A stretch of DNA of 64,000 nt, taken from Porphyridium purpureum (Eukaryota > Rhodophyta > Bangiophyceae > Porphyridiales > Porphyridiaceae). Shown one piece after another: positions 1-64,000 of this stretch (the stretch's first letter is position 1; each line of letters starts with the position of its first letter). The position numbers and the translations under genes were made by a program. Where the stretch lies: positions 372,001 to 436,000 of the forward strand of contig VRMN01000011.1 of NCBI GenBank assembly GCA_008690995.1, read 5' to 3'. Below the pieces are notes generated by a model. That model saw only the letters and a program-made list of their open reading frames with translations, was not told the DNA's origin and searched no databases.

Positions 1-1517
1 TTGTAAGGATTCAGAATGGCGTTGGGGTCGAACACTTGCTTGAGCTGGCGCATCAGAGCGAGCTCCGGCGCTGTCCGAGAGTAGAGAATGCCGTGGTTCT
101 TCATCTGGCCCAAGCCGTGCTCGGCGGAAATGGACCCGCGATGCTTGCTCACCCACTCGTACACCCACGGCTCGAGCAGCTCGGACAGGCCCTTGCTGGG
201 CGCGCTCAGGTTCAGGTGCAGATTCCCGTCACCAATGTGGCCCCAGCCCACACAGTGCACTCCTTCTTGACCACGCACGCGACTGCGCGTGTCTTCGACA
301 AGTGCGTAAAACGCATCCATGGGGAGCGACACATCGTACTTGAACGTGGCGTTGCCCGACTTTTGCACCGCTTCTGGAAGCGACTCGCGCAGCGCCCACA
401 TCTTGTGCTTCTGGTCGTCATTCTGAGACATCACGCCGTTCACTGCGAGACCGGCCTCAAACGCCTCAGTCACAAACCTGTCCATCAGTTGCTCCACCAC
501 AAAGTTCTCGGCGCTCTCTGCCTCCACAAGCACATAGAACGGATGCTGCTCGCCAGGCATAGGGTCCTCAACATGATGCAGATGTTTCAGCGCAAGCTGA
601 ACAGCTGCTCCATCCATGAACTCGATCGCAGACAGCGTCTCTCCGAGCCGGGTGCGAGCCAACGGAAGCACCTTTTTGACGCTGTCAAACGACTCACACG
701 CAAAGAGAGCAACCTGACTTGCATGCGGCCGCTTGACGCATGCTATCGAAAGCTGCGTGATGATGCCGAGCGTGCCTTCCGAACCTATGAACAGCGATTT
801 GAGGTCGTAGCCTGTATTGTCCTTCTTCAAAACTTTGAGCGAGTCGATGACTGTACCGTCGCCGGTCACGACTTCCATGCCAAGCACCGAATTGCGCAGC
901 GAGCCGTACTTGACAAAGCGACTTCCGCCAGCGTGTGTCGCCACATTTCCGCCAATCTGGCAGGAGCCCTTTGCACCGAGGTCGAGCGGCACACGGTAGC
1001 CACGCTCCCCGACAAATGTATCCAGCGTTTCAAGGACGACACCGGCTTGCGTTACAGCGACGCCGCTGATGTCATCAAAGCTCTCAATCTTATCCATTTT
1101 GCCCAGCGACAGAATAATTTCATCGAATAACGGTACCGAGCCGCCGACAAGGCCCGTATTGCCGCCTTGCGGAACCAGCGCCAGCCTGTGCTCATTGCAG
1201 TACGCGACGACAGCGCTCACTTGCTCGGTCGAGCGTGGCCGCAGCACGAGTTTGGACTGACCATGAAACTTATTCATCCAACAGGAGTTATATGCCTTGA
1301 GGTGCTCCTCGTCTGTGATCACATTCGCGGAGCCGCCCACCAATTGTTCAAGCGCTCCCGCATGCGCGTCAGTCAGAGCGCCGTACCGCGCGTCTCGTTT
1401 CGGCTCCACCTTTCGCACATTCGGCGTCACAGACATCCATCGGCGCCAGGCACCCGCCTTTGGCCCCGTGGACAGGGTCAGACACCTCATCCCCAACCAG
1501 CCTGCCGCCTTCCCCAT
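1..1517 (-). CDS. D2HGDH: D-2-hydroxyglutarate dehydrogenase, mitochondrial (3' end beyond window)
   Basis: FAD-linked oxidase of the PCMH/GlcD family. It oxidises D-2-hydroxyglutarate to 2-oxoglutarate in mitochondria, passing electrons on through ETF in known homologues. Reading the minus strand from ATG 1517 gives at least 505 residues with no stop before the window edge. The FAD-binding box GGNTGLVGG lies at about residues 118-126, and the carboxyl-terminal part shows the family signatures SAEHGLGQMKN and FDPNAILNPY. An in-frame TAA lies just upstream of the chosen ATG. The first 35 residues are Arg/Gly/Trp-rich without acidic residues, like a mitochondrial presequence; later ATGs at 1490 and 1436 are alternative starts. 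It is divergent from the SURF4 gene. Confidence 0.93.
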   Translation of the reverse strand, partial: MGKAAGWLGMRCLTLSTGPKAGAWRRWMSVTPNVRKVEPKRDARYGALTDAHAGALEQLVGGSANVITDEEHLKAYNSCWMNKFHGQSKLVLRPRSTEQVSAVVAYCNEHRLALVPQGGNTGLVGGSVPLFDEIILSLGKMDKIESFDDISGVAVTQAGVVLETLDTFVGERGYRVPLDLGAKGSCQIGGNVATHAGGSRFVKYGSLRNSVLGMEVVTGDGTVIDSLKVLKKDNTGYDLKSLFIGSEGTLGIITQLSIACVKRPHASQVALFACESFDSVKKVLPLARTRLGETLSAIEFMDGAAVQLALKHLHHVEDPMPGEQHPFYVLVEAESAENFVVEQLMDRFVTEAFEAGLAVNGVMSQNDDQKHKMWALRESLPEAVQKSGNATFKYDVSLPMDAFYALVEDTRSRVRGQEGVHCVGWGHIGDGNLHLNLSAPSKGLSELLEPWVYEWVSKHRGSISAEHGLGQMKNHGILYSRTAPELALMRQLKQVFDPNAILNPY

Positions 1518-1882
1518 CGTTCTTCCCCAACTTTATCGTCCGAGACGCGTGTTCTCGCACTCGCACCCGCCCCCAACCCGGCGACGCGCTCGCGACAAAC
1601 TTGCGCGGCCATGACCGCATTTAAAAAACGCGTGCAGCAACGTTAAACAAGTGGGAGCATGCAAGCACGACACTGTACACCCAAAGTACAGTCCCGGCAT
1701 TCCGGGAGGGGCGTAAAAAGACGGAGCGTTCGAAGTTGCGCATGACAGGGCTGGTTGATGGGATATCCGGCAGGGGACGTCTGGAGTGCGTGTGGGCGTG
1801 AGGGAGGAGCGAGGCGGCGTGGCTGTGTGTGGGGGAAGAACGGGTCGGAAGGAGGAGGAGGGACGTCACGCATAGTGTCGGA
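1518..1882. promoter_or_regulatory. Divergent intergenic region D2HGDH/SURF4
   Basis: About 365 bases between two divergent start codons, so it should hold both promoters. The SURF4-proximal part is purine-rich on the plus strand (GGAGG and GGAAG runs). I see no clear TATA box. Confidence 0.4.
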
Positions 1883-2746
1883 ATGGACGCGTTGCAGAAT
1901 GAGGCCGTGAAGAAGCGCGTCAAGCAGGTGAACGACTATGTGAAGCGCGTGAGGAAGGTGACCAAGCCGTACTTGCCGATGATCACTCGCGTGCTGATCA
2001 TCGCGACATTTGTGGAGGACGGAATTCGGGTTCTGTTGGATATCAAGCCGCAGGCTAACTTTTTGACGTATCAGTACAGCCTACCGTTTGCGCTGAGCGT
2101 CATGCTCATTGCTTCCACAACGTTGGTGTCGCTGGCCGCTTCGGCGGCGATTTGCAGTAGAAAGCCCAAGCTGGAGCTGTATGGCTGCTACGCTCAGCTC
2201 GGGTACGTCTTTTACCAGCAGGTGCTGTACGGGAGGCACTCGCCAATCGGATCTGGCAATTTTGGCTTCTTGATGAGGAATTTATGCCTGGCGGGAACAC
2301 TGCTCATGCTTATCGTACAGAATCGACTGAGCGAGGGCCACACCGCACTTCCGGGGATTCCTGATCCGGGAGACAAGAGCACAACCATGACGTACATTCA
2401 GTTAGGCGCTCGCGCTCTTCTCGTGCTCCTGTCACTCGAGTTTTTGTCGAATGCGGGCGCTTTTGCCACCCTGGTCACAATACCTGTTCTGCTCGCCGTG
2501 CTTCTCGGCTTCCAGACACAGATCAGTGGCACTGTGCTGCTCATCATGTACTTTTTGCACAATGTGTCGAACAGCGCGTTCTGGGCGATCAAGTCGGACT
2601 CACAAAGAAATTCTTTTGACCGCGAGGTTAAGCGTTACGAGTTTGTGCAGACATTGTCCATCATGGGCGGCCTGATGCTGCTCATTAGCACGGGACCAGG
2701 CCAGCTGAGCGTCGACTCAAAGATGGGAAGACAAAAGAATTTTTAA
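1883..2746 (+). CDS. SURF4: SURF4/Erv29-family ER cargo receptor
   Basis: Multi-pass membrane protein of 287 residues that in other eukaryotes packs soluble secretory cargo into COPII vesicles at the ER. Family landmarks are visible: the amino-terminal TKPYLPMITRVLIIATFVEDGIR block, NFGFLMRNLCLAGTLL in the middle, YIQLGARALLVLLSL, and a final FVQTLSIMGGLMLL membrane segment followed by a STGPGQLSVD tail. ATG 1883 is chosen because the upstream in-frame stretch is only Arg-rich filler. The carboxyl end, KMGRQKNF, lacks the classic dilysine retrieval signal seen in animal SURF4, so retrieval may use another signal. Its 3' end converges with the eL13 gene. Confidence 0.9.
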   Translation: MDALQNEAVKKRVKQVNDYVKRVRKVTKPYLPMITRVLIIATFVEDGIRVLLDIKPQANFLTYQYSLPFALSVMLIASTTLVSLAASAAICSRKPKLELYGCYAQLGYVFYQQVLYGRHSPIGSGNFGFLMRNLCLAGTLLMLIVQNRLSEGHTALPGIPDPGDKSTTMTYIQLGARALLVLLSLEFLSNAGAFATLVTIPVLLAVLLGFQTQISGTVLLIMYFLHNVSNSAFWAIKSDSQRNSFDREVKRYEFVQTLSIMGGLMLLISTGPGQLSVDSKMGRQKNF

Positions 2747-2940
2747 GGCTACAGTCGATCACGATGATCCTTTGCCTGCGCTGTCCGTATCGTGTCGCTG
2801 AGGTGCCCCGATCGAGTGTGGACTCTTCGGCGTTTGGACAATAAAAACTCCCCCGTACGAACACACGTCAAGTAAAAGAATTGTCTTGTTTACGATCAGG
2901 TAATGCTTGGCTGCCAATTCTGAGGTCACGCTCAGGCTGT

Positions 2941-3570
2941 CTACTTGTCCGCCTTGTCTTCGTCCTCCTTCTCGAGAGCGCGCTTCTTGCGGATGCCCTC
3001 CCACCTGACATTCGCGCGTTCTTGTCGAATTTGAGCGTACGCCTTGAAGTCCTTCTCTTCTGCGGTGATCGCGCGCGACTCTGGTGCGTCCTTCGACCTG
3101 ACAATTGGCATAAGTTTGCCGGTAAACTGCGACGCCGTGGCGAGCTCTGCTGGCTCGCTGTCGCCGGTCTTTGGCTTGCCGGCGCGCTTGGGGAAAATGA
3201 TGAGCTTCGACTTGTACTCCTTCAGCCTCTGCACGTTTTGCTGGAAGCCCTCTACAGATCGGTTCTTCCTGCGGTGATCCACAGAAATGCCAATCGTCTT
3301 GGCCATCTTGCGGGCCACGCCGGCCTCCTTGAGCTCCTCGAGCGTGAAGCCACGGCCCAGGCGCTCCTTCTGGTTGTACTTGACGGTCGGGCAGCGCACC
3401 ACGGGCCGCACCATACCATCCACGGGACGCGGCGCGATGCGCGCGGCCTTTGTCTGGCGCGTGGTGCGTCTGCGCTTCTTGCGCATCGGCTGGTTGAACC
3501 AGGTCTTCACCCGCAACTGCCATTCCTTCTTGAAATGGTTGTTGGGGATCATGTTGTTATGCTTCGTCAT
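2941..3570 (-). CDS. RPL13: 60S ribosomal protein L13 (eL13)
   Basis: Structural protein of the large cytosolic ribosomal subunit, 209 residues, the usual length. The sequence matches the family along its whole length: [17 protein letters not shown] near the start, [58 protein letters not shown] and [16 protein letters not shown]. It is very basic, with the expected Lys/Glu-rich tail. There is no intron. The start [13 protein letters not shown] aligns with the usual eL13 start. A telo-box-like AACCCTAGA occurs about 310 bases upstream (3882-3890). Confidence 0.97.
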
Positions 3571-4238
3571 CTTGCCGCCCTACACCCCGCTCTTCCCGCG
3601 CGCCGCGCTCTCTCCCAGCCCCTCTCTTCCCTCCCCACCTTCCCGCGCTCGTTGCCGTGCCCACCGCTCCCCACCTTATGCCATCGCCCTCTACCCCTTC
3701 GCCCGAAACCCTCTGGCTGCATTCGTCTGTATCAAAACAGCCCAATTTCCTTCAGCGCGCGCGTCTCACACACGCACCAAGTCGCCGGCGTCGGCAGCCG
3801 AGTGTCATCTGCGAAACCGCGACGTCATCAATCCGCCGAAGCCGTGTCATCATCTAAAATCGAGGCGCGCGGCTGGTGCGGAACCCTAGAATAACTTGAG
3901 CAGCGGGTTAGCTCGAGGGTTTTCGCTATGATGTGGAGAAGCAGCGCCAGTGCGGGAACAGATGGAGACACAAGAGCTGCGAGCCAACAGCGCAGAGAGA
4001 TGATGAGAGAGAGATTCCGAGATTACGTACGTTGCGTAGTAAAGTGGGAGTGTTTGAGTAGGAACGGCCGGATTTGGTACAGGGGAAGAGCTCAGCGCAG
4101 GCTGTGGCGATGTGGCAGCGAAGAGGGTCGGGGTCGGGGTCGGGGTCGGAGCGGGGGAGAACGGTGCGCGGGGAGGGAGGAGTACGAGAAGTGAGAAGGC
4201 AGAGTTTGAGGCGGACGCGTAGATAGACGGTAGGCAAG
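3571..4238. promoter_or_regulatory. Divergent region eL13/thioredoxin with GGGTCG hexamer repeat
   Basis: About 670 bases between divergent starts. It contains a pyrimidine-rich stretch next to eL13, one AACCCTAGA telo-box-like element at 3882-3890 and a short GGTCGG hexamer repeat (about four units, 4126-4153) near the thioredoxin start. No convincing gene is present. Confidence 0.4.
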
Positions 4239-4694
4239 ATGGCGTTTGTGAGCGGGCATGCGGTAGGAGGGAGGAGCCGTGCGGTCGGCCCTGCGGTCAG
4301 CGTCGCGCCGAAGACCGCGATCGCGCGTGCTGCGCGCAGCGGCTCGAGGCGGGCGCACTTGAACATGATGGTCACGGAAATTGAGTCCAAGGCTGGGTTT
4401 GACGCGGCGTTGTCGAGCGCCGGTGATGCCCTGGTTGTGATCGACTACTCGACCACATGGTGCGGCCCGTGCAAGCTCGTGGCGCCCAAATTTGAGGAAA
4501 TGAGCGATGCGTACAAGAACGTCGTGTTCCTCAAGGTGACGGGCGACAAAAACGCGGAGACTAACCAACTGATGCAGTCGAACGGGATCCGGTCGGTGCC
4601 CACTTTCCACTATTACAAGGCCGGTGAGAAGGTCTACGAGGTGACAGGCGCAAAAGTCGCCGACATCGAAGCTGGCATTAAAAGCCATATGTGA
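4239..4694 (+). CDS. Thioredoxin with organelle (probably plastid) transit peptide
   Basis: Small dithiol-disulfide oxidoreductase of 151 residues. The active site WCGPCK is at residues 74-79, followed by KLVAPKFEEM, the cis-Pro segment RSVPTFHYYKAG and the terminal helix. Residues 1 to about 43 are rich in Ala, Arg, Ser and Val with no acidic residue and begin MAFVSG, a style common in red algal plastid presequences (inference from general knowledge). The catalytic set is intact. The exact type (m, x, h or o) cannot be decided by eye. The 3' end converges with the EF-hand gene. Confidence 0.92.
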   Translation: MAFVSGHAVGGRSRAVGPAVSVAPKTAIARAARSGSRRAHLNMMVTEIESKAGFDAALSSAGDALVVIDYSTTWCGPCKLVAPKFEEMSDAYKNVVFLKVTGDKNAETNQLMQSNGIRSVPTFHYYKAGEKVYEVTGAKVADIEAGIKSHM

Positions 4695-5114
4695 AGAAGA
4701 GCCGTTGTTCGCATAGGGTGTGTTTCCCTCGCATCCCAAGAGGTCCCATGTTTATATTCTTCTGCACGCGGGCGCAAGTGGGGCTGCATTTCGCTTGGGT
4801 CTTGTGGGATCGCGAGCACACACAGGCCCGAATGCCTCGCCATGGTTTATACTTTGGGGGTCAACAGAGGATTGCGGCACTGATAGCTTGGATGAAGCCA
4901 GCGCCAGTGTCCTTTATGAGCTTATCGGTAAACAGACCCACCGACCATTAGTAAATGAGCTCAATTTTGTAAAGAGTCACCGAAACAGTGCGAGAGGTGA
5001 TCCTTGCCAACGGGCGCGTCTGCTGCTCTGATACGGAGAGCACGCTCAAGAAATTAAGGAAAAAGAAAATTACTACGCGGTCCAGGCTGTCCTGCCCAAG
5101 TCTCGCACAGTCAA
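4695..5114. other. Convergent intergenic region, no gene seen
   Basis: About 420 bases between the 3' ends of the thioredoxin and EF-hand genes. I see only short chance reading frames and no structured RNA I can recognise. Confidence 0.4.
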
Positions 5115-5926
5115 TCACGCCAGCGAAATCTGGCACAGTTGACTGATGGTACCAAGAGAATCACAAGCGCAAAAGTCGTCGTACGAAACCATTCCGTCCT
5201 TATCCATATCAGCATCGCGAATGATCAGCTGGCTGATCTCTTCGAGTTCTCCTTGTGTCAAGTTGCTCCCACACAGCATGAGCAAAATCTCGATAAGATC
5301 GGTGCTACTAACGAAACCATCCTGGTCAATGTCAAAGAAGCGAAACACAAAGTCGCGCTTTGCCTCCTCGCTGGCAGATTCAGAAAAGACACTCAGCAGT
5401 TTCACAAACTCGCGAAAGTTGACGGATTCGAAGATCTGGACTATCCGCGGAAAAAGCGGATTCATTGCGAGCTCAGGAATCATTGTGAGTTCATCGGCCT
5501 GTGGCCATTCCGCACGAACAAAGAAAACAAATCCGCATGTCACGAGGAAAAGCAAGGACGAGCAAAGCAACATCAAGGTCGTAGTGGTCAGTATCGCACT
5601 CAAAACAAAATACCCACCCGAAAATGCAACAAAAACACTGCCTTGTTCCGAGAGGAATCCATCGGCTGGGAAAGAGGTCACGAGCCCCCGCAGTCACTGC
5701 ACAAATCACGTCCAGCTCGGACAAGTACCGAGTCTGAGCCGACAGACGCCCCAGACAAGCAACGAGCTCGAGGGACAAACCAACGTACCTCCAGCGAGCC
5801 CGACTGGTTGCGGTCGAGTTTCTGAAAGCGCTTGTAGAGGCGCTTGATTTCTCTCGGCGAGAGATTGCTTTCGCGCGCCATCTCCTCGATGTCTTCCGAC
5901 ACCAGGGACGACGTATTGGCGCCCAT
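5115..5926 (-). CDS. Calcineurin B / CHP-like EF-hand protein, two exons
   Basis: Calcium-binding regulatory protein. Exon 1 is 5926-5789 (46 codons) and exon 2 is 5498-5115, together 173 residues, close to calcineurin B and CHP1 (170-195). The intron 5788-5499 has donor GTACGT and acceptor CACAG, and splicing in phase 0 restores a continuous EF-hand helix (GSLE joined to ADELTMIPELA). MGANTSS at the start is a typical N-myristoylation site. EF-hand 1 (DRNQSGSLEADE), EF-hand 3 (DIDQDGFVSSTD) and EF-hand 4 (DMDKDGMVSYDD) are readable. The second loop is missing about six residues (IFESVNFREF), as in CHP-type proteins that have lost a calcium site. Family is secure; the choice between CnB and CHP is not. 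Confidence 0.85.
5499..5788 (-). other. Spliceosomal intron in the EF-hand gene
   Basis: 290-base intron. On the minus strand it begins GTACGTTGG and ends GGCCACAG. The pyrimidine-rich TTTGTTTTCTTTGTTC lies just before the acceptor. Removing it restores the EF-hand protein; reading through gives no EF-hand similarity. It is the only well-supported intron in the window. Confidence 0.85.
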
Positions 5927-6316
5927 CTTCTCCGCGTCGCGCTTCGTCTCTGCTCCCTCTCCAGGCCTACCGCTCGGCCCCACCCACCTCTGGCTGTTTG
6001 TGCACCCACACGCTCCGGAAACCAGCCATTCCATTGGAATGCGGAATGTTTCGGTTTCCCGTTGCGCCCCGAACGGTTTAATGACTCGTGATTGAGGTTG
6101 TTCGCGGGTGAGCCACAAATTCCGCGCTGGGGCAAAGTGGGACAGCGGGAGTGACCCAATCTCAGAGACACAATAACGTGAGCCAAAGAGAGAGGCAGAT
6201 GGAGTGGCAGACAGAGGCGCAGAGCCTGGCACAGAGACGAGCACGTTATGTGTAGAATTGCAGACACATGGGGCACAGAGAGGCGCCTACACACAGAGAC
6301 ACAGAGTGTGGACTAG
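5927..6316. promoter_or_regulatory. Divergent region with CACAGAGA-type repeats
   Basis: About 390 bases between divergent starts. The part from about 6180 to 6310 is rich in imperfect CACAGAGAC/CAGAGAG units on the plus strand. No gene seen. Confidence 0.35.
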
Positions 6317-7276
6317 ATGGCGACACCAGAACGCGCGTCATCGTCCATGGGGGGCAGGGCACGTTGGGAGCTGGAGGGAGGCGGTACGCTAGGCGCTACC
6401 GTACGAGCTCGACTGGCACGAGGAGTGGCAGTGCAGTGTGAGTCCGGCGCGATTGTTACGTGTTCTGAGAATGTGCAGCTGAAAGGTACGATTGGTTCTT
6501 CGTGGATTCAGGCGGCCCTGCGGTCGGCATTTGCACAGGAGAGCTTTTTCTTGTGCGAGTGTCGGGCAAACGACGACTTGGATGCCGATGTGCTTTTCGC
6601 GCCGGCGTCGTTCGGCGATGTAGTGTTGCACAGGCTCGGAGAGACTGATGCCCTGTACTTCATCAAGGGTGCGTTCCTGGCGGCAGATCTTGACGTGCAG
6701 GTTACTGCGGAACTGCAGCCCAATCTCGCCAATTCGATGTTGTCCGGAACGGGATGGGTTATTCTGCGTGCGTCCACCGTGCGACACGCGTCGATGCCCG
6801 GGGCAGCACACATTGCGATAAACGCGTCGGGGCGCATTTTGAGGATGTCGCTGGGCCCACGAGAGTGTCGTGTCGTAGACAACGGCCATATTCTTGCATG
6901 GACCGGAAGTGTGAGGTACGAAATCCGCCTCGCGACGCCAAATTCCCTGGTCCACTCGTTCACGAGTGGCGAAAAGCTAGTGTGTCGATTCTACGGTCCT
7001 GGCACGCTTTACATCCAGACCCACAAGTCTTCTGAAGTACAATTAATCAGCTGTCGCTCATCGCGCGGCGATCGAATGGTCCAGACGCACCGTCATGCTA
7101 GCGGAGTCCTCGGCAGCGTTGCTAGTCTGGTCGGGCTCCTGATATTTGCCTTTTTCTTCGTCGGCGTTGTGTACTCCATATTTTGGCAGTGGACCAGCGC
7201 GTTTCGAACCATAAGTGCGCCAGGTTGGGACCAATGGGAACGTGCACACTGGAGCGGACGTCGCGCGCACCGTTAG
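6317..7276 (+). CDS. AIM24/TIGR00266-family protein with C-terminal membrane anchor
   Basis: 319 residues. The body is a beta-rich domain with patterns of the AIM24 (DUF124) family: ALYFIKGAFLAADLDVQV, GTGWVILRASTVRH, GRILRMSLGPRECRVVDNGHILAWTGSVRYEI and SGEKLVCRFYGPGTLYIQTH, the last resembling the family's final double-strand. Residues about 263-292 form one hydrophobic membrane segment (GSVASLVGLLIFAFFFVGVV), followed by a short basic tail. In yeast the family supports mitochondrial membrane organisation; many bacterial members have unknown function. ATG 6317 is the first in frame. It is followed in the same direction by ALG5. Confidence 0.75.
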   Translation: MATPERASSSMGGRARWELEGGGTLGATVRARLARGVAVQCESGAIVTCSENVQLKGTIGSSWIQAALRSAFAQESFFLCECRANDDLDADVLFAPASFGDVVLHRLGETDALYFIKGAFLAADLDVQVTAELQPNLANSMLSGTGWVILRASTVRHASMPGAAHIAINASGRILRMSLGPRECRVVDNGHILAWTGSVRYEIRLATPNSLVHSFTSGEKLVCRFYGPGTLYIQTHKSSEVQLISCRSSRGDRMVQTHRHASGVLGSVASLVGLLIFAFFFVGVVYSIFWQWTSAFRTISAPGWDQWERAHWSGRRAHR

Positions 7277-7463
7277 CGACGCCAAGAAACCACGTCAAAA
7301 ATACACATGCAGACACATGCACACAGAAACCCACAGGAAAGGGCGAAATGCCGTCAGCTCGCAGTAAAAGGGAAATTGAAAAATCTGGTTCGGCGCCCGA
7401 GCCGGTCAGAACAAGGAAGTCAACTGACCTTGGACATCGCTGAGACTCTTTGAAGGCTGGGCC

Positions 7464-8606
7464 ATGCTGATTGGTTGGGTAGCTGCTGGCAAAGTGAGTC
7501 GATTGCGCGTCAGCAGAGAATCCGTCCGGACGGCGCAGTACTTGTGCTGGCGGCGACTCCGCACAGGCCAAATACGGCCTACACCTTGTCTGCAAGTGCG
7601 CCGTCGTTGTCGGTATCTGGGGACGAGTGCGGATCGTCGCCCGAAACTTCTGGGGCAAGCCGAAGGGGAAGGCAATATGTCCTCGAATATCCCGATGTCC
7701 GAGTACACGTACATTGACCCGGCGTCGATGCGGCCTGGAAGAAAGGAAATGTTTCCGTCTTTGTTTTCGTCTCCTGCCGAAGTGCGCTTAACCGTCGTAG
7801 TACCAGCCTACAACGAAGAGGCGCGACTTCCAGCCATGATGGATGAGGCACTGGCTTTCCTGGAAAAGTGGGGTGAGGAGGACAATTCGTTCACGTACGA
7901 GATCATTGTCGCGAACGATGGCAGTCGAGATAAAACCGCGCTTGTGGCGCTTGAGTATACGAAGCGCTTCTCGGCTCAGAAGGTGCGCGTACTATCACTT
8001 GCCCAGAACGCCGGCAAGGGTGTGGCCGTTAAAAAGGGAATCATGGCGGCTCGCGGCGCGGTAATTTTATTTTGCGACGCAGATGGCGCGACACGCTTCG
8101 CGGATCTTTCTATTCTGTACCGCCAGCTCGAACTAATCGCGCGTGATCAGCAAGCCGACTCTCTAGAAAATGCACACGCTTGCGTGATTGGCTCGCGCTA
8201 CCACTTGAAATCTTCTGCCGAGCGCTCACTTGTGCGCGAGTTTGTCAGCCGGGTTTTCAATCTGTACGTTCAGTACGTCGGAGGCGTTCGCGGGGTTCGA
8301 GACACGCAGTGCGGCTTCAAGTTATTCACACGGCGCAGTGCGCAGCTAATTTTTCCGTGCATGCATTTGGACCGATGGGCATTCGATGTAGAGGCGCTTT
8401 ATATTGCTCAAGCACATTGCGTTGCCATTTCCGAAGTACCCGTGCAGTGGATGGAGATTCCCGGTAGCAAGCTTAGCGTGGTCAAAGCGTCACTGAATAT
8501 GGCACGTGATATGGCTCTCATGCGCTGGAATTATCTGACTGGTGTGTGGTCCGCCGGTGTTCCAGATCTCGCCCACGTCGGCACGCAAAGTAATAAATTC
8601 CCCTAA
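7464..8606 (+). CDS. ALG5: Dolichyl-phosphate beta-glucosyltransferase (ALG5)
   Basis: GT2-family enzyme that makes dolichyl-phosphate-glucose from UDP-glucose for N-glycan precursor assembly at the ER. Clear family motifs: LTVVVPAYNEEARLPAMMDE, IIVANDGSRDKT, GKGVAVKKGI, the DADGATRF metal-binding region, RDTQCGFKLFTR, HLDRWAFDVEALYIAQ and a YLTGVW end. The first ATG (7464) gives 380 residues, but the first 71 are Arg-rich and unlike ALG5. An ATG at 7677 (309 residues) fits the catalytic domain better. Neither start gives the usual amino-terminal membrane anchor, so an upstream exon or a lost anchor is possible. The 3' end is only 62 bases from the next gene. Confidence 0.92.
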   Translation: MLIGWVAAGKVSRLRVSRESVRTAQYLCWRRLRTGQIRPTPCLQVRRRCRYLGTSADRRPKLLGQAEGEGNMSSNIPMSEYTYIDPASMRPGRKEMFPSLFSSPAEVRLTVVVPAYNEEARLPAMMDEALAFLEKWGEEDNSFTYEIIVANDGSRDKTALVALEYTKRFSAQKVRVLSLAQNAGKGVAVKKGIMAARGAVILFCDADGATRFADLSILYRQLELIARDQQADSLENAHACVIGSRYHLKSSAERSLVREFVSRVFNLYVQYVGGVRGVRDTQCGFKLFTRRSAQLIFPCMHLDRWAFDVEALYIAQAHCVAISEVPVQWMEIPGSKLSVVKASLNMARDMALMRWNYLTGVWSAGVPDLAHVGTQSNKFP

Positions 8607-8668
8607 GGGATACGCACGCGCCTTGTAATCTGCGTTGGGAGCAGCAAAGAGGAATTGATCGATGAGTC

Positions 8669-9631
8669 ATGCTCGTCCCAAAGATGCATCGCCTTGGGCG
8701 CGTAGTTGTGCGCGCTCGCGTACTGCGCGCGCCTGCAGAGAGCAGAATGATTGGGACTGCTGCCGCGGGCGTGGCCGCGTCGCATGGCGGACTGCACGCG
8801 CGCCGTGGAAACGAGCATAGTGCGTGGGGCCGCTGCACGTCCTATTTCGCGGCTTCGGCTGTGGCTGCGGCGTCTGGATGGTTGCTGTCGAGGAGCCTGG
8901 AATTGAGTTCGCATCCCGCGCAATGCCACGACGAACAGGTGGAAGCAGAAATCCCTGAGGTATCGCCAGACCTCTTGGCTAACAAGAAGGCGTACAGGGT
9001 GGAGAATGGAACGGACATTGAATACCCTTATGTGCGAGATGACGATGGCACGTCGGTTTTGTTGGGTGCCGGTTGGCGCACGATGACACCGATGAAGGTG
9101 CGTGTGTACACGATTGGCGTGTACGCCGATCGAGACGCCATGGAGAAGGACGAAGTTCTGAAAGAGTACCTTGGCGCAAAATCGACCGAGGAATTTATGA
9201 GCGGAGACTGCGATGCATTCTGGGCGCGGTTTCTGGATCCGTCGTGCGATGTGGAAGTCTCCATCCGCATGATTGTGTTCCGACCTGTGGACGGGAAACA
9301 TATGCAGAACGGCTTTGACCGCGCCCTGATCCCGCGCGTCCGTGACGCCGCGAAGAATCGTGACATGCCGAATGGAAAGGCTGGGCTGAAAAAACTGAAT
9401 GGATGCTTCCTCAAAAAGAAGCTTATGAAAGAAGGGACGCAAATCGAATTCGTGCGCCATCCCGGTGGCAAGCTGAGCGTGTTCATCGACGGGCTTGTGT
9501 ACGCTGAAATTGAGAACCGGGCTCTGGTGTGGGCCCTCATGGATATGTTTCTTGGCGCGCAAGCGGTTGCCCCCGAAGTTAAGCTGCACGTTTGCGAAAC
9601 GCTGAGTGCCCAATTACCGCAAACCAGTTAG
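8669..9631 (+). CDS. Chalcone-isomerase-fold protein, organelle leader
   Basis: 320 residues. The carboxyl half has the chalcone isomerase-like fold pattern: LLGAGWRTMTPMKVRVYTIGVY (first strands), VSIRMIVFRPVDGKHMQNGFDRAL, then GTQIEFVRHPGGKLSVFIDG and a long final helix segment ALVWALMDMFLG. The fold includes flavonoid-making CHI, plastid fatty-acid-binding CHI-like proteins and fungal mitochondrial AIM18/AIM46. Red algae are not known for flavonoid synthesis, so a lipid-binding or mitochondrial role is more likely (inference). Residues 1-75 are Arg/Ala-rich with a hydrophobic patch, consistent with a presequence plus membrane segment. Confidence 0.75.
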   Translation: MLVPKMHRLGRVVVRARVLRAPAESRMIGTAAAGVAASHGGLHARRGNEHSAWGRCTSYFAASAVAAASGWLLSRSLELSSHPAQCHDEQVEAEIPEVSPDLLANKKAYRVENGTDIEYPYVRDDDGTSVLLGAGWRTMTPMKVRVYTIGVYADRDAMEKDEVLKEYLGAKSTEEFMSGDCDAFWARFLDPSCDVEVSIRMIVFRPVDGKHMQNGFDRALIPRVRDAAKNRDMPNGKAGLKKLNGCFLKKKLMKEGTQIEFVRHPGGKLSVFIDGLVYAEIENRALVWALMDMFLGAQAVAPEVKLHVCETLSAQLPQTS

Positions 9632-9748
9632 TCACCTCTTCTGAGTCCTCAACACTAAATACTGTCGCGCGGCTTCACATCAGCTTCGTTTGGTCGCAAC
9701 CATGGATCACCCACAAAGCCAAGGGGAAACGAGTGGCCTGGAGCGGGG

Positions 9749-10292
9749 ATGGAGAGAACGCAGTCTTTCGAGCATGGCGGTGGCGGCGGAGCGCCGGGAG
9801 CTGGAGGATCAGTCGGCGCTGGGCCCGAGGGCGGGTTGTCTGATCTGCTCGCGGCGCTGGCAAGCGATGAGAGTTTGTGCACTTTTGTGAGTAAAAGCTT
9901 TGACGTCAACGCGCATGTGCAGAATGCGCACAGGAATAGCGAGGTTGCCGCTGCACTGAGCGCAGCGGAGCGCGCGGCGCAGCTCATCACCAAGCAAGTG
10001 CGTGAGGAAGTGATCCGGCGGCAGGACGCGCTTCTCGGTGAGGTAGAGAGCGTGTCGCAGCTCGAAGCACAGATTACGGCGGTCAACGATGGTGTGGGTG
10101 CGGTATCAGCTGCCAGCGATACACTGGTGAAAGCGCTCGCTGATCCGTACAAGCCAATGGAAAGGGCGATGTGTCGCTTGCGCAACATGCATTCCGTCGC
10201 GCAGTTGCTTAGAGACGTGCATCGTTTCAAAGTGTGCACAAAGCGTCTTTATGCGGCTGGGCTATTGCATGGTCCTCAGCAGTAGCAGCAGT

Positions 10293-10326
<34 letters not shown>

Positions 10327-12634
10327 ACAACAACAGTTCACGCTGAACTCTGTCGTGGACGCCGGTTTGACTTCAGTGGCAGATACGGTGGCTGAGCTCG
10401 AGGCGCTGTTGCGCAAGTCTGAGCAGACACTCGAGCGTGTGGATGCGATTCGAGCAGAGATCCCGGCGGTGCGCAAGGCACTTGAAAACGTGCGACCACG
10501 GGCCGAGGCCGCGCTGCGGCAGGCACTTTCGGAGAAGGATAGTATCCGCGCTGTTTCTGCGTTACAAATGATGGAGACGTTGGGCTCCCTCGAAGACTGT
10601 GTGTCTGGCGAGGTTGTGCGGCTTGTCTCTCAAGCTCAAAACGCCATCGCTGAGGGCTTTGATCCGAATCGCAGTGTTCGCGTTGAGTCGGCGCCTTCCT
10701 CGGTGGAAAAGGAAAAAGGTGTGGGGACTACCACTATGCGCCGCGACGCATGGTTACGCATTGACATTATGTTGCGGTCGCTAACCTTATGCTGCAGCCA
10801 GGTCATTTCCTTACAAACGTTTCTAGAGAACACGCTTGGATCACGCACGCATCGCCCACTGATTGAGTCACTTAACAAAGCAGACACGATATCGCTTTCC
10901 AAGCGCGAAGAGAACAGATATGAATTACGCGGTGGCGCATCCGGCTCGTCAACGTCGATCGTGAGCTCATTCCTGCACATCGTATCCGGCTCCCTTTATG
11001 AAGTACTTGACAATCTGATGCGCAGCAAACCCCGCACTGCGGCAGGTGACCTACTGAAAACGCTCGTTGGTGACTATTTTCGTGTGAGAGGGCTGTTTAA
11101 CGCATTCGTTGATGATTTGTACCGTGGATGCGTGATGGTAGCGACAAACATGAACGCAGGTAACAACTTTTCGTCGTTCAGCGCCCCCGTTGTTACTCGA
11201 AAGGAGCTGGACAAATACCTCATTGAGGCCACAGCACCATTGGAAACGACGTACTTTCAAGGCGCAGTGGCCAAAATGCTTGAGTCTGTGCGTAACATAT
11301 TTACAGAGCTGGAACCGATCAAGGACATGCACTCGGGCCTGCAAAAGCAAGAGAGGCATACGTATGCTTTGCTTGCACTTGTGGGTAGAGGCTACCTTGA
11401 TGCGCAGGAGGATGTCCGCATGGTAGTCAAGCTGATGAAAAATGTTTCGCGCGTGCTCGATGCCATGTCGTCGCGCGCAAATGACGTTCTGGCTGTTCAG
11501 AAGGGCCGCCCCCACCCTGTGATCGAGCTCTGCGTGCCGATTTGTAACGCGGTGTCCTGCATCACACAGGTCGTTTCGGATATCTTTTCGCCCCTGGCGG
11601 CCACCGGGGCCACCCCAGGCGCCGCAGAAGGCGATGCAAAGATCAAAGCTTCCGCCGAGGACGTGAAGCCGTTCTCTGAGTCTGGATTTGAGATTTCGGT
11701 CAAGTTTCGGCAGGAAAAACTGGTGCTGCGGGAGTGTGTCAGTGAGCTGCTCGAGAAGACAGGCGGGCTGGGCACGTTGGCCTCAAGCTTCTTAAATCTA
11801 CTCTTGATCCAAACACGCGATCAAACGAGAAAACTATTGGAACAGTATGACTCGTCTGTGCGTGGCTCACAGGTGAGCAGCTCTGATGGCATCGGCACAG
11901 CTCCGTTCCAAGGCGCGCCGTCCAAGCACATCGTGCAGCTTGTAGAGGTGCTACAGAGAACGCATGATCAGTGGCTTTCGTTCTGCGTTGGCTCGGACGA
12001 AATGGATGCCTTGTGCTCTCGTTTCGCGCAGGATACGCTGAGCGAGTTTATGCTTACCGCTGCGCTCGCTGGACTGAATACCGAGAAGTCGCGATTACAG
12101 TTTGCAACCGATGCCACCCAGCTTTCGCTTGCTTTGAGCATGCACATATGCTCGATGCGTGAGCTAGAAGGCCAGCAAGACCAGCTGCAGGCCATGCAGC
12201 AGCTCTTGTTTGTCGAAACGGCGGAGCTGGAGTCCATAGATACTGAGGCTGGCAGCGCAAGTACGCTGGACGTGCTTCGCCGGGCCGGCATCAAAATATG
12301 GCTCCCGCACCTATTATCGCGACACCCTGCTCTATACCGCGCGTTTTTTGTGGACAATCTCAAGCTCAACTCACACGAGCAGCAGACCAAATGGTGTTTG
12401 GAAACCGAGGACTCGGAAATGAGTGCTCGTCTGTTGGCGTACTTTGATTTTCAATCCGATTCCGCTCTGGCTTCCATGACTCCACAAGGCCAAAGTCCAG
12501 TGAAGCAGCACCAGCGGGAACCATCGCTTGCTGTTGGCGACCAGCAGTCAGCAGCCGCCCACTTGACCACGTTGTGCAAGCTTCTCCATCCGTCGGCAAC
12601 AGCAGCCACAAGTGCAAGCGAGGCCTCGTGGTGA
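9749..12634 (+). CDS. COG5: Conserved oligomeric Golgi complex subunit 5, with two in-frame TAG codons
   Basis: Vesicle-tethering subunit of the COG complex for retrograde Golgi traffic. The amino part (FVSKSFDVNAHVQNA, ITKQVREEVIRRQDALLGEVESVSQLE, AMCRLRNMHSVAQLLRDVH) and the long carboxyl part (MMETLGSLEDCVSGEVVRLV, RRDAWLRIDIMLRSLTLCCSQV, LEPIKDMHSGLQ) both match COG5 and lie in one reading frame. Between them at 10277-10336 is a CAG/CAA tract, within which two codons are TAG (10283-10285 and 10292-10294). Read through, the protein is about 961 residues, normal for COG5. As written, only a 178-residue amino fragment would be made from the first ATG. No canonical splice pair would remove just the two stops. 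Confidence 0.85.
10277..10336 (+). repeat. CAG/CAA (poly-Gln) microsatellite inside COG5
   Basis: Triplet repeat of CAG and CAA units in the COG5 frame, interrupted by two TAG triplets at 10283 and 10292. Each TAG differs from CAG by one base. In COG5 the position falls in a poorly conserved linker after the first helical segment. Confidence 0.9.
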
Positions 12635-13679
12635 GATATCCGACGCAGACTACCCTTTTGCCGATAACATGTACGTCAAGCCGCCGTTTGTGGCAATGAC
12701 AGAGAAATAAAGGAAAAGAGCGAACAGGAGGAGGAAGAACAGACGAGGCTGGCACGAGAGACTGCCACCGGTGCGGAGACGAGGGTATCGTGCATCAAGC
12801 CGCCCGAGGCCAAAGCGCTTCAAGGGAGGGTACGCCAAGCATGCCAAGCAAATGGTCCTCAGGAGCATCGCTTGGGATGGTTTGGTGACTTCCAAACGAC
12901 TTGAAATTCCTGCATCGGACGCATCACTACGCGGATGCGCACGGAGAGCCGACGCCCGTGCGTGTGCCGCTCAGACGTACTTCATCCGACGTGAGTGGCA
13001 GCCTCTGGGCCCGCGAACTGCACGGCAGCTTGAGCATTTGCCGAATGGCTCTCGAGGCCTCTGGCGAAGCACGAACGCTCCTACTCTGCGCCATCGGCAC
13101 CCAACTTGTGCACGAGCACACGGTCTTCGGGGACTTGCTCGAAGACCAAGTACAGCGACGACCAGCCGCGGTTCAGTCATCGCTCACGCATGCCCTAAAA
13201 GTATCATCAAACGGGTGCGTTTTATCAGATAGACGCGGGTACAGTGTACCGCGTGTACCCAAGCCGATAGGCGCCGTAGGGTTTCGGCCCAAGTCGGTGC
13301 GGCCGAGGCGCGCGGTGCGTGCGTGCGTTCGGGCAGTGGTACGGATTGAACTCGACACTCGCGGACGGCGACAACGACGACAGGCCGGACGCGAAGGGCA
13401 GTCGTAAGCGCTGATGCCCGACTGCGTCGCTTCACGTTGCTTGTCGCGTGCGCGCTGCGTGTGCCTCCCCTCGTGGTTGCTTGGATACGGCTTGGTCGCG
13501 CCGTGGCGTCGGACCGTGCGGGCGGCGTTGGAATTTTCGATTGCACATTGCGGTGGCTGTTGACGGGGGGTGTAAGGTGCGCCTGTGGTGCTGTAAATGT
13601 GGCAGTGACGGTTGCAAGTACGTCGTCGAAGCGTGAGCGAAAGAACCTGCACCGGGTTTGCACACCAGGGCAAGTCAGG
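12635..13679. other. Intergenic region before PPR gene
   Basis: About 1 kb. An AATAAA at 12706-12711 lies some 70 bases after the COG5 stop and may be its polyadenylation signal. A TAGGGTTT telo-box-like element is at 13278-13285. Reading frames here lack ATG-supported protein-like sequence. The PPR frame is open from 13437, but that part reads like an untranslated leader. Confidence 0.35.
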
Positions 13680-16600
13680 ATGTGGGCTGTACTGGGCTTC
13701 ATCACGGCGGGATTTCCACGTCCGTGTGTCTATGTAGCGCACCACGAATGGGCGTCCCACTCGACGTCATCGCTCACGCGATCACCCGCGTGTAGACTTG
13801 GCGTAATCCGTTCTGTCCGGACGAGTCGTACGTATGTGTGCCATTTAACAGGAATGGCAGCCACGCGGACAGGGGCAGCGGGAGGCGATGATTTGGATGC
13901 CTTTATGGAAGACGTGGAGCTGAATGAGTTGAATGAAATGCTAGATTCGGTAGTCCAGGCCACAGCTCCCGAATCAGGTAAAAAAGTTGCCGCCTCGTCC
14001 CGGTCAAGGGGCAGGAAGACAGGCCCTGCAACCAGTTCAAAGAGTGATGCGCGCCGGGGAGCGAGTTTAGACTCCTTTTCGCCATTCGATGATGACGATG
14101 ATGAAAGTATGCCCCGAGCTGGCGGCTCCAGCAGTTTCGACGATGCCGCAGGTCTTTTCAGCACAAGGAAGCGGCGTCCGTCCCCAAAGTCTTCAGATTC
14201 CGGCCAGACTCATGGCAGCAGCGGGGTACCCTCGCCGCAAGCAAGGAGCAGTACTGGCAAGAAGAGTGAGCCCTTGCAGACAGAGGACGAAATTCTGGAT
14301 TTTCTGGACAGTTTCATGAACGAAGACGAATCCGCGGTGCCCGTGCCGACCCCGAACGCCCGGAAAATATCTGGTTCTGTGTCTGGCCGTGCTTCCAAAT
14401 GGGATGAAAGCGAGCTTATATCTGATGAAAGCGACAAAACGGGCGCGAAGAGGGTTCCGGGACGACGTTCTCCACGCGTTGCCGATGCTGATCACGATGA
14501 TGATGGCGATGACAACGACGATGACAACGACGACGACGAAGGCTTTGTTGACGCTTCTGCACCTGAAGAAACGCATACCCTTGATGAGTATGAGGATGAA
14601 GACGATGACGACGATGATGATGACGACGACGATGATGAAAGTTCTTTGTTCACAGCGTATGAGCCGGCAAATGAAAAAAGGAAGATACCTCGATATGATG
14701 GTACGTCTTCATTTGACCCTTCGTTGGATCGCAGGAGGTCATCCATCCACCATGAAGGTCGTGACGGTGCTGCCAACGCTGGTGCTCGTAGCGTTCGATT
14801 TGAGAGCCGAGGCCAGAATCGAAGGGGAGGTGCGGAGACAGATCAAGCTCTCCGCGATGTTGTAACTCAAGTGAAGAGTTTGCGGAAAGATGGGGACACA
14901 GAGAGCGCTCTGAGGTTGCTTGAGAATCATTTTAGTGACCAGTTCCCACCGCCTGTGAATTCCCTTACCTCCTTTGCCTTAGTCGAGTGGTTCATGCTTC
15001 TCGCAAAAGGCCCGACGGCAGAAGCCGCTCATAACAAGGCACGTGCGCAGAATCTGTTTGATTGGTGCGCGCCTCTGCCGCTTCTATTGAACTCGTACGC
15101 AGCTGACGCCTTCTTTAAGGCGTTTGGATCACAATTATCAATCACCGAACTTCGCCAAGCGCTCGACAAATATCGGTCAAGTGGCGGGAGCCACTCGCCG
15201 GATCCTCAGGTGTATAATACATGCATGCACCAGATGAGCTTGCAAGGCGATTTTCAGGCCGTAGAAGAGGTCTTCAGCCTTCTCAAGCAGGACGGCAAGA
15301 AGCTGGACGTGTATTCTTTCACGATCATGATTAATGCATGCGCAGAAGCGCATGCCGTAGAAGCGGCGATCATCGCGTACGAGGGCATGAAGGATTACGG
15401 CGTTGTGCCGAACGCAACCACCAAAAACTCGTTCTTGAAAGTCTTCGCGCGTGTCGGTGATGTGGACCGGCTGCGAAATTACTTTGACGAATTGTTTGTG
15501 CCAGAGATGCTTGAACATATGCAAAAAACGGACAAGCTCGAAACAAAGTACGGAATTAACGGGGAAAGTTCCGAAGGTGATGATGAGGCAGACTTGAGCT
15601 TTTTGGATACCGACGATGATGTCGTTGACGAACAGGCTAATGAAAAGGCGTCTGAAGGCGTTCCGGATTCATATGATCAGGATGACAGCCCGGATACTGT
15701 GACGTACGCAATTTTAATCAACGCATTCGCCAAGGAAGGAAATATTTCTGCCGTACTTGAATTTGTGAGGCACTTGGGTGAAGTGGATGCGCATATTTTA
15801 TGCACGGTTTTGAACGGATGTGCTGAAGCGAAGATGGGTGAACTTGCTCTCGAAATTTTTGCCGACATGACCGCGGCGGATGGTGTGTACAAAGTGGTGC
15901 CAAACATCCAATGCTACAATGCTGTGATCAAGGCGCTTTCCAGTTCAAGAATGTTGGCCGAGGCGGTTCACTTCTTCGTCCGAATGCGCCTCGAAGGGCT
16001 CGTGCAGCCGGGTGAGATCACGTTCAACACCCTTGTGAACATGTTTGGGCGCGAAGGCAAGGTGACAAACGCGCTCGAGGTCATGAAGCAGATGAGGAAG
16101 GATCACGTCGATCCATCATTGTACACATACACGTCACTGCTTAACGCATGCGCCGAGTCCAAGCGGCCAGACTTGGCCGATGCCGTGCTGAAAGAAATGA
16201 AGTATTTCGGTGTCGAGCCAGATATTACGTGCTGGAATGCTGCGCTGAAGGCGCGCGCAGTCTGTGGCCACGCGCGTGAAGCACAGGCATTGTTTACCGA
16301 AATAGGCAAGGCCAAGAAGGGTACTGTGAAAAAGAATACGATTACGTATAACACAATGATCTGGCTGCTTGTACAGCGCGCCAACTTCCGGGCCGCCATC
16401 GAAATGTTGGAACGCATGGAAACCGAGGACCCGCCCGTGCACCCAGACGACATCACATTTGCGGTGTTCTTCCAAGCGTTCAACAATGAGCGCAAGGGCT
16501 GGCTTAGCGTAAAAATGTACAAGGAGAGACGTGCTCAGGTGATAGCGACTGCCTCAATGGATTCGTACGCCCCACTGCTACGATCAGTGCTTTTTTCGCG

Positions 16601-16901
16601 TGAGAGAACGCCGGATGACATTGACTTGGTCCTCAAAGATATGCGCACTACGAGGCTCATTTCGGACGACAGGATATACGCCACGCTGTATGACACTTTT
16701 GTGGGCGGCAATGGTGCATTTCGTGAGGGGCTTCAAATCCTGGACCAACTTGCCAAGCGCGATATCCGGCGGCAGAAGGCTGCACGTCGCAAGCGCGGTG
16801 CCGACAGTTTCTTTGTGTATGGGCAGCTTGAGGCTTCTGTTAAGCAGCCAAACGCGTTCTCCGCAACCTCCCGACCACCACGGTCGTCAACGAGGACGTA
16901 G
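13680..16901 (+). CDS. Organelle-targeted pentatricopeptide repeat (PPR) protein with acidic linker
   Basis: About 1073 residues from ATG 13680. PPR proteins bind single-stranded RNA and process, edit or stabilise transcripts in plastids or mitochondria. From about residue 507 to 953 I count ten or eleven P-type repeats (VYNTCMHQMSLQGDFQAVEE, SFTIMINACAEAHAVEAAI, TYAILINAFAKEGNISAVL, CYNAVIKALSSSRMLAEAV, TFNTLVNMFGREGKVTNAL, TYTSLLNACAESKRPDLAD and others). The amino end is Arg/Ser-rich with His, like a presequence; ATG 13854 is the alternative start. Residues about 272-320 are almost pure Asp/Glu, encoded by a GAT/GAC repeat at 14497-14640. There is no DYW or SMR domain. It lies just before the pseudouridine synthase cluster and in the same direction. 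Confidence 0.9.
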   Translation: MWAVLGFITAGFPRPCVYVAHHEWASHSTSSLTRSPACRLGVIRSVRTSRTYVCHLTGMAATRTGAAGGDDLDAFMEDVELNELNEMLDSVVQATAPESGKKVAASSRSRGRKTGPATSSKSDARRGASLDSFSPFDDDDDESMPRAGGSSSFDDAAGLFSTRKRRPSPKSSDSGQTHGSSGVPSPQARSSTGKKSEPLQTEDEILDFLDSFMNEDESAVPVPTPNARKISGSVSGRASKWDESELISDESDKTGAKRVPGRRSPRVADADHDDDGDDNDDDNDDDEGFVDASAPEETHTLDEYEDEDDDDDDDDDDDDESSLFTAYEPANEKRKIPRYDGTSSFDPSLDRRRSSIHHEGRDGAANAGARSVRFESRGQNRRGGAETDQALRDVVTQVKSLRKDGDTESALRLLENHFSDQFPPPVNSLTSFALVEWFMLLAKGPTAEAAHNKARAQNLFDWCAPLPLLLNSYAADAFFKAFGSQLSITELRQALDKYRSSGGSHSPDPQVYNTCMHQMSLQGDFQAVEEVFSLLKQDGKKLDVYSFTIMINACAEAHAVEAAIIAYEGMKDYGVVPNATTKNSFLKVFARVGDVDRLRNYFDELFVPEMLEHMQKTDKLETKYGINGESSEGDDEADLSFLDTDDDVVDEQANEKASEGVPDSYDQDDSPDTVTYAILINAFAKEGNISAVLEFVRHLGEVDAHILCTVLNGCAEAKMGELALEIFADMTAADGVYKVVPNIQCYNAVIKALSSSRMLAEAVHFFVRMRLEGLVQPGEITFNTLVNMFGREGKVTNALEVMKQMRKDHVDPSLYTYTSLLNACAESKRPDLADAVLKEMKYFGVEPDITCWNAALKARAVCGHAREAQALFTEIGKAKKGTVKKNTITYNTMIWLLVQRANFRAAIEMLERMETEDPPVHPDDITFAVFFQAFNNERKGWLSVKMYKERRAQVIATASMDSYAPLLRSVLFSRERTPDDIDLVLKDMRTTRLISDDRIYATLYDTFVGGNGAFREGLQILDQLAKRDIRRQKAARRKRGADSFFVYGQLEASVKQPNAFSATSRPPRSSTRT
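14497..14640 (+). repeat. GAT/GAC triplet repeat encoding poly-Asp
   Basis: Imperfect trinucleotide tract inside the PPR gene coding a long acidic run, split by a short non-repetitive stretch near 14543-14600. It sits between the presequence-like region and the first PPR. Confidence 0.8.
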
Positions 16902-17078
16902 CGGTGCGTCGCCGCCAGAACGAAATCATGATCTCGAGAGGCTTTGTGTACGTAGGGAAGAAAAGAAGAGAAAAATTAAACGGCAGCAAGAGAGTGGTTG
17001 GGGTACTCGGAGTCTGAACGTTATGAAGCTTCGATTCAGTGGCCTCTGAACGTGAATCGCTGCCAATCTGTGCGGGTC

Positions 17079-18143
17079 ATGAGCTGGGCTTGGTCAGTCT
17101 TCCCCGCCGGGGCGCTGTTCCGCGTGGTTGCTCGTGAGCGTGGAGCTGTCCAGGTGTGTGCACGCTCGCATTCTTTGTTTGCGGCTGCTCCACAACTAAT
17201 CGGAAGCATAGATACTTCGAGAAGAACAGGCGCAAGAAGTCGGCGAAGCGCGTCGTGCGCTGCGATTTCCTCGCCGGCAATGTCTGACGGGGAAGCGGTC
17301 GATGCGGATCTTTCTCAAATTCCCGATTGTCATTTCCTGATCTTGGATAAGCCGTACGGCGAGACGTCAGCGGCAGTGGTCGAGACGGCCAAAAGATGTC
17401 TCGGCAACTTGTACAAGGCCAGCCTGCAGACGCGGTACGATGAATACCAAACTACGCATGCCAGCATCGGACAAAAAGGTGGTAAGCGGCTCAAGTATCT
17501 CAAAGTCGGCCATGGCGGGACGCTGGACCCTTTCGCGACAGGCGTTTTGGTTCTTGGTATCGAGGGCGGAACCAAGCTCTTGGATCGTTTTCTGTCGGGC
17601 TCAAAGGCATACGAGTGCACAGCGCACTTTGGCGTGGCTACAAACACACAAGATGTGACCGGGGATAACATCGAGAATCGTCCTTATTCCCACGTGACCA
17701 AGCAGGCCCTGGACGCGATGATCCATGCGCGCTTTTTAGGAGAGATCATGCAAATCCCACCAATGTACTCGGCGCTCAAGGTGAATGGCAAGCGGTTATA
17801 CGAGTATGCACGTGCCAATCTTTCTGTCAAAGTTGATCCGCGGCCAATTCAAATCCTAGCTCTTGAAGTTCTCGAAGTGGATCTCCCTCGCGTGAAATTC
17901 CGGGTCGAGTGCGGAGGCGGCACATATGTGCGGACACTGATTCACGATCTTGCTCACGCAGTCGACTCGTGCGCCCATCTCACGCAGCTTCGACGCACAC
18001 GATGCGGCATGTTTAGTCTTGAGAATGCCATTTCCGCCGACAGAGATTACTTGCGTAGCCTAGGACCTGAGCTCGCGCGTCACCTTACGCATGCTGACGC
18101 AATCATAGCAGGTAGGTCGGGTCCCACTGATGCCACCCAATAG
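17079..18143 (+). CDS. PUS-1: TruB/Pus4-type tRNA pseudouridine synthase, canonical member
   Basis: 354 residues. Family enzymes convert U55 of tRNA to pseudouridine. All hallmark residues are present: DKPYGETS (motif I), the catalytic loop GHGGTLDPFATGVL with Asp at residue 150 (codon 17526-17528), the stacking Tyr in YECTAHFG, MYSALKVNGKRLYEYAR, and GTYVRTLIHDLAH with the catalytic-site Tyr and Arg. About 40 residues are inserted between motif I and the catalytic loop, as in fungal Pus4, and there is no PUA domain. Start ATG 17079 gives a 65-residue Arg/Ala/Ser-rich leader suited to an organelle. A possible splice donor near the 3' end could replace the last nine residues. Probably the ancestral-type member of the cluster. 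Confidence 0.93.
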   Translation: MSWAWSVFPAGALFRVVARERGAVQVCARSHSLFAAAPQLIGSIDTSRRTGARSRRSASCAAISSPAMSDGEAVDADLSQIPDCHFLILDKPYGETSAAVVETAKRCLGNLYKASLQTRYDEYQTTHASIGQKGGKRLKYLKVGHGGTLDPFATGVLVLGIEGGTKLLDRFLSGSKAYECTAHFGVATNTQDVTGDNIENRPYSHVTKQALDAMIHARFLGEIMQIPPMYSALKVNGKRLYEYARANLSVKVDPRPIQILALEVLEVDLPRVKFRVECGGGTYVRTLIHDLAHAVDSCAHLTQLRRTRCGMFSLENAISADRDYLRSLGPELARHLTHADAIIAGRSGPTDATQ

Positions 18144-18604
18144 CATCATTTTCGCCAGATTCCGCCGCCCGTTGCGAGTCACGGCATGCTAAACAGCCAG
18201 AGAGGTCCTGGACAATGTGCACGTCCAATGAAGACTTAACCATGACGCCTGGTGGCCCAGAATCACGGATGCTGGAGCAACTTGCATTTGGACTGCGGCA
18301 CGTTTCCAACTCTGGAGCTGGCACGGGTGAAAGCCTGCGAGCTTGAACTCTAGCAGGAGCAGGACTCGGTCGCATCTCACTATCCTTTGGTGGATGGAGG
18401 GTGACTAGCTCTTGTCTACCTTCAAGCGCTGAATTTCGGAACGTCGAAGGCATCATTTCGCCCGGCTGCAACGGCAGCCTGGACTCGTCTAACTTGCGGC
18501 TGCCCTGGAACATGACAGAGGTAGCGTATACACTTCGCAGTAAAGAATTCGAAGCTTGCGTAAAATGGTAACAGCGCAGCGATTGAGTGCAGAGGAACGA
18601 TACC
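18144..18604. other. Spacer between PUS-1 and PUS-2
   Basis: About 460 bases. If the candidate intron 18112-18200 is real, a second PUS-1 exon would continue to a TGA near 18350. Otherwise I see no gene. Confidence 0.3.
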
Positions 18605-20135
18605 ATGAGACGTTTTGGGGGATCGCAGTGGTCATCTCTCTTGTCCGCGGCGGGACATGCGGCAGGAGCGGCGTCGCGCGCTCGGAGCGGCGCGATATGG
18701 ATGTATTCGCTGCCGACGTGTTTCTTGCGCGAGCATGGATTCCGGCAACAGGGAAAAAAAACAGAGAAGGAGAAAGATGTCCGTGACGGACGTTCGGAAA
18801 AGGCGAAAGGTGACGGATATCAGGTATGATCGCGCGAAGAAAGGGGCGGAGGAAACGGGTTTGACCAAGGTTCCGGAGTGCTTTTTCTTGGTGCTGGATA
18901 AGCCAAGAGGACGGATGGCGCAGATGGTTGTCAACCAGGCAAGGACAAGCTTGGGAAACGTGTATGAAGACGCGCTGATGATGCGGTACCTGGAGTACCA
19001 AGCCAAACACTTGGTACGCGACAAGCGAACCGGCCTTCGAACCAAGGATGGCAAGAAATTGAAAAGCTTGGCAGTGGACTACGCTGCTGGGCGTAGCGGT
19101 TTGGACCCACTTGTGTCGGGCTTACTTCCACTCGCATTCGAAGGCGCCATAAAGCTCCTGCACCAATTCATGGATGGGATGCAGGAGTATGAATGTACGG
19201 CTCAATTCGGGGTAGGCACAGATGTTGATGACCTGGCAGGGAAAATGGTGGGGACGGGTCCGTTCTTGCACGTTACAAAGGAGTTATTGGAATCGGAAAT
19301 CCAGGCAAATTTCTTGGGCGACATTATGCAAGTACCACCTACATATCCAAGCTTCAAAATGCGAAATCAGGTTCTCGTCATGGTTCCCAATAAGAAGGCA
19401 GCCAAAGAGCACGCACAGCCACAGACAGCACACATTGGAGCATTTGAGGTCCTCGAGGTCGATGTCCCTCGCGCGCGCTTCCGCATCGAGTGCTCTCGCG
19501 GTACATATATTCGTGCCCTTATCCGCGACTTGGCGCTCGCAATCGGCTCGCGTGCCACTTGTACATCGGTGAGGCGCACACGCTGTGGCGTGTTCACTCT
19601 CGAACAGTCCATTTCAGGAGATGAGAATCATCTGAAAGCGCTAGGCAATCAGCTGAGCAACCACATCGTCCATGCTAATAGCCTCGTACCTGGCAGCTGG
19701 AATACAGAGAAACATAGGGTGATGTTTCTATCCAAGGCCAAAGAAGGGGCAGAGGCGAAGGACAAAGAGACAGCTCATAAAGAGCATACAGTCCAGGGAA
19801 ATGCAGAATGCGAAAGTGTGTCAAATTCAGAAACACTCGGGCGCAGCCAAGACGAGTTGGGTATCCCATTTGAATGCGCTGACAAAGACGAGACTCTTTC
19901 CAACCGCCAAGGCCCGGAAAAGGGTGACCAGGAACACAAACCTCGCGTAGTAGAGACAGATAACACAGGCTCTCGGGACCTGGAAGGTCATGCAGAATAC
20001 GGGGAGCAAGATATCGACGACTTTACGACGAGTGACGACGATGCCCATGATGGACAGACTTTCAAGGCCGGCTCGACGGGTCCTGCGGAGGAAGAAAAAC
20101 TGCGCGAATTGTGGGGTTTTATTGGTCGAGGTTGA
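18605..20135 (+). CDS. PUS-2: diverged TruB/Pus4 paralogue; leader in another frame
   Basis: The body (first in-frame ATG 18657, 492 residues) has motif I as VLDKPRGRMA, a catalytic loop GLDPLVSGLLPL that keeps Asp but not the GH..T lead-in, YECTAQFGVGT, and GTYIRALIRDLA with Tyr and Arg kept. The substrate loop MYS.LK..G..LY.YAR is replaced by unrelated sequence (TYPSFKMRNQVLVMVPNKK). The ATG at 18605 opens a different frame whose product (MRRFGGSQW..., IWMYSLPTCF) matches the leaders of PUS-4 and PUS-7. The two frames differ by one base and meet at an A8 run (18754-18761). The Glu/Ser-rich tail is about 150 residues. The tandem position suggests duplication from its neighbours. Confidence 0.85.
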
Positions 20136-20204
20136 TTAGCATTGTACCAAGGGAAGATAAAGCTGAGTATGCCTGCGTGATAAAGAATTGAATGCCTCTA
20201 CGCC

Positions 20205-21290
20205 ATGAAACGGGTCCTTTGGTCGGTGCCCACCTGCCCACGCCCGCTAGGACGCACGATGGACCCGTGGTGTGCACACGGAAGCGCGATGCGGACGGCG
20301 ACCCCGGCGCTCGTATTCGTGAGGGGGAAGAAGACATTGTCCAAGACCAAACACGCCAAGATCGAAACGATGAAGCGGTGGCAGATCAAGGTGGAGAAAT
20401 GGCATACGCGCGCGAAGGAGAAGGCGCGAGTCATGGGCTTGGAGACAGTTCCTGAATGCCATTTCTTAGTCCTGGATAAACCGGCGGGGGAAATTTGCCA
20501 ACCAATGGTGAACGTAGCCAAGAAGTTGCTTAGACTTGCGTACGGCGCCGCGATGGACATGCGATACTGCGCCTTCCAAAAGTATCGCGTCCAGGAAACG
20601 AAGCAAGAAATTGTCCTGCCCAAGGAAGGAAAGGTGTTGAGAACGCTGCCCCTTGACTATGGCACAACACTTGAAAGGTACGCGTCAGGCCTCATTGTGA
20701 TTGGTATTGAGAAGGGCGTGAAGCTTTTAGGGCAGTTTTTGGACGGTCCACACGTGTACGAATGCACGGCACAGTTTGGTACCGCGACCGACACGCTTCA
20801 CTTACAAGGCAAAGTGATTGAGGAGAGCTCGTACACCCATATTACCAAGGAATTCATGGAGGAGATGATGGAGACTTGCTTCACGGGAGACATCATGCAA
20901 GCACCACCGATAGCAAGCGGAGTTGTCTACCAGGCGATACCAGTGCAGGTTCACGCCTTCAAAGTGATTGAGTACGACTTGCCGCGCGTGCGCTTCCATG
21001 TCCGTTGTAGCGAACGCACACATGTCAGCAAGCTTGTCCACGATCTTGCTCACGCACTGAACTCAAGCGCGCATCTCACTGAGTTGAGGCGCTCACAATG
21101 TGGCTTGTTCAGCCTTGATGGCTCTATTTCTGGTGATCGAAAGTATCTGAATAGCCTGGAACCTAAACAATTGGAGAGCCACTTGAAGCATGCAAACGAC
21201 GTGAAACCTGGTAGCTGGCCTTTTGCTCCTCAGCGCGCGCGAAGGAAAGCAATACCGCGGGTCTCGCCGGCGGTCATAAGAACTGAGTGA
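20205..21290 (+). CDS. PUS-3: TruB/Pus4 paralogue with lost catalytic residues
   Basis: 361 residues from ATG 20205. It has the family frame: VPECHFLVLDKPAGE, a helical insertion, YECTAQFGTATD, IMQAPP and LTELRRSQCGLFSLD. The nucleophilic Asp is Glu (TLERYASG, residue 157, codon 20673-20675). The GTYVR box has become RTHVSKL, so the conserved Arg is Ser (residue 275). About 25 residues holding the substrate-binding MYS.LK..G..LY.YAR loop are absent (PPIASGVVYQAIPVQVH). On established TruB mechanism this should not be an active synthase. The leader MKRVLWSVPTC is basic and related to those of PUS-4 and PUS-7. Only 69 bases separate it from PUS-2. Confidence 0.88.
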   Translation: MKRVLWSVPTCPRPLGRTMDPWCAHGSAMRTATPALVFVRGKKTLSKTKHAKIETMKRWQIKVEKWHTRAKEKARVMGLETVPECHFLVLDKPAGEICQPMVNVAKKLLRLAYGAAMDMRYCAFQKYRVQETKQEIVLPKEGKVLRTLPLDYGTTLERYASGLIVIGIEKGVKLLGQFLDGPHVYECTAQFGTATDTLHLQGKVIEESSYTHITKEFMEEMMETCFTGDIMQAPPIASGVVYQAIPVQVHAFKVIEYDLPRVRFHVRCSERTHVSKLVHDLAHALNSSAHLTELRRSQCGLFSLDGSISGDRKYLNSLEPKQLESHLKHANDVKPGSWPFAPQRARRKAIPRVSPAVIRTE

Positions 21291-21869
21291 GAATGGCCAC
21301 CAGTGGACAAACAGCTGCCGAAGTTTTGATGGCGGAAAGGAAAGCGTAGTATTTCGAGAACCAAGCATCAAGATGAATCGTGCTGTGATTTCAATTTGGC
21401 GAGGTCGAGTACACCGCACAGAACGCCGATGCCAATTCTGGACACACGCGAGCATTTGTATCTGCTGTCCGCTGTGTTCGCTATCACTTTACCGGTGATG
21501 CGTGTCAATTCACCGCTGGCTTGCATTCGAATGGGTGCACAGCGCTTGGCCATCCATGCACAATTATCTACTCAGCTGTCAAGGTTAACCTGCCTGTCTT
21601 GCTTTCAGCCAATGCCGGACGCGGAGACATGGACATCAAGTGATCCGGAGAGTCAATAAAGACAGATTTAAAGGCGGTCGCTCCCTCCGCATGCTGCACC
21701 AGAGCATCGTCGATATGCAGGTGTGGTGACACCCTCTGTGGCAGCCGCCGCGAAAGTGACCGTCAATGCCCTCGCGATCTTTACCGTCGATTGTTTATGA
21801 CTAAGAATTTGCGAAACCAGGCTATTGACGGTCGGCGGTTGGTGACGCAACATTGAGTTGGGCGCAATC
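21291..21869. other. Spacer between PUS-3 and PUS-4
   Basis: About 580 bases with no recognisable gene and no obvious leftover piece of a pseudouridine synthase copy. Confidence 0.35.
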
Positions 21870-23171
21870 ATGAAGGGCCTGCCTTCTTGGCCTTTGTTTG
21901 CGCCAGTGCGGCCGCGCGCTACGAGTCCCGTTAGCGCCGAGGTGTCATCCGTATGGTCGTGTTTTCTGCCGCGCGTATTCTCGCGAGGGAGACGCGTCGC
22001 CCACAAGCGCTTGTGGAGGCAAAAAAAGGCGGAGGAGAAAAGAAGAATATTGGATTATGATAAGGCGCGTCGATTGGCGGGGCAGGAGGCACTGCAAACT
22101 GGATTCGAATTCGTTCCGGACTGTCACTTCCTCGTTATCGATAAACCACAGGGCCTCTCGAGTTATACACAAGCAGGGCACATCAAGAAGAGTATGACCA
22201 AAGTATTTGAGTCGATGCTGAAGATGCGCTTCTACGCGTTCCACCAGAGGTATCAAGGAAAGAATGGGAAGTTGCTGAGTCTTAGAATGGGCAAGACTCT
22301 GAAGAAGATCAAAGTTACAGGTTTGGAAACCTTGGATTCTTTCGCGACTGGTGTCTACCCAATAGTCGTGGAGGACGCAATTCGAGTTGCCAAGCATTTC
22401 AAAGACGGTACGAGAGAGTACGAGTGCACGGTTTGCTTTGGAAGCGGTACAGACAATCAGTTTAGTTCCGGGAAGACAGTGGAGGAACGCGAATTTTCCC
22501 ATGTGACAGTGGATGCAATGAAAGAGATGATCAAACAGCGCTTCATTGGCGAGCTCATGCAAGTGCCGCCAATGTACTCTACCGTAAAGTTCGAAGGCAG
22601 ACCGCTGCATGATTACGCAGAGCGAGGAAGAAAGGTAGACATTGAGCCCCTGCCGGTCCATGTGTATGCTTTTGAAGTTCGCAGATTCGAACTTCCTCAC
22701 GTGCGTTTTCACGTCCAATGCGACCCGAAAACATTCATTCGATCACTTGTATGTGACCTTGCGCATGCGCTGGACTCGTGTTGCCATGTTTCGGCACTGA
22801 GGCGCACGCGATGTGGTGTTTTTAGAATCGAGGACGCCGTATACGGGTCACCAGAGAGCTTGGTCGCTCTTGGACCAAAGATAGGCAAGCACCTGATCCA
22901 TGCAAATCAGCTCATTCCTGGGATATGGAAGCAGCCTGACGAATCCAGTCAACCATCGAATACCGAAGGGACATCCGTAAGCGATGGTGAAATGAAGGGT
23001 CAGAACGATGAAGATCACGACGAGCAGCGTGATGAACAGACATCCGAGGAGTATGAAGAGATGACGGATGAAGACGATGAAGACAATGGAGACGATGAGT
23101 ACGACGAAGAGAGCGCAGACAGCGATGATAATACGCTAGATGAAGAGTTCAGATCACGACATGGCTATTGA
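21870..23171 (+). CDS. PUS-4: TruB/Pus4 paralogue with acidic tail
   Basis: 433 residues from ATG 21870 (MKGLPSWPLFAP). Motif I is VPDCHFLVIDKPQGLSS. The catalytic Asp is kept in ETLDSFATGVYP, though the usual DP is DS and the His of the loop is missing. YECTVCFGSGT, a complete MYSTVKFEGRPLHDYAERG substrate loop, and KTFIRSLVCDLAHAL with Arg kept (Tyr to Phe) follow. It ends with HANQLIPGIW and an Asp/Glu-rich tail of about 80 residues. The leader is shared with PUS-7. The residues allow activity, so it may still be an enzyme. Confidence 0.88.
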   Translation: MKGLPSWPLFAPVRPRATSPVSAEVSSVWSCFLPRVFSRGRRVAHKRLWRQKKAEEKRRILDYDKARRLAGQEALQTGFEFVPDCHFLVIDKPQGLSSYTQAGHIKKSMTKVFESMLKMRFYAFHQRYQGKNGKLLSLRMGKTLKKIKVTGLETLDSFATGVYPIVVEDAIRVAKHFKDGTREYECTVCFGSGTDNQFSSGKTVEEREFSHVTVDAMKEMIKQRFIGELMQVPPMYSTVKFEGRPLHDYAERGRKVDIEPLPVHVYAFEVRRFELPHVRFHVQCDPKTFIRSLVCDLAHALDSCCHVSALRRTRCGVFRIEDAVYGSPESLVALGPKIGKHLIHANQLIPGIWKQPDESSQPSNTEGTSVSDGEMKGQNDEDHDEQRDEQTSEEYEEMTDEDDEDNGDDEYDEESADSDDNTLDEEFRSRHGY

Positions 23172-23788
23172 TCTTGCTGTACGCAAACACGGTATCATGT
23201 GTTCAAGCCTTCCTCACGCCCAAGATTGTCGTTTCTTTCTCATACTGCGTAATGTCTCGGTTCATGATGTTGAAGGAACAGATAGCAGGCTGTTTTCTGA
23301 ACGACAAAGATGAAAAACAAACCTGAGATGGGAGGGTAATCAGGGATTGCGGTTTTGGGTCCGTCTTGTCCAAGAAGCAAGGCAGCAGATTTTGTTTCAT
23401 GATCACTATCGTCCGCCGGCGCTGTTGAGCACGTTCGGGCCAACTCGAGCTCGGATCATTGTGAGATTAGGACGCGTGGACCCATGTCTCCTTGCGCACA
23501 CGCTCTTTCTTGAACTCAGATTACAAACGGCGTAAATATTGGGTCTTACAGATCGGACAAGGCAGCAGTGAAAAGTTGCGTATCCTTCACGTCTCAGTCA
23601 TTACGGCACGATCCATCACTTTCTCGCAAGCTGTAACCCGCACCTTCTAGAGTCATGGTGAAATGCGTCTTTTCGATAGTCCACGGAAACTTTCGTTTGT
23701 TTGCGTCGCTGACGAATGCGTGGGCGAGGAGTACCATAGCACAGGACGTTATGTTGAGTGCCATATACCTTAACTTCGACCTTTTAGC
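23172..23788. other. Convergent spacer between PUS-4 and PUS-5
   Basis: About 620 bases between convergent 3' ends, marking where the orientation of the cluster switches. No gene seen. Confidence 0.35.
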
Positions 23789-25459
23789 TCACCACCAAAC
23801 AGTTGTGTCCGGCTGGTGCTTTGGTTGTGATTTGGGAGGCTTGTACTCCGGTTCGGGACCATCCTCGTCGTCAGAGTCTGTTCTCTGGTCATTGTCGTAA
23901 TGAACATCATCAGAAGCATGGTGATCATCACTATCTTCGTCATCCGTCAGGTCGCTATCCACGTCTGCTGAACGATCACTATCGTCATCAAGAATGTCCT
24001 CAGCTTCGCCCACGTCGCTTGACGATGTGCTGCGCCTGCGGCTAGCCCTTGGCGTCTTATCAACATCATTTCTACTGCCAATTTCTTCTTCGTCCTTCTC
24101 TCCTTCGTCCTTTTCTTCTTCGTCCTTCTGTTCTTCGTCTTGCTCGGCTTCTGAGATGCTTCCGCCCAGCTCCTCCGTGTCGCTAGCCTGGTCCGTCTGG
24201 TGCAATTTTTGTCGCGCGTGCATGTATTGCCGCGCATACTGCACCTCTGGATCCACCTCCGAATTTTCGGGCTCTTCGGAAAATACTGGAACAAAGGGCT
24301 TGGGCTTTCGAGGCTGTGGACTGACAACGCCCGGGATCAGGCTATTTGCATGTCTCGCGTGATTGTGAATATCGGTCCTCAATTTTTTCAACGCTTGCTT
24401 GCTTCCCGAAATGGCGTCCTCCACTTTGAAAGGTCCGATCCTTGTTCGCCTCAAACCAGCAACGCTCGCGCACGAGCCGAGCGCATGTCCCAGATCGTGA
24501 ATGAGCGATCGAATGAAGGTGTGCCTACAGCACTCCACATGAAAAGACGCATACGGAGGCTCAAATTTGATAATTTTGAAGGACATCACCGTCACGGGTC
24601 GTGGCTCAACCTTCATGTCAGATGCCGTCTTTCCTGTTCGTGCATATCTCCACATCGGCTTCCCGAATAGTTTGACTTCAGAAAAAATCGGAGGTACTTG
24701 CATAATATTACCGGTAAACTGCTCCTTAATGATGTCGTCTATTGCCTCTTTCCTGATTTGACGATAGTCGCTTTCTTCGACCACTCGCCCAGTCTGATAG
24801 TGCGTGTTTGTACCCTTTCCGAATAAGGCTACGCACTCATACTCCCGAGTGCCGCCTTCAAAATCTTGAAACTTTTTGACCAGCGCGGTGGCATCTTCAA
24901 GGGCAAAAGCAACAACACCTGACGCGTATGCATCGAGTCCTTCCAGCTGCATACTCTTGATCTTCTTCAGATTCTTCATGTTTTGAAGAGCAAGCTTCTT
25001 TCCCTTGAGCCAAGAGCGCCCTGGTTTCTTCGCATAACCAACCATCCAGTCATACGCGGCGTTGTAATAGCGATTCATTAGCGCCGGACGCAACGCGACT
25101 TTGAGTTTCTTCTCAATATCCTCGCTGAGATTGCTACACATCATGCCTTGCGGCTTGTCGATGATTAAAAAATGGCAGTCGGGCACTCTCACGTCGAGAC
25201 CTTCGTCGTGTATTTTGCCCCAGAGCATCTTGCGCTCTTTTCCAATGAGTTTCATCTGTGTGTTATGCTCGTTCCTCATCTTGATCAGCTCGCGATGGGA
25301 GAATCTTCTGGGACCTCCTCCCTTCGCTCGTGAGAACACTGCAGACACGCCATACCGCCACGCCGCCAACGCCGCGCCGCGCTCGCAGCTCTCATCGCGT
25401 GCCCGTATCGGTGCAAGCAAACGCCAGTTTACTGCTCTCATGATCACTGCCGACGACAT
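23789..25459 (-). CDS. PUS-5: TruB/Pus4 paralogue with long acidic tail
   Basis: 556 residues (550 from ATG 25441, whose MRAVNWRLLAP start fits the shared leader better). Motif I is VPDCHFLIIDKPQGMMC. The catalytic Asp is in QLEGLDAYASGVV, followed by YECVALFGKGTN, a full FSEVKLFGKPMWRYARTGK loop and HTFIRSLIHDLGHALG with Arg kept. After HANSLIPGVV comes a tail of about 150 residues extremely rich in Glu, Asp and Ser. It is closest by eye to PUS-7 (shared MQL.GLD, RYAR.GKTA, HANS.IPG and PDI/TDI stretches). Opposite strand to PUS-4 and PUS-7, same strand as PUS-6. Confidence 0.88.
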   Translation of the reverse strand: MSSAVIMRAVNWRLLAPIRARDESCERGAALAAWRYGVSAVFSRAKGGGPRRFSHRELIKMRNEHNTQMKLIGKERKMLWGKIHDEGLDVRVPDCHFLIIDKPQGMMCSNLSEDIEKKLKVALRPALMNRYYNAAYDWMVGYAKKPGRSWLKGKKLALQNMKNLKKIKSMQLEGLDAYASGVVAFALEDATALVKKFQDFEGGTREYECVALFGKGTNTHYQTGRVVEESDYRQIRKEAIDDIIKEQFTGNIMQVPPIFSEVKLFGKPMWRYARTGKTASDMKVEPRPVTVMSFKIIKFEPPYASFHVECCRHTFIRSLIHDLGHALGSCASVAGLRRTRIGPFKVEDAISGSKQALKKLRTDIHNHARHANSLIPGVVSPQPRKPKPFVPVFSEEPENSEVDPEVQYARQYMHARQKLHQTDQASDTEELGGSISEAEQDEEQKDEEEKDEGEKDEEEIGSRNDVDKTPRASRRRSTSSSDVGEAEDILDDDSDRSADVDSDLTDDEDSDDHHASDDVHYDNDQRTDSDDEDGPEPEYKPPKSQPKHQPDTTVWW

Positions 25460-25977
25460 CTTCGCACGGTCCTTCGAGCTTCAGCCATCATCCGGGTCGG
25501 ATCGTCAGCTGGAATGGATGCGCTGCGTCGGGAGGGAAGTAGGACAGACGGCAAAAACAGGACAACAGCTCCCGAACATGGAAGCCAGTCGCTCCAGCCA
25601 GCTCGCTTGGGTGTTCTTTATCCTACGTAACAGTGCAGAGAAGCGCTTCTGGCTGTGCATGCAACGTGCATGGCTCGTTGTTGCGTGTTTTGCTGTATCT
25701 CAGGGCCGCTCACCTACGATTTCGACTTCACTGCGGATTTCGCAGAGAGATAGTGTGAGTCCGTCATGTTTATGATTCGCTCGCGCGCCCCAGATTGCCC
25801 TGCGGTCCGCAGATGCGTCGTATCGGCAAGCGTAGCACTCGGAAGAAAGAAAACCTTCGAACACTAAAAGTCAAAGGCCCTTTTGTCATATCTTGGCTTT
25901 TCTGGACGTTCTGCAAGAATACTTAACATCCAAGCTGCGAGCACATCATCAGGACCGGGTGAAAGTGCCGACACTCG
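25460..25977. other. Spacer between PUS-5 and PUS-6
   Basis: About 520 bases upstream of PUS-5 and downstream of PUS-6 (both minus). Expected to contain the PUS-5 promoter. No gene seen. Confidence 0.35.
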
Positions 25978-27099
25978 TCACCTTTTGTTGATGTGGAAGG
26001 TGACTTCAGGGTTTTCAGAGTTCTCGAGGAAGATCCGCTTGGCATGCTTGAGTTTGTTGAGAACGTAGGGACCCATTGCCTCCAGCGAATCTCGGTCGCC
26101 AGGAATGGCATCCTCGATTTTGAACCAGCCGCGCCGAGTACGCTTCATTTCGGTAAGATGCGCGGCCGACTTGAGCATATCGGCAAGATCAGGAACAAAA
26201 GTCCTGACGAAATGTCCCTTATCAACCACGACACGGAAACGCACGCGAGGAGGCTCAAACTCAATCACCTTGAACTCGTGAACAACATCTCGCTGTGCGC
26301 CAGGGGAAATATCTTTTCCTTCACGTTTCCATTTGTACATTGGTTTCCCGTTGTGTCTCCACGCAGAGTCAGTCGGAGGAAACCACATCACCCTGCCATT
26401 AAATCTGCCGTTGATCATCTTCTCTATTGCTTCGACTGTCACGTGTGAAAACGTCTTCTCCATAATCACCTCACCAGTCGAATACTGGTTACTGGTTGCA
26501 CTACCAAATAAAGCTGTTAGCTCGTATTCTTTCGTGCCTCTGATAAACTCGTGCACAGTGCTTATGACCTGTGTCGCACCTTCGACAGCAAGAACCGTAA
26601 TCCCCGTCTGAAACTTGTCCAGCGTCATCACGTTTCCGGCACTTTCGATCCTCGCGGACTTCAGATGCTTCAAGGTTCTCGCATCTTGCAGAATCTTCTT
26701 CCGGGTTGATGGCTTCCGAAACTTTGGCAGCGTTTTGAGCAGGTGCTTGTAGTACCGCACTTCTAGCGCCGGCGCCAGCCAGGTTCGAAGCGCTCTCACA
26801 CCATTTGCGATACAGTCCTGGTTCGTGATCCCCATTGGCTTGTTCAGGAGCAGAAAATGACATTCAGGAACTTCTTCAACCCCTTTTTCCTTCGCTTCAG
26901 CCAGCGCCTTCTTGCGGAGCTTATCCAGTTTCTCATGCTGCTTTTCCAAGTGCGGTCGCCGCTTTTGGAACTCCGGATCCACCTTCCAACTTTTCAATCC
27001 GCGCGACAGGATGCGCGGCACCGCGCAGGGCCACATCACGCTCGGCAGCTTCCCAGCGTTCGCCAATGGCTGAAAAAACGAGCCACATGTTCGTGCCAT
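25978..27099 (-). CDS. PUS-6: TruB/Pus4 paralogue, short form
   Basis: 373 residues from ATG 27099. Motif I is VPECHFLLLNKPMGITN, with Asn in place of the usual Asp. The catalytic loop is VMTLDKFQTGI with Asp kept, then YELTALFGSATS. The substrate loop is altered but present (DSAWRHNGKPMYKWKREGK). The GTY.R box is GHFVRTFVPDLADML, keeping Arg. It lacks the acidic tail, and the terminal HAN..PG box is degraded (HAKRIFLENSEN). The leader MARTCGSFFQPLANAG... is basic and presequence-like but differs from the MKGL type. A moderately diverged member that could be active. Confidence 0.87.
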   Translation of the reverse strand: MARTCGSFFQPLANAGKLPSVMWPCAVPRILSRGLKSWKVDPEFQKRRPHLEKQHEKLDKLRKKALAEAKEKGVEEVPECHFLLLNKPMGITNQDCIANGVRALRTWLAPALEVRYYKHLLKTLPKFRKPSTRKKILQDARTLKHLKSARIESAGNVMTLDKFQTGITVLAVEGATQVISTVHEFIRGTKEYELTALFGSATSNQYSTGEVIMEKTFSHVTVEAIEKMINGRFNGRVMWFPPTDSAWRHNGKPMYKWKREGKDISPGAQRDVVHEFKVIEFEPPRVRFRVVVDKGHFVRTFVPDLADMLKSAAHLTEMKRTRRGWFKIEDAIPGDRDSLEAMGPYVLNKLKHAKRIFLENSENPEVTFHINKR

Positions 27100-27422
27100 T
27101 ACAGGCCGCCCGCGGCGCGCTTAACTTGTCCGTCTTTCAGTTTTTCACGTTCCCTGACGCTCGTCTCTTCGGCATGGCCAGAAGTAAGCGAAAGGAGCGG
27201 TGGGCACTCATGCGAAGACACCGACGGCTGCCGGGATGCGTTCCAGACTTGAGCAAAACCAAGTGATTGCGCAAGCGCTCGATTCACGCATCCGTGTGGT
27301 ACTCTGACGGGCGCGCGGGAGGGTGAAGCACTGGTTGGCGTTGTAGCGCTGCGATAAATGTGTGGCAAGGCATCGTGATCTGACCCGTTTGCCGCCCTTC
27401 GAAGATCTTGAGTTGGCTCTGT
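27100..27422. promoter_or_regulatory. Divergent region PUS-6/PUS-7
   Basis: About 320 bases between divergent starts, so it should hold both promoters. No clear TATA box. Confidence 0.35.
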
Positions 27423-28916
27423 ATGGCCATGAAGGGGTTATCTTGGTCGGTATTTGCGCCCTTGGTGGCACGCGTCAAAATGTCCGAACGCGTAGGCGTC
27501 CGGAGCTTGTGGCCAAGTTCGCTTCCTACAGTTTTTTCGCGCACAAAGAAGTCAAAGTCCAAGCCGATGACCAAGTCAAAGTTTAAGATGATCAAGAAGC
27601 GGAGCGTTGCGTTCTTGAAAGTTATCGACAGCGAAAGGAAAATCCTTGAGAAGAGAGCCAAGACCAGCGGGCTAGTTCTGGAAGTTCCAGACTGCCACTT
27701 CCTCGTCGTCGACAAGCCGCACGGTATGCTAGCCGGAACACTTACTGAGGAGGTCGAGAGAGGGTTAAGGATCACCATGGCCGCGGCAGTGAATTTTCGA
27801 TATCTCAATGCACGGTATGAGTATGAGAAATTTAATTGGTGGAAGCTCGGTCACGAAAATACAAAGAGAAGAAAGATCACGCTGCAGCATATGAGGGGCC
27901 TCAGGCGAGTCCGATTTATGCAGCTCAGAGGACTGGACTCGTTTACATCAGGTGTAGTGCCGTTCGCCCTTGAGGGCGCTATCGAGCTTATGGACCAGTT
28001 TGAGATCGGTACGAGAGAGTTCGAGTTCACGGCCGAGTTTGGAAAAGCGACGGACTCTTTTTACAGTTCTGGCCAGGTTACTGCCGAAAAGGACTTTGAA
28101 CACATTACAGAAGAAATGGTAGATCAGGTCGTCAGGGACCAGTTTATTGGCGAGCTCCATCAAGTTCCTCCAATGTTCTCAAACGTGAAGCTAAATCGCA
28201 GACCTCTTTGGCTATACGCGCGGAAAGGAAAGACCGCTGCAGAATTGGGAGTTAAAGCACGCCCCATAGAAGTGTTTTCTCTCAAAGTGCTCAAGTTCGA
28301 GCTCCCGCGGATTTGGTTTCACATAGAATGTTGCAGGTCCACATACGTGCAAGTGCTGGTGAACGATCTAGGTCTCGCGCTCGGGTCATACGCGAATGTT
28401 ACCAAACTCAGACGCACTCGTACCGGACCCTTTCATGTCTCGGACGCTATTGCTGGTGACAAGCGGACGCTGCGTAAACTACGCCCAGACATCGGCAGCT
28501 ACTGCAAGCACGCAAATAGCGTCATCCCAGGCAGTTATATCCCACCAGCTCCTGTGGTCGAGGTTAAGAAGAAAAAGCCCAAGATTCGGATAGTCGTGCC
28601 AGACCGGCAGTACGAGCGCCGGTACTTCTATTTGAAGCCGCAGGGCGATGATGATGCTCAGAAGTCGGCATTCATCGATGATCACGAGTTTGCGCCGAAG
28701 AATGCACAGGACTCGAGCACTGACACGCTCGACGCGGATGGCGAAGATGCAACAGTGGAGGAAGAATACGAGCCTGAGCTCGATTCTGAGTCCGATGCCG
28801 AGTCTGAGTCCGAGCTCCACGACGAGCACGATCGGGTCAAAGAGACACCACAGTTCGTAGATGAGGAAGTGCAAATATCCAGGCAGCAGGAAGGAGAGAG
28901 AGGATCCAACGATTAA
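27423..28916 (+). CDS. PUS-7: TruB/Pus4 paralogue, catalytic Tyr and Arg replaced
   Basis: 497 residues from ATG 27423 (ATG 27429 gives the shared MKGLSWSVFAPL start). Motif I is VPDCHFLVVDKPHGML. Asp is kept in RGLDSFTSGVV (residue 172), but the stacking Tyr is Phe (FEFTAEFG, residue 200) and the catalytic-site Arg is Gln (STYVQVLVNDLG, residue 310). The substrate loop FSNVKLNRRPLWLYARKGK is intact. A HANSVIPGSY box precedes a basic patch and an acidic Ser/Asp/Glu tail. It may bind RNA with little or no catalysis (inference). It ends about 300 bases before the MED1-like gene. Confidence 0.88.
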   Translation: MAMKGLSWSVFAPLVARVKMSERVGVRSLWPSSLPTVFSRTKKSKSKPMTKSKFKMIKKRSVAFLKVIDSERKILEKRAKTSGLVLEVPDCHFLVVDKPHGMLAGTLTEEVERGLRITMAAAVNFRYLNARYEYEKFNWWKLGHENTKRRKITLQHMRGLRRVRFMQLRGLDSFTSGVVPFALEGAIELMDQFEIGTREFEFTAEFGKATDSFYSSGQVTAEKDFEHITEEMVDQVVRDQFIGELHQVPPMFSNVKLNRRPLWLYARKGKTAAELGVKARPIEVFSLKVLKFELPRIWFHIECCRSTYVQVLVNDLGLALGSYANVTKLRRTRTGPFHVSDAIAGDKRTLRKLRPDIGSYCKHANSVIPGSYIPPAPVVEVKKKKPKIRIVVPDRQYERRYFYLKPQGDDDAQKSAFIDDHEFAPKNAQDSSTDTLDADGEDATVEEEYEPELDSESDAESESELHDEHDRVKETPQFVDEEVQISRQQEGERGSND

Positions 28917-29213
28917 AGTCTAGAGCCGCTCGTGCCTGCTTGTCTTTGTCTTTGGAAATGTTCCGGTCTCCGCAAAGCCTTTGAGATTGCTAGTCTTTGC
29001 CAAGTGCAATCACGCATGCGCGCACGACCACGGATGTCACCGAGCTGTAGGAGGCCTGTTTTCCCTCGCGACAGCCTCTGGGGCAAAGCGTCGGGTTGCG
29101 CCTGACTCCGAAGTTTAACGCGGTGAAACCGATGACGGGCGGCGCTTGGTGGGGAACCGGAGTGACGGATCGACGCGTTCGTTTCAAAGTGCAAAGCGAC
29201 GGAGACTGGAAGT

Positions 29214-31388
29214 ATGGATATGTACGGCTTGCACAGCACCGAAGAGCAAGCGGACGAACGCCGGCAAGAGCGCAACGAGTATGACAATGGCACGACGAGT
29301 ATTGCACAAAACGGCGGTGCCCAGGCGCACGGGACGGACGTTTTAGATCAGGAGCGGATGGATGATCAAGGATCTACGCCTGCGCCCGTTCATACCGGCA
29401 CATACTTGATTGATGCGATTAGGGAGCAGCTGGACATCGTTTGTTTCAGACCGGGTGGGCTCGAGCTTTTTGCGTCCGGGGCCGTTGTTGATCGGTCGAG
29501 TCTCTTGCACGCATTGGGCCCTTCCGTTTCGCTCGGCGCGGCTCACGCTGCTATCAAGGAGCGTATCAGTGAGCTACGGGCGCTGATGAACTATGTACAA
29601 GGCTTGCATGGGGCGAGCGAGGGTCGCGCGGATGTGCAGCAAAAGTACAATCGGGTCACGCGGATGCGGAAAGACCTTGCGAAGCAAAAGACGTTTCTCG
29701 TTGACGTCTCGAAAACGCTCAAGGGCGCGATCTCAAAGTGCCGCAAAGCGAGCACCAGTAAGGCTGGCGCCAAGTGGCAGAGGTTGGTGAATGGTCTCAA
29801 GGCGAGCGCTGAGAGCGCCAAGTGCGATATGATGGAGTACAGCAATTCAGACCATGAAATTGTGTACAATCTATTCGGAAAGAATTTCATCACAGACGTG
29901 TCCATCTCCAAGCCGTCAGGTGTATGCACAGCGTCATTTCGCGAGCTGCATGGAAGCGAGGAAATCATGGACGCCGTGCTCGACGCAGATCTGAAGATTT
30001 TGATTGAGACCTCTCAATTTGACAAACTGGGCACGGAATTGTCGCGCGTTGTGACGATTGAGTCACTTGAGGATCGCTTTGCCGGTAGTGATGGTGACGA
30101 TGGGACAGCCGAGGAAAGCGCTAAGCAGACACCAGCATCCTTTCCCGTGCGGTTTGCGCTCCGGGCGCTGATCGAAGACATTTTGATTATGTGCGATGCC
30201 GAAGAAGCTATGCTGTTGGGCAAGAAATCGAACTCTACGTGCGAGCGTCTATTCTTTGGGCACGGGCTCGTGCGGAAAGTGCTGTATGGGTTGAGGCTGC
30301 AGTACTTTGGCTCGGCGCTAGCTCATCTCGAGTTGCTTCCCGGCGGGCAGAAAAGGGAGCATCGACAAGACATCCTACTGCCGACGAAGTACGAGCCGTA
30401 CGAGTTGGTTGTCACTGTGCAGCAATCAACTCACCAGGGTAATATCCTTTTGCGAGGCTCGTGCCTACCCGCTCGGGACGCTGAACCCCCGACCGCAAGC
30501 GTGGATGAGACCAAATTACAATTACCGCTTGACTTCCAGTTCGGCATTTCGAGCTGTGCAAGCGCTGCGGATAACGAGAAGGGCGAGGTCGCTTTGGAGT
30601 ACGTATTGCTTTTGGAGCCACGCATTGCTGTAACGCTCGGTATCGCTCAAAAGCTTGAGGGCTTTGGACCCGGAACGGCGCCACACGCACTGAATGATAC
30701 GTTGAAAAACCCCTCCGTGCTCGCGGAGCGCTCGCATGTGACGCTACTTGACTTGCTGACGGAGTCACCGCCTCGCACGGAAGACGAGAAACACCAGTCA
30801 AGCCTAAACACCTATAGTGCCACCATCGCGCGGCCACAAGCAACAGAGCGCTTCCGTTTCTTCCAGCTTCGCGACAGTTTGTGCCCTGGGGTGCTGGTTT
30901 CACGCGTACCATTTTCCCACCCTGCGCAGCTAGCGCCGATTTTGCGGCTTTTGCGGCAGCAGCTGTTGTTCAACGAATTGTACCTCTCCTGCAGTTTGCT
31001 GCGCATCGGAGACGAGCTCAGCAAAGTTCCGTGGGTCGGCACAGATGGCGAGTTCTGCTCGCGAATAGGAGACTGCTCGATGGACAAGGTACTCTCGGTG
31101 GAAATTTGCGTGTTCCAAGCGCCCGAAGTGCTCGAGGCCACACTTCAGTCCGTGCGCTCGGGAGAGGAGCACGTCATTTCTCTAAGTGTGTATGTGGGCT
31201 TGAATGGCATGCTGACCGCGAAGTCAAGAACCCACAAACTGGTGCGAGAGCACCGAGCTCCTTGTGGGTTTCTTGAGACAAGTGTCGACGTTGAGTCTGG
31301 CGTGTCGGATGAGACAGTCACGACTTTACTAGTTTCGTGCCGAAGTATCCCGCTTGTACTTCATCATATTCTTGTGAACGCGCGATAG
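29214..31388 (+). CDS. Mediator complex subunit 1 (MED1)-like protein
   Basis: 724 residues from ATG 29214. The best evidence is the carboxyl block PGVLVSRVPFSHPAQLAPILRLLRQQLLFNELYLSC, which follows the MED1 pattern of a V..I/V.F.HP......L.L.R.Q...N.L..SC segment. It is followed by a region matching the order of strands in the MED1 middle domain and a closing S.PLVLHHI resembling the S.PV.MRAI of animal MED1. The amino part (YSNSDHEIVYNLFGKNFITDVSISKPSG) fits the first MED1 strand pair. There is no long Ser-rich tail, unlike animals. Its expected role is linking activators to RNA polymerase II. Identification is by pattern only. Confidence 0.55.
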   Translation: MDMYGLHSTEEQADERRQERNEYDNGTTSIAQNGGAQAHGTDVLDQERMDDQGSTPAPVHTGTYLIDAIREQLDIVCFRPGGLELFASGAVVDRSSLLHALGPSVSLGAAHAAIKERISELRALMNYVQGLHGASEGRADVQQKYNRVTRMRKDLAKQKTFLVDVSKTLKGAISKCRKASTSKAGAKWQRLVNGLKASAESAKCDMMEYSNSDHEIVYNLFGKNFITDVSISKPSGVCTASFRELHGSEEIMDAVLDADLKILIETSQFDKLGTELSRVVTIESLEDRFAGSDGDDGTAEESAKQTPASFPVRFALRALIEDILIMCDAEEAMLLGKKSNSTCERLFFGHGLVRKVLYGLRLQYFGSALAHLELLPGGQKREHRQDILLPTKYEPYELVVTVQQSTHQGNILLRGSCLPARDAEPPTASVDETKLQLPLDFQFGISSCASAADNEKGEVALEYVLLLEPRIAVTLGIAQKLEGFGPGTAPHALNDTLKNPSVLAERSHVTLLDLLTESPPRTEDEKHQSSLNTYSATIARPQATERFRFFQLRDSLCPGVLVSRVPFSHPAQLAPILRLLRQQLLFNELYLSCSLLRIGDELSKVPWVGTDGEFCSRIGDCSMDKVLSVEICVFQAPEVLEATLQSVRSGEEHVISLSVYVGLNGMLTAKSRTHKLVREHRAPCGFLETSVDVESGVSDETVTTLLVSCRSIPLVLHHILVNAR

Positions 31389-31467
31389 TGCGTACCAGGG
31401 CAACGTAAAAGTGAAAGATATCTTCGTCTCTCTCTCGCTCGCTCGCTCTTCGTACCTGAGAACTGAT

Positions 31468-32601
31468 TTACTTGAGCGCCATCAGTTTTTCAAGTACCAT
31501 GTCATCTGTCGAGAAATCATTCTTCAGCTTGCCCGCTTTTTGCTTGTGGACGAAGTCGTTTGAGTACGAGTCCTTCAGTCCCGCCTGAATATTGTACTCA
31601 ACGGTCCAGTCGAGGTCGCTCAGCGCGTTTCGCGGACTGGTGAAAAAGTGCACGGGGCGACATGGGAAAGCCTTCTTTTTGCCAAAGTCGAACTCCTTCG
31701 GGTTGTAGTGCACGATTTCGACTGCATCCGGATCTAAGCCCATAGCCGTTGCACATGCCTTCACCATGCCGTCGAATGTGATGGCTTGCTCGTCTTGAAT
31801 GTTGTAGACTTTGCCGATCGCTTTGGGATTGCCCAGGCACGCGCTCATGGCCTTTGCCAGATCCATTACGTGCCCCAGGCCAGTCAAGTGTTGTCCGTGG
31901 CCTGGAACCGGAACCGGGCGCCCCGCCGCAAGACGTTCAAAGAACCACTGCTCCAGTGGGTTGTAATTGAGCGCACCATAAATATACGTCGGTCGGATGG
32001 CCGTGTAAGGCATGCCGGACTGTTTGAGGAACGTTTCCGTGTCGAGCTTGCCTTTGTGTCGGCTTTTCAAGTCCACGGCGTCCGTTTCCAAGTGCGGCAT
32101 GATATCAGACTTAGCATACACTCCTGCGGACGACATGTAAATGTACTGCTCAATTTTGCCGTTGAATAGGTCAATCAACGGTTTCGAATCCGCCAACTCG
32201 CGCCCGTTATTGTCGAAAATTGCGTCGAAAGTCTCTCCCTTCAAGAGCTCGGTCATCTGCGCCGCGTCCGTACGATCGCCCACAATCACCGACGTGTTCT
32301 TGTTGCGCGCTTCGAACTGCGCTTGCGTCTCGCCCGGTACCATCAACGACTTGTCACCTACGGGCTTACTCCCCCGATTAAACAGCACCACTTCATGCCC
32401 GGCGTCCGCCAACACCTTGGTCAGATACAAACCACTGAACCTCGTTCCGCCAATCACCAGCACGCGTTTCTTATCTCCTGCAGCCATCATCACAACCTGT
32501 GGTCGACGCTGCGTGCTGATCCCTCGCGCAGGTGCTCTTCCCGCAGGACTCGTAACGCGTGGGGCATGGCCACCAACAGACCCAACAAACGCCGCCACCA
32601 T
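31468..32601 (-). CDS. CSP41B: CSP41b-like NAD-binding RNA-associated protein, plastid
   Basis: 377 residues from ATG 32601. Atypical short-chain dehydrogenase/epimerase-fold protein. In plants CSP41b binds plastid stem-loop RNAs and supports plastid transcription and translation. Visible: the Rossmann motif VLVIGGTRFSGLYLTKVL, FNRGSKP, IVGDRTDAAQ, YMSSAGVY, IRPTYIYG, and a PVPVPGHGQHLTGLGHVMDLA region typical of CSP41-type epimerase relatives. About 45 leading residues (MVAAFVGSVGGHAPRVTS...) are basic and Ser/Ala-rich, like a transit peptide. It converges with the MED1-like gene, 79 bases between the two stops. Confidence 0.88.
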   Translation of the reverse strand: MVAAFVGSVGGHAPRVTSPAGRAPARGISTQRRPQVVMMAAGDKKRVLVIGGTRFSGLYLTKVLADAGHEVVLFNRGSKPVGDKSLMVPGETQAQFEARNKNTSVIVGDRTDAAQMTELLKGETFDAIFDNNGRELADSKPLIDLFNGKIEQYIYMSSAGVYAKSDIMPHLETDAVDLKSRHKGKLDTETFLKQSGMPYTAIRPTYIYGALNYNPLEQWFFERLAAGRPVPVPGHGQHLTGLGHVMDLAKAMSACLGNPKAIGKVYNIQDEQAITFDGMVKACATAMGLDPDAVEIVHYNPKEFDFGKKKAFPCRPVHFFTSPRNALSDLDWTVEYNIQAGLKDSYSNDFVHKQKAGKLKNDFSTDDMVLEKLMALK

Positions 32602-33420
32602 CTTCGCACCACCCCGGTCTAGTCTGCCGCTTCGGCTCAACGCTCAGCTTTCCTGAATCCTTCACACCTCTTGCCACCACAACATCTACTCTCTCTCTCT
32701 CTCTCTGTGGGTCTCTTCTCTTCTCTTCGCTTCTCTCTACGCCTCAAACCTCGAGCTCAGCAACCGGAAAAATCTCATTCCGACTGCATCAACAGCTGTC
32801 ATCTTCAAAACTTGAGCAATGACACATGTCATCTTTGTGCCTGATCACAGCCCTGAAAGATGTCCTTTGCATCTTTAGAGTATTATAATCATGACAAGTC
32901 ATTTTTAAGACGTTCAAAGATGCAAAAGACAATTTTAAAGATGCCAAAACTATTTAAAGATGTTGTCATCATTCAGTTTCGGTGTCGGTTTTGGTTTCCG
33001 TTCTCTGCGGGTCCATTGTGTTGGCTGTTGAACGGGAGCAGCTGGGTGGAAGTGGATGGAATGGAGGTGGTCGTGGATTCTCAAATACAGGCCACGGAAT
33101 GGGTTCTGTGGAGACTTGAAGATGAAAGCGACGCGCCTCTGCTTGCTTGAATGCGGCTGTGGTCTCGATCATGGTCTTTGGAACTTGTGATTCGGCGACG
33201 AGCTTCTGTATTCGTGCTTCGTGCGCGTGTCTCGAAAGAACAGGAAGACAGGGCAGACAGAGGGTATCATTCTTCATAATATTCAATAAAGTATCTCAGC
33301 GTGTATTACTCTAACGACTCTGTGCGCTGCTCATGGGCGAGTGAAAAGGAAAAATGCTGGACGGGCCCGGTGGACCTGTCTGCCAATGTGACTCGGTGCC
33401 GAGACAAGCTCTGAGATCTT
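32602..33420. promoter_or_regulatory. CSP41b upstream region with CT run and clustered AAAGATG motifs
   Basis: About 820 bases without a gene. It contains a CT dinucleotide run (about 32688-32706) and, from 32830 to 32962, an unusually AT-rich patch with six copies of AAAGATG/CATCTTT on both strands. The position suits a CSP41b promoter or enhancer. The remainder is the 3' flank of the first TALE gene. Confidence 0.5.
32830..32962. repeat. Cluster of six AAAGATG/CATCTTT heptamers
   Basis: Exact copies at 32830-32836 and 32870-32876 (CATCTTT) and at 32856-32862, 32916-32922, 32937-32943 and 32956-32962 (AAAGATG). Several are followed by TGT/TGC and preceded by TTTA or TTCA. The patch is much more AT-rich than its flanks. 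Confidence 0.8.
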
Positions 33421-34476
33421 TCAATATTCCGAACTGAAAACGCTCTCTGAACTGGTTTCCATTCCATGGTGAGGTCTTTTGCGTCCCCTGCGAGTTTCGC
33501 GAATGTCCTTGTCGAGAACCAATGCTCGTTCAGGGCAAATAAACGCGACGAGCGGCTTCCAGAAGCGCATGCGAATATTTATGAACCAATTCGCCACCTG
33601 TGTTTCGCTCAGTCCCGTCTGCCGGGCGAGACTTTTCTTTTCGGCTTTGGTCGGGTACGGCTTCAGAATGTGATCGAACAGCCACAGCCGAAGCTTATTC
33701 GAGCTATGGAGGTCAATGTTGCTCTTGGTGCTTCGGAAGAGCAGCTGATGGACATTTGAAGCCCTCATCTTCATGGCGTGCGAAATATACAGGCGAATGA
33801 GCGTTTGTCGAGCACGCAAGAATGCCTTGACGACTTCGCCCTCGCGTTCGCGAGCCTCCAGCTCGGGAACGAGCCGAAATTTGCTCTGCAGCTCAAGTTC
33901 ATGTGAAACGATTGAGGTATATATCTCGCAGCGCTGGCGAAGCGCGTGAAGCTTTTCTAGTAGCTCCTGTAAGCGCGGATCGTCCGACACGTCAAAGAGC
34001 GTCGCATGAGCCAGCTCTTCTGCGCTGGCGTCCGACCCACTCGCTGGTGCTCGCGTTCTTTTCCCATGCAGCTTTTGTTTGACTAGAAGTTGAACATCCT
34101 CATCTGTGGCAGGATACTCAAGTCGCCGCACATCATCTTGAATGGCGTACGGGAACGCACGAGACTCAATGCTCCCGCGAACAAGAGAGAGCACGTCCGG
34201 CCTGCGTGCGACGCGCTCTTCAAATCTATCGATACTTTCACGTGGCGGCAAGACCACGACACGCAACGGAAGCCTTCGTTGCTCGTGAGGAATTCTCCCG
34301 TGGCACGAACCACTCGTGCTGCTGGCCGACTGCGCCACCGCCATTTTCGAATCCCTCTTTGTTGGGCTGCGGGTTCGTGCACAGAGTTGGGAGCCACGGT
34401 GGTACAACACGACAACCTCAAGACTCAGCTCCGCAACCTTGTGCTCCTTTCCAAGACCGGCACAATCCTGCCCCAT
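33421..34476 (-). CDS. TALE-class homeodomain transcription factor A
   Basis: 351 residues from ATG 34476 (ATG 34344 is a plausible shorter start). The homeodomain, encoded about 33540-33700, has the three-residue PYP loop extension of the TALE class ([15 protein letters not shown]), a second helix [12 protein letters not shown] and a complete recognition helix [12 protein letters not shown] with Trp, Phe, Asn and Arg in the expected places. Upstream are a Lys/Arg-rich stretch and an [15 protein letters not shown] segment shared with the neighbouring TALE gene. Green-algal and plant TALE proteins (KNOX/BELL) act as heterodimers controlling the haploid-diploid switch. The role here is unproven. 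Confidence 0.9.
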
Positions 34477-35064
34477 CTGCGGACGCGGCCTTGCGACCTG
34501 AATAAATACCTCCAATCCACCGAGCAGTCTTCAATCAGATTCGGGAATAAAACCAACAGCGGCCAAGTTGTCACCCATCACTCTATCCCATTGAATTCAG
34601 TGGCGCTTATGATGCGGTCCAACCTACTCCGTGGATCGATAGGGGAAACGGCGTTGCGTTTCCAAACCATGCGTCGCCTGTTCCAGTGAGTGCTTCCGGC
34701 GTGTCGACACGAAAACACATGGAGTCTTCTTCTCTGGAATCATGATCCAACCTTCGTCCAAAACCATTGATGTGAGTATTTAAGTAGAAGAAGAATGACG
34801 GAAGCAGAGACAGATGCCGTCTCTCGGTACATACGTGTGTGACGCTCTGGATAAGAGCACCTTCTGTGTTCTGCTATTCACCTGCAGTGATGTCGTGGAC
34901 CAAATGGTGCGATAAATTCGGGCATCCACGACAGAGGGCGCCCTAAATTCATACAAAAGCCAACGAGAAAGGTCCGAGCTCAACACGCATGGCTCACAAA
35001 TGAATTTGGACAGACATTCGCGAGCACGAAACAGACCATGCTTCTCATATTTGACACCTACATA
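34477..35064. other. Spacer between the two TALE genes
   Basis: About 590 bases upstream of TALE A and downstream of TALE B. Should hold the TALE A promoter. No gene seen. Confidence 0.35.
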
Positions 35065-35943
35065 TTAAGAAGAGTCCTCCGAAGGGCTCAGGTCATGTTC
35101 ATTAAATGAAATATCCTCAGGCAGAGCAGCGTCTGCGCCACATATGCACTCTGTCAGCTGCCTCCAACCGCGTGAACGGCGGTTCATGCACCAATCTTTG
35201 ATTTGTTTCTCTTTCAGGTTTGTGGCCGTGCACAAGCGCTCAAGCTCAACTTCATCGGGGTAAGGCTTGGTGATGTGCTCAAAGAACCACGTGCTCAGCA
35301 CCCGATGCGTTTCCTCTGAGAATTGGTTCTCCGAGCGGCGTTTCGGATGAAAATCAAATTGTCGGTGAAAGAACTCTTTATGCCATTTGGCCAGCTGCAT
35401 GATGCGCACTCGCTCAGCACGGCAAATGGCTGTGATCCTGTTGTGCCAGAACATCACTTCTACCTTTGACACAGGCCGGAACTCGCGCTGCGCGCAGATT
35501 TCATGCTGTACCTTTTTCATCCACTTGCCATGGACTTCTCTCAGGCGCTGCAGGACGTTTCGGATCTGTTGGAAAACCGCTCGCTCGCTGTAACCTTCCT
35601 CGACAGTGGCGTCGTCCTCGGGCAGACTCCTGTGATCGGCATCATCTGCCGGATACTCGAGCTTCGACAGGGGCACTGTATATTCTCCCCTCTCTTTTCG
35701 TCGCTCTGTTTCATCAGCAAGAAGTGTCCGGGCCTTTCTCAGGAGATTTGACCTCTGTCTGACAGATGCCTCAACGTCTTCAAGCTCCGCTCGGCTCGGG
35801 GGACCATCCAAATCGTCCAAAACAGGATCAATCCAGCCATCATCCAGTGCAGTCTGATCCTTCAGCTCATCACCCTCGTCAAAATAAGTATGCAGAAGCG
35901 GTTGTGGCGGCACTATCGAGAGGAACATGTGTTCCTGGTCCAT
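35065..35943 (-). CDS. TALE-class homeodomain transcription factor B (diverged)
   Basis: 292 residues from ATG 35943. The homeodomain, encoded about 35150-35330, carries the PYP extension (FFEHITKPYPDEVELE), second helix LCTATNLKEKQI and recognition helix KDWCMNRRSRGW. The key Asn and Arg are kept, but the usual Phe after Trp is Cys. A long coiled-coil-like helical region precedes it (ERAVFQQIRNVLQRLREVHGKW). SKLEYPADDADHRSL parallels the LEYPA.D.D segment of TALE A, so both genes look like descendants of one duplication. Divergent from the SET-domain gene, about 180 bases between starts. Confidence 0.85.
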   Translation of the reverse strand: MDQEHMFLSIVPPQPLLHTYFDEGDELKDQTALDDGWIDPVLDDLDGPPSRAELEDVEASVRQRSNLLRKARTLLADETERRKERGEYTVPLSKLEYPADDADHRSLPEDDATVEEGYSERAVFQQIRNVLQRLREVHGKWMKKVQHEICAQREFRPVSKVEVMFWHNRITAICRAERVRIMQLAKWHKEFFHRQFDFHPKRRSENQFSEETHRVLSTWFFEHITKPYPDEVELERLCTATNLKEKQIKDWCMNRRSRGWRQLTECICGADAALPEDISFNEHDLSPSEDSS

Positions 35944-36122
35944 TCTTCCCGCAAGCCGGTGTAGCAATGTGCGAATCGCCCAAGCGCCAGACGCAAATCC
36001 CGCCAGTGCGAGCCCGGCACAACTTGCGGACTCATTTTATACTACCCGCACGCCACGCGGCAGCACGCGCGGTGCGCCAGTCCGTCCTCATCCAACATCT
36101 CGCCCCACCGTCAGCGCGCATC

Positions 36123-36839
36123 ATGCGCGTTTCGACCCTTTCGATTTCGACCTGTGGCTTACCCCGCTACGAAAGGGCACGCCATTCAACATTTGAAGCA
36201 CTGGCGAGCGAACGGCAGACCGCTTGCCGGACGGCTGCCATGGCAGGCGAAGAGTCGAGCGCGTCGGTCAAAGTACGTGGCGGCGAATGGCCCAGTCACG
36301 TCGTGTTTTCTTCGGACTATGTGTGGAATGCGTGTGTACGCGAAAGCGACCTATTCGCGAAATACAAGGTGACGAAACGAGTGCGTCTTCGCGGCGCTTG
36401 CAACAAAGTCCGAGTGACAAAGATTGAAGAGCAAACGCACCCGGCGTGCGGGCAGTTTGGATTATGCGCGGCTGCCAAGCTGACACCGGGCGAGCATGTG
36501 ATCGATTACGTTGGTCTAGTGACTCTTTCTGGAAACGAAGACAAAACGTCAGACTACACTGTCGAGTTTGGTGAGCTCAGCGAGTTGTGCGTCGATAGTA
36601 ACCGCATTGGCAATGAAGCTCGCTTCTGCAATGATTTCCGAAACACTGGGAGGAAACCGAATGTCGAGTTCAGACTCTACGTGGACGAGGCAGGGGATGC
36701 ACGGCTCGGCATTTTCGTATTGGGCAGTCTTAAGAAACCTCTGCCGAAGGGTACGGAACTGCTCATTAGCTATGGGAAGGGCTATTGGACCGCGCGCCTA
36801 GGGAGCCTGGATTTCGTCGAAAAGCACCCTGAGCATTGA
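36123..36839 (+). CDS. SET-domain protein (putative lysine methyltransferase)
   Basis: 238 residues from ATG 36123, or 199 from ATG 36240 (MAGEESSAS). The compact SET domain reads GLCAAAKLTPGEHVIDYVG, SDYTVEF, the cofactor/substrate motif GNEARFCNDFRNTG (family form RFxNHS/C), NVEFRLYVDE, LGIFVLGSLKKPLPKGTELLISYGKGYW (family ELxxDY/SYG). The classic NH is ND here. A central SET-I insert is minimal and there is no post-SET Cys cluster. Likely a small nuclear or cytosolic protein methyltransferase; substrate unknown. The extra 39 residues from 36123 are basic and could be an organelle leader. Confidence 0.8.
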   Translation: MRVSTLSISTCGLPRYERARHSTFEALASERQTACRTAAMAGEESSASVKVRGGEWPSHVVFSSDYVWNACVRESDLFAKYKVTKRVRLRGACNKVRVTKIEEQTHPACGQFGLCAAAKLTPGEHVIDYVGLVTLSGNEDKTSDYTVEFGELSELCVDSNRIGNEARFCNDFRNTGRKPNVEFRLYVDEAGDARLGIFVLGSLKKPLPKGTELLISYGKGYWTARLGSLDFVEKHPEH

Positions 36840-36873
36840 GCGCAAGAAAAGGATACTCGATTCCTCATGTATG

Positions 36874-37016
36874 TCACGACTTGTGTTGGATGCCGTACAG
36901 TTCATACACAAACTTGCGAGCCAGCTGGTAACCTTCTGCATACCCAATAGCGTAAGCAATATCTTCGTCACTGCGGACGTTTGTCAGGGGATCTGTAGCT
37001 TTAGCTGTAGCTGTAG

Positions 37017-37049
<33 letters not shown>

Positions 37050-38964
37050 ACGTGCGCTCGAGTGATTCAGAGCACATTGCAGTCTCAGGCGCGTCGTGCA
37101 CAGGCACGACAGAACCAGACGCCGGAGGCACGGCGGCGCCGATATTTAGAACGCGTGCAAACTCAGGGTCGTGGAGGATGGTTTCAGAAGAGCACGTAAA
37201 GTCAAGGTCATGCAGTGCGAAACCGAGGATGCGCTCCAAGCCCCGCACAAAGTGCGCGTCTGCTGCGCACGTCGGGTCATAAATGAGCACGGACTGCCCC
37301 TCCGACCCGAACCGACCTGCTCGGCCGACGCGGTGCATGTATGTCTCAACATCTGGTGGCAAGTCAGCATGCACTACAAGGCGACAGTCCACAAAGTCCG
37401 CACCACGCGCAAGCAAGTCGGACGCAACAAGAAAGCGCAGCGTACCTGCGGCAAACTCGTTGAAAACCGTGACTCGCTGATCAAAGGTGACGTCACCCCG
37501 GGTAAATCCCACACGCTCGGCGAGCGTTTCGCTCAAGAAATCAGCTAGACGCCTTGCGAGCCGAGCGCGATTGCAGAAAATAAGACATTGCCCACCCGGT
37601 GCCAAGCGATCCGCCGTGAAGCTGATCCTGCTGGCCCTCTCATCACCGTCTCGAGTTTTGCATCGGGCCAGGCCGAGCAGTACAAGCAGCACTGCGTCTT
37701 CGATGGCGCCTGAATCAGATGCGCCTTCCACCTGTAGTGCAGCATGCATGATGGGCGTCGTGTCCGAGAGAGGTCCTGTGTTCTCCTGCTGCGATTGCAA
37801 GATTCCGGCCTGGTGTCGTAGTGACGTGTCGGTCATCTCCAGGAAGAGCGGTTCGCGCATCCACTTCCGCAAGTGAACCAAATCTTGCGGAAGCAGCGTG
37901 GCCGAGAACGCAATTTTTTGAATGGGCTGTGTGCCGATGCACAGGCGAAGGAGCGTCTCGACGTCTGTTCGCATGTTCTTCTCAAAGAGTTTGTCTGCTT
38001 CATCCAGGATAAGCAGTTTGAGACGTGCGAAAGAAAGCGAAGGACGCTGCACTGGACGAGGCCGACCATCTGGCCTCCCTTTCCGACTCTGTGAAAGTAC
38101 ATCATTATTTGCATGGAGCGCAGCCGCCAGGCGACCGGGAGTTCCTACCACAAGTAGAGCCGAGCTTGCAGCGTGCGATTCGGTCAGCTCGCTACCAATC
38201 TGCAGTCCTCCAATAAAGCATGCCACAGCTACCGACACGTCTGGAAGTTGCTTGCACAACTCGCGTGCGAGCGAGTACGTCTGGATAGCGAGTTCGCGGC
38301 CTGGGCACAGAATCAGGGCAGTTGGGACCGCGACCTGCCCAGTTGTTGTCATGGCGTCGCCTTGCACGACGTGGCGCTCACCAAGCGCATGCTGTAGCGC
38401 AAGTAGAACAAACGCGAGCGTCTTCCCGCTGCCCGTGGGCGCACGCACGATCACATCTCCTCCTTGCTGGGCTACGCGAATAAAGTGCTTCTGCACATTC
38501 GCAATCGCGGAGTAACCCAGCTGAATGGTGGCCTGCAGAAGGTCGGGTCGTAGGTTCATTCCGCTGATCGGCTCAATGCTTTGATACGACGCCAGTTCAT
38601 GCGACTGTGGTCCGATTTCGCTTTCACGCCCCACAGTGCGGTTGGCGTTCGAAATTCCACACCGTAACAGTTCCACACCAAGACCTTGCACGTAGCTTTC
38701 CAAGTCCGCATCCGCGCCGCCACTTCTCTCCCTCGCGCGTACGATCTCATCCAGCGTATACACACATCTCGCAGACGAGCCTCCAGTCACTGCTGCTTCG
38801 AAGCGAAGATCGTGCGAGACTTTTCCATGGAGCTCGTCACCCGGCGTGTCGCATTCATGCCCCCACTTCTCTCTGTCTTCATACGCGCATCTGACAGAGC
38901 GCACGTATTCCTGCGCGAATGCGACGTCAGCTTCCAGCTCTAAGCGCCATGCTTCTCCACTCAT
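36874..38964 (-). CDS. DEAD-box ATP-dependent RNA helicase
   Basis: 696 residues. All helicase motifs are present in order: APTGSGKT (I), PGRELA (Ia, PTRELA variant), TPGR (Ib), DEAD (II), SAT (III), LIFCNRA (IV), ARGAD (V) and HRVGRAGR (VI). The amino extension of about 150 residues is acidic and unlike known subfamilies; a Q-motif is weak. The insert after motif III and the post-core region vaguely recall DDX20/Gemin3, but this is not firm. A TA dipeptide repeat near the carboxyl end is encoded by a GCTGTC hexamer repeat at 36993-37049 (plus-strand reading). Exact RNA target unknown. Confidence 0.88.
36993..37049. repeat. GCTGTA/GCTGTC hexanucleotide repeat in helicase gene
   Basis: About nine hexamer units in frame on the minus strand, coding an alternating Thr-Ala run just before the final conserved helix of the helicase. 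Length variation would not shift the frame. Confidence 0.85.
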
Positions 38965-39127
38965 CTGCTCTGTAAGACTTGCTCCACCCAGTCACTGCAA
39001 CTCGGTCTTGTCGCGTTTGAGAGGTGTGTCACTGGCTGGGACGAAGGAGCAAGGACGTGTCTGGCGTAGGCGACGGAGGAGCACGAGATTGGGGGGAGGG
39101 CGTGAGGGACAGAGTAGGAGAGGGAGG

Positions 39128-39508
39128 ATGGCGGCGTCATCTTCGAACAAGAATCCGGATACAAACCGATGGATCAAGAAGTTTGAGAATGATGGCGTGG
39201 AGGTGAAGGACAAGTCGGCAGTGGTGAAATCGCAGGCCGACACATACGGGCGCATCGTGCAGGACCAGTCCGCACGTGACGCGCTGAACAAGCAGTTTGC
39301 AAAAGAGGTCGAGCCGTCCGTCGAGGAAATCGTTCAGACCATTGCGGTAATGCGCGTGGTGGATACGAGCGATGTCGCCGTGCTGCAAGGGATTTTGGAT
39401 GAGAAGCTGAAGGAAAAGGAGCGCATTATGGCGGAAGCCGGTGCGCTCGCTCTAAAGCTGGATCAAGCCATCCTGGCTCTGGAAGCATCGCTTCAAGCTG
39501 CAAATTAG
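39128..39508 (+). CDS. Small coiled-coil protein, function unknown
   Basis: 126 residues from ATG 39128. After a short Ser-rich start (MAASSSNKNPDTNRW) it is nearly all predicted helix with heptad spacing, especially the last 45 residues (LQGILDEKLKEKERIMAEAGALALKLDQAI). Charged and highly soluble, with no signal peptide or membrane segment. Its size and helical character recall prefoldin- or cofactor-A-like chaperones, but no motif proves this. Divergent from the helicase gene, 163 bases apart, so they may share a promoter. Confidence 0.65.
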   Translation: MAASSSNKNPDTNRWIKKFENDGVEVKDKSAVVKSQADTYGRIVQDQSARDALNKQFAKEVEPSVEEIVQTIAVMRVVDTSDVAVLQGILDEKLKEKERIMAEAGALALKLDQAILALEASLQAAN

Positions 39509-39606
39509 AACAAAGAATGTTTTATGTGAAACCAAATTCTGCTGGCTGTCCCGCATGGCATTCCTCGCTTCTCGCACCTGTCTGACTCATCCCTATCGAC
39601 TACAAG

Positions 39607-41217
39607 CTACGCGAGGTGGCGCAGTCTAAGAATATCGCTGCGCGTAATCATCCCCACCACACGCCCACTTTCTTCTTCGATCACAGGTAGCCGCCCCACC
39701 TGTTGCTCCACCATAATATTTTCAATTTCGTTCGCGGGCGTATCAATGCCCACGCTAATAACCTGAGTGCGATACGCGCCCTTCAGAGGGCGGTCGAGCG
39801 CTTCACTCTCGCCCATGGTCTCGAGGATAAACACGTCACCAGAGGTGACCACACCCAGAAGCTTGCCGTCATCGTCCACGATGGCGAGGCCGGAAATGTT
39901 GTGTGTGACCATGATCTCCTTTGCCTCCCGCAGGGTGGTGTCCTTTCCGCACGTCTTGACATCTGGGGACATGATGTCGCGTGCCACTTTAGGCTCGGGC
40001 AATTTCTCGATCACTTCGGCCATGATGACGTCTAGCAAGCCCAAAATCTCATCGCGCGAGCCGCGCAAGCTGACCGCGGCTGCTTTCGGGTGCCCGCCTC
40101 CCCCGAGCTTGGCGAACACGCTGTGAAAGTCCACGTTCTGTGTCCGAGCTCGCGCGCGCGCAATCACGGAACCTTGCAGTACGTCTCTGTTCTTTTTGTA
40201 CTTGTTGCACATACACAGCACCACGAGGTCGCAGCCAGACAGCTCGAGCAAGTCGGTCGTAACAGCCGACATGCCTTGCACAAATGCTTCTGCGTCGAGC
40301 ACAACTTTGCCAAGAGTTATACCTTTGACGACAATGCGCTCCAGTACGTCGAGCCCCGCAGCCAAATACTTGCGCTGCAGCGGTGTGAGAACTTGCATGA
40401 GAAATTCGCTAATCGTGCGCATGTCCGCACCTTGACCGAGCAGGTAGGCTAGCGCCTCTGCGTCGCGCGGAGTGGTGTTTTCGTACGTTAATGAGCCTGT
40501 GTCTGCGTGAATTGCGAGCGCCATGAGCGTAGCCTCGGAGTCAGTGAGTATGACGTTCGCATCTCGCAGCCGCTCCACAATCATCGTGGTGACGGCCCCG
40601 ACGTCTTCCAGCACTACCTCAAGCTTCGGATTCGAAACATTGCATTCAGCTGCATGGTGATCGTACACTGTGACTCCTCCTGGCGCCATTTCCAGCCATT
40701 CTTTAGCTGTATCTCCTACGCGCTCGGTTCGCTGCGTATCCACCACGCCGACCCAATGGATCCGTTCCTTCTTGATTGCCTTGAGTGGCGTGATTGGAAA
40801 CATCTGCTTGTGCAGAGCCAAAAATCTCTTCACCGACGGGTTTTCACCGCCTGGAAGCACTACTTTGGTTCCATTCCCGCGGAGCTTGGCCAGCCCGACC
40901 GCTGCTGCGAGCGTATCAAAATCTGCCGTAAGATGTGTCACCACGACATCAAGCGTTTTGTTCTTTCTGTTCGCCTCGGAAACCACACTTTCATCTTCGT
41001 CAGTGACGTCGACGTCCAAATCGCTTTCTGTGCCTTCGGTGTCCAAAACAGACGCGCGTATCGTGCAGGACGGCACGAGAATCGCCGGCACGCGAAGCCC
41101 TAGCCGGCGCTTTGCCACGAATCCCGACACGTGTGGTTGACACATCCCGTGTCTTCGTGCAGCAACTGTGAGATGCCTGTTTTGCGCAGGTGCCGTGAGC
41201 GACGCAAAAGCATCCAT
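39607..41217 (-). CDS. DHH/DHHA1 phosphoesterase with paired CBS domains, organelle-targeted
   Basis: 536 residues from ATG 41217. DHH-superfamily hydrolase signatures: HLTADFDTLAAAVGLAKL (motif I), VVDTQ (II), VYDHHAAECN (III), ALAIHADTGSLTYENTTPRD (IV), and DHHA1 glycine box KLGGGGHPKAAAV. Two CBS domains follow (ARDIMSPDVKTCGKDTTLREA; then VISVGIDTPANEIENIMVEQQVGRLPVIEE) that usually sense adenine nucleotides. In bacteria the same order precedes a tRNA nucleotidyltransferase/poly(A) polymerase domain; here the protein ends right after the second CBS. The leader of about 50 residues (MDAFASLTAPAQNRHLTVAARRH) looks like a transit peptide. Likely a plastid or mitochondrial oligonucleotide phosphodiesterase; substrate inferred only. 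Confidence 0.88.
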   Translation of the reverse strand: MDAFASLTAPAQNRHLTVAARRHGMCQPHVSGFVAKRRLGLRVPAILVPSCTIRASVLDTEGTESDLDVDVTDEDESVVSEANRKNKTLDVVVTHLTADFDTLAAAVGLAKLRGNGTKVVLPGGENPSVKRFLALHKQMFPITPLKAIKKERIHWVGVVDTQRTERVGDTAKEWLEMAPGGVTVYDHHAAECNVSNPKLEVVLEDVGAVTTMIVERLRDANVILTDSEATLMALAIHADTGSLTYENTTPRDAEALAYLLGQGADMRTISEFLMQVLTPLQRKYLAAGLDVLERIVVKGITLGKVVLDAEAFVQGMSAVTTDLLELSGCDLVVLCMCNKYKKNRDVLQGSVIARARARTQNVDFHSVFAKLGGGGHPKAAAVSLRGSRDEILGLLDVIMAEVIEKLPEPKVARDIMSPDVKTCGKDTTLREAKEIMVTHNISGLAIVDDDGKLLGVVTSGDVFILETMGESEALDRPLKGAYRTQVISVGIDTPANEIENIMVEQQVGRLPVIEEESGRVVGMITRSDILRLRHLA

Positions 41218-41501
41218 GGTGCCGTGCAGCTGACGATTACTGCCGAGGTCTCTGGTGCTTTGCACGTTCTTTTACATGTGACCTCTCCGCAACGTGCGAG
41301 TTCATCGGTTTCTATTGACGTTCTGTGTGGATGAATCGTTAAACCGTTTGCACGCAACCTTGCGCGTGTATTTCGGACCGGCGAGTTGGACGTTTATTCC
41401 ACGGTTTCCCAGGCTCCGAGTTGCGGCTTCTTTCTTGCTCCGCGGAAGCAACGACAACAGCCGCCGCAACTTAAGACGTAAGCACAACTGGTACGTAATA
41501 T

Positions 41502-42500
41502 TTACCTCCACTTATTCTTCTTCTGCATGAAATCGTACACGCTGTTGTTGGTCTCCCTGGGCAAGTAGTATTGCTGCACGACCGAGGTCTGCGACGGATT
41601 CGACGGATTCGACGGCATCGACGCTGACTGGGATGGTTTTCGGCGATCTAACGTGTTATTCCAGTCACGAGGCTTGTCTAGAGGCGGGCTGTACGTGCCT
41701 GAACTGGCGCGGTACGCGTTCGAGGGCGACGATTTACGCACTGCGCTCTTGTACTTGTACGTGGGATCCTTTGGCGAAGATGAGGCAGGGGTCTGCGCCT
41801 TGACAGGAGCCTTCTCGCTTTCAGCCGACTGAGTCACAGAGTCAGAGCCTGCGGCAGCGCTCGTGCGCGTATCCGTGTCCTCCTTACTCGGCGAAAGAGT
41901 GTCTTTGGAACTCACCGATGCCTTCTCGGGAGTTGCATTCGTTGTTTGGGTGCCAGGAGTCGGCGGAGCTTGAATGTTCCACTGGAAGCCCCTTGGAGTC
42001 CAGGAGGGCGCAGCGCCAGCATCAGATGGAGACGCAATCGCCGGCACCGGGGATGCCGCGGACGCAGACGCTAGGGCGAACGCCGAAGTGCTGCGTGCCT
42101 CTGACTCTGCCTGCGCGTCCATTTTTTGTACAATCATCAAGCCCAAATACACCATACTCACTGTGAAGACCACGGCGCTCCAGAACGGCGAGTACACGCG
42201 TGCAAAGACCATGCGCAACGCTGCCTTGACGAATCCCACGACGGGGCGCACGCTTTCGCCAAAGGGCGAGTTGTGCACGGCGCCGGCGCCTGCAAATGCC
42301 AAGAGCACCAGTTTCCTGACATAAGACGGGTCGCGGGTGCTCATCCTGACCGTCCTCACGCGTAGCGCCGACAGGCGCACCTGCGAGGACGCCACAGACA
42401 CGGCCGCAGCGCCTGCGAACCGTCCGCATGACGCGTGGGCCGCGACCGTTCCACCATGCCCGAGGAACGACGAAGACCCAATAGTACCGACGTACGCCAT
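41502..42500 (-). CDS. Organelle membrane protein of unknown function, Ser/Pro-rich
   Basis: 332 residues from ATG 42500. The start MAYVGTIGSSSFLGHGG followed by Ala/Ser/Arg-rich sequence resembles a red algal plastid transit peptide and the MAFVSG start of the thioredoxin in this window. One membrane segment lies near the middle of the amino half (YSPFWSAVVFTVSMVYLGLM). Beyond it about 170 residues are low-complexity, rich in Ser, Thr, Pro and Ala. The end returns to ordered-looking sequence (VVQQYYLPRETNNSVYDFMQ), which may be a binding tail. No family recognised. Confidence 0.7.
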   Translation of the reverse strand: MAYVGTIGSSSFLGHGGTVAAHASCGRFAGAAAVSVASSQVRLSALRVRTVRMSTRDPSYVRKLVLLAFAGAGAVHNSPFGESVRPVVGFVKAALRMVFARVYSPFWSAVVFTVSMVYLGLMIVQKMDAQAESEARSTSAFALASASAASPVPAIASPSDAGAAPSWTPRGFQWNIQAPPTPGTQTTNATPEKASVSSKDTLSPSKEDTDTRTSAAAGSDSVTQSAESEKAPVKAQTPASSSPKDPTYKYKSAVRKSSPSNAYRASSGTYSPPLDKPRDWNNTLDRRKPSQSASMPSNPSNPSQTSVVQQYYLPRETNNSVYDFMQKKNKWR

Positions 42501-42842
42501 CACGCGTAAAAAACCCCCCCGACTCTTCTTACTGTTTTCTCTGTCACAAGGCCAGACGAAGCTTCGGAAACGATGAACAACTCGCGCAGGACTTCCGTCC
42601 CCTCCCCTCTCGCCCCCGCTGCCTCTGTTTCTCCGACTTCGAGATAGAACGGAGGTGCCGCGGTGTACTTGAGGTACAGTCACTTCTGGTTATGTTTAAT
42701 CATTCTGGTCATTTATTAATATGCGTTAATTAATTCAGGTCCACAGTGGAAAGCGAGAGGGCGCCGGTGTGAGGAGTGGGAGAATGCGAGGCTCGGGTCT
42801 GAGATTGAGCGCGCACTTGACGGACATGAGCCAGTGGTGAGT
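42501..42842. promoter_or_regulatory. Divergent region before the SDR gene
   Basis: About 340 bases between divergent starts. An AT-rich patch at 42695-42735 contains the near-palindrome TTAATATGCGTTAATTAA about 110 bases before the SDR start. No gene. Confidence 0.35.
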
Positions 42843-43619
42843 ATGAGCGCGTCCATGTTTGACCTCGCTGGCCGCGTTGCGATTGTGACGGGTGGAAATG
42901 GCGGGATTGGGTTGGGCATTGCGGAAGGTTTGGCGTCGGCCGGTGCGACAGTTGTGGTGGCCGCACGCGATACAGACAAGTCGTTGAGCGCCGTGGAGCG
43001 TCTGAGTCGAGTGAGCAGTGCACGGCACAGTCATGTGCAGGTCGATGTTGCGGATGAGGCAAGTTGTCGCGCAATGTCGCAGTCTGTGGTGGACGCGCAC
43101 GGCCGCATCGACATTCTGGTCGCGAATGCTGGCATCACAGTGCGGAAAGCCCCCGAGGATCTCACGCCAGGTGATTGGAGCAAGGTTTTGAGCGTGAATC
43201 TCGACGGTACCTTTTTTGCTGCACAAGCAGTCTTCCCATTCATGAAGCAGCAGGGCGGCGGGAAAGTGATCACTGTCGGGAGCATGGCGTCTCTGTTTGG
43301 ACTGCCTTTTGCAGCCGCGTACGCCGCGGCAAAGGGCGGTGTGGTACAGCTAACGCGCTCTCTAGCTACGGCATGGGCCGCAGACAACATCCAGTGCAAC
43401 GCGATTCTGCCCGGCTGGATTGACACCGATCTCACGAGCGCGGCACGCAGCCAGGTCGAGGGCCTGCACGAGCGCGTGGTTGGGCGCACGCCTGCTGGGC
43501 GGTGGGGACGGCCAGACGACTTTGCCGGCGTCGCCGTGTTTCTCGCCAGCCGTGCGTCAGACTTTGTGACTGGCACCGCCCTGCCGGTAGACGGCGGGTA
43601 CTCTGTCAATGCGGGCTAG
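42843..43619 (+). CDS. Short-chain dehydrogenase/reductase (gluconate/KduD-like)
   Basis: 258 residues from ATG 42843. Classical SDR: TGGNGGIGLGIAEGL cofactor glycines, ARDTDKS after the second strand, NAGIT, and the catalytic Ser...Tyr...Lys set in GSMASLFGLPFAAAYAAAKGG. It ends with GRWGRPDDFAGVAVFLASRAS and TGTALPVDGGYSVN, the pattern of bacterial-type sugar-acid and glucose dehydrogenases in this family. The absence of an Asp after the second strand suggests NADP(H) rather than NAD(H), tentatively. No targeting peptide. Substrate cannot be fixed from sequence. Confidence 0.88.
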   Translation: MSASMFDLAGRVAIVTGGNGGIGLGIAEGLASAGATVVVAARDTDKSLSAVERLSRVSSARHSHVQVDVADEASCRAMSQSVVDAHGRIDILVANAGITVRKAPEDLTPGDWSKVLSVNLDGTFFAAQAVFPFMKQQGGGKVITVGSMASLFGLPFAAAYAAAKGGVVQLTRSLATAWAADNIQCNAILPGWIDTDLTSAARSQVEGLHERVVGRTPAGRWGRPDDFAGVAVFLASRASDFVTGTALPVDGGYSVNAG

Positions 43620-44377
43620 GCCGACTGAGCGCGCACGTGCCGATGCGCTGGCGAGTCAGCGCCAAAGACGCACATGACCACACCCTTTTATTGTTGTGCT
43701 CGCACATGGCTCGTTTGCACCGCGGACGGCTAAGGATGACGCAGGCGAAGGGTCGAGCGTAGACGAGCCACGAGCCGCCGAGCAGCGGCGTGTGTTGAAA
43801 CTCAGCATCCGCCCGCACGCCACTACCCAAACCTGTTGAAGCGCCGCTCTCCGTGCCGACCCAAACACGACGCGCCGCCCGCAGCTTCTGTGACCCACCA
43901 CCGGGCCCTCACCCTCGCACACGCCACCGCCCCATCGTATGTACAGTTCGACCACAGACCCGCAGCCCCGAAAGTACAGTCGCGCTCCGCCTGGATCCCG
44001 TTTATTGGCCGACACGACAAGAAGGTATTTTGTTGTGTGATGGTCTTACGCGCCGAGGACGCACAACTCAACCCGGAATAGAACGCATAACGCATTATGC
44101 AACTTACGCCGCATTACAAGGTGAACAGCATACACACACAAACACCCAAACCACCAAAATCACCATGAGGTTTATTGTTCCCTTGTTTTTTTGTGGCGGG
44201 TATTGCAGGGGGGGGGGGCTTAAATTTATACGTCCGATCTGAATGAACGTCTTTGTCCACATGTGCATATGCACGCAAGTCATTTCAATATGGAAATGGG
44301 ATGTTTTTGGGTCTATATTAGTATACTAGTATGGACGATCCATCCCTTCGACCATGAGTCCAAAAACTACCCATAGC

Positions 44378-44422
44378 ACTAGTAGGAGTCGTACTAGGAG
44401 GAGTTGTACTAGTAGGCGCGTG
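44378..44422 (+). repeat. Three-copy 15-bp tandem repeat beginning ACTAG
   Basis: Units start at 44378, 44393 and 44408: ACTAGTAGGAGTCGT, ACTAGGAGGAGTTGT, ACTAGTAGGCGCGTG. A fourth ACTAGT lies in the palindrome at 44323-44332. The array ends about 70 bases before a TATA box, which suggests regulatory sites (inference). Confidence 0.75.
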
Positions 44423-44490
44423 CGTGTCGCGTTTTTCCTCCACGTGACGGCGACACTTGAAAACCCCGAGGCCCGAAACTCAAACTCACC

Positions 44491-44498
44491 TATAAAAG
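44491..44498 (+). promoter_or_regulatory. TATA box of the C2H2 zinc-finger gene
   Basis: TATAAAAG in a CCTATAAAAGGG context, a near-perfect consensus. It would place transcription start near 44520, about 190 bases before the likely start codon. Confidence 0.7.
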
Positions 44499-44711
44499 GG
44501 AGCGGCGGCTTTCAGGTAGAAGCGTGCGGGCAGACCGTGGATGGAGGCACAGACCCAAAACGCGTGGGGGCGGGTGGGTGGCTGAGGATGGCAGCGCGTG
44601 CAAGCAAGTGCGAGTGGCAGAAGGAACGGCGGTGACGCGCGACGTGCGGGGCCTGAGGAGAGGGTGTGCCGGGGGGATAGGAGAAGAGAGAGAACGAGTG
44701 GGTTTCGTGAG

Positions 44712-45422
44712 ATGGGAGAGAGAGAAAGGGGGATGGTCTCGTCCATCGCCATGGGGGGTGGACGCGCCTTTGCGTCGTTTTTGGAGCGGCACGACGCCGT
44801 GTCTCGTGGTCACGGACAGGGGCAAGCACATGCTGAGCCGTGTATGCGCGAGGAGAGGGCCCAGCCACATCTGCAGCAGAACGGGGAGGAGTATCAAGGA
44901 CAGCATCGGATCCCGCTGAACAGGGCGAACGTCTTGGAGCAGCCACAGCCGCTGCACCAGCGACAACAACAACCGCAAAGACAAGGCCAAGGCCAAAGCC
45001 AAGCAAGAAATCCGCAGAGGCAAAAACAACAACAACAACAACATGAAGACAGGGAACAAGCTAGTAGTTCTTTAACGCATAGAAGTGACTTTGCCGAGAA
45101 CTCAGAGAGTACCTCGGAAGCGCCGCCCGAGAACACTCATCGCGGCGGCAGAATGGCTCCATACTCAAAGCTGCCCCGCCTGAGGAGTAAGCTCGTGGCG
45201 GAGCAAGGCTCGAGTCTAGCGTGCCGCATGTGCCGCAAACCGTTCCGAAGACGATCGAACCTGAATAAGCACATTCGAAATCATCACGAGAACCTCAAGT
45301 CGTATCGCTGCAATTTGTGTCCGCTCATGTTCAAGCAGAAGAGTGGTGTGGTCAAGCACTTGAACATGAAGCACGACGTATTCATCGGGTCGAGCAGCGC
45401 GGGTAGCACGGCGGGCGAATAA
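44712..45422 (+). CDS. C2H2 zinc-finger protein with Gln-rich region
   Basis: 236 residues from ATG 44712 (ATG 44733 is an alternative). Two tandem C2H2 fingers near the carboxyl end: CRMCRKPFRRRSNLNKHIRNHH, then a variant linker ENLKSYR, then CNLCPLMFKQKSGVVKHLNMKH. The middle is very rich in Gln (PQRQGQGQSQARNPQRQKQQ), typical of a transcription activation segment. Two fingers are enough for specific DNA binding with help from flanking basic residues (RLRSKLVAEQ). Probably a nuclear transcription factor. Two short upstream frames could restrain translation. Confidence 0.8.
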   Translation: MGERERGMVSSIAMGGGRAFASFLERHDAVSRGHGQGQAHAEPCMREERAQPHLQQNGEEYQGQHRIPLNRANVLEQPQPLHQRQQQPQRQGQGQSQARNPQRQKQQQQQHEDREQASSSLTHRSDFAENSESTSEAPPENTHRGGRMAPYSKLPRLRSKLVAEQGSSLACRMCRKPFRRRSNLNKHIRNHHENLKSYRCNLCPLMFKQKSGVVKHLNMKHDVFIGSSSAGSTAGE

Positions 45423-45555
45423 TCCTACGCCTTTGTATTTCACTGTGAACATATAACTACATGTCTAGAAAAAAAGGGTGAAAGATAGACAGAAACTGCT
45501 CTCTCTCTCTCATGTGACAACAAGAGCTGTAGAAGCGTGACGACCCCGGCGAGCG

Positions 45556-45771
45556 ATGTTCGAGCGAAACCTTCCGTTGGACGAGGAAGGGCGGGGACAT
45601 CTTGCGCTGCATCTGCTCTTGCTTGACAAGACTTGGGCTTCCGCGCTATCATCGCACCTGGGCCGCGGTTACGATGAGAAGCTCGTTGACAAACTCGTTG
45701 CCTTTAGGTTCGACCGGTGCAAAGATGCGAAACGTCTTGACCTGCGCGACATTCCCGGGTCTATGGTATAG
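45556..45771 (+). CDS. Possible small protein, 71 residues
   Basis: ATG 45556 to TAG. Charged sequence (MFERNLPLDEEGRGHLALHL...) with codon use like the neighbouring genes and no low-complexity stretches. No family recognised. It lies between the zinc-finger stop and the AATF 3' end, which otherwise hold nothing recognisable. Could also be chance. Confidence 0.3.
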   Translation: MFERNLPLDEEGRGHLALHLLLLDKTWASALSSHLGRGYDEKLVDKLVAFRFDRCKDAKRLDLRDIPGSMV

Positions 45772-45944
45772 GAGTACAGAAAAGACGCTACATTTGGTGG
45801 CGAGATCGTTCAAGAGCTTTATTCTTATTGAGTGAGAAAGCGGATTTTCTTTTTTAGGAAAAAGGCGGAATGATTACTCGAAAACCAAATGAAGTGTTGC
45901 GCGAATGTGCCATACCTTCTCCATTATTTCTTCTCTTCCCTTTC

Positions 45945-47246
45945 CTACTGTCTGTTCCCGAACAAGCCACCGATCAGATCATTCAGATACGGCGGGACTT
46001 CTTCCGGTACCGAAACAAGAAACCCAGCTAGCTTTTCGTGCGCCACGAAGCGCAACTTGCGCCCTTTGCTTGCACGCCGGTCAACCTCCTTGCGCGACTG
46101 GTGGCGCGTTGAGCGAAGCAGGAGGCTCTGCTGGACACCAGCATCGAGGTGCGCGAATTGGCTCTGCTGGTCGGGCGCCTGCTCAATCACCATGCGCAGT
46201 AATTGTCGGTACAGCTCTCCATCGTCAAAACGAGCGCCTTGACTACCACTGTGATGACCACCTAGCACTTTCCGCAACACCAGCTCGGGCTTTTTGGACA
46301 CCAGTTCTTCCAGTTCCTGCATGGCGTCAAAGCCGTCCGCTCCGAAAGGCGCTGAACCCATCGTGGCTGGCTGTTGGGATGCAAGAAATGCCGAAGGCCG
46401 CGCAAGCTCGGCAGTTTTGCGCTGCCACTGCCGCAGTGTGCGCGCCATCCACGGCCGCGCTGTCGTATATGCCAACTCGAGCTCCTCACCCAGTGCATAA
46501 TCTCGATCACCGCTAGGTGGCCGTCTGTCCGCAAGCACAAACGCATCTGACCTGCTCCCGAGCTTCTGCAGTAGTCTGTAAATATCACGCGAGAGCAACG
46601 CAAGCTCCAGCAATACCTCTGCCTGACTCTCGTCACTGTCATCAGCCTGTCGGTCGGCGAGTCTTTGCGGCTCTTGAACCACACGGGACGAAAGCAGTGC
46701 CTGAATTTGAATTCGTAGTGACAGAACATAGTCAAACATGCGCGACTGGTGGGCAACACATCGCGCTTGTCGGAGCTCGGCTTCATGCTCCCGCCCCAGC
46801 AAATCCGCATGCATGGTGGAGCCGTGCTCGCGCGCAACCTTACCGAGCTCATCAAGAATTCGCAAATCATCCTCTGCGGTGTGGCGCTGCGGGCCTGCAC
46901 CTGTTCTCAAACGCTGCGTCGCGGAGTCGTCCTCCGAATGTGTCTCACTGTCAGAGTACTGTTCGTGCGACGGCGAGGGCGACGGGCCTTGCGCGTCATC
47001 GTCTGATGAAGGAGACGACGATTCTGATTGAAACGATGCTTCTAGCTCATCTTGTTGCGTGTCATCATCTAACGATTCCGATTCTGACTCATGCGCCAAT
47101 GCATCGATCCCTTGTTCCGCCCGCGTTGTGCGCTGCATTGCATACTTGACGCCATCGGGCACCTTCAGTTCGGCGCGCAGCCGGAGGCGCGGCCGACTCG
47201 AGCTTGGCGGCTCGTCATGCTCGGGGCTCTTGCGCTTCTGAACCAT
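45945..47246 (-). CDS. AATF: AATF/Bfr2 (Che-1) ribosome biogenesis factor
   Basis: 433 residues from ATG 47246. Nucleolar protein needed for small-subunit rRNA processing. The amino third is strongly acidic (Asp/Glu/Ser). Then comes the AATF leucine-zipper-like block (EHEAELRQARCVAHQSRMFDYVLSLRIQIQALLSS). The carboxyl end has the TRAUB signature VDRRASKGRKLRFVAHEKLAGFLVSVP, almost identical in pattern to yeast Bfr2 and human AATF. Telo-box sequences (AAACCCTAA on its coding strand) sit 83-113 bases upstream, in keeping with ribosome-biogenesis regulation in plants and algae. Confidence 0.9.
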   Translation of the reverse strand: MVQKRKSPEHDEPPSSSRPRLRLRAELKVPDGVKYAMQRTTRAEQGIDALAHESESESLDDDTQQDELEASFQSESSSPSSDDDAQGPSPSPSHEQYSDSETHSEDDSATQRLRTGAGPQRHTAEDDLRILDELGKVAREHGSTMHADLLGREHEAELRQARCVAHQSRMFDYVLSLRIQIQALLSSRVVQEPQRLADRQADDSDESQAEVLLELALLSRDIYRLLQKLGSRSDAFVLADRRPPSGDRDYALGEELELAYTTARPWMARTLRQWQRKTAELARPSAFLASQQPATMGSAPFGADGFDAMQELEELVSKKPELVLRKVLGGHHSGSQGARFDDGELYRQLLRMVIEQAPDQQSQFAHLDAGVQQSLLLRSTRHQSRKEVDRRASKGRKLRFVAHEKLAGFLVSVPEEVPPYLNDLIGGLFGNRQ

Positions 47247-47328
47247 GTTGCAACGCTCGGGTGTGTACAAGTCGTGGCCGCGCCGCCATCACCGTCGTCG
47301 CCAGACAACAACGCGCTGGTGATGTAAA

Positions 47329-47359
47329 TTAGGGTTTCAAAGTAGGGTTAGGGTTTCTC
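47329..47359 (-). promoter_or_regulatory. Telo-box cluster upstream of AATF
   Basis: On the plus strand TTAGGGTTTC at 47329-47338 and TAGGGTTAGGGTTTC at 47343-47357, i.e. AAACCCTAA-type motifs reading toward AATF. In plants such elements occur in promoters of ribosomal protein and ribosome-biogenesis genes. Confidence 0.55.
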
Positions 47360-48052
47360 ATTGCGCTGCAGACCGGGCAGAAGTGCGAGGTGGCGTAACG
47401 GCAGCGGCCACGGGTGGCCACAGCCCGAATGGATGAACGGTCAAAACCAAACGTGGACGGGTCCCCATTCCCACCCCCATAACTTCCTTCTCACATGCAC
47501 CATCTTGCAGACTGAGAGTAGCCGTCTCCTCTCGGTGCCGAATAGCTTCAGATGCGCATGAGAAAACAGGGACGATTGTCGTGGCAGTGGACACATGCCG
47601 GCTCGCGAGCACAGAAATGTCAGAGCGCGGCGCGGAGTTCGAGCAGGTTTGGCACTTTGCGCAAAGAGTACTTTTTTTCCCCATCAAGCCTCACTATACA
47701 CATTTACTAAATATCCATATCCACCATACTTATACTAAAGAATTATTATCGGTGTCTCCTACATCCGCGGCCGCCGTGGCGGGCACGGACTCGGGACACA
47801 ATCTTCCACGCCATAGAGCGCACGCTCCTATTCCCCGTGAACCCCACTCTCCTAGGACTCCCAGCATTCCGCGAGACGGGCCATACGGACTTCCATGAAC
47901 CCCGCCTGGTCCCACATCTCGCGCAAGAATCATTTGTACAAGACCACACAAGTCCCACATGCTCAAACAAGCATACACATCATCAACATACACAAGCAAA
48001 TGGAGCCACAACTCGTTCACACGAAGCAAACACGGCGCACCTCAGATTCTGC
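47360..48052. other. Intergenic region, no gene seen
   Basis: About 690 bases between AATF and the SP/TP-rich gene. The stretch 47650-47750 is AT-rich. No protein-like frame or RNA recognised. Confidence 0.35.
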
Positions 48053-48469
48053 TTAGGGCATGAGCCAAATGTCCTTGTAATCAATCTGCGCCTTGGCGGC
48101 GCGCTCCGTGACCGTGTTGCTCGAGTGCTTCCTGCTCTCTGCAAGTGTTGGCTGCAGCATGCCATGCTCCTCGTTCCTTCCGCCCGCGCCAGGGTACGAG
48201 CCCAAGCCCGGCGACAGCTCCAGGTGTGGCGGCATGGCGCCCGGCGTGGGCAGACTGAACACGCGCGGGAACGATGACACGCCCAGCGAGGGGCTGCGCG
48301 GGATACCCTCCGGCGTTTTCGGGGGCACCTGAATCACATCTGCCTTGCGCACGTACGGCGACATGCGCTCCATGCTCGGCGACATGGGCAGCTGGCTCGA
48401 GAAGTCGCGGAAGCCCCGCGACGAGCTCAGCGAGCGGCCCAGCGCGCTCAAGTCCGGCGACTTGTCCAT
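48053..48469 (-). CDS. Small Ser/Pro-rich protein with many SP/TP sites
   Basis: 138 residues from ATG 48469. Third codon positions are almost all G or C, stronger than neighbours, which supports real and probably high expression. It contains repeated proline-directed phosphorylation sites (KSPD, MSPS, MSPY, KTPE, RSPS, PTPG, LSPG) and a distinct end AKAQIDYKDIWLMP. No signal peptide, membrane segment or known domain. Likely a phosphoregulated, intrinsically disordered protein; partner unknown. Confidence 0.65.
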   Translation of the reverse strand: MDKSPDLSALGRSLSSSRGFRDFSSQLPMSPSMERMSPYVRKADVIQVPPKTPEGIPRSPSLGVSSFPRVFSLPTPGAMPPHLELSPGLGSYPGAGGRNEEHGMLQPTLAESRKHSSNTVTERAAKAQIDYKDIWLMP

Positions 48470-49641
48470 CTCTGCTGTGCTCTCCTCTTCCGTCCCTTCC
48501 CTCCTCACTCTCTCAGTGAAAACCCGTAGCGTCCTTCACCGTCTTTTTTCTTCTTCACCACGACCCACGCACACTTTGCACACCTCTCCGCTTTCTCCCT
48601 CTCTCCGTCTCGCAATCTGCACGCCCCGCGACACTGACGGCGTGACCGCGATTTTTATATCCAAAAGCCGCATGCGCGCGCGGCGCGTTGACGCCCCCCC
48701 AAAAAACGCCTCGCGCACGAAATCTCGAACGCATCGCGTGTTCATACCAAAACCGCGCCGTTCGATCATGCGTCGACGCTCCGAATGTGCTTTTGTGCGA
48801 CCGGATCATCATGTTGTCGCGATGGCGTCATCACCGAAAACGACAGCGGAAAAACTCGATGAATAAAGGAAGAAAATAAAAAGGAAGGGGGCGTGGGTTA
48901 CAGGGTAGACCACGAAAGGCACGCAAAAGAAGCGTCTCTAGAATAAACCACCCCCAGGTCAGCGCAGACGAACATGATCCCTTGTAAAAGCGTCGTGTTT
49001 CACCAGAACCATTCTGCGTCAGCGGATCCTCCACGGAATCATTAGAATGACAGTGCGTAAGTAGGATGCCGTGAACACACCACAAATGGGTTGTTGTTGG
49101 TGTCTTCTCGCGTGTGCTTTTGTTGTGACAAAGCGGCGCCGCGCGTGACATCGACGCGCGGCGTGAGGTGATAGGGATGGCAGTGGAATGTGGATTCCAG
49201 CTCGCTTCCACGCGCCACGGAGCAGTGTCAGCATGCGTCCACGTGTGGGTCACGCGGTCGAGCGCCGGACTGTACTGCAGTACAGCGCGCGGCGCGGTTC
49301 GGCAAAGCGGTTCAACGGCGCACCGTGCGAGTCGATAAACCGCGGGTCGCCTTTTGGCGCGAAAGTTTGGGCGCGAAAGCGTGTTGCGGCTCGTGCGGTT
49401 TTTGGGTGCGGTGGTTTTCCCCCCGGATGGTGGAGCATCGACGAGGAAGAGGCGAGGAACAAGGGGACGTGGGAGCTGGTGCAGTGAGGCAGCAGGAGCA
49501 GGGTGAGACGTGTTCGTGAAGGCGCAGGTGCGGAAGCCTTCACTTGTCGGGGATACACACCGAGCGTCGGGAAGGGTTCGGCGCAAGTCCTTTCGGTTGC
49601 AAATTGAGTTGGTCTCGTTTTTCCACTGAGGCACACTGACG
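48470..49641. promoter_or_regulatory. Divergent region before MCM-binding protein gene
   Basis: About 1.2 kb between divergent starts. Long antisense-looking frames here have Arg/Pro/Ser-rich composition and no ATG-supported, family-like sequence. A short palindrome CTGTACTGCAGTACAG is at 49269-49284. Confidence 0.35.
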
Positions 49642-51561
49642 ATGGGCGCTCCGTCAGATCAAGGGCGGGATGTGGATGTGATCCACGCGCGCTTTGCGGC
49701 GGTCATGGCGCAGCGCGGTGGGTCGTCACCCGCGGCGCAGCTGAGCGATGTGCTCCCGGAGTTGGTTCGTGACGACGATGTCATGCTGGCGCATGCGCGC
49801 GATCTGGCTGCCGCGCCGCTCGCGCAGTTGCCGGAAGGCTCCATGGTTTCTTTCACGGGCATGATCCAGGATGTCTTTGATCAGCAGCTTTTTGTGTGGC
49901 GCTATGGGCCGTCCAAGCAGCAGACCACGCTGTTCTCTGACTCGCTCTGTGAGATGAGCGAGGAGAGCGTGGCTTCTATTGGGCACGGCGATCTCGCCGA
50001 GCGCTTGCCTGCGTACGTTGTGTCCATTCCCGGGCAGACCGACTGGACTTTGGGACGTGATGAGACACCCGTGGACGTAGATTCAGGAGTCATCACTCGA
50101 GTCGGGGCCGTGGACCAGGCAGATCGCTTGCGCAAGCGATCGCTGAGCTCTGAACAGGTTGCATTGGAAGATGGCGAGGAAATAAGCGCCTCTGATGCGC
50201 GTGCCAACGCGCACAACAAGCGCGCAGCCGGTGCAACAAGCGCTCCGCGACCATACACACAGTCTGCCTCGACTGCGGGAGGCCCTGCGGCATCGCTTGG
50301 TCTTAATTTGCCGCTGCAAGAGGACACAGCGAAGACGAACAGCCGCGGCGTGCTCATCAAGCTGTACCAGCGCGACCAATTTGACCAGCTGTTGCTAAAC
50401 CAAATCGTTCGGGTGCACGGCATTCTGGAGTACCCACAGCAGCCCGCAGCAAGGCAGGAGGCGGACAATAACGACCATCCCAGCGACCAATCCTTTATGG
50501 ACGTTTCCATCGATGATGCCGATGAAGCATTGGCGCGTAACCCACCGAGTGCGCCAATCCTTCATGTGGTCAGGCTCGAGGCGCTCAGCAAGGAGCAAGC
50601 GCAACCCATATTTCGTGGCCTGGACGTTGACAGCGCAAGGCGCGAGCTGCATGCAGTGCTTCCGTCCATGCGTACTTTACTCGCATCGTACCTCACGCGT
50701 AGTTTGGGCGGCGACGCACTCGCCGCAGAGTACCTCCTCGCGACACTCGTGTCTGGCGTCGAGCTGCGCAACGCAAATGTGGTGGCGGGCAAGTGCGTGC
50801 TCAACCTCATTTTGCCAGAAGATGCATCGTCAGCGGGTGACGAGAAGAGCGACAGCAGCATCAGCTTTGATGCGATAGTGCGCGTGGTGAAAAGCCTGGT
50901 TTCCCGGGTGGCCACGTTTGACATGAGCATCGATGCATTGAATACACAGACGCTAACGCCCGCACGCGACCTCGAATGCAACCGACTGCGTGCGACGCGC
51001 CTGCAACTCGCCGACCGAACGTACGTGCTCGTGGACGAAACACATCTGCAGCAAGGCACGCTTAGTGAGCTCGGGATCAAGAATGTACAGACCTTGGGGC
51101 AGCTTGCATCGCGCCAGCTCGTGTCGTACGACTTTAACTTTTACAACACCGAACTTTTCGTTGACTTTCCTATGATCGTCGTGTCGCGCGGCGCCCGCTC
51201 ACTCCTTCCAGCTGACTGCCGAGTTCGAGTGGTGCCGTCGTCAGCGCCTGTCAGTGATGCTGTGGATGCTAGCCCAAGCTTCCAGGAACTGAACAAGATG
51301 CGTCTTGCCTTGGCGCTTCTGTCTTTGCATGACGACCAATTTGATATTCCAGCAGACACGGCGGAGAAAATCGAGCAGCATTTTGTTGCCATGCGCGAGG
51401 CTCATCGGCAGTCGACGTCTTCTGTAGATCCGGTCGATGCTTTGCACAGCCTGCTCAACTTGGCTCGCGTGTTTAGCCGCGCGCACGGAGAGCACAGCCT
51501 CAACATTGAGCGACTCAAAATGGTGCTCGAATGCGAGTCAAATCGTGCGCTCCGAGTCTAG
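49642..51561 (+). CDS. MCMBP: MCM-binding protein (MCMBP)
   Basis: 639 residues. In animals and plants MCMBP binds MCM2-7 subunits, helping their assembly and unloading after replication. Family features: an early VSFTGMIQDVFDQQLFVWRY (OB-like start), YVVSIPGQTDW, VHGILEYP, a P-loop-less AAA-like carboxyl half with AEYLLATLVSGVELRNANVVAGKCVLNL and LVDETHLQQGTLSELGIKNVQTLGQLASRQLVSYDF, then DFPMIVVSRGARSLLPADC. The order and length agree with plant ETG1/MCMBP. The middle (residues about 175-225) is low-complexity. Nuclear role expected. Confidence 0.9.
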   Translation: MGAPSDQGRDVDVIHARFAAVMAQRGGSSPAAQLSDVLPELVRDDDVMLAHARDLAAAPLAQLPEGSMVSFTGMIQDVFDQQLFVWRYGPSKQQTTLFSDSLCEMSEESVASIGHGDLAERLPAYVVSIPGQTDWTLGRDETPVDVDSGVITRVGAVDQADRLRKRSLSSEQVALEDGEEISASDARANAHNKRAAGATSAPRPYTQSASTAGGPAASLGLNLPLQEDTAKTNSRGVLIKLYQRDQFDQLLLNQIVRVHGILEYPQQPAARQEADNNDHPSDQSFMDVSIDDADEALARNPPSAPILHVVRLEALSKEQAQPIFRGLDVDSARRELHAVLPSMRTLLASYLTRSLGGDALAAEYLLATLVSGVELRNANVVAGKCVLNLILPEDASSAGDEKSDSSISFDAIVRVVKSLVSRVATFDMSIDALNTQTLTPARDLECNRLRATRLQLADRTYVLVDETHLQQGTLSELGIKNVQTLGQLASRQLVSYDFNFYNTELFVDFPMIVVSRGARSLLPADCRVRVVPSSAPVSDAVDASPSFQELNKMRLALALLSLHDDQFDIPADTAEKIEQHFVAMREAHRQSTSSVDPVDALHSLLNLARVFSRAHGEHSLNIERLKMVLECESNRALRV

Positions 51562-52629
51562 TCGGCTTTGAGATCTGCTTGTTTATGCTCGCCCTTGTAC
51601 TTCTTTCGTGAGGGGACGCTTTTGGACGGCGGGGTTGCTGAAACCATGCAGAGAAGCTCACGGTCATCTTTAGCGAGCATGGGGCATGTGCGAAGCGGTA
51701 CGACGGGGATCACGGGTTGCAAAGATGGATGGCAAGGCACCGGCGAACATTCGAGCAATCATAAAGAAGGTCGCCCGAATCCGCGGGATGGTCTGAGACT
51801 CATGTTACGCACCAGACGGACACCTTTTTATTTTCCTCGTGCGATAATGGACAAAGACGGCCAGACGCTTAATCTCGAAAATACCCACGCTGCTGAGAGT
51901 CACAGCAACTTCTCGATTGTGGGCGTCAAGCTCACAGATTGTCAAGGACTCCAAGCTTCGGTGCAAACCGAAAAGCAAAGCAGGCTCCATAGTTTGCATT
52001 GATGCTGTAGTGATAAAGACACGAGTTTCATGATGATGAAATCTTCGCTTGCGTATTGGCGATACTCCGTGGTCCCGTGATCCCTCGTCAAGGTCCTTCC
52101 TAGACCTTTCTTTCTCCAAGCCTCAGTCACCCAATTTGCCAGCGACGGATTGTTTTACTCCTGTAATTGGAATCTCCCGTGTATATGAGACGGTGAACAA
52201 GATTTTCGGAAAGCACAATCACTGCACGGCGGCTCGGCCTTTGCACACTCGGCACGGTCCTACACTAGAGGGCAACTAGCCAGCTGCTGCTCATTCGCCT
52301 GTGTGCTAAATCTCAAACCCTTCCTAAATACTGGCCTGCCCTTTGACTCGAGGGGCCCTACTTTTCTACGCACACTGTGGCAGATAGCAAAGATGATCTA
52401 GAAGTTGCGTCGCTGTCGTCTACTTAAGGGTCAAGTTGTAAATGGACATCGAGGAAAAGCAGATCCTGAGCCAGGATGACGGGCTGGAGGCGGACGCGCT
52501 CAGCGCAACACGTGTCTGCATACGGACTGTGAGAGAAACCTTGGCTGTAGAAAGGCGTGTGTGAGAATGCTAGTGATACCAGGTGCTCGCGAGAGACATA
52601 ACGCGTGATGCCATGTGAGCGTGCGATGG

Positions 52630-52676
<47 letters not shown>

Positions 52677-53187
52677 GCTTTCCTCCTTCGTGGGAATACA
52701 AGAGTGCTGACGCAGGCAGATTTGTGTGTCAGCAGCCATTGGCACTGCGCAGTCCTTCATAAACATCCATGCGCAGCTCTGCTTTTGCGTCCGCGCGCAC
52801 GCAGATCCCGCCGCGCTCCCCAGCACCCGCGTTGGCAGAAGATGAGCACGCCCGCTGTACACCATCATCAGCACTGTACCCATCCCATTGACACCACTGA
52901 ACCTCGTCACACCTGTACCGCGGACTTTCTATGAAAGAAGCGTGTTTTTATATGAAAAGGGCGAATGAGTGTAACGGTAGACGGAAAATGCAGGATGTCG
53001 CTTTTCGTGGTGCGTACAGACAGCGGAGGGCTGAGAGAGCAAGTAGGAGGGAGGGAGAGAGAGAGAGAGAGAGAGGAGAGAGCGAGACGAGCGGGGCGGT
53101 GGACGTGCGAGGAAAGGGCGTTGGTGGTGGTCGTCGTGGTAAGAAGGGTTACGAGTCGACGGCGCACGCCGGCGTTGTGTGGTCGCC
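51562..53187. other. Long intergenic region with GTT and GA microsatellites
   Basis: About 1.6 kb. It holds a (GTT)16 tract at 52629-52677 and a GA run near 53056-53076. A 40-codon frame from ATG 52442 (MDIEEKQILSQDDGLEADAL) is the only protein-like stretch and could be an unrecognised exon. Otherwise nothing I can support. Confidence 0.4.
52629..52677 (+). repeat. (GTT)16 microsatellite
   Basis: Perfect trinucleotide run of sixteen GTT units in non-coding sequence. Confidence 0.95.
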
Positions 53188-53784
53188 ATGGGGCAAGGAA
53201 TGAGCCGCGTGTACGTGGAAAAGTACAAGCAGAAAAACGCGCGGACGGGCGGCAAGGGAATTTTGCTGATTGGGTTGGATGGCGCCGGGAAGACGACGGT
53301 ATGCTACCAATTTCTGTTGGGCAAGCACGTGCATACGGTGCCGACAATGGGGCACAATAAGGAGACGCTCAAGCACGAAGGGAAGAAGTACGACTTTTTC
53401 GACGTCGGCGGCTCGATGCTCGTGCGCGAGACATGGCGTTTGTACGCCAAGGCGGCGGATTGTATCATCTTTGTCGTCGATGCGCACGATAGATCTCGCA
53501 TTCCAGAGGCCGCAGAATCGCTCAAGAAACTTTTCTTTGGCGAAGACTACGAAGCCGCCGCCGCAAAGTCCAAATCTGTCAATTCGACCGCTTACGACAT
53601 TCCGTTGCTGGTGCTCGCCAATAAGCAGGACCTCGCTGATCCTATGAACTCGGATGAAATTGAGAAGGCACTGGACCTCGCCTCGCTGCCTGTGCGCAGC
53701 AGGATTGTTATCCCCACCGACGCAAAGAATGGCGAGAACATCCAAGCCGCACTCATGTGGCTCACGGGAGAGCTTGCAAAGTAG
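53188..53784 (+). CDS. ARF-like small GTPase with altered switch II
   Basis: 198 residues from ATG 53188. Myristoylation-ready start MGQGM, P-loop GLDGAGKTT at residues 29-37, switch I PTMGHN (usual PT.GFN), switch II DVGG followed by Ser at residue 76 instead of the catalytic Gln, guanine motif NKQD, and the final DAKNGENIQAALMWL resembling the ARF SA..G.G...A..WL end. An insertion (FFGEDYEAAAAKSKSVNSTAYD) lengthens the protein slightly. The Gln loss predicts slow intrinsic GTP hydrolysis. The closest ARL subgroup is undecided. Confidence 0.9.
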   Translation: MGQGMSRVYVEKYKQKNARTGGKGILLIGLDGAGKTTVCYQFLLGKHVHTVPTMGHNKETLKHEGKKYDFFDVGGSMLVRETWRLYAKAADCIIFVVDAHDRSRIPEAAESLKKLFFGEDYEAAAAKSKSVNSTAYDIPLLVLANKQDLADPMNSDEIEKALDLASLPVRSRIVIPTDAKNGENIQAALMWLTGELAK

Positions 53785-54033
53785 CGGCTCAAATTCGCGC
53801 GGAACGACTTTCGGGTCGTCCAGACGCAGCTGAAGCTCTTTTTGTGTCTACTTTATTTCCTTGCCAGAATACGCTCACAAATCCCACCTGCCTTGTCCCT
53901 GGATTTCACAGACATCCCATGGGTCTTTCTGCCGTGCACGGTTTCATGTGTGCCAAGGCAAGCATGTACTGACTGCCATTAAAGTAATTTTTCATAAAGA
54001 CTGTCGAGTCCTTGTATCGTGCTTCGCAAGAGC

Positions 54034-54744
54034 TCATGCTTTTACAGCTTTCAGAGCGTCTTCGATCGCCCGTCGAATCTCATCCCTTGGTGTGGTCAGG
54101 TCGAAGCGGTTGATGGGAAGGCCCTTGTGGTCGAATAAAAGTTGCGTTTCAAAGTTCCACAAAATTTCCGGCTCCCCGAATGCAGCAAATCCCATATTGA
54201 AGGGCTGCGACGTCACCAGATCAATTTGCTTCCACATGATCTTGAACTTGACATTGTACTCGTTGCGCATCGTATCTTCTACATGCTGCGGGGAGCCGCT
54301 TTCGCGCTGTCCGTACCAGTTACTTGGGAACGCGATAATTTCAAACCCGCGCGCGCCATACGCGTCGTACAGCTCATTGAAGAACGAGAACCATTCGTTC
54401 GAGAACTTATCCTCGGTGGCCGTGTTGACAATGAGCACGACTTTTCCCTTCAATGCCGCGAAATCAAATGGCTTGGCCTGGATATCACGCAGCCCCTTCA
54501 CATCATGTAAGCTGTCCGGCAGCTCCACTTTGGTATACGCCGTGGGCCCGTATTCGCCGCGCAACGTCTTGGCCATGTGCACCACATTTGCGCGCGCATG
54601 ACGCACTCGCTGCGTCGGTCTCCACGCACAGCGAGGCAGCGCGGAAGCGGCATGAGCGATTCCGCGGCCATTTGAGCATGATGGACAAAGTGCGCTCCAC
54701 GCCATCACCTCACGACTTCCATGACCCGCTCTCACCTCGTCCAT
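54034..54744 (-). CDS. Glutathione-peroxidase-fold protein lacking the catalytic cysteine
   Basis: 236 residues from ATG 54744. The family frame is clear: LHDVKGLRDIQ...FDFAALKGKVVLIVNTAT, LYDAYGARGFEIIAFPSNWYGQRE, VKFKIMWKQIDL, and ILWNFETQLLFDHKGLPINRF plus a final I..AL helix. The peroxidatic Cys/Sec motif (VAS.CG.T) reads TATEDKFS (residues 108-115), and the second Cys region FPCNQF reads FPSNWY. The whole GPx domain has no Cys at all; the three Cys are in the leader. The active-site Trp/Asn of WNF is kept. It cannot be a normal thiol peroxidase. The first 55 residues look like a transit peptide (ATG 54702 also possible). Confidence 0.85.
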   Translation of the reverse strand: MDEVRAGHGSREVMAWSALCPSCSNGRGIAHAASALPRCAWRPTQRVRHARANVVHMAKTLRGEYGPTAYTKVELPDSLHDVKGLRDIQAKPFDFAALKGKVVLIVNTATEDKFSNEWFSFFNELYDAYGARGFEIIAFPSNWYGQRESGSPQHVEDTMRNEYNVKFKIMWKQIDLVTSQPFNMGFAAFGEPEILWNFETQLLFDHKGLPINRFDLTTPRDEIRRAIEDALKAVKA

Positions 54745-55035
54745 CTTGCTTCACCATGCGTTGCCACTCCCGACGTCGACCGGCACATGCGTTCGCCCCG
54801 CCGAGTAACAAAGTCGCGGAAATTACTTGCAAAATTACGCTGGTAGTATCTTGCCTCTGTAATCACACTTTTTTATTTGCTCCGGGTCTTTGCGTGTCAT
54901 CTTTGTGCTGCAGTGGACGAGCAGATACTGGACAGAGAGATACAACTGGAGAAGACTCGGCGTCCATCAACCGTAAAAAGACAGACGACGAGCATTCAGC
55001 CAATATACAGACACGGCTTGAGTGTCGAAACAGCC

Positions 55036-56244
55036 TTAAATGATCTGGTCTGGGAAAACCATGTCGTTCGGGACATAGTACACACACTCAATTTCCTCCA
55101 CGCAAGCTGGAGGAAGCAGGCACAGCCTCTCGACCGGCGAGCACGGAATGGTGCCAGCAGGGTCTGGCAGGTACATCAAAAACACATCGCCGCCACACTG
55201 TGATGTCATCTCAATGGAAATGCACTCAAGATCAACCTCGCAGTCGAGCGACGACGCCAGGTCGGTGAAGGTTCGCAGCATCCCGTTGAAGAAGAAGCGG
55301 GTAAAGTCGACGCCTTCCACGCCCAGTTCACCGTTAGCGCCCGTCGCGGTGTTCACGCGGCTGAAAATGCCACGGTCACTGTCCTGCGAAATCAAGTTCC
55401 CGAGCGACCCGAATGCAAGCTGGTCGGCGGTGGCGAATCCAGTCAGAGCCGTGCCCGGTGGATCAGCGTGAATAAGCCTGTACGAGAAATCGTCATGCAG
55501 CCCACTTGGGAAGATTTCGAAAAAGTACTTGAATCCGCCGCCTGTTCCCACGCTCGACGCATAAAGCCTGCGGTCGCATTGGATGGCCAGATCACCGGCG
55601 CGATATGTAAATGGAAGTGGTGCCATAGGCGCGTTCGGGTCGCTCGTCACATTGCGCCACTGTTCAATTGCCCTTACCTGCCGAACATTCGCCGTGGCAC
55701 GGTCCAAGGTCACGAGCTTCATTCGCAGCCTACCTTCTGGCTGCTGCCGCCCCTCCCTCAGGTAAATAAACTCATAAGACAGCTGGTCGAAGCCCGCGCC
55801 ACTGATCTTGTTCTCGACTAGGTCTGAGACGAAAAGAATGTTCTTGCCGATCAGGTTGTAGTAGCATAGCCTTGCCATGGTGTCACCCATGTCGTCCCAA
55901 GCCACAAAGAAAAGTCGAGCCTGTCCGTCATATGCCAACGCATTGGGGGCAAACAAGTTGAAGGTCCCAATCATGGGATTCAAACCGTTGGCATATCCGT
56001 AGCAATTATACGGAAAGTCAAGCGCTTGCTCCTGCTCGAGCATGCTCATATTCGCCACCAATGAAATCGAGGGCATAGACGCAGTGGAGTTGATCTGAAA
56101 GAACGACTTGTCATTCACACGCTGCTCCACTGCATAAATTGTACCCAAGCCGGTCATTGGCGAGCCTTGGGCGAATGCCCGATGCTGCAGACAGGCGCTA
56201 AGCACCACGAGCAAAAGCACCAGAGATCCGATACTCTTCACCAT
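55036..56244 (-). CDS. Secreted protein of unknown function
   Basis: 402 residues. A classical signal peptide at the start (MVKSIGSLVLLLVVLSACLQ, cleavage probably after AFA near residue 25). The mature part is non-repetitive and beta-rich (FNLFAPNALAYDGQARLFFVAWDD, GDLAIQCDRRLYASSVGTGGGF, GTALTGFATADQLAFGSLGNL), with strand spacing that might fit a beta-propeller. It has two potential N-glycosylation sites (NST, NMS) near the start and a cysteine-rich end of roughly nine Cys. Probably extracellular or vacuolar; no family recognised. Confidence 0.75.
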   Translation of the reverse strand: MVKSIGSLVLLLVVLSACLQHRAFAQGSPMTGLGTIYAVEQRVNDKSFFQINSTASMPSISLVANMSMLEQEQALDFPYNCYGYANGLNPMIGTFNLFAPNALAYDGQARLFFVAWDDMGDTMARLCYYNLIGKNILFVSDLVENKISGAGFDQLSYEFIYLREGRQQPEGRLRMKLVTLDRATANVRQVRAIEQWRNVTSDPNAPMAPLPFTYRAGDLAIQCDRRLYASSVGTGGGFKYFFEIFPSGLHDDFSYRLIHADPPGTALTGFATADQLAFGSLGNLISQDSDRGIFSRVNTATGANGELGVEGVDFTRFFFNGMLRTFTDLASSLDCEVDLECISIEMTSQCGGDVFLMYLPDPAGTIPCSPVERLCLLPPACVEEIECVYYVPNDMVFPDQII

Positions 56245-58228
56245 TATGTCAAGTTCTCACGTGCGGCCCACTTGCTTTTCTTCCGAGCGGTGCAATCCAC
56301 CACTGCAGCACTGTCACTCGATGTGTACGACTCTTTCTCTTGATGATGCCCTGTTCACCGTCCTCCGACACATGTCTCACCATCTGGCGGGCCATCTTCG
56401 GCAGTATATATACCCGCAGACGCCGGGACGTCGCCGTCGGAATAACACCGCGGAGTAGTGGAGGCCGACGCCATTCAGGACGCGCAACCGGCTTTGGTCA
56501 ACTTGGTCAAACCCCGGCGCCTACGCATGGCTGGCATCGCGAGACCTCGAGACTAAATTCGTAAACATGTGGACTCCGTGCAACATGTTCCACAGCGACA
56601 AATAAGCGCCGCGCATGAGCCTGTGCGTCAATGTAGGATCCATGCAAATGAAAATGTGAGGACACTTACTTTCTTCCATCTTCCAGAGCCGTCGTCTTTG
56701 ACGCTGAACCGCCGAGCAATATCATCCAGGCCTTTCGTCCGCGGCCACAAACACACAGTTAGAGCGCCACGCAACCATCGCATCCGCCTGCCAGCTCTGA
56801 ACCAGCCTTTGGGGTTACAGAGAGGCTTCATTGGGTCATGAGTAATGTAAGTCCAGAAACGTCACCGTGCAGCTTTGATTCAACGCACGCCGCGAGAATA
56901 AAATCGTCGTCACCATCGCCGCTCCGTGTCGCGGCGTGTGGAAACAGAGCATGCACCAACGAAAGCGCTGGTTTCGGGAATGCGACGAGATTGTGACCCG
57001 AGCACGCCGCGCGCGCGCGAATAAACTTTGAGTTTGCGTGATAGAGCTTACATGCATGCTCACCGACGGCGCTCAGTTTTCGGTGACATAACCCGCTGGA
57101 TGAAATTTTGGCGGATCCCTCGCTTTACTACTGTTTGTGAACGTGCATCTGTAGGACCACCATCATCATTCGCCAGGTCCCACGCGCGGCCCATGGACCT
57201 GTTTGATGATGGCGGAGAGTCGTCGTCGCTTGTTGCTTGGCTGTTGCGTGCGGCTCAATTGGGTCGCAGCGCCCCGGCTGAACGCATGTATGGCATGCGA
57301 ACGCGCCAGAATAAGTGGAAACCATGCTGCAAGCCAGAGTTCGCTGCTGCAAGGACCTTCCGTCCTCCTTTCTCGTGCTGTGCGAGTTCTGCACCTAGCG
57401 CGCCGCGGTAGGTACCCATCACTGTAGAACTAGTACGCGCCACAAATGTAAGTCGCTGTTGACGTGGAGAAGCGTCATTCCAGAGTACAATCCACATCCA
57501 AGAACCCCACTCGACAGAAACACGCCAACTGGCTTCCTGAAACAAGCGACATCATTATCGTTATACATCCAAGGTGACGCACTATACGGCTGCGGTTCTA
57601 GGTCCTCAGCGCACGCACACAACCTGTTCGGACATCTCGCACTGCCAATGCGAGGCGCCAATCCCACGCCAGCTTCTCACACACTGGTTGAACGTGCAAC
57701 TTATCCAACTAGCTCTGCCTCCTTACCCACCACCCACCATGGCCGCGCAGTGCGTCATATGTCATGCGCAAGCTGTGTGGATAATCTTTCCGACGCTCAG
57801 CTTGTCCCGTCTTCTGCCCATCTCCACCAACCACCTTATTGCCGGTGCCGCGGTTTCCGGTTCTGCGGTTAACTGGCAGTCGTAAACCGATCCGCGGCTG
57901 TGCACGCAATTCAGTGTAGCCGGCTCGTCGCTGGACTTGCGGCGGACTGTACCTGTATGTAAACGACACCGTTTCGTGGGATCGATGTGGTCGCATTCAA
58001 AACGCCACAAAGTAGAAAACCTAAATAAGAACCACCAAAACACGCTCTCTGTGCCAAGCGCCAACCAAGAAGAAACAAAAACGGTTGTGGGTGTGTGTGG
58101 GTGGGCTGTGCGTGTGTGTGAGGGTGAAGAGAGAGGCGGTCTTGTGCGTCCGTTGGTTGAGAGGGGCAGACGGGGAGGGAGCGAGGGAGAGGGTGGGTGA
58201 AGGGAGGGGTGGGAGAGCAGGGAGCAAG
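56245..58228. other. Long intergenic region with TATA-like element
   Basis: About 2 kb. AGTATATATACCCG at 56402-56415 is a good TATA box for the secreted-protein gene, about 160 bases upstream of its start. The rest has no frame that resembles a protein I know. The part just before the PRA1 gene is GT/GA-rich on the plus strand. Confidence 0.4.
56403..56412 (-). promoter_or_regulatory. TATA box, secreted-protein gene
   Basis: TATATATA core, the only such element near this start codon on either strand. Confidence 0.45.
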
Positions 58229-58867
58229 ATGCCGGCGCCAGGGTATGCTGCCATAGGCGAGGGGAGCGCAATGGAGGGCGTGTATCAGTATGGCGATGAG
58301 GGCAAGGCCGCCCCCGCCGCGGGCGGCTACCAGAGCATGCCGGGCAACGTCAAGGACGCGGTGTCGGCCATGATGAAGGACGTCAAGATTTACACAGAGC
58401 CAATCCAGCCCGGCTCGGAGATGTCCCTGAAGGACCGCGTCGTCGTGGTTTGGGAGTCGGCGCGCCCGTGGGGCGAGTTCTTTCGCCCCTCCGCCATGAA
58501 TAAGCCGCCCGCGGGAGAAATGGGCGCGCGCTTCAGCCACAATGTGGAGACGTTCTTTTACAACTACGTCCTGCTGGCCGTGCTGTTTCTCGTCAGCATG
58601 TTCTTCATCCATCCAATCGCTACACTCTCGCTCTGTGTGTGTGGTGCGTTCGCCGTGTACGCGTATGTGCTCCACCCAGAACCGATTGAAATTGGTGGGC
58701 GCGTGCTCGAGACACCGGCAAAACATATTGCAATGGCCGTTCTGGCCGGCATCGCGCTGCTGTTTGGTCACATGGGCGGCCTCATTGTGTCGCTCGCGGT
58801 ATTCCTCATGGTGGTCGTCGGCTTGCACGCTGTATTCCGCGATCATGCCGAGGAGCCCCAGGTGTAA
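58229..58867 (+). CDS. PRA1-family prenylated Rab acceptor
   Basis: 212 residues from ATG 58229. Membrane protein of ER/Golgi that helps localise Rab GTPases. The PRA1 core is visible: ARPWGEFFRPSAMNKPPAGEMGARFSHNVETFFYNYVLL, then two membrane hairpins (AVLFLVSMFFIHPIATLSLCVCGAFAVYAYV and IAMAVLAGIALLFGHMGGLIVSLAVFLMVVVGLHAVF). The pattern of a short NY..L after an N-terminal R...F.NP-like region matches the family. The amino 60 residues are variable. Converges with the hemerythrin gene. Confidence 0.87.
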   Translation: MPAPGYAAIGEGSAMEGVYQYGDEGKAAPAAGGYQSMPGNVKDAVSAMMKDVKIYTEPIQPGSEMSLKDRVVVVWESARPWGEFFRPSAMNKPPAGEMGARFSHNVETFFYNYVLLAVLFLVSMFFIHPIATLSLCVCGAFAVYAYVLHPEPIEIGGRVLETPAKHIAMAVLAGIALLFGHMGGLIVSLAVFLMVVVGLHAVFRDHAEEPQV

Positions 58868-59177
58868 GTGGTCCTGCGCAGGGCGGCAAGGGAAGAAACG
58901 GGGGTTGAGTCTTCTATTCTAGTGCCTTTTAGATGAAGGCTCGTCCAGCAGCAGTGCAAAGTACGGCAGACTGCGTGTAAAGCACAATAGTCCATGTTAG
59001 CGCGATCCGCGTTGAGCGGCTACACTAAAAACGAGGAAGAAGCAGTGTATCCTGAAATGTTCAAAATGAGTGCGGGCTGGACAATCTTCTGCTTTTGTAG
59101 AATCCTGCATCAAGGTCTGACGAGGCTGTCTTTAGTATTCACACTCTACTCAATTCCCAGTCTGCTTGGCGCTGAGC
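58868..59177. other. Convergent spacer, no gene seen
   Basis: About 310 bases between two 3' ends, without recognisable features. Confidence 0.35.
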
Positions 59178-61421
59178 TTAAAATTGTGCAGCAATCCAGT
59201 TCGCGTCTTGTGGATTATCCGGCCAGAGAGAGCCGCTGGTCATCAGCTCAGAGACGCTTTGCATGAGGTTGTATATTTCCTGGTCGCTGAACACGCTCAG
59301 AAAGTACGGCAAGAGGTGCTCTTCTTCCTTTTCCATGTGCTCCTCATGCACAGCAGCAAAGCTTGAGATCTGGAGAAACAAGTCGGCTGCGTTTGACGCG
59401 TTCACCGAGTTCATGGTCTCCAGGATCTGTGTTAGGTGGTGACTTTGCTTGTAGTGGTCGTACGTGTACGATTCTGCGACGCCTGGTACGCGGCGTGTGA
59501 GTGCAGGAAACAGCAAAGAGTCCTCCACGTGCGCATGGCGCGCCACAGATTCTGTAAACTCATAGTACACCGAGCGAAGATCCATGACGGCCTCGTCCGA
59601 CATGCTCGCGACCACGTTGGACGCTGCGTCGGTGAAGGCATTTAGCAAAGTACGCAGCTCGCTGTGCATCCCAATGTAATACTCACCAAAGCTGGCCTTC
59701 ACTGCACTTTGCGCCTGCTGCCGCACAGTTGCGTTCACATCGATTGCGTTGTTATTTCCGCTGCTTCCGGCCCATATTGTGGGACCCCTTCCGTCTGTGG
59801 TGTCCATCATGCGCGAACCTTCGTTGGCTAAGGCTGCATTTTCACATCCACGCTGCTGCGCCAGTGTGTCTCCGCCACCGCTCGAGTCAGCATCATCCTC
59901 AGAATCTTCCAGCATTTCGCGGCCACGGTACGACGGCAGGTTCTGCGGCAAGGTAGGTTCCTGCATAATATCGGAATCTATCTGGAAGGATGAGCGGGTT
60001 TGCGTCTTGGGTGTTGCCAGCATGTTTGCAACAGAGGGCAAGCTGCCGGCGCCGTGCAAGCTTCCGTCTGTCATTCGGCGCTCGTACCCAGCACCAGTGA
60101 TACCCGGGTCCATGATGACTGGCACAACGTATTTCTGCTGCCCTCCCGACTGATGCGGGGACATATTGTGGAAGCCCGCGAGATCACGATTTGCGTACTC
60201 AAGCGCGTAGATTTTGCAGTACACGTCAATGAGCAAGGACAGGTTTGTGGTCGCAATGAAGTGGCTCGGCAGCAGTTTGCTGTCAGACACGAAGCCGAGC
60301 GACGGCGACTTCACGCAGTTCATGTGCTCCACAAGCCAGCGCATGGCTTCGGGTGGGATACCGAGATCTGCTCGAAAAGTAAACATCCACGAGGTGAGAT
60401 ACTCGCCATCGCCCACGATGCCACTTGACTCGTCGAGCTCTGAGGCGGACTCGTGCAAGCCGCCGCGCGAGCGATGCGGGAAACCACACGCTGCCAGAAG
60501 CCGCCGCAGCGTTGTTTCGTCCTCTATCGGATACTTTTGGCAGTCGCGCATGATTTGGATCACGTTGCTAAATCGTGTCGCCAGCAGGATCGGATGACGC
60601 GACTTGAATCGGATGTTCGGCGCTTGGAAGTAACGCATGAGACCCAGCCACGAGTTGTCAATCACTTCTGTAAGTGTGGTGCCCGAATTGTGATCATTCA
60701 CCTTTTTCACAAATGTTTTTGTGAAGAGCTCGGGCGAGAAAACGTCGTACGCCAGCTCAAACCCGCCGTCGTCCGTTGTCTCAAAGCCGCCCACCTTTTT
60801 CCGCTTCTTGTCCGCGTCTTTCCGCGAGTATACTGAAAAGCCCGTGCTCATCGCACTGGCGACCACTTCTGGGCGCCCCGAGTCAGACCGCCGCGACAGC
60901 AAACTCGCCGCAATGTGGAAACGCTTGCCGCCGTGCGTGTTGGATGTGCCCAGCAACCGCAGACGCGCAAAGCGACACTGTCCGTCCATCACGGGTTGTG
61001 CATCTACGAACGGCTTTCCGTCTGGGCCAACCAAACCCACATCCACGAGCTCCTTTGCGTGCGACCCGGCACACACGACATTGAGACGCACCTCGAGCGC
61101 AACGCCAGCCGGCACGGACGGGCATGTGACGTGTATTGTGATCTCGGGCAACCGCCATGTCTTGTGCCAGCGCCACTCTTGCTTCTCAATATCCCACGTG
61201 AGGGGACGATCTAAAAGCACGCTCATGTTGAGCCCCTGAGGCCAGTTTGCGACGCACTGCATCATGTTCCCGCCTTCCCACTGCCCGACCAGCATGGCGC
61301 TGCACTTTTCCCACGTAAATGGGTGCGCCGCGTACGCCGCGGCCACGTCGTCCCCCAGCATCCCCTCTCCTTTCGGGTGCATCAAATCCCGCCCGTGAGA
61401 CACGGGCTCATGCTTCTCCAT
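59178..61421 (-). CDS. Hemerythrin-domain protein with Ig-fold-like N-terminal region
   Basis: 747 residues. The carboxyl end is a hemerythrin HHE domain with di-iron ligands laid out as H.H.ED..LFP (RHAHVEDSLLFPAL), DHYKQSHHL and HEEHMEKEEEHLLPYF. Such domains bind iron and sense oxygen, nitric oxide or iron. The amino part has a block (CRFARLRLLGTSNTHGGKRFHIAASLL, then STGFSVYSRKDADKKRKK) resembling the Ig-fold DNA-binding segments of CudA/STAT-like proteins in other protists; the basic KKRKK could be a nuclear signal. The central linker (about residues 440-570) is disordered and Ser/Asp-rich. An iron- or oxygen-responsive regulator is plausible but unproven. Confidence 0.75.
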   Translation of the reverse strand: MEKHEPVSHGRDLMHPKGEGMLGDDVAAAYAAHPFTWEKCSAMLVGQWEGGNMMQCVANWPQGLNMSVLLDRPLTWDIEKQEWRWHKTWRLPEITIHVTCPSVPAGVALEVRLNVVCAGSHAKELVDVGLVGPDGKPFVDAQPVMDGQCRFARLRLLGTSNTHGGKRFHIAASLLSRRSDSGRPEVVASAMSTGFSVYSRKDADKKRKKVGGFETTDDGGFELAYDVFSPELFTKTFVKKVNDHNSGTTLTEVIDNSWLGLMRYFQAPNIRFKSRHPILLATRFSNVIQIMRDCQKYPIEDETTLRRLLAACGFPHRSRGGLHESASELDESSGIVGDGEYLTSWMFTFRADLGIPPEAMRWLVEHMNCVKSPSLGFVSDSKLLPSHFIATTNLSLLIDVYCKIYALEYANRDLAGFHNMSPHQSGGQQKYVVPVIMDPGITGAGYERRMTDGSLHGAGSLPSVANMLATPKTQTRSSFQIDSDIMQEPTLPQNLPSYRGREMLEDSEDDADSSGGGDTLAQQRGCENAALANEGSRMMDTTDGRGPTIWAGSSGNNNAIDVNATVRQQAQSAVKASFGEYYIGMHSELRTLLNAFTDAASNVVASMSDEAVMDLRSVYYEFTESVARHAHVEDSLLFPALTRRVPGVAESYTYDHYKQSHHLTQILETMNSVNASNAADLFLQISSFAAVHEEHMEKEEEHLLPYFLSVFSDQEIYNLMQSVSELMTSGSLWPDNPQDANWIAAQF

Positions 61422-64000
61422 TCAACAGCTTCCACCTCGATGCGCGCGCGTCGCCTTCCTCGCACCCACCATATCCGACGCCTGCTCGACACCAACCGAA
61501 CTCCACCGCGCACGCCCGTGTCACTCCGCACGCCAACCGGACCAAGCGCCACCGCCGATTCCACCCACCACGAGCATACGGCTCCACGCAGCACACACGA
61601 GGAACCACACCCAGAACTATAAACAAGCCGCGCGCATCCACGAACCACAATCACGCCCGTCGCGCGCCGTCTTCATCCGAGCTCCCTCTCCTCTCTTCCT
61701 TCTCCCACCCACCTCCCCCGTCCCCGTTCTCATCCCCCGTCTCCTCCGCTTCCTTCCGCTCACCCCACCCGACGCGCGCTCGAACCCAATACCCCCCAAG
61801 ACCAACAAATCAACCGGACCGAGTCCAAAACATAATAGAACAGGCGCGTTTCATAGGAAACTGACTTTCGGCCATGCGGGTTGGCGTTCGACTGGTGTGC
61901 GCGCTTCAAGCACAGAGCAACACAGACGCCGATTTTCCTGTGGTTCTTTTTCTCGGTGTTCTGGGTTTTTCGTTTTTCCCCGTTTCCTCTTCTGCGCGGC
62001 TGCGTCTGGACGGGTCGCAGACAACTGGACTGTCTGCGCGGTGTTCTGTTCAGTTGAGCAAGAGTTCGAGCTGTACCGCGCGCGATCGAGCGTCAGAGAG
62101 CGTACTCTGCGCAGGTTCTGTGCGTGCACGCGTTGGCGGCAGCCAGGTGTCCATGAGCTGCCGGGTGCACGGCACGTCTTCTGAAGCGTGGGACGCACGC
62201 GTGCGGCGTGCTTCAGCGGTTCTCGCCGCCGCCGCCGCCGCCGGCGGTGGTTACGGAACACGCCCCGTTCTATCATGGTCAATCGGACGAGCAGGGCTGG
62301 GAGACCTTCGAGAGCGCGTTCAGAAACGACTTTTCGGCAAACCCGAGCAGTCTGGACGCGGTAGTAGGAGACTTCGGGTTCTCTTCTTCGGGATCTCTCG
62401 CAGTAAAGTTGATTAATGGGGCGCGCTCCAACACAGCAGAGTCTTACGAGTTTATAACGTCGTCCTCATCCTCTGCAAAGCTTCCGTTGCTCGCCCAAGT
62501 ATTGACAGCCATCCATTTACGTTGATATACACGACATGTGCAGCTGCTCGGTCCCGCTACCTAGACTCAGCTCTTTGTCCATTTCTTCTACAGGAACTAC
62601 GGATCAGCCTTCAAGCAAATGCCTCGCTTGATCCTCTTCGCGATTCCGATGCCGAAGCTACGGAACACTTGGCGCAAGACCACGTACATTTCCATGAAAC
62701 AGGAGCGAGTGGTTGCTTCTGTTCGAACCGCCAAGGATGACTTTGCTGGGTAGGCGACTTCAATACAAAGATTCGAGTTGTTGGCATGGATAGGTGCTGA
62801 GCTGGGGATACATGGCACCGTTGTTCATACGTGCGATGCGCAAGGCACGCCCCGTATGCTCGCGAATGTTTTTGGCATGCTCCCAACAATCCAGACAGGT
62901 TCATCACAATATTGCGCGCCGCGCCGCTGGCTACACCTTCGAAGCAATCGAATGAAGGAAAGCACCTGGCTTGTAGTCTTTCTCTCTTTTCCTCTGCGCA
63001 CAGTAAAGGCCATTAAAGTTCGCATGCTCGCGCTGCGCACGTCTGACGTTTCATGACAGCTATCGCATGGGCATGATGTAATTGAGCAGCTCCCGGCGCA
63101 TGCAAAAGACGCAAATCTTGTGTGACGAGTGGCATTTCTTCGGACCGCGTCAGATGAAAGATTGAGCGGCGGAGTTTTCGCGCCAAGCCTCGGACCATCA
63201 ACCAGAATCGCGCTCCGTGACTACATCATCTATTCCAGACCCATGCCGAGTCCCAGAGCTGCTTCATATGAACATTGAGCTGTAAGCCCTTGCGCGCACT
63301 CTCATTACGCCCGGTCTGGTTCTCATCCGTTCCACCTGTGACCGCAATGTCCCGTGTTAAAAGTCATGCGCTTGCCGCTTCTTGATGTTCAACGTCACGC
63401 CACCGACGCCTACTTGCAAAGTCACAACTCTGCTCGCCCAATCATTGTCGCCTTTTCATTCCTTCATCGCGGTGTCTAAACGTGGATGATGCGTAAATGA
63501 CATGTACATATGGTTTTGTACAACAGACCTCCCCGAAAATGCAAGCAAGAGAGTGCAGCGTACGCGTCCAAGTTGCCGAGCTTGCTTCGCACTCGTGTCA
63601 CTTTCATTGATCCAAAACGCCCACACTTCAGCCAGCCACTACCATTTCAATTCATACGAGCACAGCCATGAGCGCCGAATCAAGTTCCTTGTGCCAGGCT
63701 TCAAGCGGACCGCTTCCGGCGCTCGAATCATCCCAGTGACTTCTCGGCCTTGCGAAAGATTCTGCCAAGGAGAAGCCTGTCAAGCTGCTTCGAAATTATC
63801 TAGCAATCGAAGCAGACATTCTGAATTCCTCGCATGACTCCTCTCGAGCAAAAGCCCCGCTAGCTGGGAAGAGGGGCGATAGGCACATCGTCAAAGCCAA
63901 GCCCAGTTGCTGCGCTTTGCAGACGATCTTTCGGTCTTTCCGAGATCTCGTTTGTACTTGCTCACCACTCTCAGCGTAAGTGCCTCGAGGTCAACGAGCT
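61422..64000. other. Region without a recognised gene at right edge
   Basis: About 2.6 kb. The first part must hold the promoter of the hemerythrin gene. Between about 62240 and 62525 one plus-strand frame looks protein-like (VVTEHAPFYHGQSDEQGWETF...SLDAVVGDFGF) but lacks an ATG, so it may be an internal exon of an undetected gene. From 62526 to the window end no frame looks coding. Confidence 0.4.

Follow-up and report, generated by a model that had tools for sequence, protein, structure and literature searches.

Eukaryotes have one to a few TruB-type genes. Among bacteria, TruB_N gave one match per genome in 113 distinct genomes, a bacterial baseline in which 15 genomes had been chosen because they hold TruB. 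Besides its catalysis, and independently of it, TruB serves as a tRNA chaperone. A lineage-specific gain of TruB copies has been described in maize, for which excerpts of PMC8910892 give three ZmTruBs that are more than 90% identical and report tandem PUS duplication to be absent. In Chlamydomonas, the TruB-like protein Raa2/Maa2 works on RNA: it is needed for trans-splicing of psaA intron 2, and its isomerase activity is reportedly unneeded (excerpts of PMC7912774, PMC8910892 and PMC13172542). Raa2 has also been linked to group IIA splicing (excerpt of PMC13172542).

The red alga Porphyridium purpureum differs from these systems in that seven intact TruB-like ORFs (P1 to P7) adjoin one another, on both strands, in a 64-kb window (the whole stretch of DNA analysed, which is probably nuclear). 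Unlike the maize copies, they share only 31–44% pairwise identity. The earlier note on this DNA knew of no description of such a tandem TruB family, and none was found in the open-licence literature, as judged from listings.

Layout and family membership of the cluster

The seven genes (Table 1) are separated by gaps of 69–617 bp. They had been noted to lie side by side without an unrelated gene between them, which holds for recognisable genes, since the gap ORFs that were checked were those of at least 150 aa; the two of this size within or reaching into the P1–P2 gap gave zero Pfam matches. No further TruB fragment was seen elsewhere in the window. A PPR gene, another type of organelle-RNA factor, lies 177 bp upstream of the cluster.

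Table 1. Features of the TruB-like cluster (positions 17079–28916 of the window)
Feature	Position	Strand	Description
P1	17079–18143	+	Predicted canonical TRUB1/Pus4-type Psi55 synthase; PF01509 E 3.7e-50; motif I preceded by 80 aa; longer ORF open from TTG 16998
P1, catalytic Asp codon	17526–17528	+	Asp of motif II
P2	18657–20135	+	Diverged TruB paralogue, acidic tail; likely ATG start, ORF open from TTG 18615
P3	20205–21290	+	Diverged TruB paralogue
P3, codon at catalytic Asp position	20673–20675	+	GAA, Glu
P4	21870–23171	+	Diverged TruB paralogue, acidic tail; likely ATG start, ORF open from TTG 21858
P5	23789–25459	-	Diverged TruB paralogue, acidic tail
P5, helical insert	24965–25090	-	Motif I to motif II; model helices 40–59 and 66–81
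P6	25978–27099	-	Diverged TruB paralogue, without acidic tail
P7	27429–28916	+	Diverged TruB paralogue, acidic tail; likely ATG 27429 or 27423, ORF open from TTG 27408

The assignment of all seven copies to TruB made in the earlier note is upheld by the TruB_N profile (PF01509), which each of them matches at 76.2–170.6 bits against a cut-off of 27.3 bits. As P1 is the sole copy above the cut-off of the TruB equivalog TIGR00431 (204.9 against 151.45 bits), it is the only member in the strict sense of TruB, TRUB1 and Pus4. The other copies score 111.3 (P2), 96.5 (P3), 143.2 (P4), 130.4 (P5), 111.6 (P6) and 119 bits (P7); in contrast to TRUB1, Pus4 and TruB, these six also lack the GHxG sequence, and four of them carry acidic tails. 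A motif I that reads [VI]P[DE]CxFL and, after three further residues, KPxG is indeed common to all seven, as had been proposed, while the LRRTRxG end that had been proposed along with it is not strict, with VRRTR in P2, LRRSQ in P3 and MKRTR in P6 as exceptions.

The bacterial sequences used for comparison came from the best 80 of 587 confirmed loci, of which one (L071) was left out, its open frame being too short, so that 79 were kept. From the KP residues of motif I to the catalytic position, P1–P7 have 57–72 residues (72 in P7), compared with a median of 27 and a maximum of 43 in the bacterial TruBs (67 of the 79 measurable by pattern). A longer stretch is found in every copy, in line with the insertion described earlier as helical, and its extra part forms two helices in the model of P5.

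Two of the seven copies were modelled. Both P5 (pLDDT 89.0, pTM 0.85) and P3, the copy with the most losses (pLDDT 92.1), gave a TruB fold, which was favoured by the presence of 22 bacterial TruBs in the model alignments. The nearest PDB structure is TRUB1 8jfx: P1, the family profile and the two models all have it as their top match, and for the models it is followed by bacterial TruB entries. No Pfam match to a PUA domain was obtained in P1–P7 at E values up to 0.1. Cbf5/dyskerin has its superfamily and fold in common with P1–P7; as an identity for them it was rejected on a best score of 108.6 bits, against cut-offs of 238.15 and 242, and on the same lack of a PUA match.

Active-site residues of the seven copies

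We scored each copy at 41 conserved TruB positions. P1 retains 38 of them, and P2 to P7 retain 23, 21, 28, 28, 26 and 24, respectively. The GHGGTLDP loop is kept in P1 only, just as the earlier note had it; GHxG is gone from P2–P7, and with it H43 from six of the seven copies. The HxGxLD sequence within this loop, named as the active-site consensus in excerpts of PMC9458420 and PMC8910892, is likewise confined to P1.

The catalytic Asp of motif II (D48) is present in six copies, P3 having Glu. The equivalent of Tyr76 is also kept in six (Phe in P7), that of Arg181 in five (Ser in P3, Gln in P7) and those of Lys19 and Arg202 in all seven, whereas the equivalent of D90 is lost in five, including P4 (Phe) and P5, P6 and P7 (Tyr). 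P2 combines the D48, Y76, D90 and R181 equivalents, and P4, P5 and P6 each retain D48, Y76 and R181, with R141 changed to Glu in P4. In P3, the segment from Lys130 to Gly143, which we take to be the thumb, is absent in addition to the changes at Asp and R181; the D90/R181/R141 network, on which a literature search found no paper, and the role of H43 are likewise presumed here.

Because Asp, Tyr76 and Arg181 are so widely kept, several copies may still be enzymes, and P2 may still be active as a synthase. All or most copies could then be active pseudouridine synthases retargeted to other sites, in organellar tRNA, rRNA or mRNA, and their insert and changed motif II loop would account for the shift in specificity. 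There are human parallels, as excerpts of PMC9458420 have TRUB1 modifying mitochondrial tRNAs and describe TRUB2 on mitochondrial mRNA. However, the losses of D90 in five copies and of H43 in six speak against such a reading, as do P3, without Asp, Arg181 and thumb, and P7, without Tyr76 and Arg181, both of which are probably inactive as synthases judging from their residues. On balance we consider it a serious but somewhat unlikely alternative. The term RNA-modifying enzyme, which had been applied to the whole family, thus looks safe for P1 only; it fits poorly with P3 and P7, which lack catalytic-core residues, and with the loss of the H43 loop throughout P2–P7, though the Asp persists in six copies.

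A possible role in organellar RNA maturation

The reading that we prefer, with a probability of roughly 0.4, is that P1 makes Psi55 and that P2–P7 are targeted to organelles, where they take part in RNA maturation and may act on group II introns. A single TRUB1/Pus4-type tRNA Psi55 synthase gene would have been duplicated in place to give the seven neighbours, as supported by the tree described below. P1 would retain the ancestral role of converting U55 in the T-loop of tRNA to pseudouridine, since its active site is intact. P2–P7 would keep the TruB fold, as modelled for P3 and P5, and an enlarged insert, having lost the GHxG loop and varying active-site residues, and would bind RNAs beyond the standard T-loop, serving in their maturation or as their chaperones. 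Most or all copies may be imported into an organelle, where the likeliest clients would be intron-containing RNAs, handled in the manner of Raa2/Maa2. This is an analogy with the published description of Raa2/Maa2, a green-alga factor with a defined target, whereas the targets and location of P2–P7 are putative.

Several lines of evidence argue for this preferred reading. The first is the family itself: a clade in which P1 has the shortest branch and is alone above the equivalog cut-off, with residue losses, open frames and TruB-fold models for the rest. The second is the charge of the proteins together with the PPR neighbour. The insert has a net charge of +11 in P4, +10 in P5, +11 in P6 and +9 in P7, compared with a bacterial median of +4 (range 2–9, n=67). 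In the first 45 aa the net charge is +2 to +11 in all seven copies, and it differs from that of 13 other window proteins at p = 0.028, several of the latter, such as an SURF4-like (+6) and an ALG5-like (+8) protein, being equally basic. These basic, partly similar, presequence-like N-termini weakly suggest that most or all copies enter an organelle, in keeping with the possible organellar role raised in the earlier note, plastid and mitochondrion being indistinguishable on this evidence. The third line is the Raa2 precedent, the chaperone role of TruB and the intron load of the organelles: the Porphyridium plastid has 42 group II introns and the P. purpureum mitogenome 46 introns. Against the preferred reading stand the Asp kept in six copies, the weakness of the N-terminal charge signal, the inserts of P3 (+4), P1 (+5) and P2 (+7), which have no higher charge than bacterial inserts, and the description of the P. 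purpureum plastid introns as group IIB, unlike the group IIA of Raa2.

A wider proposition, which we find rather unlikely as it stands, is that this tandem, nucleus-encoded and partly or wholly catalytically degenerate TruB set provides modular organellar factors for intron splicing or RNA folding, each with its own RNAs, that evolved alongside the group II invasion of the plastid and mitochondrial genomes, the scaffold being a pseudouridine synthase and not PPR, OPR or CRM. With one canonical and six diverged copies, the family is a natural experiment in which an RNA-modifying enzyme is possibly becoming an RNA-binding factor, and if group II introns are its clients, the family would illustrate how a host recruits proteins against organellar intron invasion. 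The intron link is directly testable, because intron numbers vary among Porphyridium mitogenomes (46, 46 and 9) and P. purpureum is transformable (excerpt of PMC10866757).

The family could instead handle nuclear pre-tRNAs with unusual introns, a red-algal peculiarity. Excerpts of PMC9602550 report that cmPus4 of C. merolae is inactive on a pre-tRNA with an intron in the T-arm, which would leave such a task to be filled; the same excerpts, however, name one cmPus4 gene for C. merolae and no family. As the N-termini of P1–P7 resemble targeting peptides, if weakly, and ARAGORN finds no tRNA gene in the 64-kb window, we regard this explanation as improbable.

Origin and divergence of the copies

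A tree was built from P1–P7, a single stretch of human TRUB1 and every third of the 79 bacterial TruBs (27 sequences). P1–P7 form one clade with a support of 94/85, slightly below the tool's starred level, and human TRUB1 lies outside. The end branch of P1 is the shortest (0.30), those of P2–P7 ranging from 0.47 to 1.32. In addition, 23 positions are common to at least six of the seven copies and present in less than 25% of the 79 bacterial TruBs. Local expansion of one TRUB1/Pus4-type Psi55 synthase gene, as put forward in the earlier note, is thus supported by these sequence comparisons.

Alternatively, the copies could be paralogues of ancient eukaryotic origin that came together by chance, every one of them having a separate orthologue in other eukaryotes. 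Their large divergence would agree with this, and TRUB1, the single other eukaryotic sequence in the tree, sits on a long branch of 1.65 that the tool flagged as unsure. Nevertheless, TRUB1 falls outside all seven, the 23 family positions bind the copies together, and N-terminal segments are shared, W-x-[VL]-[FL] by P1, P4, P5 and P7 and [VI][FL]SR by P4–P7; we hold such a chance assembly to be quite improbable.

Synonymous sites are near saturation, with 1007 of 2604 codons identical where 894.8 would be expected. Over the 21 pairs, identity is 0.50 at the first codon position, 0.58 at the second and 0.34 at the third, and the similarity of P1–P7 is not due to chance, since positions 1 and 2 exceed position 3. 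That P2–P7 are slowly decaying, functionless duplicates, as their long branches and the loss of conserved TruB positions in all copies save P1 might indicate, is highly improbable given that all six frames (361–556 codons) are open despite this divergence, that the first two codon positions are the more conserved and that the P3 and P5 models fold confidently.

Among viral contigs P1 found no match, and the family profile gave 37 pattern hits, none of which was confirmed. Matches in a plasmid collection (56 records) and a phage collection (20 records) were all below 60% identity, and the annotated ones among the matches listed (20 and 10, respectively) are truB.

Elsewhere in the window, the ORF at 41505–42683 had no PDB match at E values up to 1. 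The window has a G+C content of 55.18%, the published value for P. purpureum being 55.5% and that of C. merolae similar. The single cmPus4 named for C. merolae leans towards Porphyridium as the source, and so do the ORFs of the window, which are densely packed and mostly without introns.

Tandem array of TruB-type genes

Seven TruB-like ORFs, P1 to P7, lie side by side between positions 17079 and 28916 in the order and on the strands listed in the table, with gaps of 69 to 617 bp separating them, and all seven exceed the Pfam TruB_N cut-off (76.2 to 170.6 bits, cut-off 27.3). A Pfam check of ORFs of at least 150 aa gave no match for the two such frames within or reaching into the P1-P2 gap. 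The genes on either side are unrelated: a PPR gene precedes P1, and a Med1-like gene follows P7 at a distance of 297 bp. When the seven proteins were compared with the window by tblastn (E up to 0.01), none of the 49 hits fell outside the cluster or was odd in strand or place, and pairwise identities ranged from 31 to 44%. The earlier observation of seven adjacent TruB-type genes is correct and goes beyond chance.

We then placed P1 to P7 in a tree with the TRUB1 stretch of 8jfx (the PDB entry of human TRUB1) and 27 bacterial TruBs. A branch supported at 94/85, slightly short of the tool's starred level, separated the seven from all other rows. The eight eukaryotic rows grouped with support 99/98. 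The TRUB1 row has a long branch (1.65) and carries sequence from motif II (the catalytic Asp loop) onward only; the tool flags the placement of a row of this kind as unsure. Among P1 to P7, P1, with an end branch of 0.30, stood beside the other six (94/72), whose end branches were 0.47 to 1.32; P2 paired with P3 (84/63), and P6, P4 and the P5-P7 pair formed another group (supports 92/87, 98/94 and 100/99). In addition, six or more of the seven copies agree at 23 positions that are conserved in less than 25% of 79 bacterial TruBs; these include the VP[DE]CHF that opens motif I, an R-Y pair within the insert and a final HA motif. The local amplification proposed in the earlier note is supported by this single clade: the array represents a known enzyme family that has expanded locally and diverged strongly. 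Individual copies may still have orthologues in other algae, TRUB1 being the single eukaryotic sequence from beyond the window in the tree.

Taken over the full set of 21 pairs, the identical fraction was 0.50 at codon position 1, 0.58 at position 2 and 0.34 at position 3. At sites where two copies have the same amino acid (M and W excluded), the same codon was used in 1007 of 2604 cases, compared with 894.8 expected from codon usage alone, and synonymous sites are thus close to saturated. That frames of 354 to 556 codons are still open over such divergence points to selection keeping the seven proteins.

As a bacterial baseline, TruB_N had exactly one match per genome in sets of 15 and 99 genomes (113 distinct, one common to both), the 15 having been picked because TruB was present. 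Maize has three TruBs of more than 90% identity, in contrast to the 31 to 44% seen here, and the excerpted account reports no tandem duplication of such genes (PMC8910892), whereas P1 to P7 are in tandem. For C. merolae, one gene is named cmPus4, and no family is described in the excerpted text (PMC9602550). In the open-licence literature we found no description of such a TruB array among the matches listed, and no paper on Porphyridium purpureum and pseudouridine synthase.

Fold, insert and active site

AlphaFold2 models were made for two of the seven cores, P5 (pLDDT 89.0, pTM 0.85) and P3, which has lost the most (92.1 and 0.86), from the seven sequences and 22 bacterial TruBs, an input that favours the TruB fold. 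Both models matched the TRUB1 TruB domain best (TM normalised by target length, 0.78 for P5 and 0.83 for P3), with bacterial TruB entries next. Between the KP of motif I and the catalytic position lie 57 to 72 residues, compared with a median of 27 and at most 43 in bacteria, and the extra part of this stretch in the P5 model consists of two helices (model residues 40-59 and 66-81). The net charge of the stretch from P1 to P7 is +5, +7, +4, +11, +10, +11 and +9, against a bacterial median of +4 (range 2 to 9), so that three copies exceed the bacterial range. This extra basic charge fits an added RNA-binding surface, although the stretch is also longer and P1 to P3 show no gain.

Only P1 (204.9 bits) passes the NCBIfam TruB equivalog cut-off of 151.45; P2 to P7 score 111.3, 96.5, 143.2, 130.4, 111.6 and 119.0. 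Of the 41 positions that at least 90% of the 79 bacterial TruBs share, P1 to P7 retain 38, 23, 21, 28, 28, 26 and 24, respectively. In E. coli TruB (L001) numbering, His43, which probes the T-loop in TruB, is retained in P1 only. In the Asp90-Arg181-Arg141 active-site network of TruB, Asp90 is retained in P1 and P2 only and Arg181 in five copies (Ser in P3, Gln in P7); P3 lacks the segment containing Lys130 to Gly143. Asp48 is present in six of the seven (Glu in P3), as is Tyr76 (Phe in P7); the title of PDB entry 2ab4 calls the active-site tyrosine strictly conserved. Of the features read earlier from the DNA, a complete motif II loop in P1 alone was confirmed, and a helical insertion is present in the P5 model. 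Because of the active-site residues that each copy retains or has lost, P3 and P7 are probably inactive as synthases and P2 may be active. A set of retargeted synthases is the main rival to an organellar folding or splicing role.

Termini and possible organellar role

Before motif I, each protein carries 71 to 91 residues of net charge +3 to +17 (+2 to +11 over the first 45). A W-x-[VL]-[FL] start is common to P1, P4, P5 and P7, with WSVP in P3, and in P4 to P7 an [VI][FL]SR segment precedes the basic part. These N-termini look like import presequences, with plastid and mitochondrion not distinguishable; the charge difference from all 13 other window proteins computed is modest (p 0.028), several being equally basic. 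At the C-termini of P2, P4, P5 and P7 (ends 20135, 23171, 23789 and 28916) there are acidic tails of 87-184 aa, each with 34 to 57 D+E.

Reports give 42 group II introns for the P. purpureum plastid and 46 introns, along with 14 intron-encoded proteins, for the mitogenomes of this species, compared with 9 introns in the P. aerugineum mitogenome (PMC8742464, PMC4476101). Chlamydomonas Raa2 (Maa2), called TruB-like, is required for splicing of psaA intron 2 and binds domains I-III (PMC7912774); its physical presence is reported as necessary, its isomerase activity not (PMC8910892), and another source cites Raa2 as an enzyme-like factor that splicing has recruited (PMC13172542). The refolding of tRNA by E. 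coli TruB does not depend on catalysis (PMC11301382). Given these precedents, it is plausible that P2 to P7 would work in an organelle as RNA folding or splicing factors. The Raa2 intron is termed group IIA (PMC13172542) whereas the P. purpureum plastid introns are described as group IIB (PMC4476101), so the Raa2 parallel is loose, and the intron-factor reading is attractive and unproven.

Other features of the window

The window is dense in long intron-free ORFs and has a G+C content of 55.18%. C. merolae has a comparable G+C content. For P. purpureum 55.5% is reported (PMC10866757), and Porphyridium is taken as the likely host. The PPR protein is another organelle-RNA type of factor adjoining the TruB array. 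As for the TALE genes, KNOX-Red1 is described from every red alga that was examined, KNOX-Red2 from two classes, and a single non-KNOX gene from most (PMC6219170).

Coordinates of the TruB-like ORFs and other features
Feature	Position	Strand	Remarks
Large PPR protein	13437-16901	+	PF13041, E 2.3e-50; long D/E-rich acidic region; lies upstream of the TruB array, gap 177 bp
P1	17079-18143	+	
P2	18657-20135	+	
P3	20205-21290	+	
P4	21870-23171	+	
P5	23789-25459	-	
P6	25978-27099	-	
P7	27429-28916	+	
TALE (Homeobox_KN) gene	33421-34515	-	adjoins second TALE gene, same strand
TALE (Homeobox_KN) gene	35065-35967	-	adjoins first TALE gene, same strand
SET-domain ORF	35766-36839	+	overlaps start of TALE gene 35065-35967 on opposite strand
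ORF, 402 aa	55036-56244	-	signal-peptide-like start; no Pfam match
Hemerythrin-domain protein, 747 aa	59178-61421	-	domain C-terminal, after long part without Pfam match
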